This document shows positions 1 through 64,000 of a stretch of DNA of 64,000 nucleotides, piece after piece. The notes beneath the pieces are model-generated. The model made no database searches. It saw nothing but the letters and a program-made list of their open reading frames with translations, and had not been told where the DNA came from. The position numbers and the translations under genes were made by a program. This DNA comes from Paramagnetospirillum kuznetsovii (GTDB lineage Bacteria; Pseudomonadota; Alphaproteobacteria; Rhodospirillales; Magnetospirillaceae): the NCBI RefSeq assembly GCF_003284725.1, contig NZ_PGTO01000001.1:434001-498000 (forward strand). Direction: 5' to 3'. How positions within the stretch are numbered: position 1 is the stretch's first letter; every line of letters begins with the position of its first letter.

Positions 1-2
1 AC

Positions 3-59
3 ACGCTGTCCATCTTGCAGCAGTGGGTCATCATGAAGAAGGCGGAGGCCTCGTCCTGA
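3..59 (+). CDS. yidC: YidC membrane insertase, C-terminal end only (partial)
   Basis: The first 19 codons in this frame read [18 protein letters not shown] and then stop. A QQWVIMKK-like end is typical of the last helix and tail of YidC/Oxa1 insertases, which insert and fold inner-membrane proteins. The rest lies upstream of the window. In alphaproteobacteria yidC is commonly followed directly by engB, as here. Identification rests on a short peptide plus gene order, so it is good but not certain. Confidence 0.75.
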
Positions 60-748
60 GCGGACCCGATCCCGAGCAGGCCAGCCTCGTCGAGGCTGCC
101 CAACCGAGCCATGAGCAGGCCAGCCTCCTGGAGGCTGGCCGTCTGCTGTTCGCCCGTGAATGCACCTTCATGCTGGGGGTCGCCGCGCTGAGCGGCCTGC
201 CCGCCGCCCGCCTGCCGGAAGTGGCCTTCGCCGGGCGCTCCAATGTGGGCAAGTCCAGTCTGATCAACGCCCTGACCGGCCGCAATACCCTGGCGCGCAC
301 CTCCAACACGCCGGGCCGCACCCAGGAGCTGAATTATTTCGACTTGGGGGGGCGGCTGGTTCTGGTGGACATGCCCGGTTATGGCTTCGCCAGCGCCCCC
401 AAGGGGCTGGTGGAGAAATGGACCCGGCTGGTCAACGGCTTCCTGAAGGGGCGCGCCGTGCTGCGCCGCGCCATCGTTCTGGTGGATTCCCGCCACGGGC
501 TCAAGGACAGCGACCGCGACATGATGGCCATGCTGGATAAGGCGGCGGTGGTCTATCAGGTGGTGCTGACCAAGGCCGACAAGATCAAGCCCGCCGAGTT
601 GGAATCGGTGCGCGAACGCACCGCCGCCGAACTGAAAAGCCGGGTCGCCGCCCATCCGGTCATTATCGCCACTTCGTCCGAGACCGGGTTCGGCATTCCC
701 GAACTCCGCGCCGAACTGACCACCCTCAGCCAAGGAGCGTCCCCATGA
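23..748 (+). CDS. engB: Ribosome biogenesis GTPase EngB/YsxC (YihA)
   Basis: TRAFAC-class GTPase needed for large ribosomal subunit assembly in the cytoplasm. The G1 loop GRSNVGKSS, the G3 motif DMPGYG and the G4 motif TKAD are all present and in order, and the length fits the family once the N-terminal extension is discounted. The start is uncertain. The ATG at 23 overlaps the end of yidC by 37 bases, and the first 40 residues carry a duplicated EQASL-EA segment unlike the family core. The next in-frame ATG (170) lies too close to the G domain, so a CTG start or the overlapping ATG must be used. It overlaps argB by 4 bases (ATGA), implying co-translation. Confidence 0.93.
74..140. repeat. 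Two tandem copies of a palindromic GC-rich unit inside the engB 5' end
   Basis: Two near-identical segments, 74-98 and 114-138, each read GAGCAGGCCAGCCTC followed by its near reverse complement. The second is the stronger: GGCCAGCCTCC and GGAGGCTGGCC form a perfect 11-bp inverted repeat around a single T (118-140). The first has a 7-bp perfect core, AGCCTCG/CGAGGCT. The unit adds a duplicated octapeptide to EngB. It resembles an inserted REP-like palindrome. It could also be a hairpin that ends yidC transcripts, though no T-run follows. Confidence 0.6.
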
Positions 749-1665
749 GCGCCCCCCAATCCCCCGATATCCTGCATGATCGCAAGGCCTGGCTGGAGCG
801 CGCCAAGACCCTGTCCGAGGCGCTGCCCTTCATGCGCCAGTTCTCCGACGAGACGCTGGTGATCAAGTTCGGCGGTCATGCCATGGAATCCGACGATCTG
901 GCCCGGCTGTTCGCCCGCGACGTGGTTCTGCTGAAGCAGGTGGGCATCAATCCCATCGTCGTCCACGGCGGCGGGCCGCAAATCGACGCCATGCTCAAGC
1001 GGCTCGACATCCAGACGCCCCGCGTCGACGGACTGCGCTTCACCGACGAGGCCACCGTCGAGGTGGTGGAAATGATCCTGGCGGGCAAGATCAACAAGCA
1101 GATCGTCTCGGCCATCAACGAGGCGGGCGGCTTCGCCGTCGGCCTGTCGGGCAAGGACGGTCACCTGATCCGCGCCCGCAAGCTGCGGCGCACCGTCAAG
1201 GATCCGGACTCCCAAATCGAGAAGGTGCTGGACCTGGGCTTCGTCGGCGAACCGGCGGAGATCACCCCCCATATCCTGGATTTCTTCCGCGAATCCGACA
1301 TCATCCCGGTGATCGCTCCGGTGGGCATGGGGCCAGCGGGCGAGACCTACAACATCAACGCCGACACCGCGGCGGGCGCCATCGCGGGGGCGACCAATTC
1401 GCGCCGCCTGCTGATGCTGACCGATGTGGCGGGCGTGCTGGACAAAACCGGCAACCTGATCCCGGAAATGACCGCCTCCCAGGTCAAGGCCTATATCGCC
1501 GACGGCACTATTTCTGGTGGAATGATTCCAAAGGTCGAAACCTGCCTCCAGGCGGTCGAAGGCGGCGTCGACGCCGCGGTTATTTTGGATGGACGGGTTC
1601 CGCACGCCATACTGCTGGAACTGTTCACCCCCCATGGTGTCGGCACCCTGATCAAGGCCGAATAG
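745..1665 (+). CDS. argB: Acetylglutamate kinase
   Basis: Phosphorylates N-acetyl-L-glutamate, the second step of arginine synthesis. The 306-residue protein has the amino-acid kinase fold signatures: KFGGHAM near the start, VHGGGPQID for the substrate, [13 protein letters not shown] for nucleotide binding, and a late [10 protein letters not shown] motif near residue 255. Length matches the family. The ATG overlaps the engB stop (ATGA), so the two genes are probably translationally coupled. A strong hairpin terminator follows at 1697-1729. Confidence 0.97.
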
Positions 1666-1696
1666 GCCGGTTTTCCCAGTTTATCGACCTGTCATC

Positions 1697-1729
1697 AAGC
1701 GCCGTGGCGGCCTTCGCCTCGGCGCTTTT
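1697..1729 (+). terminator. Rho-independent terminator after argB
   Basis: AAGCGCCG (1697-1704) pairs perfectly with CGGCGCTT (1720-1727) over a 15-nt loop, and the stem runs straight into TTTT. It lies 31 bases after the argB stop. Confidence 0.8.
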
Positions 1730-1961
1730 GTCCATTCAAAGACCCTGGGTTCCATGCGTGAAATACAGAACCATCCTTTAGTTATACAATAAGCGCATCA
1801 GTCGAATAGCCCGTACCCAGAGGCTTGTGGCCAGTGACCAACAAAGAAGAGTGGAAAGCACCCACGTCCAAACGGTTGCCGAAAGTACAAGGCTTGATTC
1901 CGTGTTTGTGTATTGATAGGCATCTACATAGTTTTTCCCTTATTTCGCGTGCTTTTTCCCG

Positions 1962-1998
1962 CTTGCCTTTGCATAACTACTGGGCAAGTATTGGGCAA
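1962..1998 (+). promoter_or_regulatory. Possible operator upstream of the XRE regulator
   Basis: In the 290-bp gap before the regulator, CTTGCC (1962-1967) and GGCAAG (1983-1988) form an inverted repeat, and TGGGCAA occurs twice in direct repeat (1981-1987, 1992-1998). A site of this kind just before an HTH gene fits autoregulation, but there is no direct proof. The rest of 1730-1961 shows no gene or strong signal. Confidence 0.3.
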
Positions 1999-2019
1999 TT
2001 CATGAATACAGAGGGAACC

Positions 2020-2478
2020 ATGCCCCGCAAAAAGGCAAACCGAGGTCGGACGCCCGCAGGAGCGCCCAATCCGATTGATGTCCATGTCGGCTCACGCATG
2101 CGGCTGCGTCGCACCCTTTTGGGGCTCAGTCAGGAAAGGCTGGGCGAAATGATCGGCCTCACCTTTCAGCAGGTTCAGAAATATGAACGGGGCGCCAACC
2201 GGGTGAGCTGTTCGCGGCTGTTCGATCTGACGCGGGCGCTGGAAGTTCCGGTGTCGTATTTCTTCGACGACATGGCCGACTCGGTCAGCGCCATGAGCCC
2301 GGTGCAAATGGGGCGTGAACCGCCCTTGGAGGAGCCGGTTCCGGCCGAGGCCGATCCCAGGCTGCGTCGGGAAACCCTGGAACTGGTGCGCAACTACTAT
2401 TCCATCACGGACCCGGATGTGCGTCGTCGTATTTACGACCTGGCCAAGGCCCTGAGCAGTCGCGACGACGCCGAATAG
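2020..2478 (+). CDS. XRE-family helix-turn-helix transcriptional regulator
   Basis: A 152-residue protein with a Cro/CI-type HTH at roughly residues 20-75 (LSQERLGEMIGLTFQQVQKYERG). It is followed by a recognisable alphaproteobacterial segment, LEVPVSYFFDDM, and a C-terminal helical stretch. The start at 2020 was chosen because GAGGGA lies 5 bases upstream and the protein then begins MPRKKANRGR like other family members. The longer open frame back to 1825 has no plausible ribosome site. Target genes are unknown. The gene stands alone between the argB terminator and the convergent HPP gene. Confidence 0.88.
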   Translation: MPRKKANRGRTPAGAPNPIDVHVGSRMRLRRTLLGLSQERLGEMIGLTFQQVQKYERGANRVSCSRLFDLTRALEVPVSYFFDDMADSVSAMSPVQMGREPPLEEPVPAEADPRLRRETLELVRNYYSITDPDVRRRIYDLAKALSSRDDAE

Positions 2479-2526
2479 GCCGCCGCGCTTTCCAGCCGGG
2501 CGGGCCCGGAAAGCGCATATGACCTC

Positions 2527-3036
2527 TCATGTCTCCGCGGGTGGATGGATCGGCAGGGGATAGGCGGCTCGCGGCGGCAGCCGGTGAATCAGTACCGCCA
2601 CCACCACCAGGATGACGGCGCCCAGCAGGACCGGCATCAGCAAGAAGCCCCATCCGGGGTGGGCCATCATGATGACCAGCGGGTCGCCCCCGGCCGGCGG
2701 ATGGGTCAACCGCAATGCCGCCAACGTCACCATCACCGTCGCCACCGACAGCGCCATCATCGCCCAGCCACCTGGAAGAAAATGATCGAATGCCAGCCCG
2801 ATCAATGTGGCGATCACATGGCCGCCAACCACATTGGCCGGTTGCGACATGGGAGATTCCGGCATGCCGAAAACCAGCATGGCCGAGGCTCCCAGCGGCG
2901 CCGCCAACAGGGGGGCGCCTCCCATGTCGTCCAGCAGGGAAATGATTCCGAGGGAAATCACCGTGCCCAACGCGGCCTTGAGCCAGCACGGCATGCAAGC
3001 GGCGTTCTGATGACGAAAGACAAAACGGCGTGGCAT
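2527..3036 (-). CDS. HPP-family integral membrane protein
   Basis: A 169-residue inner-membrane protein with four hydrophobic segments and the diagnostic motif LTHPPAGGDPL in the second half, which names the HPP family. Members occur in bacteria and plant chloroplasts and have been linked to nitrite transport in plants, but the bacterial role is not settled. The gene is convergent with the XRE regulator and divergent from mutM. No partner gene is adjacent, so function cannot be inferred from context. Confidence 0.85.
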   Translation of the reverse strand: MPRRFVFRHQNAACMPCWLKAALGTVISLGIISLLDDMGGAPLLAAPLGASAMLVFGMPESPMSQPANVVGGHVIATLIGLAFDHFLPGGWAMMALSVATVMVTLAALRLTHPPAGGDPLVIMMAHPGWGFLLMPVLLGAVILVVVAVLIHRLPPRAAYPLPIHPPAET

Positions 3037-3169
3037 CAGATGTCCCTTGTGTCGAGAAGATGCCCATTATATGCGCCTTCAGGCGTCGCGCTTGCAATAC
3101 CGCTCCCATAAATCTCGCGCGTCCCATATGGGGCCTGACGAACGCCCCGCGCTGTCTTATAGTGTCGCC

Positions 3170-4009
3170 ATGCCCGAACTGCCCGAAGTCGAGACCGTTG
3201 CCCGTGGCCTGTCCAAAGTGTGGGAAGGCCGCCGCTTCGCGTCGGTCGTCTGCCACCGCGCGGGCCTGCGCATCCCCTTTCCTGCCGACATGGCGCGACG
3301 ACTGACCGGCCGTCGTGTCGACAGCGTCGGCCGTCGCGCCAAGTATCTGGTGACCCGTCTTGACGGCGGCCTCGTCATGCTGGGCCATCTTGGCATGTCG
3401 GGGCGCATGGTGATCTCCGGCCTGCGCAATACGCCGCCCGGCCGCCATGACCATGTGGAATTCATCACCGAGGACGGCGTACTGGTCACCCTGACCGATC
3501 CGCGCCGTTTCGGGCTTTTGACCCTGTGCGACGCCGCTGAAATGGACAGCCATCCCCTGCTGAAGGATATGGGGCCGGAACCGCTGGAGCCCGGCTTCGA
3601 CGCGGGCGTTCTTGCCGCCGCGCTGATGGGAAAGGCCACTCCCATCAAGTCGGCCCTGCTGGACCAGACCCTGGTGGCGGGTCTCGGCAATATTTATGTG
3701 TGCGAGGCGCTGTTTCGCGCGGGCATTTCGCCCCAGCGCGAGGCGGGGTCTCTCAAGCTTGGCGAAATCGCGCCGCTGGTGACGGCTATCAAGAATGTCT
3801 TGCAAGACGCCATCGCGGCGGGCGGGTCGTCGTTGAAGGATCATGTGCGGCCCGACGGCGAACTGGGTTATTTCCAGCACGAATTCAAGGTCTATGGCCG
3901 CGCGGGCCAGCGCTGCCCCGATTGCCCCGGCGCCCCCCGCTGCCCTGGCATCCAACGGATCGTCCAGGCCGGACGCTCCACTTTCTATTGTGCAGAGCGG
4001 CAAATGTGA
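3170..4009 (+). CDS. mutM: Formamidopyrimidine-DNA glycosylase (Fpg/MutM)
   Basis: Base-excision repair enzyme that removes 8-oxoguanine and formamidopyrimidines and then cleaves the strand. The start at 3170 gives MPELPEVETV, with the catalytic Pro2 and Glu3, and Lys58 in GRRAKYL. The helix-two-turn-helix region (AGLGNIYVCEALFRAGISP) is intact. The C-terminal zinc finger is unusual. It has CPDC and then FYCAERQM, so Arg stands where the fourth Cys is normally found (FYCxxCQ), with an extra Cys at APRCPG that might substitute. Length 279 fits the family. It is the first gene of the conserved run to gyrB. Confidence 0.95.
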   Translation: MPELPEVETVARGLSKVWEGRRFASVVCHRAGLRIPFPADMARRLTGRRVDSVGRRAKYLVTRLDGGLVMLGHLGMSGRMVISGLRNTPPGRHDHVEFITEDGVLVTLTDPRRFGLLTLCDAAEMDSHPLLKDMGPEPLEPGFDAGVLAAALMGKATPIKSALLDQTLVAGLGNIYVCEALFRAGISPQREAGSLKLGEIAPLVTAIKNVLQDAIAAGGSSLKDHVRPDGELGYFQHEFKVYGRAGQRCPDCPGAPRCPGIQRIVQAGRSTFYCAERQM

Positions 4010-4025
4010 TGGTATAGCGTTCGTC

Positions 4026-4376
4026 ATGGCTTTTATCCGGCATGCCGTTACCGCTTTGTTGATTCTCCTCGCCGCCCCCGCGCTGGCCGAGGGGTTCCTG
4101 AGCGCCTACGAGGATCTGCCGCTGGCCCCAGGCCTTGCCGAGGCGGTGGGGTCCGGCGTCGCCTTCGATTCCCCCGGGGGCCGCATCGTCGAGACCTATG
4201 CCCGGGGCAGCGTCAAATCCGCCGATGTCCTGAGATTTTATGCCGCCACCCTGCCGCAGTTGGGCTGGACCCGCGAGAGCGACACCGTCTATCGCCGCGA
4301 GGCCGAGGTGTTGCGGCTCGACCCCACCACCCAGGGGCGCGTGCTGACCATCCGTTTCGCCATATCACCGGAATAA
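4026..4376 (+). CDS. Small exported protein of unknown function
   Basis: A 116-residue product with a clear Sec signal peptide (hydrophobic [10 protein letters not shown] followed by ALAEG), so probably periplasmic. The mature part has no motif I recognise. It contains a segment near [21 protein letters not shown], a pattern seen in small conserved proteins that sit between mutM and enoyl-CoA hydratase genes in Rhodospirillales. It starts 16 bases after mutM and 23 bases before the hydratase, so it is probably in one operon with both. Confidence 0.75.
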
Positions 4377-4399
4377 TCGCTAAGGAAGGATCCGAACTC

Positions 4400-5176
4400 A
4401 TGGCTTTCGAAAACATCTCCGTCGAGACCCGCGGCAATGTCGGTCTGATCGCGCTGAACCGGCCCCAGGCCATGAACGCGCTCTGCGCCGCCCTGATCTC
4501 CGAGTTGGGCCAGGCCCTGGACGCCTTCGAGGCCGATGACGGCATCGGCGCCATCGTGCTGACCGGTTCGGACAAGGCCTTCGCCGCCGGTGCCGATATC
4601 AAGGAAATGGCCTCTCGCGGCTATATGGACGTGTATCTGTCCAACTTCATCACCAATGGCTGGGAACAGATCACCAAGTGCCGCAAGCCCATCGTGGCGG
4701 CGGTGGCCGGCTTCGCGCTGGGCGGCGGCTGCGAGGTCGCCATGATGTGCGACTTCATCCTGGCGGGCGACAACGCCAAGTTCGGCCAGCCCGAGATCAC
4801 CATCGGGACCATCCCCGGCGCTGGCGGCACCCAACGTCTGACCCGCGCCATCGGCAAGTCCAAGGCCATGGAAATGTGCCTGACCGGCCGCATGATGGAT
4901 GCCGCCGAGGCCGAGCGCGCTGGCCTGGTCAGCCGCGTCCTGGCGGTGGCCGATCTGGTGGAGGAAGCGGTCAAGGTGGCGGGCAAGATCGCCAATCTGT
5001 CGCGCCCCATCGTCATGCTGTGCAAGGAATCGGTCAACGCCGCCTTCGAGACCTCGCTGAGCATGGGCATCACTTTCGAGCGCCGCCTGTTCCACTCCAC
5101 CTTCTCCACCGAGGATCAGAAGGAGGGCATGGCCGCCTTCGTCGAGAAGCGCAAGCCGGCCTTTAAAAACCGCTAG
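4400..5176 (+). CDS. Enoyl-CoA hydratase (crotonase family)
   Basis: Adds water across the double bond of 2-enoyl-CoA in fatty-acid oxidation or related CoA pathways. The 258-residue protein has the oxyanion-hole and CoA-binding segments [10 protein letters not shown] and [12 protein letters not shown]. Both catalytic glutamates are present, one in GGCE and one in [13 protein letters not shown]. Length is typical of short-chain hydratases of the PaaF/FadB1 type, so crotonyl-CoA is a likely substrate. It could also serve the ethylmalonyl-CoA pathway coded further on, but sequence alone does not show that. GGAAGG lies upstream of the ATG. Confidence 0.93.
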
Positions 5177-5221
5177 ATGTGGGGACGGAGCCTGGTTCTC
5201 CACCGGGCTCCGATTCATCTC

Positions 5222-5250
5222 TTGACGAGGCAGGCGCGGGGACATATAAC
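5222..5250 (+). promoter_or_regulatory. Sigma-70 type promoter of rpsT
   Basis: TTGACG (5222-5227) and TATAAC (5245-5250) are separated by exactly 17 bases, about 40 bases before the rpsT start. This is the best housekeeping promoter in the window. Confidence 0.75.
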
Positions 5251-5291
5251 CGCGCCTTCGATTTTGCATCCCAGTTCCAAGGTTCCAATCC

Positions 5292-5564
5292 ATGGCCCAT
5301 CATCAGTCGGCTAAGAAGCGCATCCGCCAGACCGAGCGTCGCACCGAGGTCAATCGCGCCCGCGTGAGCCGCATCCGCACCTTCGTCAAGAAGGTGGAAC
5401 TCGCCATCACCGCCGGTGACGCCCCGGCCGCCAAGGCGGCCTTCCTGGAAGCCGAGCCGCAGCTGATGCGCGGTGTCCAGGCTGGCGTGATTCACAAGAA
5501 CACCGCGTCGCGCAAGGTTTCCCGCCTCGCCGCCCGCGTCAAGGACATGAAGCCGCTGGCCTAG
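5292..5564 (+). CDS. rpsT: 30S ribosomal protein S20
   Basis: A 90-residue basic protein starting [17 protein letters not shown], the conserved S20 opening that binds 16S rRNA. The alanine- and lysine-rich helical body and the C-terminal [16 protein letters not shown] are typical. It sits just before dnaA, as in most Rhodospirillales. Its own promoter (5222-5250) and terminator (5593-5624) make it a single-gene transcription unit. Confidence 0.97.
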
Positions 5565-5592
5565 GCCAAAAGGCTGATTGCATTGATGTTTT

Positions 5593-5624
5593 AATCGGCC
5601 GCGTCCCTTGGGCGCGGCCGATTT
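5593..5624 (+). terminator. Terminator hairpin after rpsT
   Basis: AATCGGCCGCG (5593-5603) and CGCGGCCGATT (5613-5623) form a perfect 11-bp stem with a 9-nt loop. The following T-run is short (TTT). Confidence 0.75.
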
Positions 5625-6087
5625 CGTTGTGAAACTCAACAAAATCCGCGAGTCGTGAAATGCAAGCGAAAAATTTTCGCTGTTCGCGTTCCGATCACGT
5701 TGCGAGTCACGCCGCACATCGGTAGAGTCACCCACCTTGGTTGGAAATTCAAATAACCTCCAAGAAATCACTATAATTTTATCTTTTTTATACTTTGCCG
5801 GACTCACGAGGTTTGTGAATTCGGCCACAGACCGTTTGTAATATTTTGTAATAACACGGGCGGGCGTGTTTACAGCCTTGCCCTCAAGGGAGTATGACTC
5901 CCTGCGGCGGCTTCACCCGGCCCATGACATGGGGATGTCATGAAAGGGGAAGGCGTTGCAGGGATCGGCATTCCGGGCGGGAGGCCGATTCTTCACCTGT
6001 TTCGGTCGGCCCATTGGGGAATCGGGGCGATCCGCGGTCGCACAAAGACTTGGCGACGGCCAGCGGGTGAATGGCAAGAATGTGGGG
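5625..6087 (+). promoter_or_regulatory. dnaA upstream region: GANTC cluster, AT-rich block and hairpins (possible oriC or dnaA control)
   Basis: A 463-bp gap unusually rich in structure. GANTC, the CcrM methylation site, occurs at 5650, 5704, 5725, 5801, 5896, 5987 and 6019. An AT-rich block (about 5745-5800) contains TATAAT within an A/T run. TTTGTAATA is repeated in tandem near 5836-5852. Inverted repeats include AACACG/CGTGTT (about 5853-5870), GGGAGT/ACTCCC (5888-5902) and CATGACAT/ATGTCATG (5923-5942). No perfect DnaA box (TTATCCACA) was found, so I cannot call this the origin. Control of dnaA by methylation is the simpler reading. Confidence 0.5.
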
Positions 6088-7506
6088 ATGGAAATGGTCA
6101 AGACTGAGTGGGATAAGGTGAAGGTCAGGCTGCGGGACGAGGTGGGCGACGCCGCCTATCGGTCCTGGCTGCGCCCCATCACCTTTCACGGAGTCAATGG
6201 CGGCGACATCAAGCTGGCGCTGCCCACCCGCTTCATGCGCGACTGGGTCGCCACCCACTATGCCGAGCGTATCCGCACTCTGTGGGGGGCCGAGAATCCC
6301 GGCGTCCGCACCGTGGAGATCGTGGTCGGCGCCACCCGCGCCACCGCCGCCCCAGCCCCAATTCCAGCCCAATCGGCCCCATCCCCGGTCGCCACCCAGC
6401 CCGCTCCCGTCAAGGCGGTGGCGGCCAAGCCCGCCGTTTGCGCTCCTGCCGCCGTGGTCAACGGTTCCGCCGAGGCCGACGAGTTGGGGGCGCAGCTCGA
6501 CCCTCGCTTCACCTTCAAGAATTTCGTGGTGGGCAAGCCCAACGAATTCGCCTATGCCGCCGCCAACCGGGTGGCCGATGCCGACACGGTCTCGTTCAAC
6601 CCGCTGTTCCTCTATGGCGGGGTCGGCCTGGGCAAGACCCATCTGATGCATGCCATCGCCCACCATATCCGCGAGCGCAATCCCGGCCGCACCGTGCTCT
6701 ATCTGTCGGCCGAGAAATTCATGTACCGCTTCATCCGCGCGCTGCGCCATCAGGACACCATGTCCTTCAAGGAGCAGTTCCGCTCGGTGGACGTGCTGAT
6801 GATCGACGACGTCCAGTTCATCGCGGGCAAGGACGCCACCCAGGAAGAGTTCTTCCACACCTTCAACGCCCTGGTGGACCAGGGCCGCCAGATCGTCATT
6901 TCGGCCGACAAGTCGCCGTCGGACCTGGAAGGCATCGAGGAGCGCCTGCGCTCGCGCATGGCCTGCGGTCTGGTGGCCGACATCCACGCCACCACCTACG
7001 AGCTGCGCCTGGGCATCTTGCAGTCCAAGGCCGAGCAGATGGGCGTCATCGTGCCGCAGAAGGTCATGGAGTTCCTCGCCCACAAGATCACGTCGAATGT
7101 GCGCGAGCTGGAAGGCGGGCTCAACCGCGTCGTCGCCCATTCCCAGCTGGTGGGCCGCGCCATCACCTTGGAAAGCACCCAGGAGGTGCTGCAGGATCTG
7201 CTGCGCTCGTCGGATCGCCGGATCACCATCGAGGAAATCCAGAAGAAGGTGGCCGAGCATTTCACCATCAAGCTGTCGGAAATGTCCTCGGCGCGCCGCT
7301 CGCGCCAGGTGGCCCGGCCGCGCCAGATCGCCATGTATCTGGCCAAGCAACTGACGTCCCGCTCGCTGCCCGAGATCGGCCGCAAATTCGGCGGCCGCGA
7401 CCACACCACCGTCATGCATGCGGTGAAGAAGGTCGAGGAGCTGAAGGACAGCGACCAGAATTTCGCCGAGGACGTGGAACTGCTGCGACGCATGTTGCAG
7501 GGATAG
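6088..7506 (+). CDS. dnaA: Chromosomal replication initiator DnaA
   Basis: AAA+ ATPase that opens the origin. Domain I begins EWDKVKVRLRDEVGDAAYRSWLRPI. A proline/alanine-rich linker follows (about residues 75-120). Domain III has Walker A GGVGLGKTHL and Walker B VLMIDDVQFIAGK. The C-terminal DNA-binding domain ends with the signature GGRDHTTVMHAVKKV. The start is 6088 or 6094; GGGG lies 6 bases before the second ATG. The open frame back to 5956 is rejected because it covers the hairpins and has no family match. dnaN follows after an inserted toxin-antitoxin pair. Confidence 0.96.
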   Translation: MEMVKTEWDKVKVRLRDEVGDAAYRSWLRPITFHGVNGGDIKLALPTRFMRDWVATHYAERIRTLWGAENPGVRTVEIVVGATRATAAPAPIPAQSAPSPVATQPAPVKAVAAKPAVCAPAAVVNGSAEADELGAQLDPRFTFKNFVVGKPNEFAYAAANRVADADTVSFNPLFLYGGVGLGKTHLMHAIAHHIRERNPGRTVLYLSAEKFMYRFIRALRHQDTMSFKEQFRSVDVLMIDDVQFIAGKDATQEEFFHTFNALVDQGRQIVISADKSPSDLEGIEERLRSRMACGLVADIHATTYELRLGILQSKAEQMGVIVPQKVMEFLAHKITSNVRELEGGLNRVVAHSQLVGRAITLESTQEVLQDLLRSSDRRITIEEIQKKVAEHFTIKLSEMSSARRSRQVARPRQIAMYLAKQLTSRSLPEIGRKFGGRDHTTVMHAVKKVEELKDSDQNFAEDVELLRRMLQG

Positions 7507-7562
7507 AGGTTCCATTGCGGCGCCTTATGGACCATAGTGGGTGACATCTATCGGAGGTCGCC

Positions 7563-7772
7563 GTGGCCATCAACGTTAAGCTCTCGGAATCGTTGGTCGA
7601 ACAGGCCAAGCGCCATGCCTTGACCGAGCACCGATCCGTTCCCAAGCAGATCGAATATTGGTCCATGATCGGCAAGGCCGCCGAGGAAAACCCCGACCTT
7701 TCCTTCTCCATGATCCGCGATATCCTGATTGCCCGTCAGGAAGAGGCTGTCGAGGAATACCGGTTCGGCTGA
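7563..7772 (+). CDS. ParD-like antitoxin of a type II toxin-antitoxin pair
   Basis: A 69-residue protein starting with GTG, with GGAGG 6 bases upstream. The sequence VKLSESLVEQAKRHALTEHRSVPKQIEYWSMIG is a ribbon-helix-helix pattern like the ParD_like family, with a charged C-terminal tail suited to binding a toxin. It overlaps the next gene by one base (TGATG), the usual antitoxin-first arrangement. The pair would repress its own promoter. It lies between dnaA and dnaN, genes that are normally adjacent or nearly so. Confidence 0.8.
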   Translation: MAINVKLSESLVEQAKRHALTEHRSVPKQIEYWSMIGKAAEENPDLSFSMIRDILIARQEEAVEEYRFG

Positions 7773-8038
7773 TGCGCGTTCTCGTCACGCCAACCTTTGC
7801 GCGGGCGGCGAAGAAGCTGCACGCGGCACAGAAACGACACCTTGATCAAGCCGTCCAGGCGGTCTTGGCAAGCCCTGAGTCCGGTGAGGCCAAGGTTGGA
7901 GATTTGGCGGGCGTGCGCGTCCTGAAGTTCCGAATAGGCGCCCAGCTTTGGCTTGTGGCTTATGCCGTCACGGAAGACGCCATCACCTTGCTTGCCTTGG
8001 GTTCCCACGAGAACTTCTACCGCGACCTGAAGCGCTGA
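7772..8038 (+). CDS. RelE/ParE-superfamily toxin
   Basis: An 88-residue basic protein with the RelE/ParE pattern: TPTFARAAKKLHAAQKRHLDQAV at the start, GDLAGVRVLKFRIGAQLWLVAYAV in the middle, and LLALGSHENFYRDLKR at the end. The last motif, GSHENFYRDLK, is seen in RelE-type mRNA interferases. It starts inside the antitoxin stop codon, so the two are co-translated. Which target it attacks (mRNA on the ribosome or gyrase) cannot be told from sequence. The longer frame from 7658 overlaps the antitoxin and is not used. Confidence 0.8.
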   Translation: MRVLVTPTFARAAKKLHAAQKRHLDQAVQAVLASPESGEAKVGDLAGVRVLKFRIGAQLWLVAYAVTEDAITLLALGSHENFYRDLKR

Positions 8039-8059
8039 TCACCCCTCTTGAAAACGCTT

Positions 8060-8111
8060 TTGGACTCTCCAGCCTGTGATATACTGCCCAGCCCTGCCTA
8101 AGGGGGGCAGT
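8060..8111 (+). promoter_or_regulatory. Possible dnaN promoter with an adjoining inverted repeat
   Basis: TATACT (8080-8085) is a good -10 element; TTGGAC (8060-8065) is a poorly spaced -35. GGACTC contains another GANTC site (8063-8067). ACTGCCC (8083-8089) and GGGCAGT (8105-8111) form a 7-bp inverted repeat overlapping the -10. Confidence 0.4.
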
Positions 8112-8143
8112 CATAGATCACATCGGGTAGTCAGCAAACCGCC

Positions 8144-9258
8144 ATGAAACTGACCATCGAGCGCGCCGCGCTATTGAAGTCGCTGGCCCACGTCCAGAGC
8201 GTCGTCGAACGCCGGACCACCATTCCGATCCTGTCGAACGTGAAGCTGGAAGGCCGTTCCGGCGCGCTTTCGCTCAACGCCACCGACATGGATCTCGACA
8301 TCATCGAAGCGGTCCCGGCCGACGTGGTGCGCCCCGGCGCCACCACCGCCCCGGCCCACACCTTCTACGAGATCGTGCGCAAGCTGCCGGAAGGCAGCCA
8401 GGTGGAAATCGAATATTTCGCCGATGACGGCCAACTGACGCTGCGCTCGGGCCGATCCAAGTTCTCGCTGGCCTGCCTGCCGGTGGAAGACTTCCCGGTG
8501 CTGTCGGGGGGCGATCTGCCGTTCAGCTTCACCCTGGCCGCCGCCGAGTTGAAGATCCTGATCGACCGCACCCGCTTCGCCATCTCCACCGAGGAAACCC
8601 GCTACTACCTCAACGGCATCTATCTGCATGCCGCTGTCGGGGCGTCGGGCGAGGTGCTGCGCGCCGTGGCCACCGACGGCCATCGACTGGCGCGGGCGGA
8701 AATCACCCTGCCGGTCGGCGCCTCGGGCATGCCCGGCATCATCGTGCCGCGCAAGACGGTGGCCGAGATCCGCAAGCTGATCGACGAGACCGACAGCGAG
8801 ATCACGGTGTCGCTGTCCGAGACCAAGCTGAAATTCGCCTTCGGCGATGCGGTTTTGACCTCCAAGCTGATCGATGGAACCTTCCCCGATTACGAACGGG
8901 TGATCCCGGCCGATAACGACAAGGTTCTGATCGTCGACTGCAAGAGCTTTGCTCAGGCGGTGGACCGCGTGTCGGCCATCTCCACCGAGAAGAGCCGCGC
9001 CATCAAGCTGGCGCTGGAAAAGGGCACCGCCACCCTGTCGGCGTCCAGCCCGGAAAACGGCAGCGCGGTGGAAGAAATCGAGGCCAACTACGATTCCGGC
9101 CCGCTGGAAATCGGCTTCAATTCGCGCTACCTAATGGATATCCTGGCGCAGGTGGAGGGGGATGTCGCCCGCTTCGCCATGGCCGATGCCGCTTCGCCGA
9201 CGGTGGTCCGTGAATTGAGCGACGGCAGCGCCATCTACGTGCTGATGCCGATGCGGGT

Positions 9259-9262
<4 letters not shown>
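8144..9262 (+). CDS. dnaN: DNA polymerase III beta sliding clamp
   Basis: Ring-shaped processivity clamp that holds polymerase III on DNA. The 372-residue protein starts MKLTIERAALLKSLAHVQSVVERRTTIPILSNVKL (shown here as family-typical opening) and carries the central FAISTEETRYYLNGIYLH and late FNSRYLMDIL segments. It ends VLMPMRV, a typical clamp terminus. Its stop overlaps the recF start (GTGA), so dnaN and recF are co-translated. Confidence 0.98.
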
Positions 9263-12881
<3,619 letters not shown>

Positions 12882-12950
12882 ACGGTTGTCGGGTGACGCA
12901 TAAAGCGCAAACGCGACCCGTAACGCGCTAATTCTTGACGCGTAAAATGC

Positions 12951-12984
12951 AAAGGCCGCTCCGGATGGGGCGGCCTTTGGTGTT
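12951..12984 (+). terminator. Terminator after gyrB
   Basis: AAAGGCCGC (12951-12959) and GCGGCCTTT (12970-12978) make a 9-bp perfect stem with a 10-nt loop, followed by GGTGTTTC. It lies 70 bases after the gyrB stop. Confidence 0.75.
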
Positions 12985-13327
12985 TCTTGAGACAACATCG
13001 CTGGGGATGGAGGAGGCTTCCTGCTCTTGCGATTTTGGAAGGCCGGATTGGGCCGAAAGCGGATGGGCGGCTATCGAGCGTGGAAATTGGGGAAGCAGCA
13101 GCACGAGGTGAAAGCCGGTGAGGAGGCGGATCGTCGCATTACTTTGAAAGGTGGCCCTCCGGTCCACATGGCGAGAAGATGATCTCTCGCATTCCCCGGG
13201 AGCGTGCATGGCAACCTCGGAAAATTAGTTTTCCGCCACATACCATCAGCGTACTGTGGTCGGAGCCTCGCGGAATTGGGGGCTATTCTGGCACGGGGCT
13301 TGCCGCTTTCGTGGGGGTATTCGATCT
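12985..13327. other. Intergenic stretch between gyrB and the bacteriophytochrome gene
   Basis: 343 bases with no supported gene. A 93-codon frame on the minus strand (12928-13209) runs through the terminator and has no family resemblance, so it is not called. The last 70 bases (from about 13230) are less GC-rich and must carry the promoter of the phytochrome gene, but I see no convincing -35/-10 pair. Confidence 0.5.
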
Positions 13328-16306
13328 ATGCCGCAAAAGGTTGATCTGTCCGAGGTCATGGCGATTGGCGGCGATGTATGTGCCCGGGAACCGATCCATT
13401 GTCCGGCCCAGATCCAGCACCACGGATTCCTGATCGGCCTTGATCGCCACACCCTGGCGCCGGTGACCCGCAGCGCCAACCTCGATAGCGCATTCCATCC
13501 GCCGCCCGCGGTTCTGACCGCCTGCGCCTCATTTGACCCCGACGGGCCGAACGAGCGGGTGGTGGTGGCTACTCTTCCCGACCTCGGCGAAGTGGAGTTT
13601 CACTGCTTTCTGGGCGGCAGCGTAATCTTCGTTGAATTCGAAAGAGTGCCGCCGGAAGTGGGGCCGGCGGCGGTCCCTGTGATCCTCGATGAGGCGATGA
13701 CCCGCATGCTGGTTATCGCCGATCTCGTCGAATTGTCCGCGGAAGTGGCCGCGACGGTACGCCAAGTCTCGGGGTTCGAACGGATTCTGGTCTATCGCTT
13801 CGACGAGGATGGCAGTGGTGACGTGGTCGGCGAAAGCCTGGTGGCAGACTGGACGCAATCCCTGCTGGGTCTGCGCTTTCCCAGCAGCGACATCCCGGCC
13901 CAGGCCCGCGCCTTGTACCAGCGAACCCGCGATCGCTGGGTTCCGATGCGCGACTACCAGCCGGTAGATTTGGTTCCGCCCGTCGCCGGCGATGGTAAGC
14001 CGTTCGATCTGTCGTTCAGCCGCTATCGCAGCGTTTCAGCCATCCATCGCCTGTACCAGAAGAATATCGGCGTTGACGGCGCGATGTCGGTTTCCATCCT
14101 GCGCGACGGCCGCCTGTGGGGATTGTTGATCGGACATCACCGGCGCCCCCATGTGGTCGGGCCATCGACCCGTCGCCAAGTGGTGGCCCTGGCCCAGTCC
14201 TTCGCCATGCGCCTAGATGCTTTGCTCAGCGTCGAGGAGCGCTGCGCCCACGAGCGCGACATGCGGACGTATTCGGCCATGCTGCGCAAGCTGGCGGGGG
14301 CCGACGATTTCCTTACCGCCCTCACCGAGGGGACGCCCAACATCGTCGACCTGCTGCCCGGGTGCTGCGGCGCGGCGGTGGTATGGGATGATGACCACGG
14401 GGCGGTTCATGTCAAGACGGTGGGCACCACCCCGCCCGACGGCCGCATCGCGGCGCTGACCCAATGGATACGCTCGGTCGGCGAGGCGCCGGTGTTTGCT
14501 ACCGATTGCCTGTCCGCCCGCTATTCCGATTTCTCCGCCTATTGCGACATTGCCAGCGGGGTGCTGGCCAGCTTCTTCGATGATTCCCGCCATCCAGCGC
14601 TGCTGCTGTTCCGGCCCGAGCTGATCCGCTCGGTAGCCTGGGCCGGCAAGCCGGAGAAGGTGGCCGGGCCGGATGGCGTACTCAACCTTCCGCGCCATTC
14701 CTTCGACCGCTGGGTGGAGATCAAGCGGGGGCACTCGCAACCCTGGCTCGGATGGGAATTGGACATTGCCGCCACCATCGCCACAACGGTCAGCGAGGTG
14801 ATCATCCGCCAGATGCGGCGCATTCACGACCTGGATGCCGAGGTGGAGCGCTTCTCGCAGGCCCTCAACCTCAGTTCGACCACGCTTTATCATCAGGATC
14901 GCGACCTGCGGTACATCTGGGTTCACAATCCCCATATCGGTTTCGCCACCAAGGTTGTCGGGCTGACCGACCCCGACCTCTATCCCTCCGAGCTTGCCGA
15001 GGTCCTAGTCGCCATCAAGCGACGGGTGATGGCAAGCGGGGAGGGGGAGCGGGTGGCCCTGCCATCGCGTCGCGACGATTCCGACGCCGAGTGGTTCGAC
15101 TTGTCGGTCGAGCCGCTGAGGGGGGGCGACGGCCAGATCGCCGGTGTCTCCTGCGCGGCGGTGAAGATCACCCAGTACATCCGCACCGAGGCGGCCTTGC
15201 GGCGCAGCGAGGCCCTGCTGCGCGAGGTGCAGCAGATCGCCCACCTCGGCCATTATGTCTACGACTTCGCCCAAGACCGCTGGGAAAGTTCGCCGACGCT
15301 GGATTCCATCCTGGGGATCGGGCCCGATTTCGTGCGCGATTCCGCCCACGGATTCCTGCTGGCAGCCCCGGGGACGGAGGCGGAAACCAAGGGCCTTCTC
15401 GAGCGCCTGGCCACCGGAGTGGTGGATCACTTCGACATGAACTTCCGCATCCGCCGTCATGACGACGGGGCGGAGAGATGGGTGGCCAGCATCGGCCATG
15501 TGGAATGCGACCCCGTTGGCCGCCCGCAACGGCTGATCGGCAGTATCCACGACGTCCACGACCGCATCGAGGCCGAGCAGCGCCTGCGCGACACCCACCG
15601 GGAACTGGAGCGTTCCAATGCCGAACTGAAGCAGTTCGCCTATGTGGCGTCCCACGACCTGCGCCAGCCGCTGCGGACCATTACTAGCTTCCTGGGCTTG
15701 TTGGTGCGCAAGTTGGGGCCCCAGGTGGACGGAGAGGTTCGCGAATTCGTCGATTTCGTCCAGGCTGCCGCGCGACGGATGGATCGATTGATCGTCGATC
15801 TGCTGGAGTATTCAAAGGTCGGGCATGATCGGGTGCCGCCGGGACCGGTCAACCTCGAAGAGGTGGTCGGCGAATGCCTGCATGCGCTGGAGGCGGCCCG
15901 TGCCGAATCCGGTGGCGGGATCGCCATCGTCAATTTCCTTCCCGTCGTCAAAGGGTATCGCGGCGAGTTGGTGCGTCTGTTCCAAAATCTGATCGGCAAC
16001 GCCCTGAAATACCGAGATCCTGAACGCCGGCTGGACGTGGAAATCGGCTGCGCTCGCAACGCCGATGCCTGGGAAGTGTCAATCAGCGACAATGGCATTG
16101 GCATTGCGGCGGCGGACTACGACCGGGCGTTCGGCGTCTTCCAGCGGCTGACCGGCTCGGACGGATATGAAGGCACCGGGATCGGTCTGTCGATCTGCAA
16201 GAAGATTGTCGAGCATCATGGCGGCCAGATATGGATCGAGTCGGAGGTCGGCGTCGGTTCCCGCTTTCGGTTCACGCTTCCCCCTGTGACGGAGGATCGG
16301 GCGTGA
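13328..16306 (+). CDS. bphP: Bacteriophytochrome sensor histidine kinase with two extra PAS domains
   Basis: Red/far-red light sensor kinase, 992 residues. Cys18 in DVCAREPIH is the expected biliverdin attachment site, in the N-terminal PAS domain. The GAF domain carries FPSSDIPAQAR (DIP motif), FSRYRSVSAIH and the LIGHH histidine. The PHY tongue has the PRxSF motif as LPRHSF. Two more PAS domains follow (about 525-630 and 645-750), then HisKA with the phosphorylated His in YVASHDLRQPLR and an HATPase ending GTGIGLSICKKIVEHHGG. The start was set at MPQKVDLSEV; the open frame upstream is unlikely. No response regulator is adjacent. The stop overlaps the heme oxygenase gene that makes its chromophore. 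Confidence 0.95.
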   Translation: MPQKVDLSEVMAIGGDVCAREPIHCPAQIQHHGFLIGLDRHTLAPVTRSANLDSAFHPPPAVLTACASFDPDGPNERVVVATLPDLGEVEFHCFLGGSVIFVEFERVPPEVGPAAVPVILDEAMTRMLVIADLVELSAEVAATVRQVSGFERILVYRFDEDGSGDVVGESLVADWTQSLLGLRFPSSDIPAQARALYQRTRDRWVPMRDYQPVDLVPPVAGDGKPFDLSFSRYRSVSAIHRLYQKNIGVDGAMSVSILRDGRLWGLLIGHHRRPHVVGPSTRRQVVALAQSFAMRLDALLSVEERCAHERDMRTYSAMLRKLAGADDFLTALTEGTPNIVDLLPGCCGAAVVWDDDHGAVHVKTVGTTPPDGRIAALTQWIRSVGEAPVFATDCLSARYSDFSAYCDIASGVLASFFDDSRHPALLLFRPELIRSVAWAGKPEKVAGPDGVLNLPRHSFDRWVEIKRGHSQPWLGWELDIAATIATTVSEVIIRQMRRIHDLDAEVERFSQALNLSSTTLYHQDRDLRYIWVHNPHIGFATKVVGLTDPDLYPSELAEVLVAIKRRVMASGEGERVALPSRRDDSDAEWFDLSVEPLRGGDGQIAGVSCAAVKITQYIRTEAALRRSEALLREVQQIAHLGHYVYDFAQDRWESSPTLDSILGIGPDFVRDSAHGFLLAAPGTEAETKGLLERLATGVVDHFDMNFRIRRHDDGAERWVASIGHVECDPVGRPQRLIGSIHDVHDRIEAEQRLRDTHRELERSNAELKQFAYVASHDLRQPLRTITSFLGLLVRKLGPQVDGEVREFVDFVQAAARRMDRLIVDLLEYSKVGHDRVPPGPVNLEEVVGECLHALEAARAESGGGIAIVNFLPVVKGYRGELVRLFQNLIGNALKYRDPERRLDVEIGCARNADAWEVSISDNGIGIAAADYDRAFGVFQRLTGSDGYEGTGIGLSICKKIVEHHGGQIWIESEVGVGSRFRFTLPPVTEDRA

Positions 16307-16878
16307 GCCTGCGCGAATTTCTACGCGCCGCGACACGGCCCGCCCATGCGCGTATCGATCATCATCCGTTGATGGCGAGGTTGGTTCGCGGGCGGCTCAA
16401 TGCCGAGAACTATGGGACGGCGCTTTCCGCTCTCTATGCTTTGCACGCGCCGATCGAGAAATCCTTCGGCACCTACTTGTCCGCCCCGGATTTCGCACCG
16501 CCGCGCCGCAGCGTCGATCTGGCCTTGGACTTGGCCGAGCTGGGTCTTGACGCCTCGGCTGTGGCTCCGTTGTGGGTCGGTTGCCAGCCGGACAGTCACG
16601 CCGCTTATGTGGGCATGCGCTACGTCATCGAGGGCTCGGCGCTGGGCGGGGCGGTGATTGCTCGCCAGTTGGACCAGCGACTGCCTGTCGCCCTGATGGC
16701 CGCGACCCGATTTTATTGCCGATCGACGGAGGCAGAGGAATGGCCGCGCTTCTGGGGGCTGGTGACGCGGTTGGAGCCCATTGATGCCGATCTTGCATGC
16801 CGACGCGCGGTCGGCCTGTTCAGCGAGATCGAGGCCCTGTGGGACGCGCATCTGGGAGGCGACATCTCCCAAAAATAG
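16303..16878 (+). CDS. bphO: Heme oxygenase (BphO type), biliverdin supply
   Basis: Oxidises heme to biliverdin, the chromophore of the phytochrome upstream. The 191-residue protein has the heme-pocket His in RPAHARIDHHPLM and the conserved distal-helix motif YVIEGSALGGAVIARQL. The GTG start at 16303 lies within the kinase stop (GTGA) and has GGAGGA 6 bases upstream, so the two are translationally coupled. Many bacteria place bphO before bphP; here it is after. Length fits bacterial HO. Confidence 0.9.
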   Translation: MSLREFLRAATRPAHARIDHHPLMARLVRGRLNAENYGTALSALYALHAPIEKSFGTYLSAPDFAPPRRSVDLALDLAELGLDASAVAPLWVGCQPDSHAAYVGMRYVIEGSALGGAVIARQLDQRLPVALMAATRFYCRSTEAEEWPRFWGLVTRLEPIDADLACRRAVGLFSEIEALWDAHLGGDISQK

Positions 16879-17083
16879 TTCTCGTGAACACCAAGGCCAC
16901 AGCGGGGCGACGGAGGGGCGCTCAGCCCTTCTCGCTATCCCTACCCTGGCCTATGGTGCGGCCTCGGACCTTCTCCCATCATTCTGCTGTTGGCTTCGCA
17001 TACCCCGCGCGCTTAATGGCGCAGTTCAACAATCGGCAAGCCCTGCCGCTTCCACATAGCGCTTGAAATTGATATCGGCCCTA

Positions 17084-18257
17084 GTGTCCTGATTCCGAAA
17101 TTCGCATCAAACTTGCCTCTGCTCGGCCAGCGTTCTTGTGCAGAACCGCTGGATCGAGGCGAGGATATCGTCGGCGGATTTGGTCCATCGAAACGGCTTC
17201 GGATCGGCGTTATTGGTTTCGATGAAGGTGTGGATGGCGGCTTCCAATTCGGCGGTGGACCGATGGATGCCGCGCCGGAGTTGGCGGTCGGTGAGAAGAG
17301 CGAAGAATCGCTCGACCTGACTGATCCACGACGACGACGTCGGGGTGTAGTGGGCGTGCCATCGTGGACGCTTTGCGAACCAGTCACGGATGAGCTTGGT
17401 CTTGTGGGTTGAGGCGTTGTCCATGACGACGTGAATGTCGAGATCGGCGGGAACGCTGGCTTCGATGAGATCGAGGAATTTACGGAATTCGGCCGCCCGG
17501 TGTCGTTGGAAGCAACGGCCGATGACGTTGCCCATGGCGACGTCCAGGGCGGCGAACAGTGAGGTGGTGCCGTGGCGCTTGTAATCGTGGCTCCGCCTCT
17601 CCGCCTGACCAGGACGCATCGGCAGCAGGGGTTGGGTGCGGTCGAGGGCCTGGACCTGGGTCTTTTCGTCGACGCACAGGACCAGCGCCCGTTCCGGCGG
17701 ATTGAGGTACAGGCCGACAATATCGCGGACCTTCTCGACGAACTGCGGATTGCTCGACAATTTGAACGTTTCGGCCCGATGCGGCTGTAAGCCAAAAGCG
17801 CGCCAGACTTTATGGACGGTCGAGGGCGCGATGCGTGCCGCTCGGGCCATCGTCCGCACACTCCAATGGGTAGCGTCGGGGGGCGTCGTTTCCAGCGTCT
17901 TCTGGATCAATTCCGCGATGGCCTCGTCGGACACCGAGCGTGGCGCCCCCGGACGGGGCTCGTCAGATAGGCCGTCGAGGCGATCACGGGCAAATCGCTC
18001 ACGCCATTTCCCGACCGTGTGCGGGCCGATCCCGAGTTCCTCGGCAATCACCCGATTCAGCACCCCATCCGCAGCCCTGAGGACAATCCGAGCCCGAAGC
18101 ACCGCGCCTTGTGGTGTTGTCCGCCGTCGAACCCACCCTTCGAGTTCAACCCGCTCCGCTTCACTCAGTTCGATGGAAGATGCCCTGCCACGCGCCATCT
18201 CTGCCTCCCCCCTCAATACGGGGGTGAAGAATGACACTGATTTCAAAAACAGGACAG
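17084..18257 (-). mobile_element. IS630-family insertion sequence, apparently complete
   Basis: About 1.17 kb with one transposase gene on the minus strand. The ends are imperfect inverted repeats. The left end reads GTGTCCTGATTCCGAAAT from 17084; the right end, read inward, gives CTGTCCTGTTTTTGAAAT from 18257. The element is flanked on both sides by TA (17082-17083 and 18258-18259), the target always duplicated by IS630/Tc1-type elements. Removing it restores CCCTAGGG at the site. The flanks show no obvious gene that was broken. Confidence 0.85.
17107..18198 (-). CDS. IS630-family transposase
   Basis: DDE transposase of 363 residues. The N-terminal half has two helix-turn-helix segments (NRVIAEELGIGPHTVGKWRERF and a WSVRTMARAARIAPSTVHKVW region). 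The catalytic core shows the first Asp in VLCVDEKTQ, the second in HVVMDNASTHKT, and the Glu in SWISQVERFF. The start was set at MARGRASSIEL; a frame continues upstream to 18273 but that would cross the right inverted repeat. All three catalytic residues are present, so it may be active. Confidence 0.92.
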   Translation of the reverse strand: MARGRASSIELSEAERVELEGWVRRRTTPQGAVLRARIVLRAADGVLNRVIAEELGIGPHTVGKWRERFARDRLDGLSDEPRPGAPRSVSDEAIAELIQKTLETTPPDATHWSVRTMARAARIAPSTVHKVWRAFGLQPHRAETFKLSSNPQFVEKVRDIVGLYLNPPERALVLCVDEKTQVQALDRTQPLLPMRPGQAERRSHDYKRHGTTSLFAALDVAMGNVIGRCFQRHRAAEFRKFLDLIEASVPADLDIHVVMDNASTHKTKLIRDWFAKRPRWHAHYTPTSSSWISQVERFFALLTDRQLRRGIHRSTAELEAAIHTFIETNNADPKPFRWTKSADDILASIQRFCTRTLAEQRQV

Positions 18258-18497
18258 TAGGGTGCGTTGACATTCATCTGGACCAAATGAACGCGCTGAC
18301 CGCAATGGGACGTCGAACAGGTTAAGCGGGAGCTCGATCATGGTGCGCCGGTCACAGCCACTCCAACGGCAATAATTCCCAAGCCCTCCGAGAAAAATCG
18401 ACCTGCCCCGTAACTTCCGTGTGGCGGGCGGCGAAACCGCTACAGACGCCACGCTGAACGACAGCGGGTGTCCTCGGGAATTTCAAGGAGAATCGCC

Positions 18498-18887
18498 GTG
18501 CAGACTCTGTCGTTCGCGAAGCCCCGGTCGATGATGGTCGCCGTCTTTCTCTTGGCCGTGCCGCAGGTGGTTGAAGCCGGGCAGGCTTATGATTCCAACG
18601 CGTTCGTCGCCGCCCAGGAAGCCGGCAAGAGCATCCTGGTGGATGTGACCGCGCCCTGGTGTCCGACCTGCGCCAAGCAGAAGCCGACCGTGCAGGGCTT
18701 GGAGATGTCCCAGCCCAAGCTGGTGGTCTTCGACGTGGATTTCGACTCCGCCAAGGACGTGCTGAAGCAGTTGCGCGTCACCAGCCAAAGCACCCTGATC
18801 ATGTTCAAGGGCAAGGCAGAGATGGGGCGTTCGACCGGCGAGACCGATCCCGCCGCCATCGCCGCCCTGGTGGGCAAGGGGCTTTAG
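18498..18887 (+). CDS. Exported thioredoxin-like protein with WCPTC
   Basis: A 129-residue protein with an N-terminal hydrophobic signal (about residues 11-28) and a thioredoxin fold. The redox motif WCPTC is at 54-58, preceded by SILVDVTAP. It resembles the C-terminal domain of DsbD. The GTG start was chosen because AAGGAG lies 8 bases upstream. The next gene, 6 bases on, encodes a CcdA-type membrane electron carrier. The pair would therefore act like a split DsbD, moving reducing power from cytoplasmic thioredoxin to periplasmic substrates. Confidence 0.85.
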   Translation: MQTLSFAKPRSMMVAVFLLAVPQVVEAGQAYDSNAFVAAQEAGKSILVDVTAPWCPTCAKQKPTVQGLEMSQPKLVVFDVDFDSAKDVLKQLRVTSQSTLIMFKGKAEMGRSTGETDPAAIAALVGKGL

Positions 18888-18893
18888 GCGGAG

Positions 18894-19616
18894 ATGACCG
18901 CCGCCAACCTCGCCTTCGGCTTTCTGGCCGGTTCGCTGTCGACGCTGTCGCCCTGCGTTCTGCCGCTATTGCCGGTCCTGTTGGGCGGGGCTTTGCAACA
19001 GCATCGGCTGGCGCCCCTGGCCTTGGCCGGTGGGCTGGCCCTGTCCTTCACGGCGGTGGGGTTGTTCGTCGCGACGCTGGGCTTCGCCGTCGATATCGAC
19101 GGCGGGGCCATTCGGTTGGTCGCGGCGGGGCTGATGGTGGCGTTCGGCGCCGTCCTGGCCAGCCCGCGCCTGCAACGCCTCTTTGCCCGAATGGCTGGAC
19201 CGCTGACCGGCGGCGCCAACGGCATACTGGCGCGGATGTCTGGAGACGGGCTGGCGGGACAGTTTCTGCTGGGCGTGCTGCTGGGGGCGGTGTGGTCGCC
19301 TTGCGCCGGGCCGACCCTTGGCGCCGCCATCGGTCTCGCGGCCCAGAGCGGCGCCGCCCCCCAGGCCGCCGCCGTCATGGTCATGTTCAGCATCGGTGCC
19401 ACCGCGCCCATGCTGGCCTTGGGCTATGGGTCACGCCAAGCCTTGTTACAGCGCCGCGCCGCCCTGGCCCGGCTGGCCGATCTGGCCAAGCCGGTCCTGG
19501 GCGCGGTGCTGCTGCTGGTCGGACTTCTGATCCTTTCCGGGCTCGACAAGACGGTCGAGACCCGGCTCACCGACACCATGCCGCCTTGGCTGGTGAACCT
19601 GACCACGCGGTTATAA
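18894..19616 (+). CDS. ccdA: CcdA/DsbD-type membrane thiol-disulfide transporter
   Basis: A 240-residue inner-membrane protein with six predicted hydrophobic segments. The two CcdA-type redox cysteines lie in STLSPCVLPLLP (near residue 22) and AVWSPCAGPTLG (near residue 140). The family carries electrons across the membrane for cytochrome c maturation or periplasmic disulfide reduction. It directly follows the exported thioredoxin. The pentaheme cytochrome downstream is a plausible client, because heme attachment needs reduced CXXCH motifs. Confidence 0.9.
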   Translation: MTAANLAFGFLAGSLSTLSPCVLPLLPVLLGGALQQHRLAPLALAGGLALSFTAVGLFVATLGFAVDIDGGAIRLVAAGLMVAFGAVLASPRLQRLFARMAGPLTGGANGILARMSGDGLAGQFLLGVLLGAVWSPCAGPTLGAAIGLAAQSGAAPQAAAVMVMFSIGATAPMLALGYGSRQALLQRRAALARLADLAKPVLGAVLLLVGLLILSGLDKTVETRLTDTMPPWLVNLTTRL

Positions 19617-19645
19617 CGCGTTTGGTCGTCAACATGGAGACTCGC

Positions 19646-19894
19646 ATGCTCACGTCACTCCGGACTCTCGCCTTTACCATCGCCGTCGGCTGTTTCGTGG
19701 CTCTGGGCAGTGCCGGGGCCTATGCCCAGGCCGCCAATCCCTGCGCCGCCAAGGCGGCCAACCCCTGTGCCGCCAAACCCGCCAATCCCTGCGCCGCCAA
19801 GAAGGCCATGGATGACAAGGCCATGATGGACAAGAAGCCCGCCAATCCCTGCGCTGCCAAACCCGCCAATCCTTGCGCCGCCAAGAAGATGTAG
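19646..19894 (+). CDS. Small exported protein with five NPCAAK repeats
   Basis: An 82-residue product. Residues 1-28 are a signal peptide ending AYAQA. The mature part consists almost entirely of the hexapeptide NPCAAK at 31-36, 39-44, 47-52, 67-72 and 75-80, in an 8-residue period of the form (A/P)ANPCAAK. A short acidic/basic Met-rich spacer (MDDKAMMDKK) lies between copies three and four. Five evenly spaced cysteines plus Met and Lys suggest metal or heme binding or a redox role in the periplasm; this is inference. GGAG lies 6 bases before the ATG at 19646. Confidence 0.8.
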   Translation: MLTSLRTLAFTIAVGCFVALGSAGAYAQAANPCAAKAANPCAAKPANPCAAKKAMDDKAMMDKKPANPCAAKPANPCAAKKM

Positions 19895-19959
19895 CGGCCG
19901 ATGGTCGGCCGGACCGTATCCCGGCCGACCATGCTCCGCTCTGCCCCGAGGAGGCGTAT

Positions 19960-20403
19960 ATGAGCTTAGTTCCCTCCAGGCGTTGGATCATGGTGCTGGC
20001 CGGGTTGGCGATGCTGGTCGTTGCCATTCCACCCGGACGGAGCGCCGGCCACCGGGTCAAGCTGACCGGCGAGGTCATCGATTCCTGGTGCCAGACCACC
20101 GGTATCATGTACGCTCTGGGCACCGCCCATCATCAATGCGCCGTCTGGTGCGCCGTCGGCGGCATTCCGGTGGGCCTGCGCACTCAGGACGGCACCCTCT
20201 ACACCATCCTCAAGGTCGACAAGGATAAGGCGAACGTCGCCAATCCGCGCCTTCTCCGGCTTCAGACCCACGAGGTTTCGGTCGAGGGCGACCTGATCGA
20301 ACGCGATGGGCTGCGTTATCTGCTGATCGATCAGGTGATGGACGATCATGGCATCGTCAACCAGACCCACGCCGATTACGCCATCCAGCCGTTCGGGGAG
20401 TGA
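19960..20403 (+). CDS. Small exported Cys/His protein, function unknown
   Basis: A 147-residue protein with a signal segment at about 8-29. The conserved-looking core is GEVIDSWCQTTGIMYALG, then HHQC, then WCAVGGIPVGL, giving Cys44, His57, His58, Cys60 and Cys64 as a possible metal site. The remainder looks like a small beta-rich fold (TLYTILKVDK, HEVSVEGDLI). I recall similar proteins near respiratory gene clusters but cannot name the family. A strong GAGGAGG precedes the ATG. It shares a pattern with the next gene. Confidence 0.75.
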   Translation: MSLVPSRRWIMVLAGLAMLVVAIPPGRSAGHRVKLTGEVIDSWCQTTGIMYALGTAHHQCAVWCAVGGIPVGLRTQDGTLYTILKVDKDKANVANPRLLRLQTHEVSVEGDLIERDGLRYLLIDQVMDDHGIVNQTHADYAIQPFGE

Positions 20404-20408
20404 GGATC

Positions 20409-20915
20409 ATGCGCGGACTTATTGTCATCCTCTCCCTGTTGCTTTGCTTTCCCGCCGTGGCGGCCGAATCCTGGGGCCTGCCGGGCGAGCAGGAAGCCAG
20501 CTTCGACGGCAAGGTGGTGGATATCCAATGCGCCCTGACCGGCGATTGCCCCAAGGATTGCGGCGCCGGGCGCCGTCAGCTCGGTCTTCTGAAAAAGGAT
20601 GGTACGTTGATCCTGGCCATGAAAAATGCCGATCCATTCGCAGGCGCCACCCGTGATCTGCTGCCCTTCTGCGGCAAGCCGGTCACGGTGGACGGGCTGT
20701 TCACCAGCAACGAGGGCGTGCGCGCCTTCGCGCTTCAGCGGGTCAAGCCGCCCGGCGGCGATTGGATCGCCGCCAATGGCTTTGCCCGCGACTGGGCCAA
20801 GGCCCATGAGCTTAAGCCCGGCTCGCCCCAGTTGGAGGAATGGTACCGCCATGACGAAATGGTCGCGGCACGTATCAAGGCCGAGGGCAAGCTGGGCCTG
20901 GGGCCGGAAAAATGA
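20409..20915 (+). CDS. Small exported Cys protein, likely relative of the preceding gene product
   Basis: A 168-residue protein with a signal peptide (residues 1-19, ending AVAAE). The core FDGKVVDIQCALTGDCPKDCG has Cys41, Cys47 and Cys51, followed by KDGTLILAMKN and Cys88 in LLPFCGKPVTVDG. The order 'G-x-V-x-D, Cys cluster, DGT, beta strand' matches the previous protein, so the two probably arose by duplication and share a fold. The function is unknown. The start at 20409 is preferred over GTG 20400. It overlaps the next gene by 4 bases. Confidence 0.75.
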   Translation: MRGLIVILSLLLCFPAVAAESWGLPGEQEASFDGKVVDIQCALTGDCPKDCGAGRRQLGLLKKDGTLILAMKNADPFAGATRDLLPFCGKPVTVDGLFTSNEGVRAFALQRVKPPGGDWIAANGFARDWAKAHELKPGSPQLEEWYRHDEMVAARIKAEGKLGLGPEK

Positions 20916-22807
20916 GCGTGGCGGCCATCGGCGGAGTCTGGGTTATCTCGGTGCGCGGCTGGCTTGGCGGCTCGCTGGCCGTGCTGTGCGCCTTCCTGGC
21001 GGGGGTGTCGGGTTTCATTCTTTACGAGCTGGACTTGCGCAAGCACGACTACCAGATCCTGAATCTGGCGGGACAGATGCGGGTGGTGGCCTCCTCCCTG
21101 GAACAGCAGGCCAATGACGTGCTCAGCCAGAGTGTTTTGCAGGGCCGTTCCCTCGATCAGAGCTTCGGACTGTTCGAGCGCACCACAGCGGAACGGATCA
21201 GCCTCTACGAACAGATCATCACCGGTTTCGCCAATCGCGAACTTCCCGCCGCTCTGACCGGGCGTGACGAGGCCCTGCGCTGCAATTGGGACAAGCCCTC
21301 CACCAACCAGTTGGATATCTCGGTGGCGCAGTGGCAGCGCTACCGCAGCGGTCTGGCGGCGGCGCGCGGCCCCGATCCCCTTCACCCCCATACCCTGGCC
21401 ATGGCCAATTACATGCTGTCCAACGGCCCCGCCCTGGTGGCCTCCACCGAGGAACTGGCCCGGGCGTTCCAGGCCATGATGGAGGGCAAGCTGCTGCTGG
21501 TCCGGCTTTCGATCGTCGGCATGCTGGCGGGCGGCGCCATGGTCACCGTGTTTGTCCTGCTGCTGCTCGGTCGCACCATCTTGAAGCCGCTGGACCGGAC
21601 GGTGGCGGGCTTTGCCCGGGTCTCCGCGGGTGATCTTGGCTTTCAGGTGGCAGAGGCCGAGACCGTTGAGTTTGGCCGCATGACCCGGTCCTTCAACGAC
21701 CTGTCGCAGCGGCTGCATTCCATGTTCGGGCTGATCGACCATATCGGTCGGGGCTGCGACCTGCGCGAGACCATGGAGTTCATCGTCACCGCCTTTCGCC
21801 GCTTCGTCTCGGTGGATGGATTGGTGCTGCTGGTGGCAGCGCCCGAGGGCGGCCGGTTCCGGGTGGAAAGCCGCCACGGTGCCCCGGTGGCCGCTTGGCC
21901 CGACCTGGCCGATCCTCTGCTGGAGCGCGCGGTGCACGGCAACACCCCGATCATCGCCGGGTCCGAGGCGGGCGAACTGGCCGTGGCCATGGCGAAGAGT
22001 GGTCTTAAGACGGCGCTTCTCCTGCCCATGGGCAGCATCCGCGACGGCGGGGCGGTGCTGGCGGTGACATCCCGGCTGGCCGACGCCTATTCCCCCGAGC
22101 ACCGCCAGTTCCTGGGCAGCATGGCCACCCAGGTGGATGCGGTGCTGTCGCGGACGCTGGCCATGGACGCCCTGGTGGTGGCGGCGGTGCAGGGGCTGGC
22201 CAAGCTGGCGGAAAGCCGTGATCCCGAAACCGGCGACCATCTCGTCCGCATGAGCCTCTATTCCTCCTTCATCGCCGAGGAACTGGGCAAGCGACCCGAG
22301 CACCGCGACCTGATCGACCCCGGCTATGTCCGTTCCGTTCATCGCTTCGCCCCCATGCACGACATCGGCAAGGTGGGCATCGCCGACCGGGTGCTGCTCA
22401 AGCCCGGACGGCTGGACGACGAGGAACGGGTGGAAATGAACCGGCATCCGCTGATCGGCGCCGAGGTGCTGCGCCTGTGCGAGCAGCGCATGAACGAACT
22501 GGGGCGCAGCGTCTTTCAAATCGGCATCGAGATCGCCGAAAGCCATCACGAGAAATGGGACGGCACCGGCTATCCCCACGGTCTTAGGGGAAGCGCCATT
22601 CCGCTGTCGGCCCGTATCGTCGCGGTCGCCGACGTCTTCGACGCCCTCACGTCCAAGCGCCCCTACAAGGATGCCTTCAGCGTGGAAAAAGCCATGGCGA
22701 TCATCCACCAGGATTCCGGCCGCCATTTCGACCCGGAAGTGGTTGAGGTGCTCGATCTCGTCATGCCCGCCGTGCTTGACGTTTATGACCGGCTGAAGCA
22801 CGTATGA
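20912..22807 (+). CDS. Membrane-bound HD-GYP cyclic-di-GMP phosphodiesterase
   Basis: A 631-residue protein. An N-terminal transmembrane helix (about 17-36) and a second near 195-215 bracket a periplasmic sensor region. HAMP follows (TILKPLDRTVAGFARVSAGDL), then a GAF-like domain, then HD-GYP from about residue 415. The HD motif is in APMHDIGKVGI and the GYP motif in HHEKWDGTGYPHGL, and the metal-binding histidines appear intact. It should hydrolyse c-di-GMP in response to a periplasmic signal. It is coupled by ATGA overlaps to the genes on both sides, so the signal may be the redox or metal state handled by this cluster. Confidence 0.92.
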   Translation: MSVAAIGGVWVISVRGWLGGSLAVLCAFLAGVSGFILYELDLRKHDYQILNLAGQMRVVASSLEQQANDVLSQSVLQGRSLDQSFGLFERTTAERISLYEQIITGFANRELPAALTGRDEALRCNWDKPSTNQLDISVAQWQRYRSGLAAARGPDPLHPHTLAMANYMLSNGPALVASTEELARAFQAMMEGKLLLVRLSIVGMLAGGAMVTVFVLLLLGRTILKPLDRTVAGFARVSAGDLGFQVAEAETVEFGRMTRSFNDLSQRLHSMFGLIDHIGRGCDLRETMEFIVTAFRRFVSVDGLVLLVAAPEGGRFRVESRHGAPVAAWPDLADPLLERAVHGNTPIIAGSEAGELAVAMAKSGLKTALLLPMGSIRDGGAVLAVTSRLADAYSPEHRQFLGSMATQVDAVLSRTLAMDALVVAAVQGLAKLAESRDPETGDHLVRMSLYSSFIAEELGKRPEHRDLIDPGYVRSVHRFAPMHDIGKVGIADRVLLKPGRLDDEERVEMNRHPLIGAEVLRLCEQRMNELGRSVFQIGIEIAESHHEKWDGTGYPHGLRGSAIPLSARIVAVADVFDALTSKRPYKDAFSVEKAMAIIHQDSGRHFDPEVVEVLDLVMPAVLDVYDRLKHV

Positions 22808-23967
22808 TTCGCCTTATCCTCCTGCTGTTCGCCTTCCTCCTTTCCGGCGCCGTCGGCGCCGAGGAATACTGGACGCGGCCGCTGAAGCCCCAGGGCAAGG
22901 CCCCGGCGGCATGGTCGGATCTGGAAGCCTCGCTGGACCCGCGATCCTGCGGGGCCTGCCACCCCGACAAGCTGGCGGAATGGAGCGGATCGCTGCACGC
23001 CAAGGCCTTCTCGCCCGGTCTGGTCGGGCAGTTGCTGACCTTCTCGAAGGAGGAGACCCAGGACTGTCTCGACTGCCACGCGCCCCTGGCCGAGCAGGCG
23101 GCGGCCTTCGAGGCGGCCCGGAAGACGGGCAAGGCCCACCTGTCCGAGGCCCAGGGCTTGGCGGCGGCGGGCAATTCCTGCGGCGGCTGTCACCTGCGCG
23201 GCCATCAGCGTTTCGGGCCGCCGCAACGGAGCACCGGCGCTCTCGGCCCGATCAAGGGCGACCTGCCCCATGGCGGCTTTACCGGCGACGCCGATTTCGA
23301 GCGTTCGGAGTTCTGCGCTGCCTGCCACCAGTTTGCCGCCGATCAGGCCATCAACGGTAAACCGCTGGAGAACACCGTGGCGGAATGGCGGGCCAGCCCC
23401 CAGGCCGCCGCCGGGCAGAATTGCCAGTCCTGCCATATGCCCGATCGCCAGCATCTGTGGCGGGGCATCCATGATCCCGTCACCACCGCCGCCGGTCTGA
23501 CCCCCAAAGTTTCCGCCGACCACGACAAGGCCCGCTTCGCCGTGACCTCGACGGGCGTGGGGCACGCCTTCCCCACCTATGTCACCCCTAAGGTCATCCT
23601 GCACGCCGTACTGCTCGACGGGGCAAACAAGCCGAAGCAAGGCACCGAGGCAACTTACGTCATCCAGCGCCGGGTCGAGTTCGACGGCAGCGACTGGCAC
23701 GAAATTTCCGATACTAGGCTGCTGCCGGGACAGAGCGCGGCGGTGGAGATCAACTGGCGGGACGCGACGCGGGCAAAGGTCTGGCTGGAGGTGCAGCCCG
23801 ACGACTTCTACCACTCGGTCACCTATGCCCAATTGCGCCGCGACCTGCCCAAGGCGGGCGCGGCGGCCCGGCTGATCGCCGAGGCCGATTCCCGTACCCG
23901 GTCCACCATCTATACCCTGTTCGCCGCCGAGATCGCGCGGCCCAGCGCTTCGGGAGATCGCCCATGA
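22804..23967 (+). CDS. Pentaheme c-type cytochrome
   Basis: A 387-residue exported protein with a signal peptide (1-19). It has five heme-binding motifs: CGACH (49-53), CLDCH (88-92), CGGCH (126-130), CAACH (171-175) and CQSCH (207-211). The spacing resembles cytochrome c554-like multiheme proteins. The C-terminal part is a non-heme, probably beta-rich domain containing GVGHAFPTYVTPK. The partner and substrate are unknown. It starts within the stop of the HD-GYP gene (ATGA), and its own stop overlaps a 47-codon gene in the same way. Confidence 0.93.
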   Translation: MIRLILLLFAFLLSGAVGAEEYWTRPLKPQGKAPAAWSDLEASLDPRSCGACHPDKLAEWSGSLHAKAFSPGLVGQLLTFSKEETQDCLDCHAPLAEQAAAFEAARKTGKAHLSEAQGLAAAGNSCGGCHLRGHQRFGPPQRSTGALGPIKGDLPHGGFTGDADFERSEFCAACHQFAADQAINGKPLENTVAEWRASPQAAAGQNCQSCHMPDRQHLWRGIHDPVTTAAGLTPKVSADHDKARFAVTSTGVGHAFPTYVTPKVILHAVLLDGANKPKQGTEATYVIQRRVEFDGSDWHEISDTRLLPGQSAAVEINWRDATRAKVWLEVQPDDFYHSVTYAQLRRDLPKAGAAARLIAEADSRTRSTIYTLFAAEIARPSASGDRP

Positions 23968-24107
23968 ACATCGCCCGCTCCCCCGACGAACAGCCCGCCA
24001 CATCCGAGCGCAAGCAATGGTTCGGCACCATGGGCGATATCCGCGCCGGAATTTCGGTCAGCGTGGCCAATGTGGAGGGCTTCCTGTCGGCCATGCGCCA
24101 GGCTTAA
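23964..24107 (+). CDS. 47-residue microprotein coupled to the pentaheme cytochrome
   Basis: ATG at 23964 overlaps the cytochrome stop (CCATGA), the same arrangement as the other joints of this operon. The product starts MNIARSPDEQPATSERK and ends FLSAMRQA. It has no signal peptide or transmembrane helix, and no cysteine. The segment GTMGDIRAGISVSVANVEGFL is moderately hydrophobic and could form an amphipathic helix. No family is recognised. It ends at TAA 24105-24107, touching the stop of the convergent DUF1223 gene. Translation is supported only by the overlap. Confidence 0.5.
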   Translation: MNIARSPDEQPATSERKQWFGTMGDIRAGISVSVANVEGFLSAMRQA

Positions 24108-24811
24108 CGCAGCGGAATGGTCGCCGCGCCCAGCATCCGCCCCTGGCCGGCCCCCTGGACCAGCACGGCGACCATGGTGGCGCTGTCGGGCACCGACGAC
24201 AGGTCGAGGCTGACGGTCTTGGCCGAACCATCCCAAAGTCCCAGGGGATAGACGACCCGGACAATGGAATAATCCTTCAGAATCCGCCCGGCGTTTTCGC
24301 CCCGCGCCACCCTGGTCTCGCTCTCGCCGCCATAGGCGACCACGGTAATCTCGGCCGGAACTCCGGCCCCCAGTTCGACCGCCAGCTTGCCGTCAGCCCG
24401 CGACAGATGAATGGGCAGGCCGTCGCGCTTGCTTTCCAAGGCCGCCAGGACGGCGGGACGGTCGAAGCCCACCACGTCGGTGGCGCCCTGGATCACCATC
24501 TGGGGGGTATAGATGGTCGGGAGATTCAGACTGTGGGCATAGGCATTCTGCCGCGACGTGGCGGCCTTCAGGCTGAACGGATCCTTCCAGCCGAGGCGGT
24601 CCCAATAGTCGATGTGATAGGCCAGGGTGATGAGGCTCGGCCGCTTGGCCAGTTCACCCAGCAGGCGGTCGGCGGGTGGACAGGAGCTGCACCCTTGCGA
24701 GGTGAACAGCTCGACCACAACCGGCATGGGCTCGGCGCGGACGGCCGGGCCCAGCAGCAGAGGACCGGCCAAGCTAAACGCCACGCCCATGATCCGCGCC
24801 GTCCGTCCCAT
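24104..24811 (-). CDS. DUF1223 exported thioredoxin-like protein
   Basis: A 235-residue protein with a signal peptide (about 1-26) followed by VVVELFTSQGCSSCPPADRLLGELA, the hallmark of DUF1223, a thioredoxin-fold family with a CxxC-like SSC centre. The middle segment AYHIDYWDRLGWKDPFS is also conserved in the family. The function is unknown. It is convergent with the Cys/heme operon, sharing 4 bases with it, and lies just ahead of the LysR gene on the same strand. Its nearness to another exported redox cluster may be relevant. Confidence 0.88.
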   Translation of the reverse strand: MGRTARIMGVAFSLAGPLLLGPAVRAEPMPVVVELFTSQGCSSCPPADRLLGELAKRPSLITLAYHIDYWDRLGWKDPFSLKAATSRQNAYAHSLNLPTIYTPQMVIQGATDVVGFDRPAVLAALESKRDGLPIHLSRADGKLAVELGAGVPAEITVVAYGGESETRVARGENAGRILKDYSIVRVVYPLGLWDGSAKTVSLDLSSVPDSATMVAVLVQGAGQGRMLGAATIPLR

Positions 24812-24841
24812 GGAATCCTCCCAATCGAACCATCCTGGTCC

Positions 24842-25774
24842 CTATTCGCCACGGGAAAGGGAAAGGTTTCCCGCTCCTTCGGACAATCGCTGACAAAGGC
24901 GCGGCCGGGCGAAATCGAGAAAGGCCCGCAGCTTCAGCGGCAGCGGCCCCTGGGCGCCATGGATCAGGTTGACCGGCCAAGGCGGCGGCTCGAAATTCGC
25001 CAAGACGACCTGAAGTTCGCCCTCTCGCACGGATTTGGCGGCCTGATAGGACAGCACACGGGTCAGCCCGACACCCGCCCGCGCGGCATCAATGGCCGCC
25101 TCGGCGGTATTGACCGTCAGCCGGAAGTGAACGGGGACCGCGATTTCCGACCTTCCCGCCCCGAAGGTCCAGGATTTGCCGACGGCCAGCGCCTGGAAGG
25201 AAATGCAGTCGTGGCCGCCAAGCTCGGACGGCGTGGCGGGAACACCCCGTTCAGCCAGATAGGCGGGGCTGGCGCAAACCATCTGGCGGACCGTGCCCAG
25301 GCCCATGGCGATCAGGCTGCTATCGGGAAGGTCGCCGATCCGGATCGCCACGTCGACATGATCGTCCAGCAGATGGACCCAGCGGTCCGACAGCACCAAA
25401 CGGGCGTCGATGTCGGGGTGCAGCCGCAGAAACGCAACCACCACCGGCAAGACATGCAGGCGGCCGAAGACGATGGGGGCGGTGATGACCAGATCGCCCT
25501 TCGGCGTGGCGTATTCGCCCGCCGCGGCGCGTTCTGCCTCGCCCACCTGTTCCAGAATGCGGCGGCAGGCCGCCAGATAGGATTGACCGGCCTCGGTCAG
25601 GGCCAGCTTTCGCGTCGAGCGATGCAGCAGCCGGGCACCCAAATGGGCCTCAAGCTCGCCGACCTTGCGGCTGACGGTGGCGAGCGGCACTCCCAATTGG
25701 CGGGCGGCGGCGGAAAAGCTGCCGCCATCCACCACCGCCACCAGGATCGACATAGCCTCAAGACGGTCGGTCAT
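24842..25774 (-). CDS. LysR-family transcriptional regulator
   Basis: A 310-residue regulator with the N-terminal winged HTH (SILVAVVDGGSFSAAARQLG, then VSRKVGELEAHLGARLLHRSTR) and the periplasmic-binding-protein-like effector domain. It is transcribed away from the AhpD-like and flavin-type genes at 25883-27129, the usual LysR layout, so it probably controls them. The shared gap (25775-25882) is AT-rich and should hold the operator; TAATCATCGCTCATTA near 25802 is suggestive. The ATG at 25774 was chosen over 25789. Confidence 0.9.
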   Translation of the reverse strand: MTDRLEAMSILVAVVDGGSFSAAARQLGVPLATVSRKVGELEAHLGARLLHRSTRKLALTEAGQSYLAACRRILEQVGEAERAAAGEYATPKGDLVITAPIVFGRLHVLPVVVAFLRLHPDIDARLVLSDRWVHLLDDHVDVAIRIGDLPDSSLIAMGLGTVRQMVCASPAYLAERGVPATPSELGGHDCISFQALAVGKSWTFGAGRSEIAVPVHFRLTVNTAEAAIDAARAGVGLTRVLSYQAAKSVREGELQVVLANFEPPPWPVNLIHGAQGPLPLKLRAFLDFARPRLCQRLSEGAGNLSLSRGE

Positions 25775-25882
25775 AGTCTCAAATTTCAAGATAGTGATTC
25801 TTAATCATCGCTCATTATGGCCAATTATGGAAGGTGATAGCGTCTGGTCACTCCGTAGCAACCACGACCACGAGGTTTCCCA

Positions 25883-26434
25883 ATGTCCCTGATCGCCACG
25901 CCCGCCACCATCGAAGACGCGCCCGCCGCCTCCCAGCCGCTGCTTCGCGCCGTCAAAGCCCAATTGGGTGTCGTGCCCAACCTGTTCCGGCTGGTTTCCA
26001 ACAGCCCCGCCGCGCTGGAAGGCTATCTCGGCCTGTCGGGCGCCCTGGGCAAGGGGACGCTGTCGGCCCAGACCCGCGAGCGCATCGCCTTGGCGGTGGC
26101 CGAGATCAACGGCTGCGACTACTGCCTCGCCGCCCATTCCTATCTGGGCAAGACTCTGGCGAAGTTGGACGACGCCGAGATCGCCGCCAACCGGCACGGC
26201 GTTTCCACCGACGCCAAGGCCGACGCGGCGGTACGCTTTGCCGCCAAGATCGTCCATCAACGCGGCCGCACCGACGAGGCCGATCTGAAACTGGTCCGGG
26301 CGGCTGGCTATGACGACGCCCAGATCGTCGAGATCGTGCTGCATGTCGCGCTCAACACCTGGACCAATTACATCAATCTGGTGGGCGCCACCGACCTTGA
26401 TTTCCCCGCCGCCCAGACCCTGAACGCCGCCTGA
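25883..26434 (+). CDS. Carboxymuconolactone decarboxylase/AhpD-family peroxidase-like protein
   Basis: A 183-residue cytoplasmic protein. The segment ERIALAVAEINGCDYCLAAHSYLG carries the CxxC-x3-H centre of AhpD-like alkylhydroperoxidases. The N-terminal part (QLGVVPNLFRLVSNSPAALEGYL) matches the uncharacterised peroxidase-related subfamily. It probably takes part in peroxide or electrophile defence. It is divergent from a LysR gene, with a flavin-type gene downstream, a common stress-response unit. Confidence 0.9.
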   Translation: MSLIATPATIEDAPAASQPLLRAVKAQLGVVPNLFRLVSNSPAALEGYLGLSGALGKGTLSAQTRERIALAVAEINGCDYCLAAHSYLGKTLAKLDDAEIAANRHGVSTDAKADAAVRFAAKIVHQRGRTDEADLKLVRAAGYDDAQIVEIVLHVALNTWTNYINLVGATDLDFPAAQTLNAA

Positions 26435-26499
26435 CGCGCCAAGCCGCCGCCCGACACGGCCGGGTGGCGGCTCATCCGTCTTCAGCGAGGACAATCGCC

Positions 26500-27129
26500 A
26501 TGAGCCTCCCGCACAAACCGGCCAGCGACATCGCCTTCTCCCCGGCGGTCAAGGCGGTGCAAAGCCGCATGGGATCGCGCGCCGCCTATGCCCGCATGGA
26601 AACCGGCGACGGCTGGGAAAGCCGCGTCACGCCGGACCTGGCCCGCTTCATCGCCTTGCAGACCAGCATCTTCATGGCCACCGTCAATGCCGAGGGCCAG
26701 CCCTATATTCAGCACCGCGGCGGCCCACCGGGCTTTCTCCATGTGCTCGACGACCGGACCATCGGCTTCGCCGATTTTGCCGGTAACCGGCAATACATCA
26801 CGCTGGGCAATCTGGCGGACAATCCCAGGGCCCATCTGTTCCTCATGGATTATGCCCAGCGGCAACGCGTCAAGCTGTGGGGGGAGGCGAGGGTGGTCGA
26901 GGATGACAAGGACTTGATCACGAGGCTGATGCCGCCGGACTACAAGGCGCGCCCCGAGCGGGCCATCCTGTTTTCCGTCGCCGCCTGGGACGCCAATTGT
27001 CCGCAGCATATTCCCCAACGGTTCGAAGCCGCCGAAGTGGCGGCCCTGCTGGACGAGCGCGACCGGCGCATCGCGGCGTTGGAGGCCGCGTTGGCGGCAG
27101 CGCGACACTCCCCTGGCGGCGAAAAATAA
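26500..27129 (+). CDS. Pyridoxamine 5'-phosphate oxidase-like FMN-binding protein
   Basis: A 209-residue protein of the split-barrel flavin fold. Typical segments are FIALQTSIFMATVNAEGQPYIQHRGGP, IGFADFAGNRQYITLGNLADNPRAHLFLMDY and a C-terminal coiled coil. It is more likely an FMN- or F420-type reductase than a vitamin B6 enzyme. The ATG at 26500 follows AGCGAGGA; a GTG at 26464 is less likely. It lies 65 bases after the AhpD-like gene and is probably under the same LysR regulator. Confidence 0.85.
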   Translation: MSLPHKPASDIAFSPAVKAVQSRMGSRAAYARMETGDGWESRVTPDLARFIALQTSIFMATVNAEGQPYIQHRGGPPGFLHVLDDRTIGFADFAGNRQYITLGNLADNPRAHLFLMDYAQRQRVKLWGEARVVEDDKDLITRLMPPDYKARPERAILFSVAAWDANCPQHIPQRFEAAEVAALLDERDRRIAALEAALAAARHSPGGEK

Positions 27130-27227
27130 TGCCGTCCGCCATGGGAACGAGGGAACTGGCTGTAACCAATCCGCCAATACCGGCGAATACACTTCAGATT
27201 CCCGCTGAAACAAAGGCCATTCCAGCC

Positions 27228-27866
27228 ATGGATATTGCGGCCGAGACCCCGTTCGAGGCATTGTCGGGCTTGATTGGAATAAAGGGTAGCGCTGCCGTGA
27301 CCAGCGGCGAGCAAAGGGAACCCGGCGCCGTTTGGGGCGCCCTGATGGCGGCCGCCCAGGATGGCGACGGCGCCGCCTATGGCCGTTTGCTGGCGGAAAT
27401 AACCCCGATGCTGCGCCGTGCCATCGGACGCCGGTGGGGCGGCGCCGATTGCGAGGACATCGTCCAGGAGGTACTGATCTCGCTGCATCGCGTCCGCCAC
27501 ACCTATGATCCCGGTCGGCCGTTCATGCCCTGGCTGATGGCCATCGCGCAGTTCCGCGTCGCCGATGCCGCCCGCAAATCGGCCCGGCGCACCGTGCACG
27601 AGCGGCCGGAATGGAGTTTCGAATTCGGCCTGCCCGATGTCGCCGCCGACGAACCCGATGAGCCCCAGGGCGATCCGCAACTCCTGCGTCGCGCCATCGC
27701 CAACCTGCCCGAAGGCCAGCGCCGCGCCGTCCAGCTGTTGAAACTGGAGGAATGCTCACTGAAGGAGGCTGCGGCCGAAACCGGCATGAGTGTTGGCGCA
27801 TTGAAGGTGGCGGTCCATCGCGGATTGAAGGCTCTGCGGGCCGCCATGAAGAAAACGGAGCGATGA
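27228..27866 (+). CDS. ECF RNA polymerase sigma factor
   Basis: A 212-residue sigma factor. Region 2 is seen in AAYGRLLAEITPMLRRAIG and DCEDIVQEVLISLH. Region 4 is seen in LPEGQRRAVQLLKLEECSLKEAAAETGMSVGALKVAVHRGLKALR. It overlaps by 4 bases the gene for its NrsF-type anti-sigma factor. The start is uncertain: ATG 27228 was chosen, with ATG 27129 giving a 33-residue extension. GGAACT near 27151 would match an autoregulated ECF promoter (GGAAC type) lying in the upstream gap. Confidence 0.9.
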   Translation: MDIAAETPFEALSGLIGIKGSAAVTSGEQREPGAVWGALMAAAQDGDGAAYGRLLAEITPMLRRAIGRRWGGADCEDIVQEVLISLHRVRHTYDPGRPFMPWLMAIAQFRVADAARKSARRTVHERPEWSFEFGLPDVAADEPDEPQGDPQLLRRAIANLPEGQRRAVQLLKLEECSLKEAAAETGMSVGALKVAVHRGLKALRAAMKKTER

Positions 27867-28507
27867 TGCGGACAGACGACCTGATCCTCTCCCTGAGCGA
27901 AGATGCGCGACCGGTCCGGCGCTTGCCGCCGCCCGGCCGCCGCGCGCTGGGCTGGTTCGCCCTGGCGGTTCCGGCGGTGGCCGTCATCGCCCTGGCCATG
28001 GGTTTGCGCGCCGATCTGGGTTTGCGCATGGCCGAACCCGCCTTCGTGATCCAATTGACCGCCTGCGGCGTGACCGCGTTCTGCGCCGCCGTCGCGGGCC
28101 TCGCGTTGACCATTCCGGGAACGTCCAAGCTGTGGGCATTGCTGCCGGTGCCGACCATGCTGGTATGGCTGGGGGGATTCGGCCGTCAATGTGTCCTGGA
28201 ATGGCTGGCCCCGGACTCCGGTGAACTGTTGAGCGGTCCCCACCTCCACTGCCTGCCGGACATCGCGGTGATCACCGCCATCCCCACGGCCGTCCTGCTG
28301 TTGATGCTGCGGCGTGGCGCCTGTTTCGAGCCCCGGCTGCCGGTGATGCTGGGCGGGCTGGCGGCGGCGGCCCTGGCCCATGGCGGGCTTTCGCTGGCCC
28401 ATCCCGAGGATGCCGGATTGCTGGTCCTGATCTTTCAATTCATTGCCATTGGAGCCTTGGCGCTCGTCGTCGGAAGCCGCCTGAATACCGTACCGAAGTT
28501 ACGGTAA
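27863..28507 (+). CDS. nrsF: NrsF-family (DUF1109) anti-sigma factor
   Basis: A 214-residue protein with six predicted transmembrane helices. It starts with RTDDLILSLSEDARPVRRLPPPGRR, the cytoplasmic arm typical of NrsF, and ends with LAHPEDAGLLVLIFQF before the last helix. NrsF proteins hold ECF sigma factors inactive at the membrane; in Caulobacter and related bacteria they respond to metal or oxidative stress. The overlap with the sigma gene supports the pairing. ATG 27863 and ATG 27866 are both usable. Confidence 0.88.
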   Translation: MMRTDDLILSLSEDARPVRRLPPPGRRALGWFALAVPAVAVIALAMGLRADLGLRMAEPAFVIQLTACGVTAFCAAVAGLALTIPGTSKLWALLPVPTMLVWLGGFGRQCVLEWLAPDSGELLSGPHLHCLPDIAVITAIPTAVLLLMLRRGACFEPRLPVMLGGLAAAALAHGGLSLAHPEDAGLLVLIFQFIAIGALALVVGSRLNTVPKLR

Positions 28508-28700
28508 TAAAATCCCACCAGATTTCCCGGACATCGCCGCTTCCGCCGATCCGAGCAACTGATCGTTCGTCCACAGGGTGCGGCCGAGCACATGGGGGCG
28601 GCGGTCGGGCGGGTCGAGATCGCTAGCCAGGACCATGAGGTCCAGCGTCCCACCCCGCAATCCGTCCAGCACCGGACCATGTGAGGTGTCGCGAGCGGGG
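28499..28700 (-). pseudogene. Remnant of a LysR-type regulator effector domain
   Basis: Read on the minus strand, one frame gives PVLDGLRGGTLDLMVLASD, then RPHVLGRTLWTNDQLLGSAE, then a stop at 28499. This matches the middle of a LysR effector domain ('LLDGLRSGxLDLALV...LWREPL'). No HTH domain or start codon precedes it within the gap, and the end is cut short. It overlaps the nrsF end by 9 bases. It is most likely a decayed fragment and not expressed. Confidence 0.6.
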
Positions 28701-28765
28701 CAGTCGGGCGTAGTTGACTAGGAAACCTTTGTGGTGTCATTATCTGTCAGCCATTGGAGTAGCGG

Positions 28766-29218
28766 ATGCCTGCTGTTTCCGACCTCACCAGCCACATCGG
28801 CTATCTGCTGCGCATGGTGTCGAATGCCGTATCGCAAGAGTTCGCGCGCAAAGTCGCGGATGAAGGTGTGACCGTGGCGGAATGGGCCATGCTGCGCTCG
28901 CTCTATGGCGGTGACGGCATCGCCCCTTCGGCTCTGGCCGGGAAGATGGGCATGACCAAAGGGGCGATCAGCAAGTTGGCCGAGCGTCTGTTGGACAAGG
29001 GTCTGATCGAACGCACCGGCAACCCAGGGGATATGCGCGGTCATAGCCTGTCGCTTTCGCCCATGGGCGCGAAGAAGGTTCCGGTCCTTGCCGGGCTTGC
29101 CGATGAAAATGACGCAACGTTCTTTTCCGTCCTGAGCGGTGAAGAGCAGGATCGATTGCGGGGCTTGCTACACATGCTGATCGACAAGAGCGGGCTGTCG
29201 ACCATGCCCGTCGACTGA
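28766..29218 (+). CDS. MarR-family transcriptional regulator
   Basis: A 150-residue winged-helix regulator. The recognition region is VAEWAMLRSLYGGDGIAPSALAGKMGMTKGAISKLAERLLDKGLIER, followed by the wing (GDMRGHSLSLSPMGAKKVPVLAG). The gene is probably co-transcribed with the DUF1398 gene 42 bases downstream. The ligand is unknown. Confidence 0.88.
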   Translation: MPAVSDLTSHIGYLLRMVSNAVSQEFARKVADEGVTVAEWAMLRSLYGGDGIAPSALAGKMGMTKGAISKLAERLLDKGLIERTGNPGDMRGHSLSLSPMGAKKVPVLAGLADENDATFFSVLSGEEQDRLRGLLHMLIDKSGLSTMPVD

Positions 29219-29260
29219 CCTTCCGCCCCTCGAAATCATGGTTGAAGGAAGGAACTGCGC

Positions 29261-29662
29261 ATGGACGCGGACCGGATTGCCACTGCCAAGGCCTGCCTCG
29301 ATGCCGCCCATGACGGGAGCCGGAGCTTCCCCGAAATCATCGGCATGCTCGTCCATGCGGGCTTCGAAGGCTATATGGTCGACTATCGGCGCAACACCCA
29401 GACCTTCTATCTGCCGGACGGCGACGCTGTCGAACTCCCTATGCCGCATACCGTCGGCTCGGTCGCGGCGGCGTTCGACATCGCCGGTGTGAAAGCGCTG
29501 ATACGCTGGGCGCAAGCCAACAGCCCCGACTACAGCTATGCCGCCTTCTGCGCGGAGGTAAAGGCCGCGGGCTGCGCGGGCTATCTCGTCTCGTTCCTGG
29601 GCCGCCGCGTGGTCTATTTTGGCCGCACCGCCGAAACCCATGTCGCGATGTTTCCGCGATGA
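29261..29662 (+). CDS. DUF1398 (YbcV-like) protein
   Basis: A 133-residue cytoplasmic protein. Family features are ARSFPEIIGML-like start (here SRSFPEIIGMLVHAGFEGYMVDYRR), YLPDGDAVELPMP and the C-terminal YSYAAFCAEVKAAGCAGYLVSFLGRRVVYFGR. The function of DUF1398 is unknown. GAAGGAA lies just upstream of the ATG. It follows a MarR gene, which may regulate it. Confidence 0.85.
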   Translation: MDADRIATAKACLDAAHDGSRSFPEIIGMLVHAGFEGYMVDYRRNTQTFYLPDGDAVELPMPHTVGSVAAAFDIAGVKALIRWAQANSPDYSYAAFCAEVKAAGCAGYLVSFLGRRVVYFGRTAETHVAMFPR

Positions 29663-29830
29663 AACGCACGGGCATAGGGAATTCCCGCCGCCCGCCAGGA
29701 TCTGGGCCGCCGCTGATGGCTTTGGGGACGCGCCAAAGCCATCGTCGATTGGCGGGAAATGGGGCGGCGGATTTGCGCGAAATCCGCCGCCCGACAAATG
29801 CCCGTGCATCACGTCGGACGCACGGCGAAT

Positions 29831-31801
29831 CTAGGCCGCTTTCTTGCCCAGCAACGCCACGATATCGCCCATGATGGCGGTGATGTCGTAGTCCTTGGGG
29901 GTGTAGATGCGGGCGCAGCCGGCCGCCAGCAGGGTCTTCTCGTCCTCGGGCGGAATGATGCCCCCGGCGATGACGGGAATGTCGCCGAGACCGGCCGCCT
30001 TCATGCGTTCCAGCACCTCGGTCACCAGCGGGACATGGCTGCCCGACAAGATGGACAGGCCGACCACGTGGACGCCTTCTTCCAGCGCCGCGTTGACGAT
30101 CTGGGCGGGGGTGAGGCGGATGCCCTCGTAGACCACTTCCATGCCCGCATCGCGCGCCCTGACGGCGATCTGTTCGGCGCCGTTGGAATGGCCATCGAGG
30201 CCGGGCTTGCCCACCAGCATCTTGACCCGACGGCCCAGCTTGGCCGAGACCGCCGCGACGGCATCGCGCACCGTGCTCATCTTCTCGCCCTTGACTTGCG
30301 CGGCGGCGCGGGCCACCCCGGTGGGGGCGCGGTATTCGCCGAACACCTCGCGTAGCGTATGGGCCCATTCGCCACCGGTCACCCCGGCATGGGCGGCGGT
30401 GATGGAGGGTTCCATGATGTTGCGGCCTTCGCTCGCCGCCGACTTCAGATCGGCGATGGCCTTGGTTACGGCGGCCTGATCGCGCGACGCCCGGAAGGCT
30501 TTCAGCCGCTCGATCTGCTCGGCCTCGGACTTGGGATCGACGGTCATGATCGACCCGTCGCCGGTGGTCAGCGGGCTGGGCTCGGTCTCGGTCCATTTGT
30601 TGACGCCGACCACGATCTGGTCGCCGGATTCGATGGAGCCGATGCGGCGCGCATTGGATTCCACCAGCTTCTGCTTCATATAGCTGGATTCCACGGCGGC
30701 GACGGCGCCGCCCATGTCGTCGATGCGCTTCAACTCCTCGCGGGCCTGGGTCTTCAGGGCCTCGACCTTGGCGGCGATTTCGGTGGAGCCGTCGAAGATG
30801 TCGCCGAATTCCAGCAGGTCGGTCTCGTAGGCGACGATCTGCTGCAGGCGCAGCGACCATTGCTGATCCCACGGGCGCGGCAGGCCCAGCGCCTCGTTCC
30901 AGGCGGGCAGCTGCACGGCGCGGGCCCGCGCGTTCTTGGACAGCACCACGGCCAGCATTTCCAGGATGATGCGGTAGACGTTGTTTTCCGGCTGCTGCTC
31001 GGTCAGGCCCAGGCTGTTCACCTGGACACCGTAGCGGAAGCGCCGCGCCTTCTCGTCCGTGATGCCGTAACGCTCGCGGCAGATTTCGTCCCACAGCTCG
31101 GTGAAGGCGCGCATCTTGCACAATTCGGTCACGAAGCGGATGCCCGCGTTGACGAAGAAGCTGATGCGCGAGACCACCTGTTCGAAATCGGCCGTGGGCA
31201 CCACCGGGCGCACGGTGTCGAGCACGGCGATGGAGGTGGCCAGGGCGAAGGCCAGTTCCTGCTCCGGCGTCGCGCCCGCTTCCTGCAGATGGTAGGAGCA
31301 GACATTCATGGGGTTCCACTTGGGAACTTCGCGATAGGTGAAGGCGATGACGTCGCTGGTCAGGCGCAGGCTCGGCTGCGGCGCGAAGATATAGGTGCCG
31401 CGCGACAGGTATTCCTTGATGATGTCGTTCTGGGTGGTGCCGTTGAGGCTGGACCGCGCCGCGCCCTGCTTCTCGGCGGCCGCGATATAGAGCGACAGCA
31501 GCCAGGCCGCAGGCGCGTTGATGGTCATGGAGGTGTTCATCTTCTCCAGCGGAATGCCGTCGAACAGCGTCATCATGTCGCCGATATGGCAGACGGGAAC
31601 GCCCACCTTGCCCACTTCGCCCTTGGCCAGCGGATGGTCGCTGTCATAGCCGGTCTGGGTCGGCAGATCGAAGGCGATGGACAACCCGGTCTGACCCTTG
31701 GTCAGGTTGGTGCGGTAAAGCTTATTGGATTCCGCCGCCGAGCTGTGCCCGGAATAAGTGCGGATCAGCCAGGGCTTTTCGCGGGCGGTCTTCTCGGTCA
31801 T
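29831..31801 (-). CDS. ecm: Ethylmalonyl-CoA mutase (B12-dependent)
   Basis: Converts (2R)-ethylmalonyl-CoA to methylsuccinyl-CoA in the ethylmalonyl-CoA pathway. The N-terminal two thirds is a mutase barrel (LSIAFDLPTQTGYDSDHPLA, NTSMTINAPAAWLL, FAPQPSLRLTSD). The C-terminal cobalamin domain has KPGLDGHSNGAEQIA with the B12-ligating His, and VHVVGLSILSGSHVPL. At 656 residues it is the fused MeaA form, not methylmalonyl-CoA mutase. Identity is supported by the divergent crotonyl-CoA carboxylase/reductase gene. The ATG at 31801 follows GGAGCAGACG; 31825 is less likely. Confidence 0.92.
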   Translation of the reverse strand: MTEKTAREKPWLIRTYSGHSSAAESNKLYRTNLTKGQTGLSIAFDLPTQTGYDSDHPLAKGEVGKVGVPVCHIGDMMTLFDGIPLEKMNTSMTINAPAAWLLSLYIAAAEKQGAARSSLNGTTQNDIIKEYLSRGTYIFAPQPSLRLTSDVIAFTYREVPKWNPMNVCSYHLQEAGATPEQELAFALATSIAVLDTVRPVVPTADFEQVVSRISFFVNAGIRFVTELCKMRAFTELWDEICRERYGITDEKARRFRYGVQVNSLGLTEQQPENNVYRIILEMLAVVLSKNARARAVQLPAWNEALGLPRPWDQQWSLRLQQIVAYETDLLEFGDIFDGSTEIAAKVEALKTQAREELKRIDDMGGAVAAVESSYMKQKLVESNARRIGSIESGDQIVVGVNKWTETEPSPLTTGDGSIMTVDPKSEAEQIERLKAFRASRDQAAVTKAIADLKSAASEGRNIMEPSITAAHAGVTGGEWAHTLREVFGEYRAPTGVARAAAQVKGEKMSTVRDAVAAVSAKLGRRVKMLVGKPGLDGHSNGAEQIAVRARDAGMEVVYEGIRLTPAQIVNAALEEGVHVVGLSILSGSHVPLVTEVLERMKAAGLGDIPVIAGGIIPPEDEKTLLAAGCARIYTPKDYDITAIMGDIVALLGKKAA

Positions 31802-32020
31802 CGTCTGCTCCAAATTTGATCGCATTCAAAAAAGTGTCGCGAATCCGAGGGCTTGAGACGTTCGGCGACCTAAAATTTCTCGAAACCCTGACTTCGCGAA
31901 ACAAACTATCATTTTGTGCATTGCGAAGAAAGCGACAAAACGCTAAAAGGCGGTGTGCCGAGCGCCGCCCTCCGGTCGCGTCGGTGATTTGTCGTCCTAG
32001 GGGTCTTAAGGAGTTCTCAG
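31802..32020. promoter_or_regulatory. Divergent control region of ecm and ccr
   Basis: 219 bases, markedly less GC-rich than its surroundings. TCGCGAA occurs twice (about 31837 and 31893), with a variant TTGCGAAG near 31920, and CTTCGC/GCGAAG form a spaced inverted repeat. These could bind a regulator that co-controls the two pathway genes. GGTCTTAAGGAG precedes the ccr start. No -35/-10 pair is clear enough to mark. Confidence 0.5.
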
Positions 32021-33277
32021 ATGAGCGAACAGGTGGTGAAGGATCTCTACGAGCTGGGTGAGATTCCTCCGCTCGGGCATGTGCCGCAGAAGATGTACGC
32101 CTGGGCGATCCGGCGCGAGCGTCACGGCAACCCCGATACCGCCATGCAGGTGGAAGTGGTGGAGACCCCCGAGATCGACCCCCATGAAGTCCTGATCATG
32201 GTGATGGCGGCGGGCGTCAACTACAATGGCGTCTGGGCCTGCCTGGGCAAGCCGATCTCGCCGTTCGACTATCACAAGGCCGAATACCACATCGCCGGTT
32301 CCGACGCCTCGGGCATCATCTATAAGGTGGGTGCCAAGGTGAAGCGCTGGAAGGTCGGCGACGAGGTGGTGGTTCACTGCAACCAGACCGACGGCGACGA
32401 CGAAGAGTGCAATGGCGGCGATCCCATGAACTCGGCCACCCAGCGCATCTGGGGCTATGAGACCGCCGACGGCTCCTTCGCCCAGTTCTGCCGCGTCCAG
32501 GCCCAGCAGGTCATGGCGCGTCCCAAGCATCTGACCTGGGAAGAGAGCGCCTGCTACACCCTCACCCTGGCGACCGCCTACCGCATGCTGTTCGGCCATC
32601 GTCCGCATGTGCTGCGTCCCGGTCATAACGTCCTGGTGTGGGGCGCCGCCGGCGGCCTCGGCTCCATGGCCATCCAGCTGATCGCGGTGTCGGGCGGCAA
32701 CGCCATCGGCGTCGTCTCGGAAGAGGACAAGCGCGAATTCGTCCTCGGCCTCGGCGCCAAGGGCGTCATCAACCGCAAGGACTTCGACTGCTGGGGCCAA
32801 CTGCCCGACGTGGACGGCGACCCCAAGGTGTTCTCCGACTACATGAAGAAGACCCGCGAGTTCGGCAAGGCCATCTGGGACATCACCGGCAAGGGCAACG
32901 ACGTCGACTTCGTGTTCGAGCATCCCGGCGAAGCCACCTTCCCGGTGTCGTGCAACGTGGTCAAGCGCGGCGGCATGGTCGTGTTCTGCGCGGGCACCAC
33001 CGGCTATAACCTGACCTTCGACGCCCGCTTCGTGTGGATGCGCCAGAAGCGTATCCAGGGCAGCCACTTCGCCAACCTGCTGCAGGCCTCCCAGGCCAAC
33101 CAGCTGGTGATCGAACGCCGCATCGACCCCTGCATGTCCGAGGTCTATTCCTGGGACGACATCCCGCTGGCCCATATGCAGATGCTGAAGAACCTGCACA
33201 AGCCCGGCAACATGGCGGTGCTGGTCCAGGCCCACAAGCCCGGTCGCTACACCGTCGAGGACTGCATTGAGGGCTGA
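32021..33277 (+). CDS. ccr: Crotonyl-CoA carboxylase/reductase
   Basis: Key enzyme of the ethylmalonyl-CoA pathway; reduces and carboxylates crotonyl-CoA to ethylmalonyl-CoA with NADPH and CO2. The 418-residue protein is a medium-chain reductase. It has NYNGVWACLGKPISPFDYHK near residue 66, the family-specific insert CNQTDGDDEECNGGDPMNSATQR (split here by its acidic core), the nucleotide loop WGAAGGLGSMAIQL, and a late RIQGSHFANLLQASQAN. Length and all the hallmark segments match Ccr and not ordinary quinone reductases. Divergent from ecm. Confidence 0.95.
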   Translation: MSEQVVKDLYELGEIPPLGHVPQKMYAWAIRRERHGNPDTAMQVEVVETPEIDPHEVLIMVMAAGVNYNGVWACLGKPISPFDYHKAEYHIAGSDASGIIYKVGAKVKRWKVGDEVVVHCNQTDGDDEECNGGDPMNSATQRIWGYETADGSFAQFCRVQAQQVMARPKHLTWEESACYTLTLATAYRMLFGHRPHVLRPGHNVLVWGAAGGLGSMAIQLIAVSGGNAIGVVSEEDKREFVLGLGAKGVINRKDFDCWGQLPDVDGDPKVFSDYMKKTREFGKAIWDITGKGNDVDFVFEHPGEATFPVSCNVVKRGGMVVFCAGTTGYNLTFDARFVWMRQKRIQGSHFANLLQASQANQLVIERRIDPCMSEVYSWDDIPLAHMQMLKNLHKPGNMAVLVQAHKPGRYTVEDCIEG

Positions 33278-33337
33278 AGCCTTCGTTGGACTGATCTGGC
33301 CCGCCGATGAGGATACTCTTGTCGGTGGGCTTCGATT

Positions 33338-33364
33338 TAAGATAATGTCTATTATCTTATTTTT
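33338..33364 (+). terminator. AT-rich palindrome with T-run after ccr
   Basis: TAAGATAAT (33338-33346) and ATTATCTTA (33351-33359) form a perfect 9-bp inverted repeat with a 4-nt loop, followed by TTTTT. It could end ccr transcripts. It lies 14 bases before the ATPase gene and is far more AT-rich than its surroundings, so it may equally be an operator or the scar of that gene's insertion. Confidence 0.5.
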
Positions 33365-33378
33365 GGCGCGGTCTATCC

Positions 33379-34860
33379 ATGGGCAAAAGCTGGGGTTTCT
33401 ACGGGCGGGCTCACGAGATCGCCGAAATCAGGGGAGTCCTGGATCGCGGCGCATGGTTCTTTTGCGCGATCACAGGCCGCCGCCGAATTGGCAAGACAGC
33501 TCTGATCAACCAAGCCCTCGCCACTGATCAATTGCGCGAATATCTCTACGTTCAAATCCCGGACAGCGACGAGCACGGCGTTCTCCAGGCTTTCAGGGAG
33601 GCGATGACCAGCTACGGTTGGCCGGAGGAAGCCGCGACCGAGGTGCGTTCCTTCGTCCATATGGCCCGGGCCATTCGCCAACTGTGCGAGCGTGGATGGA
33701 TTGTGGTCATCGATGAGTTCCAGTACTTCCATCGACGGCAACTCGCCCCATTCCAGTCATTCCTTCAAGCGGAAGTGGACAAGCTCCGCGATACCAATCG
33801 CGGCGGAATATTCGTTCTTGGATCAATCCAGACCGAGATGACCGCTATCCTGGAGAATCGCAACGCCCCTCTCTACAGTCGCGTCAGTGCAAATGTAAGA
33901 GTAAACCATTGGGATTTCGAGACACTGTTTGAGGTGTTCTCATCATATGGCATTGACAATGCTTCACAGCAGCTTTTTATGTGGTCTTTGCTTGAAGGTG
34001 TTCCTAAGTTTTATCGCGATGCTTTCGATGCGAATGTGCTGATGCCGATGGATGATTATCGCAGAGAGACGCTGCGCCGGTTGTTTTTCGACGGCGTAAG
34101 CCCTTTGCGTGATGAAGCGGATACGTGGTTCCTGAGGGAACTCCAGGGCCGAAACGAAACGGTGCTCAAGACCATCGCTCTTCTGGGGCCTTGCTCCAAC
34201 GCTCAGCTAGCCGAGGCTTTTCAGCGTTCCGGCGGCGACTTGGCGCCAAAGCTCGGCCAGTATCTGAAAGTCTTGTCGGAAAGGTATGGTCTGATTGAAC
34301 GGCAATTGCCGATCTTCGGCAAAAAGGAAGACCGCAAAGGCCGCTATGTCATGACCGACAATTTTCTGACGTCCTGGCTGGGGGGGCTCAGTCGACAGGT
34401 CGCCGCGTCACGGATGATGCCGGTGGATCGCCCGTTGGCTGCTGCCTCGGACGCCCTTGCCACGGTCGAGGGCTTTGCGTTTGAAAAGATGATTCGCCTA
34501 CTTACCGAAGAATCCTCGCGTAAGGGCTTAGGAGACTTCGCGCTGACCGATTTTGTCCGCGGCTACTGGAACAGCGCCGATATCGAAATCGACCTCGTTG
34601 CCGTCAATGAAATCGACCGCGTCATCCGCTTCGGCTCGTGCAAACGCTCGGAAGCGAAGCACGACACGGACTCTTTCGACGGCCATGTGGCGCGTTTCCT
34701 CGCGACCAAGGACGGCCGCCGCTTCACCGGTTGGGTTGTGGAAAAGGCGCTGTATTCGCCTGCGTTTTCCAGCGACAATCGCCGCTGCCTTGAATCCGTC
34801 GGCTATGTCTGCCGCGACCTGCACGACTTCCGCAATCTTCTTTTTCCCAAGAAGGGTTAG
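33379..34860 (+). CDS. Archaeal-type ATPase with C-terminal PD-(D/E)XK-like domain (DUF234)
   Basis: A 493-residue protein. The P-loop ATGRRRIGKT-like segment is at about 32-41 (ITGRRRIGKTAL) and Walker B is WIVVIDEFQYF (107-117). A winged-helix region follows (TIALLGPCSNAQLAEAFQRSG). The C-terminal part has ADIEIDLVAVNE and RFGSCKRSEAK, the E-x-D ... K pattern of a DUF234 nuclease-like domain. Such genes are accessory and patchily distributed, often in archaea; their role is unproven, with defence or plasmid-related roles suggested. It sits between ccr and mcd, with codon use slightly less GC-rich than its neighbours, and ends 3 bases before mcd. Confidence 0.8.
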   Translation: MGKSWGFYGRAHEIAEIRGVLDRGAWFFCAITGRRRIGKTALINQALATDQLREYLYVQIPDSDEHGVLQAFREAMTSYGWPEEAATEVRSFVHMARAIRQLCERGWIVVIDEFQYFHRRQLAPFQSFLQAEVDKLRDTNRGGIFVLGSIQTEMTAILENRNAPLYSRVSANVRVNHWDFETLFEVFSSYGIDNASQQLFMWSLLEGVPKFYRDAFDANVLMPMDDYRRETLRRLFFDGVSPLRDEADTWFLRELQGRNETVLKTIALLGPCSNAQLAEAFQRSGGDLAPKLGQYLKVLSERYGLIERQLPIFGKKEDRKGRYVMTDNFLTSWLGGLSRQVAASRMMPVDRPLAAASDALATVEGFAFEKMIRLLTEESSRKGLGDFALTDFVRGYWNSADIEIDLVAVNEIDRVIRFGSCKRSEAKHDTDSFDGHVARFLATKDGRRFTGWVVEKALYSPAFSSDNRRCLESVGYVCRDLHDFRNLLFPKKG

Positions 34861-34863
34861 ACC

Positions 34864-36525
34864 ATGACCGCCATCCTGCTCCCCGATCTGATCCCCACCT
34901 GCGAAAAGGCCCTGGTCGTGGTCGACAAGCTCCGGCTTGCCGCCAAGGACAAAGTCACCGCCATGGTGAGCAAGGATGGCAAGATCAACGCCGCCCTGTT
35001 CGACGCCAATCAGACCGCCGCCCATGGCTATGCCTGGCTGGCCGTCTATGTGTCGGCGCTGGAACAGATGCTGGGCTGGGCCAAGCGCATTCAGGCGGCG
35101 GGCAAACTGGGCGAGCTGGAAACCCTGATGCTGCAGGCGGCCTTCGGCGAATACACCGCCCAGATCTATGGCGGCATCCCCATGAGCCAGGGCGAGATCA
35201 TCCGCCCGGCCGATCTGGGGCTCGATTCCAAAGCGGTGCACGGCCTGTCCTCGCCGGAAACCAACCTGCTGCGCCGCGAGGGCTGCACCGCCGCCCTGCG
35301 CACCCGCATCGCCGAGCTGATCCGCGACGGCCACCATTTCGGCGAAGCCGGTCTCGACGACGAGACCCTGATCCTGATCCGCGACCAGTTCCGCAGCTTC
35401 GCCGACAACGAGGTCATCCCCCATGCCCATGAATGGCACCTGAAGGACGAGCTGATCCCCATCGAGGTGGTTAACCATGTCGCCGAAATGGGCGTGTTCG
35501 GCCTGACCCTGCCCGAGGAATACGGCGGGCTCGGCCTCGGCAAGACCGCCATGTGCGTGGTGACCGAAGAGCTGTCGCGGGGCTATATCGGCGTCGGCTC
35601 GCTGGGCACCCGCTCCGAGATCGCGGGCGAGCTGATCCGCCTGGGCGGCACCGAGGAGCAGAAGCAGGAATGGCTGCCCAAGATCGCGTCCGGCGAGATT
35701 CTGCCCACCGCCGTCTTCACCGAGCCCAATACCGGCTCCGACCTTGGCAGCTTGCGCACCCGCGCCGTCAAGGAGGGTGATTCCTATGTGGTGACCGGCA
35801 ACAAGACCTGGATCACCCATGCGTCGCGCACCGACGTCATGACGCTCCTGGTGCGCACCGATCCCAACACCAAGGATTGGAAGGGCCTGTCCATGATGCT
35901 GGCGCCCAAGCAGCGCGGCACCGAGGACAATCCCTTCCCCACCGAGGGCATGACCGGCGGCGAGATCAAGGTGCTGGGCTATCGCGGCATGAAGGAATAC
36001 GAGCTGGGCTTCGACGGCTTCAAGGTGCCGGCCGCCAATCTGTTGGGCGGCGTCGAGGGCCAGGGCTTCAAGCAGCTGATGGAAACCTTCGAATCGGCCC
36101 GCATCCAGACGGCGGCGCGCGCCGTCGGCGTGGCGCAATGCGCCATGGAAACCGGCTTGAAATACGCCAATGACCGCGTCCAGTTCGGCAAGCCCATCTA
36201 CGAATTCCCCCGCGTCGGCGGCAAGATCGCCTGGATGGCGGTGGAAACCATGATCGCCCGCCAGCTGACCTATTTCTCGGCGCGCGAGAAGGACGAGGGC
36301 CATCGCTGCGACATCGAGGCGGGCATGGCCAAGCTGCTGGCGGCCCGCGTCGCCTGGGCCAATGCCGACAACGCGCTGCAGGTCCATGGCGGCAACGGCT
36401 ATGCCGAGGAATATCCCATCTCGCGCATCCTGTGCGACGCCCGCATCCTCAATATTTTCGAGGGCGCGGCGGAAATCCAGGCCCAGGTCATCGCCCGCGG
36501 TCTGCTGAGCGGGGCGCGGAACTAG
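34864..36525 (+). CDS. mcd: (2S)-Methylsuccinyl-CoA dehydrogenase
   Basis: Oxidises methylsuccinyl-CoA to mesaconyl-CoA in the ethylmalonyl-CoA pathway. At 553 residues it is a long acyl-CoA dehydrogenase. The first 150 residues are an extra domain (ATAHGYAWLAVYVSALEQML-type helices) found in Mcd but not in ordinary family members. The FAD core has AVFTEPNTGSDLGSLRTRA, GNKTWITHASRTDVM and the C-terminal QVHGGNGYAEEYPISRILCDARI. The catalytic Glu region precedes SARIQTAARAVG. The link to ccr and ecm supports the assignment. Confidence 0.9.
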   Translation: MTAILLPDLIPTCEKALVVVDKLRLAAKDKVTAMVSKDGKINAALFDANQTAAHGYAWLAVYVSALEQMLGWAKRIQAAGKLGELETLMLQAAFGEYTAQIYGGIPMSQGEIIRPADLGLDSKAVHGLSSPETNLLRREGCTAALRTRIAELIRDGHHFGEAGLDDETLILIRDQFRSFADNEVIPHAHEWHLKDELIPIEVVNHVAEMGVFGLTLPEEYGGLGLGKTAMCVVTEELSRGYIGVGSLGTRSEIAGELIRLGGTEEQKQEWLPKIASGEILPTAVFTEPNTGSDLGSLRTRAVKEGDSYVVTGNKTWITHASRTDVMTLLVRTDPNTKDWKGLSMMLAPKQRGTEDNPFPTEGMTGGEIKVLGYRGMKEYELGFDGFKVPAANLLGGVEGQGFKQLMETFESARIQTAARAVGVAQCAMETGLKYANDRVQFGKPIYEFPRVGGKIAWMAVETMIARQLTYFSAREKDEGHRCDIEAGMAKLLAARVAWANADNALQVHGGNGYAEEYPISRILCDARILNIFEGAAEIQAQVIARGLLSGARN

Positions 36526-36535
36526 GCCGCCCCCG

Positions 36536-37126
36536 GTGGTGAAGCCCTTCCGCCATCGTCTGCTGACGCTGCGCGAGGCCGAGCACGCGCTCAGGGCCGA
36601 ACTGGCCCAGTCGGGCGAGGCTCCGGGGGGCTATCACCCTCGCCTGCGCCAGTTGCACGAGGCCAATGCCCGCGAGCTGGAGCTGATCATCGACGATGAC
36701 GGCTGGCCGACGCCCGAGGTGGCGGGCGAGGACGGCGCCGAGGCGGCCTGGCTGATCGCCATGCATGCGGTCTCGCGCCCCACCTTCATGCGGCGCTGTC
36801 TTGTCCAGTTGAAAGGCGAGGCCAACCGGGGCGACGCGCCGCCTCGCCACGCCGCCATGCTGGACGACCGCATCCGGGCGCTGGAAGGCCGCCCCCAGCG
36901 CTACGGCACTCAGTTGGATTGGCAAGGCGGCCGCCTGACTCCGTTGCCCATCGAAGACCGTGATGGTGTCGATGCCCGGCGCGCCGCCGTCGGACTCGCC
37001 CCCCTGGCCGAGACCATCGCCACCGCCCGCGATGCCGCCAAGTCGGACGGCGCCCCGCCGCCGGAGGAATGGGAAGCGTCCTCCGACGTGCTGGACGCCC
37101 TGGCGAAAGAGGTCGGCTGGCGCTAG
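36536..37126 (+). CDS. DUF6624-like protein
   Basis: A 196-residue cytoplasmic protein. HEANARELELIIDDDGWPTPEVAGEDGAEAAWLIAMHA and QRYGTQLDWQGGRLTPLPIED, followed by ARRAAVGLAPL, are the pattern of the DUF6624 family. The function is unknown. The start is GTG at 36536 or 36539, 11 bases after mcd, so it may be read with it. A palindromic repeat lies just downstream. Confidence 0.72.
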   Translation: MVKPFRHRLLTLREAEHALRAELAQSGEAPGGYHPRLRQLHEANARELELIIDDDGWPTPEVAGEDGAEAAWLIAMHAVSRPTFMRRCLVQLKGEANRGDAPPRHAAMLDDRIRALEGRPQRYGTQLDWQGGRLTPLPIEDRDGVDARRAAVGLAPLAETIATARDAAKSDGAPPPEEWEASSDVLDALAKEVGWR

Positions 37127-37141
37127 GGATATGGCCCGCAG

Positions 37142-37200
37142 GCGGGCGAGACGCCCGCGCTCCACCGTCTTGCAACTCTTGGAGCGCGGCCGTCCCGGCC
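37142..37200. repeat. GC-rich palindromic repeat between two small genes
   Basis: GCGGGCG (37142-37148) and CGCCCGC (37152-37158) are an inverted repeat. CGCGCTCC (37156-37163) pairs with GGAGCGCG (37181-37188). The unit GGAGCGCGG-CGTCCC recurs as GGAGCGCGGGCGTCCC at 44121-44136, so this is a dispersed family. It lies between the ends of two convergent genes and may act as a terminator for both. Confidence 0.6.
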
Positions 37201-37202
37201 GC

Positions 37203-37604
37203 TTACTTCCGCGCCTTGCGGGCGGCGTAGCGGGCGTCGCGGGCGGCCTTGGCTTCGGCCAGTTTGGCAATTCTCGCCGCCTCGGCCTCGACCTTCGCGG
37301 CTTCCTGGGCGATCCGGTCGGCCTCGGCCTGGGCCTCGGCGGCCGCCTGGGCCGCCTTGCGATCGGCGATGGCCTGCTGCTTGGCGGCATCCTTCTCGGC
37401 TTTGCGGGCGGCGTCGCGTTCGGCGCGGGCGGCGGCGGCGGCCTGGCGGATCGCCTGCTGTTCCAGATAGGCCGGACTGGTGACGTCCGGCTTGTTGGCC
37501 AGCCATTGGGCCACTTGCGCCTTCTTGGCGGCAGCGGCGGTGTTCATGCGTTCGCCAAAGCCGGCAACGGCCTTGGATCGGTTCGTCCTGTCGGTTTTTT
37601 GCAT
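37203..37604 (-). CDS. Small Ala/Lys/Arg-rich helical protein (DUF6481-like)
   Basis: A 133-residue protein, more than half alanine, lysine, arginine and glutamate. Residues 50-130 form a long charged helix, probably a coiled coil. The N-terminal TDRTNRSKAVAGFGERMNTAAAAKKA is the more conserved part. I associate it with DUF6481, whose function is unknown. The biased composition raises the risk of a chance frame, but the start, the length and the convergent arrangement favour a real gene. It is divergent from gpmI. Confidence 0.68.
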   Translation of the reverse strand: MQKTDRTNRSKAVAGFGERMNTAAAAKKAQVAQWLANKPDVTSPAYLEQQAIRQAAAAARAERDAARKAEKDAAKQQAIADRKAAQAAAEAQAEADRIAQEAAKVEAEAARIAKLAEAKAARDARYAARKARK

Positions 37605-37729
37605 AAAGTCTCCGAGGTCAGTGAGGCCTGACCGCCATTAAAAAATCGTGCGTGGCGCAAGGTAGCACGCTTGGGGCCGATTCCGTATACTGTGTCGCTC
37701 CCTCTCACCCCTTGACGGGCTGTCCGATC

Positions 37730-39301
37730 ATGTCTTCCGCCTCCACCTCGCGTCCGCGTCCCGTTGTCTTGTGCATCCTCGATGGCTGGGGCTGGCGGGA
37801 AGACAGCGCCGATAACGCCATCGCCCAGGCCGACACCCCCAACTGGGACCGCTTCCTGGCCGCTTATCCCCATGCGCTTCTGGCCAGTTCAGGCCTGCAG
37901 GTGGGACTGCCCGACGGTCAGATGGGCAATTCCGAGGTGGGCCACATGAATCTGGGCGCCGGGCGGGTGGTGATGCAGGATCTTCCGCGCATCGACACCG
38001 CCGTGGCCGACGGCTCGCTGGCCCGCAATCCGGCGCTGACCGAGATGATCGCCAAGGTCAAGGCCAAGGGCGGCACCTGCCATCTGATGGGGCTGCTCAG
38101 CCCCGGCGGCGTTCATTCCCATCAGGACCATCTGGCCGCCCTGGCGCGCACCATCGCCGATGCCGGGGTGCGGGTGGCGGTGCACGCCTTCCTCGACGGC
38201 CGCGACGTGCCGCCGTCCTCGGCCAAGGGCTTCCTCGAACGCTTCGAGGCCGATATCAAGGGCCATGACGCCTTCGTCGCCACCGTGTCGGGCCGCTATT
38301 ACGCCATGGACCGCGACAAGCGCTGGGACCGGGTGAGTCTGGCCTGGAACGCCCTGGTCCAGGGCCAGGGCGAGACGGCGCCCGATGCCATCGCGGCGGT
38401 GACCCGGTCCTACGCGGCGGGCAAGACCGATGAATTCGTGCTGCCCACCGTCATTGCCGGTTATGGCGGCATGAAGGACGGCGATGGGCTGCTGATGGGC
38501 AATTTTCGCGCCGACCGGGCGCGTGAGATCCTGGCCTGTCTGGTGGATCCCGCTTTCGACGGCTTTGCCCGCGCCCGCCAGGTGGACTTCGCCGCCCGTC
38601 TGGGCCTGACCGAGTATTCCAAGGATCTGAACGCCTTTCTCGGCGCCCTGTTCCCGGCGGAATCCCTGTCCAACATCCTGGGCGAGGTGCTGAGCCGCGC
38701 GAATTTGAAGCAGTTGCGCATCGCCGAGACCGAGAAATACGCCCACGTCACCTTCTTCTTCAACGGCGGCCGCGAGATGGTGTTTCCCGGCGAGGAGCGC
38801 ATCCTGGTGCCCAGCCCCAAGGTCGCCACCTACGATCTTCAGCCGGAGATGTCGGCGGGCGAGGTCACCGACAAGCTGGTGGCCGCCATCGCGGACGGCA
38901 CGTTCGATGTCGTCGTGGTCAACTACGCCAATGGCGACATGGTCGGCCATACCGGTTTTCTCGACGCCGCCATCACGGCGGCCCAGACGGTGGATGCCTG
39001 CCTCGGGCGGTTGGAAGCGGCGGTGAAGGCGGCCGGCGGCACCATGCTGGTCACCGCCGATCACGGCAATGCCGAGCAGATGAAAGACCCCGTCACCGGC
39101 GAGCCCCACACCGCCCATACCACCGGCCCGGTCCCGGCGGTGCTGGTCTTGCCGCCGACCGGGATTGCCGCCATCCGCGACGGCCGTCTGGCCGATGTGG
39201 CGCCGACCCTACTGGCCTTGCTGGGGCTGGGGCAACCGGCCGAGATGACCGGCAGATCCTTGCTGGTGCCGGATGCCGAGGGAATTCGAGCGGCGGAATG
39301 A
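37730..39301 (+). CDS. gpmI: 2,3-Bisphosphoglycerate-independent phosphoglycerate mutase
   Basis: Interconverts 3- and 2-phosphoglycerate in glycolysis and gluconeogenesis using two Mn ions. The alkaline-phosphatase fold is marked by [12 protein letters not shown] and the catalytic Ser in [44 protein letters not shown] and the metal site [23 protein letters not shown] are also present. The start at MSSAST gives 523 residues, the usual size. It overlaps envC by 4 bases (ATGA), opening a tightly packed envelope operon. Confidence 0.97.
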
Positions 39302-40782
39302 CTCCGATCGGCCGTTTCCAAAAGACCAGGGGCCTGGCCCTGATTCTGGTCCTGCTGCTGGCGGGTGGTGGCACCGCATGGGCCACCTGGGATCAACCGG
39401 TGGATGCCGGGCAGCGTCTGAAGGAGCTGGAAAGCCAGCTGGAACGTTCGCGGGCCGAACATGACGAGATCAAGTCCAAGGCCGCCGCCCTGGCCGACGA
39501 GACCAGCCGACTGCGGACCGACATGGTCAAGGCCGCCCGCGCCGCCCAGGAAAACGAGGAACTGCTGTCCGAGTTGGAGGTCCAACTGGAGGATCTGCGG
39601 GCGCGCGAGATCGATAAATCCAAGGCGCTGAGGCGACGCTCGCAGCAGATGGTCGGCGTGTTGACCGCGCTGCAACGTCTGGCCTGGCGGCCCACCGAGG
39701 CGCTGATCGCCCAGCCGCAGAGCCCCGCCGACACCGTGCGCTCCGCCATCTTGCTGCGGGCCGCCGTTCCCCAGATCGAGCAATCGGCCAGGGATCTTAA
39801 AGTTGAAATCGATCAGGTCACCCGGCTGCGTTCGGATATCGGCGACCAGCGCCAACGCATCTCCTCGGCGGCCGGGCGGCTGGAAGACGATCATCTGCGC
39901 CTGAAGGACATGTTCGAGCGCAAGAGCATGGTCCAGCGCGAGACCGAACAGGAACGTCGCGCCGCCGAACTGCGATTGCAGGAATTGGCGGGACAGGCCG
40001 AGGATCTGCGCGATCTGCTGACCCGGCTGGAACAGGAGCGCGAGCGCCGTCTGGCCGAGGCCGCCGCCAAGGCCGCCGCCGAACGGGTGGCCCGCGAGGC
40101 CGAGGCCCAGGCGCGCCGCATCGCCCGCGAGGCGGAACTGGCCGCCGAAAAGGCCGCCCGCGAGGCCGAGGCGGCCGCCCAGAAGGCGCAGCAGCAGGCC
40201 GCCGCCGCCGCCCGCGAACGGGAACTGGCCCAGGCCCGCGCCGCCCACGAGGCGGAATTGCGGGCCCAGGCCGACGCCAAGGAAAAGCAGATCGCCGCCC
40301 AGCAGGCCGCCCAGGACGCCGACCGGGCATCGCGCGAAGCCGCGGCCACAAGGCCGGTACGCGGCGACAAGCCGTTCAGCCAGGCCCACGGCAAGCTGCC
40401 CTATCCGGCGCGCGGCCGGGTGGTGGAGGCCTTCGGCCACACCAACGATGTGGGCCACATCGCCAAGGGCATCACCATCCAGACCCGCAAGGGGGCGCAG
40501 GTCATCGCGCCGTTCGACGGGCAAGTGGTTTTCGCCGGTCCGTTCCGGGGCTATGGGCTGCTCTTGATCATCGAACACAGCGAAGGCTATCATACGCTTC
40601 TCGCGGGGATGGCGCAGGTTGACTGTGCCGTCGGCCAGAGACTCGCAGCGGGAGAGCCCGTGGGCGTGATGGGGCAGGACGATGACGCCAGGCCCGCCCT
40701 CTATGTCGAGCTGCGCCACGGTGGCCAGCCGGTCAACCCGTTGCCTTGGCTCACGGCACAAAAAAGTAAGGCTAGTGGATGA
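39298..40782 (+). CDS. envC: Murein hydrolase activator EnvC (M23 family)
   Basis: A 494-residue exported protein with an N-terminal membrane anchor or signal ([17 protein letters not shown]) and a long coiled coil (about 35-330) very rich in Ala, Glu and Arg. It ends in a LytM/M23 domain ([40 protein letters not shown]). The metal-binding HxH of active M23 peptidases is replaced ([15 protein letters not shown]), as in EnvC, so it should activate amidases for septal wall splitting. It overlaps both gpmI and ctpA by 4 bases. Confidence 0.92.
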
Positions 40783-42152
40783 TTCGCAAGATTTTGATCG
40801 CGGCGGGAACCTTCGCCCTGCTGTCGACCTCCGCTTTGATCCCCGCGTCGGCGGTGGCGGCGGAGCGCAAGGAAACCTACAAGCTTCTCGACCTGTTCGC
40901 CGAAGTCTTCGACAAGGTGCGCTCGGAATACGTGGAGCCGGTCAATGACGAGGAACTGATCGAGGCGGCGCTCAGCGGCATGCTGACCTCGCTGGATCCC
41001 CATTCCAGCTACCTCAATCCGAAGAATTCCAAGGACATGGACATCCAGACCCGCGGCGAATTCGGCGGTCTCGGACTCGAAGTCACCATGGAGAGCGGCT
41101 GGGTCAAGGTGGTCTCGCCCATCGACGACACCCCGGCCTATCGCGCCGGAATGCAGCCGGGCGATTTCATCACCCATCTGGACGGCGAGCAGGTCCAGGG
41201 CCTGTCCCTGTCCGAGGCGGTGGACCGCATGCGCGGACTGGTCAATACCGACATCAAGCTGACGGTGCGCCGCCAGGGGGTCGAGAACCCCTTCGAGGTC
41301 AAGCTGACCCGGGCCATCATCAAGGTGCAGACCGTCAAGGGCCAGACCCAGGGCGATATCGGCTATATCCGCATCTCCCAGTTCAGCGCCACCACCAACG
41401 ACGATTTGAAGCGGATCATGGCGCAGTTGAAGAAGGATATCGGCAAGGCGCCGACCGGCTTCGTGCTTGATCTGCGCAACAATCCCGGCGGTCTGCTGGA
41501 TCAGGCGGTGGCGGTATCCGACGCCTTCCTGGACAAGGGCGAGATCGTCTCGACCCGTTCGCGGCGCCCGGAAGACACCCAGCGCTTCAACGCGCGGCCC
41601 GGCGACATCGCCGAAGGCCTGCCGCTGGTGGTGCTGATCAACGACGGCTCGGCCTCGGCCTCGGAAATCGTCGCCGGTGCCCTGCAAGATCACAAGCGCG
41701 CCGTCATCATGGGCACCCGCTCGTTCGGCAAGGGCTCGGTCCAGACCCTGATCCCGCTGCCGGGCCACGGCTCCATGCGGCTGACCACGGCGCGCTACTA
41801 CACGCCGTCGGGACGCTCCATCCAGGCGGTGGGCATCGAGCCCGACATCAAGGTGCAGCAGTCCAAGGTCGAGCCCATCGGCGGGCCCGAGCGCGAACGC
41901 CGCTCCGAGGCGTCCTTGCGCAAGGCCCTGCCCAATCCCAACGGCACCGCCAAGCCCCAGGACAAGGACTCCGACAAGGACAAGGCGGAGCCCGCCAAGC
42001 CAGCGGTCGCCCCCGCGACGCCCGCTCCCACTGGGGCCAAGCCGGAAGCTCCGACTCCCGTCAAGCTGGGCGACCCGGCGCAGGATTACCAGTTGGCCCG
42101 TGCCCTGGACCTCTTGCGCGGTCTGTCGGTCTATCGCCCGGCGACCAAGTAG
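40779..42152 (+). CDS. ctpA: Carboxy-terminal processing protease CtpA (S41)
   Basis: A periplasmic protease of 457 residues with a signal peptide (ASALIPASAVAA). The PDZ domain lies at about 85-170 (GLGLEVTMESGWVKVVSPIDDTPAYRAG). The S41 catalytic Ser is in NDGSASASEIVAGAL and the Lys in GTRSFGKGSVQTLIPL. The C-terminal tail is low-complexity (Lys/Pro/Ala-rich), of unknown use. It trims or destroys exported proteins, often with EnvC-type wall enzymes. It is coupled to envC by an ATGA overlap. Confidence 0.96.
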   Translation: MIRKILIAAGTFALLSTSALIPASAVAAERKETYKLLDLFAEVFDKVRSEYVEPVNDEELIEAALSGMLTSLDPHSSYLNPKNSKDMDIQTRGEFGGLGLEVTMESGWVKVVSPIDDTPAYRAGMQPGDFITHLDGEQVQGLSLSEAVDRMRGLVNTDIKLTVRRQGVENPFEVKLTRAIIKVQTVKGQTQGDIGYIRISQFSATTNDDLKRIMAQLKKDIGKAPTGFVLDLRNNPGGLLDQAVAVSDAFLDKGEIVSTRSRRPEDTQRFNARPGDIAEGLPLVVLINDGSASASEIVAGALQDHKRAVIMGTRSFGKGSVQTLIPLPGHGSMRLTTARYYTPSGRSIQAVGIEPDIKVQQSKVEPIGGPERERRSEASLRKALPNPNGTAKPQDKDSDKDKAEPAKPAVAPATPAPTGAKPEAPTPVKLGDPAQDYQLARALDLLRGLSVYRPATK

Positions 42153-42164
42153 GAACGGCCAGCA

Positions 42165-43604
42165 ATGGCATCGGATAGTCACGACGATCTCGACGAACTG
42201 GACGAAGAGCCCTCGTTCGAGATCGTCGTCGACGATCCGGTCCCCAAGAAAGGGTTCAATCTGAACCTCAGGCCGATCCTGATCGGCCTGTTGGTTCTGG
42301 TATTGGGCGGCGGCCTTGGTTCCGCAATCTACCTTGCCATGAATTATGAAGCCCGCGACCTGATCGGGCTGCTCGATATTGGCGAATCGCCGCCGCGCCT
42401 GTCCCTGGCCCTGCCGGGTTTGGGCGACGTCGGCAAGCTCGCCGACATGGCCAAGCCCACGGATACCGGTCGGGGTGGCGGACTACTGACGCCGCCGGGG
42501 GGCGCGGGCGGCGCCTCGCCGGAAATGCTGAAGGCGATTCCCGACGATACGCCGCCGCCGGATGCGCCGCCCATGGCGTCTCCCACCGCCGCGCCCGCTG
42601 CTGCTCCAGCAGCCGCGCCCGCCGCCGCGCCGCCGCCCTCGGGCGATGCCGCCGCCGACGAGTTGGCCCGGCTGGAGGCCGGTTCCGCTCCCGCGCCCAA
42701 GGCGGCCAAGGTGGCGGCGGTGGATGCCACCGGCATGCCGACCCAGCCGAGCCCGCGCAGCGCCGACAAACAGCCGCCCAGTTTCGAGTCCATGGCCGCG
42801 CCAAAGGGCGAGATGAAGCCGCTGCTGGCCGCGCCGGTCCGGGAATTGCAGCGCAAGACCCAGGCGGGCGATCTGCCCTATCCCGGACCCGATGGCCGCC
42901 AGCCCTGGCAGGTCTATTCCCGGCCGTGGTCGGGGCCCGCCGACAAGGGCAAGGTGGCGGTGGTGGTGGTGGATCTCGGCCTGGACAAGACCGCCACCGA
43001 GGCGGCCATCGCCAAGCTGCCGCCGGAGGTCACCCTGGCCTTCAGCCCTTATGCTCCCAGCCTGGACAAGTGGATCAAGAAGGCCCGCGACTTCGGTCAC
43101 GAAGTGCTGATGATCCTGCCGGCCGAAGGCCCCGGCTATCCGAGCCGCGATCCCGGCCCCTATGGACTGCTCAGCTCGCTGTCGCCGGAAGCCAATCTGA
43201 ACCGGCTGGAAACCGTCATGGCCAAGGGCGCCGGTTATGCCGGTCTGGTCTCGCTGGGCTCCACCTACGGGGCCTCGCCGCTGATGGCCGCGACCCTGGC
43301 CGCCGTCAAGGAGCACGGCATCTATTTCCTGGGCGACGGCGCCGCTGGCGCCGGGAAGGGACCGCCCCTGGCCCCGGTCACCGCGATCGTGGATTCCGAT
43401 CCGTTCAAGGAAGCCATCGACATGCGGCTCAATCAGGTCAGCATCCAGGCGCGCACCAAGGGTCAGGCGGTGGCGGTGATCAATGCCCGGCCCTTGTCCT
43501 TCATCCGGCTGATGGCGTGGCTGACCGATCTGGACGGCCAGAATCTGGTCCTGACCCCGGCCTCCACCGTCGTCCAGCAATCCTCCGGCCCCGGTAAATC
43601 ATGA
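42165..43604 (+). CDS. Divergent polysaccharide deacetylase family membrane-anchored protein
   Basis: A 479-residue protein. A short acidic cytoplasmic N-terminus (DDLDELDEEPSFEIVVDD) is followed by one transmembrane helix (LIGLLVLVLGGGLGSAIYLA) and a Pro/Ala-rich periplasmic linker (about 95-200). The C-terminal DUF610/YibQ-type domain contains VAVVVVDLGLDKTATEAAIAKLPPEVTLAFSPYAPSLD and HEVLMILPAEGPGYPSRDPGPYGL. The family resembles deacetylases but lacks the usual metal site, so enzyme activity is doubtful. It commonly sits with envC and ctpA, as here. Confidence 0.9.
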   Translation: MASDSHDDLDELDEEPSFEIVVDDPVPKKGFNLNLRPILIGLLVLVLGGGLGSAIYLAMNYEARDLIGLLDIGESPPRLSLALPGLGDVGKLADMAKPTDTGRGGGLLTPPGGAGGASPEMLKAIPDDTPPPDAPPMASPTAAPAAAPAAAPAAAPPPSGDAAADELARLEAGSAPAPKAAKVAAVDATGMPTQPSPRSADKQPPSFESMAAPKGEMKPLLAAPVRELQRKTQAGDLPYPGPDGRQPWQVYSRPWSGPADKGKVAVVVVDLGLDKTATEAAIAKLPPEVTLAFSPYAPSLDKWIKKARDFGHEVLMILPAEGPGYPSRDPGPYGLLSSLSPEANLNRLETVMAKGAGYAGLVSLGSTYGASPLMAATLAAVKEHGIYFLGDGAAGAGKGPPLAPVTAIVDSDPFKEAIDMRLNQVSIQARTKGQAVAVINARPLSFIRLMAWLTDLDGQNLVLTPASTVVQQSSGPGKS

Positions 43605-44113
43605 GCAAGAAGCACAAGCTCCCCAAGCTTCCCTACGAGCAACGGCCCTATCGCCCCGGCATCGGGCTGGTGCTGGTCAACGCCCAGGGCAAGGTCTTCG
43701 TCGCCCAGCGGGTGGATACCCCCGGCGACGCATGGCAATTCCCTCAGGGCGGCATCGACGAGGGCGAGGATCCGCGCCGCACCGTGCTGCGCGAGATGGA
43801 AGAGGAAATCGGCACGCCCAAGGCCGAGATCATCGCCGAATCCAAGGACTGGATCGCCTACGACCTACCCGCCGACATCGCCGACAAGGTGTGGAAGGGC
43901 CGCTTTCGCGGCCAGAAGCAGAAATGGTTCCTCGCCCGGTTCACCGGGAAGGATTCCGATATCGACCTCGAGACCGAGCACCCGGAATTCTGCCGCTGGC
44001 AATGGATGGATCTGGCCGAAACCCCCGCCATGATCGTCGGCTTCAAGCGCGCCCTCTACGAGCAGGTGGTGGCGGAATTCCTGCCCCTGGTCCGGGCGAT
44101 GGACAAGGGCTGA
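43601..44113 (+). CDS. rppH: RNA pyrophosphohydrolase (Nudix)
   Basis: Removes pyrophosphate from 5' ends of mRNA, starting decay. The Nudix box is intact: GGIDEGEDPRRTVLREMEEEIG (first and last residues span about 48-70). RPGIGLVLVNAQGKVFVAQR before it and KQKWFLARFTG after it are typical of RppH. The length of 170 fits. It overlaps the preceding gene by 4 bases and ends the gpmI-envC-ctpA run; a large hairpin 6 bases later may be its terminator. Confidence 0.95.
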   Translation: MSKKHKLPKLPYEQRPYRPGIGLVLVNAQGKVFVAQRVDTPGDAWQFPQGGIDEGEDPRRTVLREMEEEIGTPKAEIIAESKDWIAYDLPADIADKVWKGRFRGQKQKWFLARFTGKDSDIDLETEHPEFCRWQWMDLAETPAMIVGFKRALYEQVVAEFLPLVRAMDKG

Positions 44114-44118
44114 CCCAT

Positions 44119-44177
44119 ATGGAGCGCGGGCGTCCCGCCCGCTGAACGCCCTACGGGTGGGGACGCCCGCGCTCCAT
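44119..44177. repeat. Long palindromic repeat after rppH
   Basis: ATGGAGCGCGGGCGTCCC (44119-44136) and its exact complement GGGACGCCCGCGCTCCAT (44160-44177) form an 18-bp perfect inverted repeat around a 23-nt loop. The arm shares GGAGCGCGG-CGTCCC with the repeat at 37181-37196. It probably acts as a strong stem loop at the 3' end of rppH mRNA. Confidence 0.8.
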
Positions 44178-44220
44178 CTCCCAGAGTCGGTCAGGGGTTG
44201 GTGGAATCGGTTTTCCTTTT

Positions 44221-44255
44221 CGTCACCCTGGGGCTTGACCCGAGGGTCCATGGAC
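44221..44255. repeat. Dispersed palindrome of the 'GGGCTTGACCC' type
   Basis: GTCACCCTGGGGCTTGACCC followed by GAGGGTCCATGGAC resembles the interspersed element found in many alphaproteobacteria (GTCATCCCCGGGCTTGACCCGGGGATCC). The arms CCCTGGGG/CCCGAGGG pair imperfectly around CTTGA. Confidence 0.5.
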
Positions 44256-44286
44256 GGCCAGCCCTGGCCCATGGCCGCCGCCGATT

Positions 44287-44315
44287 CACCACCAAGGCAC
44301 CAAGGACACCAAGAG
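44287..44315. repeat. Half copy of a 'CCACGAAGGCACGAAG'-like repeat
   Basis: ACCACCAAGGCACCAAGGAC followed by ACCAAG is a degenerate version of the tandem-like unit found as a full inverted pair at 63692-63782. Only one arm is present here. Confidence 0.5.
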
Positions 44316-44344
44316 AGGGGAGCAAGCGGCCAACCCTTCCTCTT

Positions 44345-44370
44345 TCGTCATGGCCGGGCATATCCCGGCC
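44345..44370. repeat. Dispersed 'CGTCATGGCCGGGC' palindrome
   Basis: TCGTCATGGCCGGGCATATC followed by CCGGCC. GGCCGGG and CCCGGCC form a 7-bp stem around CATAT. This matches a common alphaproteobacterial interspersed palindrome. Together with the three units before it, it leaves little unique sequence in 44114-44400. The rest of the gap to 44448 shows no gene. Confidence 0.5.
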
Positions 44371-44448
44371 GCCCTCGCGGTTCCGCTTCAACGTCTTATG
44401 AAGCAAGACGGCGTGGGCAAGACGGAGAGCAAAAAACCGCGTCGGCCT

Positions 44449-45294
44449 CTAGATGCTCAGCGGCGCGAAGAAGCGGCTGGGCAGGGCGATTTCGTCCTGG
44501 GCGGCGATCAACGCCAGTTCGCGGCGGCCTTGCTCGCGGGTCTTGGCCAGGATGCCGTAGAGGCTGGACACCGCCATGGACAGGGCTTCGGGCAAGTCCT
44601 CGCCGCGCAGCAGATGTCCCAGCAGCAAGGCCGACAGCACGTCGCCCGCGCCATTGGGCGGGGTGGGGAAGGCGATGGTGGGGGTGCGAACCGCCCAGGC
44701 GCCGTCCTTGGTCACCGCCGCGCAGGCCACCATGTTTTCCCCCGTCGGCAGGCTGGTGACCACCACCATGGCGGGGCCGGACTCCATTAAATGGCGCGCC
44801 GCCGTCACCGCCTCGGGCAGGTTGCCGACCGGAAGGCCGGTCAAATGGGCCAGTTCGAAGCGATTGGGCGTCACCACGTCGGCGGCGGGCACCAACCGTT
44901 CCGCCAGGATTTCCGGAATGCCCGGCTTGACATAAAGACCCGGCCCATCATCGCCCATCACCGGGTCGCACAGGAACAGAGCCTTGGGGTTGGCCATGCG
45001 GATTTCCGAGGCGGCGCGCAGCACCGCGTCCCCCGTCTTCGGGCGGCCCAGATAGCCGGACAGGATGCCGTCGCAGGATTTCAGCAGGCCCAGATCTTCC
45101 AGGCCGCCGACCACGTCGTTGAGATGGTCGGCGCCCATGACGCCGCCGCTCCACCGTCCGTGGCCGGGGTGGTTGGAAAACTGCACCGTATCCACCGGCC
45201 AAACGTCGAAACCCAACCGCTGCAACGGAAACACCGCCGCGGAATTACCCACATGGCCATAAGCGACGGCCGACTGGAAAGAAAGAATCTGCAT
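44449..45294 (-). CDS. pdxY: Pyridoxal kinase PdxY
   Basis: Phosphorylates pyridoxal to PLP in the B6 salvage route. The 281-residue protein has the ribokinase-type fold: MQILSFQSAVAYGHVGNSAAVFPLQRLGFDV at the start (shown in part, opening MQILSFQSAVAYGHVGNSAA). It also has FLCDPVMGDDGPGLYV, VVTPNRFELAHLTG and the nucleotide loop FPTPPNGAGDVLSALL with the catalytic Asp. The frame opens 28 codons earlier, but the ATG at 45294 fits the family start. It is divergent from the lyase gene. Confidence 0.93.
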   Translation of the reverse strand: MQILSFQSAVAYGHVGNSAAVFPLQRLGFDVWPVDTVQFSNHPGHGRWSGGVMGADHLNDVVGGLEDLGLLKSCDGILSGYLGRPKTGDAVLRAASEIRMANPKALFLCDPVMGDDGPGLYVKPGIPEILAERLVPAADVVTPNRFELAHLTGLPVGNLPEAVTAARHLMESGPAMVVVTSLPTGENMVACAAVTKDGAWAVRTPTIAFPTPPNGAGDVLSALLLGHLLRGEDLPEALSMAVSSLYGILAKTREQGRRELALIAAQDEIALPSRFFAPLSI

Positions 45295-45395
45295 GTCCAG
45301 ACCTGTATAAACGACGGATTGTTGCGCTGCAACCTTGCCATCGGCGAGAGGTGTTGTTAGTGTGCCCCGCTTTTTCATATCAGGGAGTTCTCCCC

Positions 45396-46268
45396 ATGGC
45401 GACCATCGCGCGGCCGCGCCGCTCCGTCCTTTACATGCCGGGCTCCAATCCCCGCGCCCTCGACAAGGCGCGGACGCTCGCCGCCGACGGCCTGATCCTG
45501 GATCTGGAGGACGCCGTCGCCCCCGACGCCAAGGACGCGGCCCGCGCCCAGGTGGTCGAGGCGGTCAAGGCCGGTGGCTATGGACGGCGCGAACTGCTGG
45601 TCCGCGTCAACGGCCTCGCCACCCCCTGGTTCCATGCCGACGTGGCCGCCGCCGCCGCCTCGGGCGCCGACGCCATCCTGATCCCCAAGGTGGAAAGCGC
45701 CGACGCGGTGCGGCTGACCGAGGCCATCATGGTGGCCAGCGGCGCCCCGGACACCATGGCCATCTGGTGCATGATGGAGACGCCGCGCGGTATCCTGCGC
45801 GCCGAGGAGATCGCGACGTCCAGCCCGCGCATGGCCGGTTTCGTCATGGGAACTTCCGATCTGGCCAAGGATCTGCACTGCGCCCATACCCGCGACCGCC
45901 TGCCCATGATCACCTCGCTGGGCCTGTGCCTGCTGGCGGCGCGCGCCCATGGCCTGGCGGCGTTGGACGGGGTCTATCTGGATCTGAACGACGACGAGGG
46001 TTTCGAATATTCCTGCCGCCAGGGCCTGGAACTGGGCTTCGATGGCAAGACCCTGATCCATCCCAAGACCATCGACATGGCCAATGCCGTCTTCGCCCCG
46101 TCGGAGAAGGAGATCGAGTGGTCCAAGAAGATCATCGCCGCCCATGCCGAGGCCGCCAGCGCAGGCAAGGGCGTCGTCGTGGTCGACGGCAAGCTGATCG
46201 AGAACCTGCATGTGGAAAATGCCCGGCGCGTGGTCGCCCTGGCCGAACAGATCGCCGCCACGGCCTAA
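45396..46268 (+). CDS. HpcH/HpaI-type CoA ester lyase, likely malyl-CoA/beta-methylmalyl-CoA lyase
   Basis: A 290-residue CitE-like TIM-barrel protein. It begins RPRRSVLYMPGSNPRALDKARTL. LILDLEDAVAPDAKDAAR carries the metal Asp/Glu, then LLVRVNGLATPW, ILIPKVESA, and MMETPRGILRAEE for substrate and metal. In this locus, next to mesaconyl-CoA hydratase, the expected reaction is cleavage of beta-methylmalyl-CoA to glyoxylate and propionyl-CoA, and malyl-CoA cleavage. Rhodobacter also has a close paralogue, malyl-CoA thioesterase (Mcl2), of this shorter size, so that alternative is open. AGGGAG precedes the ATG at 45396. Confidence 0.82.
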   Translation: MATIARPRRSVLYMPGSNPRALDKARTLAADGLILDLEDAVAPDAKDAARAQVVEAVKAGGYGRRELLVRVNGLATPWFHADVAAAAASGADAILIPKVESADAVRLTEAIMVASGAPDTMAIWCMMETPRGILRAEEIATSSPRMAGFVMGTSDLAKDLHCAHTRDRLPMITSLGLCLLAARAHGLAALDGVYLDLNDDEGFEYSCRQGLELGFDGKTLIHPKTIDMANAVFAPSEKEIEWSKKIIAAHAEAASAGKGVVVVDGKLIENLHVENARRVVALAEQIAATA

Positions 46269-46281
46269 CGGAGTCCCCCTC

Positions 46282-47334
46282 ATGACCAAGACCAATTCCG
46301 GCAACTTCTTCGAGGATTTCCGCCTCGGCCAGGTGATCAATCACGCCACGCCGCGCACCGTCACCTCGGGCGACGTGGCGCTGTACACCGCGCTCTACGG
46401 CTCGCGCTTCGCCGTCAATTCCTCGGCCGAATTCGCCAGGAAGATTGGTCTTCAGTCCGCTCCGGTGGACGATCTGCTGGCCTTCCACGTGGTGTTCGGC
46501 AAGACGGTCCCCGATGTCAGCCTCAACGCGGTGGCCAATCTGGGCTATGCCGCCGGGCGCTTCGGCGCGCCGGTCTATCCCGGCGACACCCTGACCACGG
46601 TGTCCACCGTCATCGGCCTGAAGGAGAATTCCAACAAGCAGACCGGCGTGGTCTATGTCCGCTCCAGCGGCACCAACCAGCGCGGCGAGATGGTGGTGGA
46701 ATACGTGCGCTGGGTGATGGTGCGCAAGCGCGACGTCAACGCCGTCGTCGCCGAGGAGAAAGTCCCAGACCTGCCCGCCGCCGTCGCCGCCGCCGATCTG
46801 ATCATCCCGGAAGGTCTCGGCCTCGGGGGCTATGACGATACCCTGGCCGGCAGCCCCCATCGCTGGGGCGACTACGCGGTGGGCGAGAAGATCGACCATG
46901 TGGACGGCATGACCATCGAGGAAGCCGAGCACATGATGGCGACAAGGCTGTGGCAGAACACCGCCAAGGTCCATTTCAACCAGTATACCGAGGGCCAGGG
47001 CCGCTTCGGCCGCCGCCTGATCTATGGCGGCCATATCATCAGCCTGGCGCGCGCCCTGTCCTTCAACGGGCTGGGCAACGCCTTCAAGCTGGTGGCCATC
47101 AACGGCGGCCGCCACGCCAATCCCACCTTCGCGGGCGATACCATCCACGCCTGGTCGGAAGTGCTGGAAAAGATCGAGGTGCCCGGCCGCTCCAACCTCG
47201 GCGCGCTCCGCCTGCGCCTCGTCGCCACCAAGAACCAACCCTGCGCCGCCTTCCCCTTCAAGGCGGAAAACGGCAAGGACTTCGACGCCTCGGTGGTGCT
47301 CGATCTCGACTACACGGTGCTGATGCCGCGCTGA
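46282..47334 (+). CDS. mch: Mesaconyl-CoA hydratase
   Basis: Hydrates mesaconyl-C1-CoA to beta-methylmalyl-CoA in the ethylmalonyl-CoA pathway. The 350-residue protein holds two MaoC-like hot-dog domains. The first is around NFFEDFRLGQVINHATPRTVTSGDVALY; the second starts at DYAVGEKIDHVDGMTIEEAEH and includes HFNQYTEGQGRFGRRLIYGGHIISLARAL. Its length and these segments match Mch. It lies 13 bases after the lyase gene, so the two consecutive pathway steps share an operon. Confidence 0.92.
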   Translation: MTKTNSGNFFEDFRLGQVINHATPRTVTSGDVALYTALYGSRFAVNSSAEFARKIGLQSAPVDDLLAFHVVFGKTVPDVSLNAVANLGYAAGRFGAPVYPGDTLTTVSTVIGLKENSNKQTGVVYVRSSGTNQRGEMVVEYVRWVMVRKRDVNAVVAEEKVPDLPAAVAAADLIIPEGLGLGGYDDTLAGSPHRWGDYAVGEKIDHVDGMTIEEAEHMMATRLWQNTAKVHFNQYTEGQGRFGRRLIYGGHIISLARALSFNGLGNAFKLVAINGGRHANPTFAGDTIHAWSEVLEKIEVPGRSNLGALRLRLVATKNQPCAAFPFKAENGKDFDASVVLDLDYTVLMPR

Positions 47335-47395
47335 CCCGGTAGGGCGCCCAACCCCTTCGGGTGGGGTGTCCCGCCGAAAAGTGTGGTTCCTATCG

Positions 47396-47424
47396 TTGAC
47401 TCCGAGGCCGCGAGCGGCTAAACA
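47396..47424 (+). promoter_or_regulatory. Likely promoter of sdhCDAB
   Basis: TTGACT (47396-47401) and TAAACA (47419-47424) are 17 bases apart. The -35 is near consensus; the -10 is weak. The -35 overlaps a GANTC site (47398-47402). It lies about 65 bases before sdhC. Confidence 0.5.
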
Positions 47425-47490
47425 CTTGCCGCATCGCCGCATAAGGGCCGCACTTCGGCTCACGTCGTCCGCACTTCAGGGGCTCTCGCC

Positions 47491-47865
47491 ATGACAACGC
47501 GCAACCGGCCGCTTTCCCCGCATGTTCAGATCTACAAGATGCCCTTCACGGCCATCTTGTCCATCTCCCACCGCATCACCGGCATCGCGCTGGCTCTCGG
47601 CACCGTGGTGCTGGGCTATTGGCTGGCTTCGGCCGCCTACGGCCCCGCCGCCTATGGCCACGCCCAGGCGATCCTCGGTTCCTTGGTGGGAAAACTGGTG
47701 TTGTTCGGCTGGACCGGCGCGCTGTTCTATCACCTTTGCAACGGCATCCGTCACCTGTTCTGGGACGTGGGCCACGGCTATGAAAAGGCCGAAGCAGACA
47801 AGTCGGGCCGCATGGTCGTCGCGGCAGCCGCCGCGTTGACGCTGCTGGCCTGGATCATCGGTTAA
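47491..47865 (+). CDS. sdhC: Succinate dehydrogenase cytochrome b556 subunit
   Basis: Membrane anchor of complex II that helps bind heme b and ubiquinone. The 124-residue protein starts RNRPLSPHVQIYKMPFTAILSISHRITG with the conserved SxxHR quinone/heme segment. It has three hydrophobic helices and the heme His region FYHLCNGIRHLFWDVGHG. It is first in the order C-D-A-B, the usual alphaproteobacterial order. Confidence 0.96.
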   Translation: MTTRNRPLSPHVQIYKMPFTAILSISHRITGIALALGTVVLGYWLASAAYGPAAYGHAQAILGSLVGKLVLFGWTGALFYHLCNGIRHLFWDVGHGYEKAEADKSGRMVVAAAAALTLLAWIIG

Positions 47866-47880
47866 GGGAGGGGCAGGCAC

Positions 47881-48261
47881 ATGAGCCTCAAATCCGCAGT
47901 CGGCCGCGCGCGCGGCCTCGGTTCCGCCAAGGAAGGCGCCGGCCATTTCTGGGCCCAGCGCGTTTCCGCCATCTTCCTGATCCCGCTGTCGCTGTGGTTC
48001 GCGGTTTCGGTGATGGGCCTGTCCCATGCCGATTACGCCACCTTCAAGGGCTGGATGGGTAAGCCGGGCAATGCCACGCTGATGGTCATGACGGTGATCA
48101 CCGTTCTGTACCACGCCCATCTGGGACTTCAGATCGTGATCGAGGACTATGTCCATTGCGAGGCCAAGAAGCTTGTCTCGCTGATCGCGATGAAGTTCGC
48201 TGCTGTCTTCCTCGCCGTCTTCATGACGGTGTCGATCCTCAAAGTCGCGATTGGAGCCTGA
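47881..48261 (+). CDS. sdhD: Succinate dehydrogenase membrane anchor subunit D
   Basis: A 126-residue inner-membrane protein with three helices, starting [49 protein letters not shown] contains the conserved heme/quinone site residues. It follows sdhC by 15 bases and is just ahead of sdhA, and the order identifies it. Confidence 0.94.
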
Positions 48262-48265
48262 CGCC

Positions 48266-50047
48266 ATGGCTGCCTACAAGATCATCGACCATACCTACGA
48301 CGTGGTCGTCGTCGGCGCCGGTGGCGCCGGGCTGCGCGCCACCATGGGCATGGGCCAGGCCGGGTTCAAGACCGCCTGCATCACCAAGGTGTTCCCCACC
48401 CGCTCCCACACCGTGGCCGCCCAGGGCGGCATCGGCGCCTCGCTCGGCAACATGGCCGAGGACAATTGGAAGTGGCACATGTACGACACCGTCAAGGGGT
48501 CGGACTGGCTGGGCGACCAAGACGCCATCGAATATATGTGCCGCGAGGCGGTGCCCGCCGTGCACGAGCTGGAGCATTTCGGCGTGCCGTTCTCGCGCAC
48601 CCCGGAAGGCAAGATCTATCAGCGCCCGTTCGGCGGCCACATGTCCAATTTCGGCGAGAAGCCGGTGCAGCGCGCCTGCGCCGCCGCCGACCGCACCGGG
48701 CATGCCATCCTGCACACGCTGTACTCCCAGTGCCTGAAGCACCAGTGCGAGTTCTTCATCGAGTATTTCGCCATCGACCTGATCATGGAGAACGGCGTCT
48801 GTCGCGGTGTCGTCGCCTGGAACCTGGACGACGGCACCTTGCATCGCTTCCGTGCCCATAAGGTGGTCCTGGCCACCGGCGGTTACGGCCGCGCCTTCTT
48901 CTCCTGCACCTCGGCCCATACCTGCACCGGCGACGGTCATGGTCTGGTGGCCCGCGCCGGTCTGCCGTTGCAGGACATGGAATTCGTGCAGTTCCATCCC
49001 ACCGGCATCTATGGTTCGGGTTGCCTGATCACCGAGGGTGCCCGCGGCGAGGGTGGCTACGTCACCAATTCCGCCGGCGAGCGCTTCATGGAGCGTTATG
49101 CCCCGACCGCCAAGGATCTGGCGTCCCGCGACGTGGTGAGCCGCGCCATGACCATGGAAATCCGCGAGGGTCGTGGCGTCGGCAAGGAAAACGACCACAT
49201 CTACCTGCATCTGGAGCATCTGGGAGCCGAGACCCTGGAACTGCGCCTGCCGGGCATTTCCGAGACGGCGAAGATCTTCGCTGGCGTGGACGTGACCAAG
49301 GAGCCGATCCCGGTGCTGCCGACCGTGCACTACAACATGGGCGGTATCCCCACCAATCTGCACGGCGAAGTGCTGTGTCCGACCAAGGACAACAGCGAGG
49401 CCACCGTCGAGGGCCTGATGGCCATCGGCGAAGCCGCCTGCGTGTCGGTGCACGGCGCCAACCGCCTGGGCACCAACTCGCTGCTGGACATCGTGGTGTT
49501 CGGCCGCGCCGCCGCGCTCCGCGCCGCCGAGACCCTGAAGCCCGGCACCCAGCACAAGCCGCTGCCCAAGGATGCCGGTGATCTGGCGGTGTCGCGCTTC
49601 GACCGTCTGCGCAACGCCTCGGGTTCCATGCATACCAGCGAGATCCGTCTGGCCATGCAGAAGACCATGCAGATGGACGCCGCCGTGTTCCGCACCTCCA
49701 AGTCGCTGGCCGAAGGTTGCGCCAAGATGGATCAGGTCGCCTCCACCCTGGGGCAGATCAAGATCAACGACCGGTCCACCGTGTGGAACTCGGATCTGGC
49801 GGAAGCTCTCGAGCTGGAAAACCTCATGGATTGCGCCCTGGCCACCATCGTGTCGGCGGAAGCCCGTCACGAAAGCCGTGGCGCCCATGCCCACGAGGAT
49901 TATCCCGATCGCGACGATGTCAATTGGCAGAAGCACTCCCTGGCCGTGGTCGAGAATGGCAAGGTGAAGCTGGACTATCGTCCGGTCCACACCTACACGC
50001 TCACCGACGAAGTCGAGTACATCAAGCCGCAAAAGCGCGTGTACTAA
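48266..50047 (+). CDS. sdhA: Succinate dehydrogenase flavoprotein subunit
   Basis: Oxidises succinate to fumarate with covalent FAD. The 593-residue protein has [17 protein letters not shown] for the FAD site. [17 protein letters not shown] contains the His that attaches [24 protein letters not shown] carries the active-site residues, and [17 protein letters not shown] is present. The start at [12 protein letters not shown] is favoured over the frame 5 codons earlier. Confidence 0.98.
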
Positions 50048-50071
50048 GGCAAGGGTAAGGAGATACGCAAA

Positions 50072-50851
50072 ATGGTCGATTTCGCCCTGCCCCCCAATTC
50101 CCGCGTTCAGCCCGGCAAGGTCTACAAGGCCGCCGGCGCCAAGCGGGTCAAGGTGTTCAAGATCTATCGCTACGATCCGGATTCGGGGGCCAATCCCCGG
50201 CTGGACAGCTACGAGATCGATCTCGACAACTGCGGCCCCATGGTCCTGGACGCCCTTTTGAAGATCAAGAACGAGATCGACTCGACCTTGACCTTCCGCC
50301 GGTCCTGCCGCGAGGGCATCTGCGGTTCCTGCGCCATGAACATCGACGGCACCAACACCCTGTCCTGCCTGAAGCCCATCGAGGACATCGCGGGCGAGGC
50401 CGCCATCTATCCGCTGCCGCACATGCCGGTGGTCAAGGATCTGATCCCCGACCTGACCATGCCCTATGCCCAGTTGGCCTCGGTCAAGCCGTGGATGCAG
50501 ACCCAGACCGCTCCGCCGCCGGACGGCGAGCGTCTGCAGTCGCCGGAAGAGCGCGAGAAGCTGGACGGTTTGTGGGAATGCATCCTGTGCTTCTGCTGCC
50601 AGACCAGCTGCCCCAGCTACTGGTGGAACGGTGACCGTTATCTCGGCCCGGCCGTGCTGTTGCAGGCCGCCCGCTGGATCCTGGACTCCCGCGACGAGAT
50701 GACCGGCGAGCGTCTGGATGCGCTTGAAGATCCCTTCAAGCTGTATCGCTGCCACACCATCATGAACTGCACCAAGACCTGCCCCAAGGGCCTTAACCCG
50801 GCCAAGGCCATCGGTGCCATCAAGGAAAAGCTGATCGAACGCCGCCTCTGA
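50072..50851 (+). CDS. sdhB: Succinate dehydrogenase iron-sulfur subunit
   Basis: Carries electrons from FAD to quinone through three Fe-S clusters. The 259-residue protein has the 2Fe-2S motif [21 protein letters not shown], the 4Fe-4S motif [17 protein letters not shown], and the 3Fe-4S motif [19 protein letters not shown]. Length is standard. GGTAAGGAG precedes the ATG. The operon ends in a strong terminator at 50872-50906. Confidence 0.98.
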
Positions 50852-50871
50852 TCGGCACGACCCGGCAAGCG

Positions 50872-50906
50872 AAAGCGGGGCGGCTCAGGCGAGCCGCCCC
50901 GCTTTT
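50872..50906 (+). terminator. Strong terminator after sdhB, also usable on the other strand
   Basis: AAAGCGGGGCGGCT (50872-50885) pairs perfectly with AGCCGCCCCGCTTT (50892-50905), a 14-bp stem with a 6-nt loop ending in TTTT. The convergent lipoprotein gene ends 5 bases further on, and the A-run on the opposite side lets the same hairpin serve it. Confidence 0.9.
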
Positions 50907-50910
50907 CATT

Positions 50911-51324
50911 TTACTGGTCCTGGTCCCCGTCGTCGGCCTTTTCGGTCTTTTGGCCGCGCACCCATCGATCCACCTGACCCGGCATGAACGGATTAATGTA
51001 AGAGCCATTCGCCAACCGCATATTGGGATCGACGCAGGAATAGACGGCGAGGTGGGGCACCGTCAGACGGCACTGCCATTTGTATTCCTGGATCAGGATC
51101 GCTTGCAGTCCATAGACCTCGCAGGCCTCCGAGGCCAAGTGGTCGCGTTTCTCGGTCGGCGCGTCGCCGTCATAGCAAACCGTCAGCGTTCCGTTATAGC
51201 CGGGCAGCTTCTGCTTCTTGACGGAGCGCACCGTATAGCTCCGATCGACGAAGGCTTCGCCACTGGCGCAGCCGGTCACCGCCGCCGCCACCAGCACTAA
51301 AACGGTCATGCGAAGCAAACCCAT
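50911..51324 (-). CDS. Small putative lipoprotein
   Basis: A 137-residue protein. LRMTVLVLVAAAVTGCASG is a lipoprotein signal with lipobox VTGC, so the mature protein would be anchored by its Cys. Four further cysteines (VCYDGD, ASEACEVYG, KWQCRLT, VYSCVDP) could form two disulfides in the periplasm. The C-terminus is charged. No family is recognised. The start at MGLLRM is preferred over 51357. It is convergent with sdhB. Confidence 0.75.
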   Translation of the reverse strand: MGLLRMTVLVLVAAAVTGCASGEAFVDRSYTVRSVKKQKLPGYNGTLTVCYDGDAPTEKRDHLASEACEVYGLQAILIQEYKWQCRLTVPHLAVYSCVDPNMRLANGSYINPFMPGQVDRWVRGQKTEKADDGDQDQ

Positions 51325-51535
51325 GAAATTCGACCTCGAAAGCGGCGAAACCCCCAATGTTTAGCGCAAGCCGACGAATTTGGAAACAGGCGCCAATCAG
51401 ACGGGTGCCATGATCGTGGGAGTCTGCTAAAGGATTTAAAGAGTTGGGGGGCTGTAGGGCGTTGTCTCTGCGCGCGCGGGGGGCTATTCTCGGAACGGTT
51501 CGAAGTTCCCCGGGGCGGGAAGGAGGAGAATCTCG

Positions 51536-52468
51536 ATGGCTGATGGTAAGAAATTTCGTCTGGTGACGCGCAGTGATTTCGACGGCTTGGTCTGTGCCGT
51601 GCTGCTGAAGCAGTTGGACCTGATCGACGACATCAAGTTCGTGCATCCCAAGGATATGCAAGACGGTGTGATCGAGATCGGCCCCAACGACATCACCACC
51701 AACCTGCCCTATGTGGAAGGCGTCCATATCGCCTTCGACCACCATTTGTCCGAGACCATCCGCGTCGGTCGCAAGGATAACCACATCATCGAGTCCGAGG
51801 CGCCCTCGGCCGCTCGCGTGGTCTATAACTATTACGGCGGCGCCGCCAAATTCCCCGCCTCGTGGGACAAGATGATGGCGGCGGTGGACCAGGGCGATTC
51901 GGCGCAGTACTCGCTGGAAGAAATCCTCAACCCCGACGGTTGGACCCTGCTGAACTACATCATGGACGCCCGCACCGGGCTGGGCCGTTTCCGCGAGTTC
52001 CGCATCTCCAATTACCAGTTGATGATGAACCTCATCGACTATTGCCGCGATCACACCATCGAGGACATCCTGAAGCTCCCCGACGTCAAGGAGCGCACCG
52101 ACCTCTATTTCGAGCACGCGGTGAAGTTCAAGGATCAGATTACCCGCTGTTCCACCCTGCACAAGAATCTGGTGGTGCTGGACCTGCGCGGCGAGGAAAC
52201 CATCTTCGCGGGCAATCGCTTCATGATCTACGCCATGTTCCCCGAGACCAATGTCTCGATCCATGTGCTGTGGGGCGTGAAGAAGCAGAACACCGTCTTC
52301 GCCATCGGCAAGTCCATCGTCAACCGGTCCAGCAAGACCAATGTGGGCGAGCTGTGCCTGAAATACGGCGGCGGCGGCCATATGGCGGCGGGCACCTGTC
52401 AGGTGGACAACGCCGTATGCGACAAGGTGCTGGGCGATCTGGTCGCCAAGATCAACGCCGACGGCTGA
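51536..52468 (+). CDS. DHH-family phosphoesterase (exopolyphosphatase-like)
   Basis: A 310-residue protein of the DHH/DHHA1 superfamily. The metal motifs are LVTRSDFDGLVCAVLL at the start and HIAFDHHLSE near residue 68. An Asp-containing segment MMAAVDQGDSAQY precedes the C-terminal DHHA1 signature KYGGGGHMAAGTCQV. Relatives act on c-di-AMP, short oligonucleotides (NrnA) or polyphosphate; the substrate here cannot be told. GGAGGAG lies upstream of the ATG. It stands between sdh and zapE. Confidence 0.85.
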   Translation: MADGKKFRLVTRSDFDGLVCAVLLKQLDLIDDIKFVHPKDMQDGVIEIGPNDITTNLPYVEGVHIAFDHHLSETIRVGRKDNHIIESEAPSAARVVYNYYGGAAKFPASWDKMMAAVDQGDSAQYSLEEILNPDGWTLLNYIMDARTGLGRFREFRISNYQLMMNLIDYCRDHTIEDILKLPDVKERTDLYFEHAVKFKDQITRCSTLHKNLVVLDLRGEETIFAGNRFMIYAMFPETNVSIHVLWGVKKQNTVFAIGKSIVNRSSKTNVGELCLKYGGGGHMAAGTCQVDNAVCDKVLGDLVAKINADG

Positions 52469-52543
52469 GGTTCAAGTCCGGGGCGCGGGGCGGCCGATCC
52501 GTCCCGCGCCTCGGTTCTTTTCACCGCAAGAGTAGAGTTCCCT

Positions 52544-53704
52544 ATGGGCGAAGGCCCCCTGTTCGCCTACCGCGCCAAGCTTGAAGCGGGCGAGGTCAAG
52601 CCCGACCCCGCCCAGGAATTGGCGGTGGAAAAGCTGCAAAGCCTGCATCATGCCCTGGCCAAGTATCGTCCATCCCTGGGCGAGGCCGGCTGGCTGGCCC
52701 GCTTTGGCCTGAAGAAGGCCGCGCCTGGGTCCACCTGGACCTGGCATGGCGGCGACGGCGAGCAGGAAACCCCAAAGCACGGCCTCTACATCTTCGGCGA
52801 GGTGGGGCGCGGCAAGTCCATGCTCATGGACCTGTTCTTCCACGCCACCACCATCACCGGCAAGAAGCGCGTCCACTTCCACGAGTTCATGCGTGACCTG
52901 CACGCCAATATCCACAAGTGGCGGCAAAATCCGACGCCGGGCGAATCCGACCCCATCCCCAAACTGGCCCGCGCCATCTCGTCCCAGGCCTGGCTGCTGT
53001 GTCTGGACGAATTGCAGATTACCGATATCGCCGATGCCATGATCGTCGGCCGCCTGTTCCAGTGCCTGCTGGACGACGGCGTGGTGGTGGTGATCACCTC
53101 GAACCGGCCGCCAGGCGACCTTTACAAAGACGGATTGCAGCGCGACCGCTTCATCCCCTTCATCCGCCTGATCGAGGCCAAGCTGGACGTGCTGGAACTG
53201 AATTCCGAGCGCGATTACCGGCTGGGCCGCAAGCGCGGCCTGCAGGTCTATCACGCGCCGCTCAGCGACGCCGCCGAATCCGCCCTTGAACTGGCCTTCG
53301 CCCGCCTGACCGAGGGGGCGCATGCCATGCCCCACAGCTTCGAGGTCAACGGCCGCCAGTTCAAGGTGCCGCTTGCCGCCGTCGGCGTCGCCCGCTTCTC
53401 GTTCCAGCAGCTGTGCGGCGCGGCGCTGGGGCCCAGCGACTACCTCGCATTGGCCGAGCGCTACCACACCCTGGTCCTGTCCGACATCCCGCTGCTGTCG
53501 CCCGCCAACAAGGACGAAGCGCGGCGCTTCGTCACCCTGATCGACGCGCTGTATGAACGCAAGGTCACCCTGGTCTGCTCGGCCGCCGCCCCGGCGGAAG
53601 TCCTCTACCCCGAAGGCGTCGGCGCCTTCGAGTTCCAACGCACCGTCTCCCGCCTGATGGAAATGCAGGCCGAGGATTATGTGCTCAGGGAGCATGTGGA
53701 GTAG
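52544..53704 (+). CDS. zapE: Cell division ATPase ZapE (AFG1-like)
   Basis: P-loop ATPase that acts on the FtsZ ring in E. coli and resembles mitochondrial AFG1. The 386-residue protein has Walker A in YIFGEVGRGKSMLMDLFF, FHEFMRDLHANIH, Walker B in AWLLCLDELQITDIADAMI, and VVVVITSNRPPGDLYKDGLQR. These are all family hallmarks. It sits close to sdh and suc genes, as in many alphaproteobacteria. Confidence 0.95.
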   Translation: MGEGPLFAYRAKLEAGEVKPDPAQELAVEKLQSLHHALAKYRPSLGEAGWLARFGLKKAAPGSTWTWHGGDGEQETPKHGLYIFGEVGRGKSMLMDLFFHATTITGKKRVHFHEFMRDLHANIHKWRQNPTPGESDPIPKLARAISSQAWLLCLDELQITDIADAMIVGRLFQCLLDDGVVVVITSNRPPGDLYKDGLQRDRFIPFIRLIEAKLDVLELNSERDYRLGRKRGLQVYHAPLSDAAESALELAFARLTEGAHAMPHSFEVNGRQFKVPLAAVGVARFSFQQLCGAALGPSDYLALAERYHTLVLSDIPLLSPANKDEARRFVTLIDALYERKVTLVCSAAAPAEVLYPEGVGAFEFQRTVSRLMEMQAEDYVLREHVE

Positions 53705-53800
53705 GGGGGGGGCGGTGCGCGCCCCTGCGAGGGCAAAGCCAAGGCGGAAGCATGAAGAATGAGCAAGGGGGCGAGCCCCCTCGCGCCCCCCCCCCTTTTG
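53704..53800. terminator. G9 and C10 tracts with hairpin potential after zapE
   Basis: Nine G's (53704-53712) follow the zapE stop. At 53765-53799, AAGGGGGCGAGCCCCC is followed by TCGCG, ten C's (53786-53795) and TTTTG. GGGGGC can pair with GCCCCC in more than one register, giving a probable terminator. The long homopolymers are slippage-prone. From 53800 to 54007 the composition shifts to AT-rich without a further gene; TGACGCTCGATGGTC-like half repeats around 53906-53936 (GACCATCG ... CGATGGTC) form an 8-bp inverted repeat. Confidence 0.55.
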
Positions 53801-54007
53801 TTTAGGCACACAATTCTCATTCCATAGGGGAGTTTTCCGCAGATTGCGGCCACGGCCAAGCCGCCAGAGGCGGCGCCCGGCGAGGGGCATAAAGATAAGC
53901 GAGACCATCGTGCGTCACATTTGACGCTCGATGGTCTAATAGTTCCACTCCTTGACACCACCCCTACCGCGAGCATATATTAGTCGCATGCATCCGGCGA
54001 GGCGAGC

Positions 54008-55987
54008 ATGGGAAATGTATACAATCAATCAATCGGCAAGAACTCACTGTTTGAGCACCTTTTCATAGAAATAACGAATGACGACATATTTGGCGTCAAC
54101 TCAAAGCATAGTTTTATAATTACAGACGACCAGGTTCGAGAGTCTGGGTATTGCGGCAGGCCGGCAATCGAAAGTCAGGTGATAAAATATTTTACTAAGG
54201 CTTCTGAGTTCTCCGGACTTATTCTTCTTGGATCTGAGGGGTGTGGCAAGTCAACGCTATTTAATTATGTTATAGGTAATCTTGCCAAGTTTAATAAGAA
54301 AGCGGATTGCAAAAATCCACGGCTCATCCGAATTAATTGTGGGGAGTGGGTGTCGGCGGAGTCTGTCTCTGGGCGATTTCATTCCGAGATAAAGGACTGC
54401 ATTAATACGCCGGAATTTCTTGATCTGCGTGAGGGGTATGAGGATTTTAGAATTGCTGCTGAAAAAATAAAATTAATTGTTCCAAGAATGAGCGAGATCT
54501 CTAAAAATAAAGATTTTGTTGATAGGTTGCTGGCATTTTCTATGTGCTCCTGCAAAGCTGCAGGAGACTATGGCGCCATATGTCTGATCTTGGATAATCT
54601 CGATACGCTTGATTTCGCGCGTCAGCTTTCGGTGTTTCTGGAGGTTCATGATACGATCAACAGCATGCGCCGCCTTCACGAGATATATAAGCAGGCATCG
54701 CTGCCGGTAATGTGCAAGTACTTCTCACTTGTAGTTCCCATGCGGCCAGAGACAAGGCAGATCATATCAAATGCAATGGGGCAGACATGGCCATTTGTTG
54801 GGCGAACATATCATCTGGTGGATATGAGTGAGGCTCCGCACCCTAATTCTTTTGATTTATCCCTCAAAAGAATCAAGAATCATCGACTTTTTTCTGATGC
54901 AAATATTGATGAAATCAAGATTCTTATAAAGGGCATCTATGAAAGTGGTGGGAAATATCAGCCTGAAAGAACATTCCAGCTCACGATAAATGAGCCGAGT
55001 GATTTTATTGAAAATTTCATTATTTGGCTCAGGCACAAAACCACTGGTAGTGATCGTGTCGCAAGTTTTACGGGAAGATCTATTAGGAGGCAGCTTCAGT
55101 TCACTTTCAAGGTCATTGGTCATCCAACTCCTTTACAGGCTTACGTGGATGCAGAATACATGGGAATGGAAGACCGCGAGGTTGATGCCAAGATATGGGA
55201 TGCCATGTGGGATTTCTGCCAACCCATAGGGCATGGTAGCCCCGTTGAATTCACGTCATTCATGCTGAACCCGTACAGGCTTATTACGGATCAGATAGTT
55301 CGGCATCGCTCTCCGTTGATTGGTTTATTTGCAATCATGCATATGACGGCGGCCTCGAAGGCTGACGGAAACCATGCGCAATATTTTGTCATTGAAGCTG
55401 AGAACATTATTAATCACTTGCGGGAGATGTCGTACTCAGACGATGCAATTATACTTGCAATAAAAGGATTTACGCATGCTGGTATATTGATACCTAGAAA
55501 GGATCAGATGTATATCGATGGTAGCGGGTGTAACATGCAGTTATACTCAAACTATTTCATTGATGCAAAGTTATTGTCAGAATACCATAAAATCATATTC
55601 TTTATCGGGAAGAGTCATTGGAAAAGTGGTATATACTATACGCATTGCTACAGGCATGCGACAAAGGCTGCGTCGTTTCTTCCGTACTACGCCCAAGTTG
55701 ATCGCCTCGACCTGCAGGAAAAATTTCTGCGAGACATTATTAACGCGGAAAAAAGATTGAAATCCAACATGCTTTCTCTGATGGACATGAAGCGGTGTAT
55801 CTCGCTCAAGCGTAAATCTGTCGTGGGGCAAATTGGGAAAACTTGGGTTTTGCAGATGCAGACGCTTGCCAACGAATTGAGCGGAAGGGTTTCGGGTGAT
55901 GCTGAGTATCGTCTGGGCGAGGTGCGTGCGAAATTGCACACTTTGAACAAGGATGTTTCCTCCTTCTCTGATCTCCTTTTTATATAG
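54008..55987 (+). CDS. AT-rich P-loop NTPase of unknown family (acquired)
   Basis: A 659-residue protein with no signal peptide. Walker A is GSEGCGKST (residues 75-83) and Walker B is ICLILDNLD (191-199), followed by a sensor-like stretch FSLVVPMRPETRQ near 240. The arrangement recalls ORC/STAND-type AAA+ ATPases: a lead-in RPAIESQVIKYF before the P-loop, and C-terminal all-alpha, possibly winged-helix, regions. Codon use is rich in A/T (AAA, ATA, TTT), unlike every other gene here, which marks recent transfer. It is alone, between zapE and mdh, with no integrase or tRNA in sight. A defence or DNA-related role is inference. Confidence 0.75.
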   Translation: MGNVYNQSIGKNSLFEHLFIEITNDDIFGVNSKHSFIITDDQVRESGYCGRPAIESQVIKYFTKASEFSGLILLGSEGCGKSTLFNYVIGNLAKFNKKADCKNPRLIRINCGEWVSAESVSGRFHSEIKDCINTPEFLDLREGYEDFRIAAEKIKLIVPRMSEISKNKDFVDRLLAFSMCSCKAAGDYGAICLILDNLDTLDFARQLSVFLEVHDTINSMRRLHEIYKQASLPVMCKYFSLVVPMRPETRQIISNAMGQTWPFVGRTYHLVDMSEAPHPNSFDLSLKRIKNHRLFSDANIDEIKILIKGIYESGGKYQPERTFQLTINEPSDFIENFIIWLRHKTTGSDRVASFTGRSIRRQLQFTFKVIGHPTPLQAYVDAEYMGMEDREVDAKIWDAMWDFCQPIGHGSPVEFTSFMLNPYRLITDQIVRHRSPLIGLFAIMHMTAASKADGNHAQYFVIEAENIINHLREMSYSDDAIILAIKGFTHAGILIPRKDQMYIDGSGCNMQLYSNYFIDAKLLSEYHKIIFFIGKSHWKSGIYYTHCYRHATKAASFLPYYAQVDRLDLQEKFLRDIINAEKRLKSNMLSLMDMKRCISLKRKSVVGQIGKTWVLQMQTLANELSGRVSGDAEYRLGEVRAKLHTLNKDVSSFSDLLFI

Positions 55988-56047
55988 AAGCCCGCCCTCG
56001 ACCGCCCCACCCCCTAGGGTAGGCCTAATCCCCCTCCGGGTAGGTAA

Positions 56048-57232
<1,185 letters not shown>

Positions 57233-57258
57233 GTCAACGCGAAAGGGGACGTAATCCC

Positions 57259-58455
57259 ATGAATATCCATGAGTATCAGGGCAAGCAGGTGCTGGCCAAG
57301 TACGGCGTCGCCGTGCTGAAGGGCGGCGTCGCCTACACCGCCGCCGAAGCCATCCAGGTGGCCAAGGAACTGGGCGGCCCGGTGTGGGTCGTCAAGTCGC
57401 AGATCCATGCGGGCGGTCGCGGCAAGGGCAAGTTCAAGGACGACACCTCGGGCAAGGGCGGCGTTCGCGTCGTGAAGTCCGTCGAGGATGTCGGCGCCAA
57501 TGTGGAACAGATGATCGGCAAGGTTCTCGTCACCGCCCAGACCGGCCCGGCCGGCAAGGAAGTGAAGCGGGTCTATATCGAGCAGGGCTGCGACATCCGT
57601 CGCGAACTGTATCTGTCCATGCTGATCGACCGGGCCACCTGCCGCGTCACCATCGTCGCCTCCACCGAGGGCGGCATGGAGATCGAGGAAGTCGCCCACA
57701 AGCACCCGGAAAAGATCCTGAAGGCCGCCATCGACCCGGTGGAAGGCTTCCAGCAGTATCACGGCCGCCAGATCGCTTTCGGTCTCGGCCTCGAGGGCAA
57801 GCAGGTCAACACCGCCGTCAAGTTCATGGGCGCGCTGTATAAGGCGTTCATGGAGCTGGATTGCTCGGTGGTCGAAATCAACCCGCTGGTGGTCACCGGC
57901 GACGATCAGCTGATCGCGCTGGACGCCAAGGTGAACTTCGACGACAACGCCCTGTTCCGTCACAAGGACATCGAAGAGCTGCGCGACGAGTCGGAAGAAG
58001 ACCCGGCCGAGCTCGAAGCCGCCCGTCATGCCCTGAACTACATCAAGCTGGACGGTCAGATCGGCTGCATGGTCAATGGCGCCGGTCTCGCCATGGCCAC
58101 CATGGACATCATCAAGCTGTACGGCGCCGAGCCGGCCAACTTCCTCGATGTCGGCGGCGGCGCCACCAAGGAGCGCGTCACCACCGCCTTCAAGCTGATC
58201 CTGTCCGACCCGAATGTCGAAGGCATCCTGGTCAACATCTTCGGCGGCATCATGCGCTGCGACGTCATCGCCGAAGGCGTTGTCGCCGCCGCCCGTGAAG
58301 TCAGCCTGAACGTCCCGCTGGTCGTTCGTCTGGAAGGTACCAACGTCGAGTTGGGCAAGAAGATCATGGCCCAGAGCGGTCTGCCGATCATTGCCGCCGA
58401 CAATCTTGCCGATGCCGCCGAGAAGGTGGTGAAGGCCGTGAAGGAGGCTGCATAA
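57259..58455 (+). CDS. sucC: Succinyl-CoA synthetase beta subunit
   Basis: Makes succinate and ATP or GTP from succinyl-CoA with the alpha subunit. The 398-residue protein starts [19 protein letters not shown] and contains the ATP-grasp domain ([16 protein letters not shown]). [20 protein letters not shown] is the Mg site; [27 protein letters not shown] and [13 protein letters not shown] follow. sucD follows after 2 bases. Confidence 0.98.
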
Positions 58456-58457
58456 AA

Positions 58458-59336
58458 ATGGCCGTTCTCGTTAACAAGGAAACGAAGGTTATCTGCCAGG
58501 GCTTTACTGGCGCCCAGGGCACCTTCCACTCCGAACAGGCGATCGCCTACGGCACCAAGATGGTGGGCGGCGTCACCCCCGGTAAGGGCGGCACCACCCA
58601 TCTCGACCTGCCGGTGTTCAACACCGTCGCCGAGGCCAAGGCCAAGACCGGCTGCAATGCCAGCGTGATCTATGTCCCGCCGCCCTTCGCCGCCGACGCC
58701 ATCTTGGAAGCCATCGACGCCGAGATCGAACTGGCCGTCTGCATCACCGAAGGTATTCCGGTGGCCGACATGCTGGCGGTCAAGCGCGCCTTGGCCGGCT
58801 CCAAGACCCGCCTGATCGGGCCGAATTGCCCCGGCGTCATCACGCCCGGCGAGTGCAAGATCGGCATCATGCCCGGTCACATCCACATGCGTGGCAAGAT
58901 CGGCATCGTGTCCCGTTCGGGCACCCTGACCTATGAGGCGGTCGCTCAGACCACCGCGACCGGTCTGGGCCAGACCACCTGCATCGGCATCGGCGGCGAT
59001 CCCATCAACGGCACCAACTTCGTCGACTCGTTGGAGCTGTTCCTGGCCGACCCCGAGACCCAGGCGATCATTATGATCGGCGAAATCGGCGGCGACGCCG
59101 AGGTCCAGGGCGCCGAGCTGCTGAAGCGCTCCAAGGTGAAGAAGCCGACCGTCGGCTTCATCGCCGGGCGGACCGCTCCTCCCGGCCGTCGCATGGGTCA
59201 TGCCGGCGCCGTGATCTCGGGCGGCAACGACACGGCCGATTTCAAGGTCGAGGCTCTGCTGTCGGCCGGTATCGCCGTCGCCGATTCGCCTGCTTCGCTG
59301 GGATCGACCATGGTGAAGCTGCTCAGCGGCAAATAA
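58458..59336 (+). CDS. sucD: Succinyl-CoA synthetase alpha subunit
   Basis: The 292-residue subunit that binds CoA and carries the phosphohistidine. [20 protein letters not shown] is the CoA fold, [20 protein letters not shown] follows, and the phosphorylated His lies in [21 protein letters not shown] hairpin follows (59346-59378). Confidence 0.98.
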
Positions 59337-59345
59337 GAAGAAAAG

Positions 59346-59378
59346 TCGGTCCGACGCACCGCCGGGGCGTCGGACCGA
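59346..59378 (+). terminator. Hairpin between sucD and sucA
   Basis: TCGGTCCGACG (59346-59356) and CGTCGGACCGA (59368-59378) form a perfect 11-bp stem with an 11-nt loop. No T-run follows, so it may be a partial terminator or an mRNA stability element that sets sucCD apart from sucAB. The gap to 59501 probably contains the sucA promoter. Confidence 0.55.
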
Positions 59379-59501
59379 TCCCCTTCCAGGGGGGGACGCC
59401 AGGAAATCAGGGTTTTGCGCCGTCGGCAAGTCGCGGCGCCCGGCGGCGCCGCTCCGGCCCGAATAGAAAGGGACGCGGGCTAGAACTCGCGTCGACCGAC
59501 A

Positions 59502-62453
59502 ATGACACAGCAGTTCGAAGAGCCGTCATTCCTGTCCGGCGGCAACGCCGTCTTCATCGCGGAGCTTTATGCCCGCTATCTCGATGACCCCGCCTCGGTC
59601 GATCCGTCCTGGGTCGCGTTCTTTCAGGATCTGAAGGACGACGGCGGCGCCGTCGCCCAGGACTTCAAGGGCACCGAAGGCGCCCGGCGCGATCTCAAGA
59701 TCATCGGCGCCGTCGATCCCGAGGCCGCCGCCGCCGCCGCCGCTGCCGCCAAGAAGGGCGGCAAGCCCGGCGCCGCCGCCGGCCCGACTCCGGCCGAGAT
59801 CAGGCAGGCGCAGCTGGATTCCATCCGCGCCCTGATGCTGATCCGCTCCTACCGCGTGCGCGGCCATCTTCAGGCCACTCTCGACCCGCTGGGTCTGTCC
59901 AAGATCGAGCCGCATCCCGAGCTGGACTACCGCACCTATGGCTTCACAGATGCCGATCTCGACCGCGAGATCTTCATCGACTATGTCCTGGGGCTGGAAA
60001 CCGCCAAGCTGCGCGACATCATCCGCATCGTTCAGGAGACCTATTGCGGCTCCATCGGCGTGGAATTCATGCACATCCAGTATCCCGACCAGAAGGCCTG
60101 GATCCAAAAGCGCATCGAATCCATCCACAACCGCACTGACTTCACCCCCCGGGGTAAGCAGGCCATCCTGGAACGCCTGACCGAGGCCGAGGGCTTCGAG
60201 CGCTTCCTGCAACTGAAATACACCGGCACCAAGCGGTTCGGCCTGGAAGGCGGCGAGACCGTGGTTCCCGCGCTGGAACAGATCCTGAAGCGCGGCAGCC
60301 AACTGGGCATGGAGGAAGTGGTCCTGGGCATGGCCCATCGCGGGCGACTCAACATCCTGGCCAATTTCATGAAGAAGCCCTATCAGGCCATCTTCTCGGA
60401 ATTTCAGGGCAACGCCGCCAATCCGGAAGACGTCCAGGGTTCGGGCGACGTGAAGTACCATCTGGGCACCTCCGCCGACCGCGACTTCGACGGCAAGATC
60501 GTCCATCTGTCGCTGATGCCCAACCCGTCCCATCTGGAAGTGGTCGGCCCGGTGGTGGTCGGCAAGGTCCGCGCCAAGCAGACCCAGAAGCATGACGAGG
60601 ACCGCTCCAAGGTCATGGGCATCATCTTGCACGGCGATGCCGCCTTCGCAGGCCAAGGCGTGGTTCCCGAGACGCTACTGCTGTCGCAGTTGAAGGGCTA
60701 TGCCACCGGCGGCACCATGCATATCATCATCAACAACCAGATCGGCTTCACCACCGCGCCGCAGTATTCGCGCTCGGGGCCGTATTCCTCGGACGTGGCC
60801 AAGGGTCATCAGGCTCCGGTGTTCCACGTCAACGCCGACGATCCGGAAGCCGTGGTCCATATCGCGCGCATCGCCACCGAATTCCGCCAGGAGTTCAAGA
60901 GCGACGTGGTGATCGACATGGTCTGCTACCGTCGCCACGGCCACAACGAATCCGACGAACCGGCCTTCACCCAGCCGCTGATGTATCGCAAGATCGCCAG
61001 CCATCCGACCACGCGGGCCATCTATGCCGAGAAGCTGGTGGCCGAGGGCACGCTGACCCGCGAGCAGGCCGACGCCATCTTCGCCGACTTCCAGTCCCAG
61101 CTCGAGGCCGAGTATCAGGCGGCCAAGAGCTTCAAGGTCAACAAGGCCGACTGGCTGGAAGGCAAGTGGCAGGGCTTGGTGCAGTTGGCGGGCGAAGAGG
61201 AGTTCCGCGAGGACAAGACCGGCGTTTCCGCCAAGGTGCTTAAGGAAGTGGGCTACGCCCTGGCCAAGACTCCGGCCGATTTCAACGTCAACAAGAAGGT
61301 CCAGCGCCAGTTGCTGGCCAAGAAGGAGATGGTGGATTCGGGGGAAGGCATCGATTGGGCCACCGCCGAGGCGCTGGCTTTCGGCACCTTGCTGGTGGAA
61401 GGCAACTATGTCCGCCTGTCCGGCCAGGATTGCGGCCGCGGCACCTTCTCGCAGCGCCATTGCCGCCTGACCGACCAGGAAAACGAAAGCCGCATCGAGC
61501 CGCTGAACCACATCCGTGATCAGCAGGCCCATTTCGAGGTGATCGACAGCCCGCTGTCGGAAGAGGCGGTGCTCGGCTTCGAATACGGCTATTCCCAGGC
61601 CGAGCCCAACGCCCTGGTGATCTGGGAAGGCCAGTTCGGCGATTTCGCCAACGGCGCCCAGGTGATCATCGACCAGTTCATCAACTCGGGCGAGTCCAAG
61701 TGGCTGCGCATGTCGGGTCTGGTGATGCTGCTGCCCCACGGCTATGAAGGCCAGGGGCCGGAACACTCCTCGGCGCGATGGGAACGCTATCTGCAGCTGT
61801 GCGGCGAGGACAACTGGCTGGTCTGCAACATCTCGACCCCGGCCAATTATTACCATGCGCTCCGCCGTCAGCTGCGCCGCAACTACCGCAAGCCGCTGAT
61901 CATCATGAGCCCGAAGTCGCTGCTGCGTCACAAGCTCTGCGTCTCCAAGCTGGACCAGTTCACCACCGGCACCCGTTTCATGCGCGTTCTGGCGGAAACC
62001 GAACGGCTGGTGGCCGATGCCAAGGTCCGCCGCGTCCTGCTGTGCTCGGGCAAGGTCTATTACGACCTGCTGGAAGAGCGCACCAAGCGGGGCATCAAGG
62101 ACGTGGCCATCATCCGGGTGGAACAGCTCTATCCCTGGCCCAAGGATGCGGTGAAGGCCCAGATGGCCCGCTATCCCAATGCCGAGGTGCTGTGGGTTCA
62201 GGAGGAACCGGCCAATATGGGGGCCTGGACCTTCGTGGATCGCCGCATCGAATTCATCTGCGAGGAGCTGGAGATCAAGGCCAAGCGGGCTGCCTATTGT
62301 GGCCGCCGCGCCGCCGCGTCGCCCGCCACCGGACTTTACAAGACCCACGTCGCCGAGCAGGAATGGATCGTCGATATGTCGCTGGCAGGAAACGTGTTGG
62401 ATCTGCCGCAGCCGTTCCGCCGCGCCACCAAGCTTTCCAGCCTGCACGCCTAA
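59502..62453 (+). CDS. sucA: 2-Oxoglutarate dehydrogenase E1 component
   Basis: Thiamine-diphosphate enzyme that decarboxylates 2-oxoglutarate. The 983-residue protein begins with the E2-binding motif (SFLSGGNAVFIAELYARYLDDPASVDPSWVAFF, typical N-terminus). An Ala/Lys-rich linker follows (about 80-95). The ThDP domain has VVLGMAHRGRLNILAN and DVKYHLGTS. The transketolase-like C-terminal half includes GQDCGRGTFSQRHC and EEPANMGAWTFVDRR. Length is as expected. It is followed by sucB after 27 bases. Confidence 0.98.
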   Translation: MTQQFEEPSFLSGGNAVFIAELYARYLDDPASVDPSWVAFFQDLKDDGGAVAQDFKGTEGARRDLKIIGAVDPEAAAAAAAAAKKGGKPGAAAGPTPAEIRQAQLDSIRALMLIRSYRVRGHLQATLDPLGLSKIEPHPELDYRTYGFTDADLDREIFIDYVLGLETAKLRDIIRIVQETYCGSIGVEFMHIQYPDQKAWIQKRIESIHNRTDFTPRGKQAILERLTEAEGFERFLQLKYTGTKRFGLEGGETVVPALEQILKRGSQLGMEEVVLGMAHRGRLNILANFMKKPYQAIFSEFQGNAANPEDVQGSGDVKYHLGTSADRDFDGKIVHLSLMPNPSHLEVVGPVVVGKVRAKQTQKHDEDRSKVMGIILHGDAAFAGQGVVPETLLLSQLKGYATGGTMHIIINNQIGFTTAPQYSRSGPYSSDVAKGHQAPVFHVNADDPEAVVHIARIATEFRQEFKSDVVIDMVCYRRHGHNESDEPAFTQPLMYRKIASHPTTRAIYAEKLVAEGTLTREQADAIFADFQSQLEAEYQAAKSFKVNKADWLEGKWQGLVQLAGEEEFREDKTGVSAKVLKEVGYALAKTPADFNVNKKVQRQLLAKKEMVDSGEGIDWATAEALAFGTLLVEGNYVRLSGQDCGRGTFSQRHCRLTDQENESRIEPLNHIRDQQAHFEVIDSPLSEEAVLGFEYGYSQAEPNALVIWEGQFGDFANGAQVIIDQFINSGESKWLRMSGLVMLLPHGYEGQGPEHSSARWERYLQLCGEDNWLVCNISTPANYYHALRRQLRRNYRKPLIIMSPKSLLRHKLCVSKLDQFTTGTRFMRVLAETERLVADAKVRRVLLCSGKVYYDLLEERTKRGIKDVAIIRVEQLYPWPKDAVKAQMARYPNAEVLWVQEEPANMGAWTFVDRRIEFICEELEIKAKRAAYCGRRAAASPATGLYKTHVAEQEWIVDMSLAGNVLDLPQPFRRATKLSSLHA

Positions 62454-62480
62454 GGCCCAGAATCGAAGGGAACCGTCACT

Positions 62481-63683
62481 ATGTCTACCGAAGTCAAGGT
62501 GCCCACCCTGGGCGAATCCGTGTCCGAAGCGACCATCGCCAAGTGGTTCAAGAATGTGGGCGACGCCGTCCGCGCCGACGAGCCGCTGGTGGAGCTGGAA
62601 ACCGATAAGGTCACCGTCGAGGTCAACGCGCCGTCCGCCGGTACGCTGTCCGAGATCGTCGCCGCCGTCGGCGCCACCGTCGAGGTCGGCGCCGTGCTGT
62701 GCCTGATCGGCGCCGCCGGTGCCGCCGCCGCCAAGCCCGCCGCCACCGCCGCTCCGGCTCCGGCCCCGGCTCCGGCCAAGGCTGCTCCGGCCGCCGCCGC
62801 CGCGCCCGCCGTCATGCCCTCGGCCAAGAAGATCGCCGCCGATACCGGCGTTGATACCGCTGCCATCGCTGGCACCGGCAAGGATGGCCGCGTGACCAAG
62901 GGCGACGTGCTCGCCGCCGGGTCCGCTCCCGCTGCCGCCGCGCCCAAGCCCGCCGCCCCCTCGGGTCCGCGCGCCAAGGCCGATCTGGAAGAGCGGGTCA
63001 AGATGACCCGCCTGCGCAAGACCATCGCCGGGCGTCTGAAGGAAGCCCAGAACACCGCCGCCATGCTGACCACCTTCAACGAGGTGGACATGACCGCGCT
63101 GTTCGATCTGCGCAACCAGTACAAGGACCAGTTCGAGAAGCGCCACGGCACCAAGCTGGGCTTCATGTCCTTCTTCGTGAAGGCCTCGGTCGCCGCGCTC
63201 AAGGATTGGCCGGCCGTCAATGCCGAGATCGACGGCGAAGACCTCGTCTACAAGAAGTACTACGACATCGGCGTCGCCGTGGGCACCCCCCAAGGCCTCG
63301 TCGTGCCGGTGCTGCGCGGCGCCGACGCCCTGTCCTTCGCGGGCGTCGAGCAGGGCATCGCCAATCTGGGCAAGAAGGCCCGCGACGGCAAGCTGTCCAT
63401 GGAAGACCTGATGGGCGGCACCTTCACCATCTCCAATGGCGGCGTCTACGGCTCGCTGATGAGCACCCCCATCCTCAACACGCCGCAATCCGGTATCCTG
63501 GGGATGCACAAGGTGCAGCAGCGCCCCATGGTCATGCCCGACGGCTCCATCAAGGCGCGTCCCATGATGTATCTGGCGCTGTCCTACGACCACCGCATCA
63601 TCGACGGTCGCGAGGCGGTCTCGTTCCTGGTGCGCGTCAAGGAATGCATCGAGGATCCGCAGCGCATCCTGCTCGAGATGTAG
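62481..63683 (+). CDS. sucB: Dihydrolipoyl succinyltransferase (E2)
   Basis: The core of the 2-oxoglutarate dehydrogenase complex. The 400-residue protein has an N-terminal lipoyl domain with the modified Lys in [12 protein letters not shown] long Ala/Pro linker and a peripheral-subunit-binding domain follow ([24 protein letters not shown]). The catalytic domain ends with [19 protein letters not shown], containing the active-site His and Asp. An inverted repeat element separates it from lpd. Confidence 0.98.
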
Positions 63684-63691
63684 GGTCATTT

Positions 63692-63782
63692 AACCACGAA
63701 GGCACGAAGACACGAAGGTTAAGAGAAGAAGAGTAGATTCTTTTCCCTTCGTGTTCCTTCGTGCCTTCGCGTCTTCGTGGTG
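63692..63782. repeat. Inverted 'CCACGAAGGCACGAAG' repeat element between sucB and lpd
   Basis: ACCACGAAGGCACGAAGACA (from 63693) is answered by CCTTCGTGCCTTCGCGTCTT and CGTGGT (to 63781), giving about 27-bp imperfect arms around an AG-rich loop. The AAGGCACGAAG unit is a short direct repeat within each arm. This kind of element is scattered in many bacterial genomes. One arm-like copy is at 44287-44315. It would fold into a strong hairpin in the mRNA and may reduce readthrough into lpd. Confidence 0.75.
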
Positions 63783-63797
63783 AAATTTTCTTCCTAG

Positions 63798-64000
<203 letters not shown>

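Follow-up and report, generated by a model that had tools for sequence, protein, structure and literature searches.

An operon in Paramagnetospirillum kuznetsovii, a relative of magnetotactic species, appears to couple a known type of regulator to a new set of effectors, whose function we predict from sequence. The operon occupies positions 18498-24107 (+ strand) of the 64,000-nucleotide stretch of contig NZ_PGTO01000001.1 that was analysed here (the window), and it is probably switched on by the envelope-stress sigma factor σF, judging from a promoter-like site and a nearby sigF-nrsF pair. We consider it fairly probable that this is an NrsF/σF-induced envelope-stress operon in which a CcdA/thioredoxin pair would keep exported thiol proteins reduced.

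RESULTS AND DISCUSSION

Organization of the operon

The features of the operon and of the region downstream are as follows.

18410..18435, +, σF promoter-like site, GTAACT-N16-CGAA, one mismatch to the published motif, kept in relatives
18498..18887, +, g1, exported thioredoxin-like protein, WCPTC (PF00085, 46.3 bits)
18894..19616, +, g2, CcdA/DsbD_TM family membrane protein (PF02683, 47.7 bits)
19634..19894, +, g3, exported peptide with five NPCAAK units (seen in the sequence, relatives found; possible alternative start at 19646)
19960..20403, +, g4, exported Cys protein, predicted OB fold, C44-x12-H57-x2-C60-x3-C64
20409..20915, +, g5, exported Cys protein, predicted OB fold, C41, C47, C51 and C88
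20912..22807, +, g6, HD-GYP protein with periplasmic region, HAMP and weak GAF (PF13487, 102.1 bits)
22804..23967, +, g7, exported pentaheme c-type cytochrome, five CXXCH
23964..24107, +, g8, 47-aa ORF, chemoreceptor gene remnant (DNA match to a relative's chemoreceptor gene)
24104..24811, -, DUF1223 gene (PF06764, 193.1 bits)
24845..24870, -, σF-like site 5' of the DUF1223 gene, GAAACC, one mismatch, identical placement in two same-genus relatives (L014, L015)
27162..27187, +, exact σF site 5' of sigF
27213..27866, +, sigF, ECF sigma factor gene with Sigma70_r2 and r4 domains
27752..28507, +, nrsF anti-sigma gene, ORF as listed (PF06532, 93.3 bits)

The original prediction, made from the DNA letters, had described eight genes on one strand encoding almost exclusively exported, cysteine-rich products. 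Eight ORFs are there, of which seven are intact genes and the eighth is a remnant. Most products have signal-like N-termini as judged by eye, and cysteine-rich is a loose description, with two Cys each in the thioredoxin and in CcdA and three in g4. The tight spacing that had been noted for the last four joints was confirmed, as g4 and g5 are 5 bases apart and the following three joints are 4-base overlaps; the earlier gaps (g1/g2, g2/g3 and g3/g4) measure 6, 17 and 65 bases. The five heme motifs of the cytochrome were also found as described. A second in-frame GTG for g1 lies at 18468.

Across the eight products, Pfam cut-offs were exceeded by Thioredoxin, DsbD_TM, HD_5 with HAMP and three multiheme cytochrome models, while g3, g4, g5 and the 47-aa ORF reached no Pfam or NCBIfam cut-off. 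The thioredoxin domain of g1 contains a CXXC motif, and g2 has a DsbD_TM domain with two Cys, each after SP. The scan for terminators gave 9 against 5.1 expected, and the scan for σ70 promoters gave 0 sites, numbers that do not distinguish one transcript from several.

A σF promoter-like site and a linked sigF-nrsF pair

The σF motif published for Caulobacter is GTAACC-N16-CGAA (PMC3511200). A site with one mismatch to this motif lies 62 bases 5' of the operon, and the operon unit should start there, at 18410. The sigF-nrsF pair (∼27.2-28.5 kb) is found 3 kb downstream of the operon with its own exact site in front (pair and site together, 27162-28507), and these are likely the regulator genes of the operon. 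The true start of nrsF is probably near 27863, and the NrsF match begins soon after that position. The DUF1223 gene, on the opposite strand, is likely a member of the same regulon.

In seven relatives (L014, L015, L016, L019, L020, L022 and L181) an exact σF site is found at the same place, and in L021 a site with one mismatch. A σF site was present at 9/9 loci in which the unit starts with the thioredoxin gene (or its remnant) or with the NPC-repeat gene. Fifteen related loci (197,920 bases) contained 12 exact sites; 11 of these stand immediately 5' of a gene from the set, and the 44 loci used for comparison (592,665 bases) had 0. The g4-g5 loci L023-L097 (1,038,891 bases) contained one exact site and none before the g4-g5 pair, indicating that σF control is a lineage feature. 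No σF site precedes the cytochrome gene in four of the 15 related loci (L163, L164, L179 and L180), where the cytochrome occurs without g4-g5 or thioredoxin-CcdA. The sigF-nrsF pair is linked in the window, L014, L015, L019, L022 and L178, and L177 has nrsF only.

In the 4.4-Mb genome of the strain itself, two related patterns gave 9 distinct sites. Three of these lie in the 9 kb considered here, every one of them 5' of a gene. The looser pattern matched 5 sites versus 9 for its reversed control, and the second pattern 5 versus 3. As the window site is mismatched and the looser pattern is not commoner than its reversed control, the case for the promoter is carried by position and conservation. 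The longest ORFs beside the other σF-like sites of this genome (L242, L243, L246 and L249-L251), inspected by eye, included no recognisable regulon gene. NrsF has C110 and C130 in the window and in L014, and C109 and C129 in L178, each in its own numbering; in Caulobacter the pair is C131/C181.

Proposed function and comparison with known systems

The σF site and linked sigF-nrsF, together with the SCO1/SenC and MsrP-type genes that accompany g4-g5 elsewhere and the bufferin-type cluster next to one related locus, point to envelope metal or redox stress as the setting of the operon. The same evidence makes the earlier suggestion of a periplasmic electron-transfer or metal-handling system a fair one. 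In the mechanism that we propose, thiol-reactive periplasmic agents (metals, for example Cu, Cr or Cd, or else reactive chlorine or oxygen) would disturb NrsF and free σF, and the operon would then make a periplasmic thiol pool (the NPC peptide, g4 and g5) that may bind metal or absorb oxidant. Reducing power from the cytoplasm would reach the thioredoxin through CcdA, and the thioredoxin would re-reduce the thiols of the pool; in relatives, SCO1/SenC or MsrP may take a comparable place. The cytochrome may deliver electrons to the metal or oxidant or accept them from it, and the HD-GYP protein (in the window) and the chemoreceptor (in relatives) could couple the stress to motility or attachment. 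If this is correct, the operon would provide a new effector set for the SigF-NrsF response and a testable model for how periplasmic thiols are kept reduced in metal or oxidant stress.

The closest known system is the Caulobacter crescentus SigF-NrsF regulon, which, in excerpts of its description, shares the ECF sigma factor with NrsF, the GTAACC-N16-CGAA motif, a site before sigF and periplasmic stress effectors (PMC3511200). The effectors differ: in those excerpts, the Caulobacter σF targets under Cr stress include YedY/MsrP and a pair of DUF2282/DUF692/DUF2063 clusters, with DoxX a further target, whereas the window has thioredoxin-CcdA, the NPC peptide, g4-g5, the cytochrome and DUF1223. 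Similarly, SigF/NrsF of Azospira suillum drives a Met-rich scavenger peptide and a methionine sulfoxide reductase (mrpX and yedY1), as excerpted from a review (PMC5748585), and SigF/NrsF, a small exported redox-active peptide and a dedicated reductase recall the present operon. However, Azospira combines its Met-rich peptide with MsrP, and the window combines a Cys-repeat peptide with CcdA/thioredoxin: g3, whose repeats contain Cys, has one Met-rich stretch and does not qualify as a Met-rich exported peptide, and no MsrP-type gene is among the eight operon products. Bufferin clusters (DUF2282 with MNIO), which, in the portion of the source used here, often occur with a sigma factor and NrsF, share a small exported Cys-containing product (PMC12452194), but the DUF2282 precursor and the MNIO enzyme are both absent from the eight products. 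The g1-g2 arrangement, in which a DsbD_TM protein adjoins a CXXC thioredoxin-like protein, is that of CcdA/DsbD with a periplasmic thioredoxin-like partner; unlike in those systems, the window pair sits in a σF-type operon with putative thiol substrates. A literature search with the NPC repeat letters led to three unrelated papers, and related combinations brought up no description of such a system among the papers listed.

The g4-g5 pair and the question of copper

Both g4 and g5 occurred in the same 11/289 genomes, and g5 was directly 3' of g4 in 77 of the 80 g4 loci fetched, so this neighbourhood exceeds chance. Within one collection of genomes, g4 relatives turned up at 273 places. Of 17 genomes of the genus, 3 have g5, the strain's own included. 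The g4 motif C-x12/13-H-x2-C-x3-C is invariant among relatives, and g5 has four near-invariant Cys. Assignment to a known family was rejected, as 59 and 60 members compared with Pfam yielded only weak, scattered hits (DUF4431 in 9; NfeD, DUF5818 and LPAM_1 in 1 each). PDB profile searches with g4 and g5 gave a best E of 0.46, and Foldseek with the predicted structures found nothing at E 0.001. OB-fold proteins made up most of the top Foldseek rows, whose best E values were 0.015 and 0.076; this is consistent with an OB fold, although weakly. The two proteins represent co-travelling families with a candidate metal site, for which these scans brought up no Pfam or NCBIfam model.

A tentative extension of the proposed function, which we hold to be possible but rather doubtful, is that NPC(A)AK-repeat proteins and g4-g5 form an undescribed periplasmic thiol buffer. 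The repeat protein would act as a Cys sponge that takes up metal or oxidant and that CcdA/thioredoxin (SCO or MsrP in relatives) recharges, and g4-g5 would be a two-protein OB-fold relay coupled to it and carrying the C-x12/13-H-x2-C-x3-C site. If true, the buffer would do with cysteine what the Met-rich MrpX scavenger does with methionine.

The same pair could also be read as a copper trafficking module, with g4-g5 as candidate Cu(I) carriers (alongside SCO1/SenC in relatives) serving a cuproenzyme, the NPC peptide buffering Cu, CcdA/thioredoxin reducing metal-site cysteines and stress defence being secondary. The conserved Cys/His residues of g4 and g5 would fit, as would a SCO1/SenC-family gene near g4-g5 in 47/80 loci (confirmed by Pfam on one) and the bufferin-type cluster adjoining L178. 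However, the window operon has no SCO gene, the five SCO matches of the genome are all on other contigs and none of the genes beside the pair was recognised as encoding a cuproenzyme, and we regard copper trafficking as unlikely to be the primary role.

No g4 relative was found on the plasmids searched. Matches to the operon there were short pieces and, among the matches listed by feature, belonged to HD-GYP or CcdA/thioredoxin genes.

Signalling genes appear to be variable extras

The g6 product exceeds the HD_5 cut-off of 27.2 bits and carries HDIGK and HHEKWDGTGYP, which predicts a phosphodiesterase. The original prediction had suggested this protein as a possible reporter of a single periplasmic redox system, signalling its state through c-di-GMP. 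The gene does overlap each neighbour by 4 bases, carries both the HD and the GYP motifs and has an ortholog after g5 in one other species (L019). Yet L019 was the only one of the 80 g4 loci with a full-length relative, two relatives from the same genus lack the gene in the interval from g5 to the cytochrome, and the genome has 17 HD_5 matches. This distribution led us to reject the HD-GYP gene as a core member; it is best read as an accessory of the operon, and the reporter role appears improbable. In L019 and L015 a chemoreceptor lies within the same gene set. From these distributions, the cluster appears to be a sigma-factor output with signalling proteins as variable extras.

The idea that g8 is an independent small gene was rejected. 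The g8 DNA matches a same-genus relative, in which a chemoreceptor gene lies 3' of this cytochrome, in three separate stretches, each of them part of that gene or ending in it; g8 is a deletion scar of a chemoreceptor gene.

Two sub-modules joined in the window

The full eight-gene order was not found at any other locus examined; what recurs elsewhere are its sub-blocks. On gene order, the cluster is two sub-modules that are joined here and apart elsewhere. The first comprises the NPC-repeat peptide, g4 and g5, often with SCO1/SenC and sometimes with MsrP added; an MsrP-type gene was near g4-g5 in 6/80 loci. The second comprises the pentaheme cytochrome, the NPC peptide, the thioredoxin and CcdA, as in L176 (cytochrome-NPC-thioredoxin-CcdA) and L178 (sigF-nrsF-cytochrome-NPC-thioredoxin, near a bufferin-type cluster). 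In the same-genus relatives L014 and L015, thioredoxin-CcdA has decayed to remnants and NPC-g4-g5-cytochrome is kept, so thioredoxin-CcdA is dispensable or replaceable there.

These loci also bear on whether thioredoxin-CcdA could aid heme attachment to the cytochrome, the rest being a loose neighbourhood. L176 and L181 do have thioredoxin-CcdA and the cytochrome without g4-g5, but the cytochrome is intact in L014 and L015 despite the remnants and lacks adjoining thioredoxin-CcdA in L177, L179, L180 and L164, and we think such a role very improbable. That the operon is a chance product of rearrangement, with no common function beyond g4-g5, fits its unique order and the gain and loss of parts among relatives, but is the least credible reading, given that the same few genes recombine together, have σF sites and adjoin sigF-nrsF.

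The best NCBIfam relative of g7, ExtKL NF040886, reached 43.8 bits where the cut-off is 250, which places g7 outside that family. The best PDB relatives of g7 by single sequence were those of MccSep (9wt8/9wt9), and by profile cytochrome c552 (5ze8) came first. Selenocysteine in g7 was rejected, since the in-frame stops of five orthologs (L154, L155, L168, L170 and L171) are terminal stops.

The codon pattern of the exported NPC-repeat family was found in 58/289 alphaproteobacterial genomes. On the thiol-buffer reading, longer NPC proteins that are fused to cytochrome P460 and have FGE-like enzymes as neighbours might even contain modified cysteines.

Layout of the operon and its sigma-F-like site

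The original prediction was of one cysteine/heme operon that might report its state through c-di-GMP. We found its eight ORFs (g1 thioredoxin, g2 CcdA, g3 NPCAAK or NPC peptide, g4 and g5 exported Cys proteins, g6 HD-GYP protein, g7 pentaheme cytochrome and the 47-aa g8) where it had placed them, at 18498-24107 (+), joined by gaps of 6, 17, 65 and 5 bases and then three 4-base overlaps. It had counted g8 as an eighth gene, which did not hold: three disjoint segments of the g8 DNA match the region of a chemoreceptor gene located after this cytochrome in the related locus L015, and g8 is ruled out as a gene in its own right. The L015 chemoreceptor itself (reverse strand, downstream of the cytochrome) lies in two overlapping frames in the assembly and may be broken; its relative in L019 has 709 aa and MCPsignal, HAMP and 4HB_MCP domains.

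The Caulobacter sigma-F motif, as given in PMC3511200, is GTAACC-N16-CGAA. A similar site precedes the operon:

18410-18435 (+), sigma-F-like site GTAACT-N16-CGAA, 62 bases before the GTG at 18498

Taken alone such a site means little, because in this genome one search pattern gave 5 sites versus 9 for its reversed control and a second gave 5 versus 3. Three of the nine distinct sites in the genome fall inside one 9-kb stretch, before the operon, a DUF1223 gene and sigF, and the latter two were found again in L014 and L015. Both sigF and nrsF (ECF sigma factor and anti-sigma, 27213-28507, +) were identified by Pfam. Sites were also counted in other loci. Fifteen related loci (197,920 bases) held 12 exact and 18 one-mismatch sites; 44 comparison loci (592,665 bases) held 0 and 29, and L023-L097 (1,038,891 bases) held a single exact one. 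Eleven of the 12 exact sites in the related loci stand directly before a gene of the set, namely NPC or thioredoxin genes or their remnants (seven), sigF (two), the cytochrome (one) and a chemoreceptor (one); the twelfth, in L177, has no identified gene behind it. In 11 of the 15 the module is preceded by an exact or one-mismatch site; none was seen there in L163, L164, L179 or L180. In the nine aligned upstream regions of units led by NPC, thioredoxin or a thioredoxin remnant, GTAAC, positions 1, 2 and 4 of CGAA (C, G, A) and two further columns are invariant; mean identity is 47%. The register is partly by construction, because each region was cut 15 bases before its own site. The alignment excludes L017, a more distantly related g4-g5 locus that lacks NPC and has no site ahead of the pair.

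Just upstream of the operon is a transposase-like gene (17107-18273, -; PF13358 DDE_3), which we take to be IS630; its ORF stops before reaching the sigma-F site. Further upstream a heme oxygenase gene is overlapped by a phytochrome-type histidine kinase gene (13256-16878, +), and CMD-domain and PNPOx-type genes (25883-27129, +) lie between the operon and sigF.

Conservation of the g4-g5 pair

Scanning the genome collection with a g4 alignment gave 273 relatives. In the best 80 of these, g5 comes directly after g4 in 77; L032 and L091 break off at the end of a contig, and L048 truly lacks g5. Titles that name a group below phylum place these loci in the Alphaproteobacteria, while a few stop at Proteobacteria or Pseudomonadota. 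Where its length was measurable (76 loci), the intergenic gap spans 2-9 bases in 67. Among 289 genomes sampled evenly across the class, 11, own genome included, have strong g4 matches (E < 1e-40), and exactly these have g5 matches (Fisher 4e-20, or 1e-18 with the own genome left out; relatedness ignored). Residues C44, H57, C60 and C64 of g4 are kept in 59 of 59 members (spacing 12 in 56, 13 in 3), C41 and C47 of g5 in 60 of 60, and C51 and C88 in 59 of 60. Neither window protein reached the cut-off of any Pfam or NCBIfam model, and member-by-member Pfam scans of their relatives gave stray weak matches at most. The structure models (mean pLDDT 85.9 for g4, 88.5 for g5) have mostly OB-fold proteins as nearest neighbours, none significant.

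A weaker g4-like domain (E 5.7e-7 to 2.6e-11) occurs in nine more genomes and at a second place in G149, and all ten places keep the motif C-x12-H-x2-C-x3-C. We read six of seven fetched neighbourhoods (L131-L135 and L137; L136 was left out). In five of these the ORFs immediately upstream begin alike, judged by eye; the one tested (L131) is a Ferric_reduct and Rieske fusion by Pfam. In all six the domain is the end part of a longer protein.

Neighbours of the pair were clustered within 8 kb across the 80 loci, each family being Pfam-named on one member or pair. Families recurring there were SCO1/SenC (47 loci; median start 935 bases past the g4 match), a response-regulator/kinase group (19), MsrP-type Oxidored_molyb (six) and an FGE-like family (five). 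Three or more NPC within a single ORF were seen in 20 loci. Intact thioredoxin-CcdA adjoins the pair only in L022, with a remnant in L018 (Paramagnetospirillum caucaseum SO-1); full-length g6 does so only in L019. The fetched stretches contain g7 beside the pair in just three loci, L018, L019 and L022.

The cytochrome module

The cytochrome follows a distribution of its own: g7 matches at E < 1e-100 occur in nine of 60 relatives and three of the 289 genomes of the class, both counts including the own genome. L176 has the order cytochrome, NPC peptide, thioredoxin and CcdA, without g4-g5, and L178 has sigF-nrsF, cytochrome, NPC peptide and thioredoxin. Thioredoxin-CcdA is divergent from the cytochrome in L181, as is an NPC-P460-type gene in L163; NrsF is the sole other marker nearby in L177, and there is none in L164, L179 or L180. 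In two same-genus relatives thioredoxin-CcdA has decayed to remnants and no HD-GYP gene lies between g5 and g7. On this comparison we read the window operon as two modules with the NPC peptide in common, probably joined into one.

The best NCBIfam relative of g7 is ExtKL, with a score far below cut-off, and the best PDB relatives are MccSep and cytochrome c552. In-frame stops in five g7 orthologs all proved to be terminal stops. In L178 (2402-6269), sigF-nrsF and bufferin-type DUF2282, MNIO and DUF2063 genes adjoin cytochrome-NPC-thioredoxin.

Signalling genes and a possible role

The HD and GYP motifs are present in g6, one of 17 HD_5 matches in its genome. Its ortholog in L019 likewise follows g5 (58% identity over residues 1-217, 77% over 430-631). 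The L019 chemoreceptor has its own exact sigma-F site, and its L015 relative comes after the cytochrome. Envelope stress may plausibly be tied to motility or c-di-GMP, as a secondary matter. The original finding is real; its case is stronger than first described on regulation and weaker on c-di-GMP.

According to PMC3511200, Caulobacter sigma-F responds to Cr and Cd, is restrained by NrsF, and has targets including YedY/MsrP and two DUF2282/DUF692/DUF2063 clusters. In Azospira, as summarized in a review (PMC5748585), a Met-rich scavenger peptide and an Msr are under SigF/NrsF control. By analogy with both, the window operon would respond to thiol-active stress: g3, g4 and g5 may form a periplasmic thiol pool made under stress and kept reduced by CcdA and thioredoxin, and g7 could be a multiheme electron carrier alongside it. 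The genes, their order, the site placement, the regulator linkage and the co-occurrence are observed; export of the products is probable from N-termini judged by eye, and their thiol state, metal or oxidant binding and electron flow are inferred. On sequence, the operon is probably a new set of putative effectors under an already known regulator.

NPC-repeat proteins

Of the 289 genomes, 58 contain the NPCAAK codon pattern (reversed control: 6 among the matches listed). In 28 NPC regions (L212-L239) hand-picked from the matches listed, the repeat ORF gave a P460-like match in 14, and an FGE-like gene was present in five. Pfam confirmed both in L025; the P460 match in L154 was under its cut-off. 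Seven NPC proteins compared with NCBIfam had no model near its cut-off. An NPC-repeat ORF with a cytochrome P460-like domain adjoins an FGE-like gene in L025 (7618-8754), L212, L216, L219, L227 and L238. In L228 (4154-6265), an exact sigma-F site (5453-5478) precedes an NPC-P460 ORF divergent from sigF-nrsF. A family of ~243 aa (DUF6969 in L020) adjoins NPC genes in L016, L020, L021, L023, L025, L042 and L073, with one-mismatch sigma-F-like sites at the 5' end of its gene in L016 and L020.
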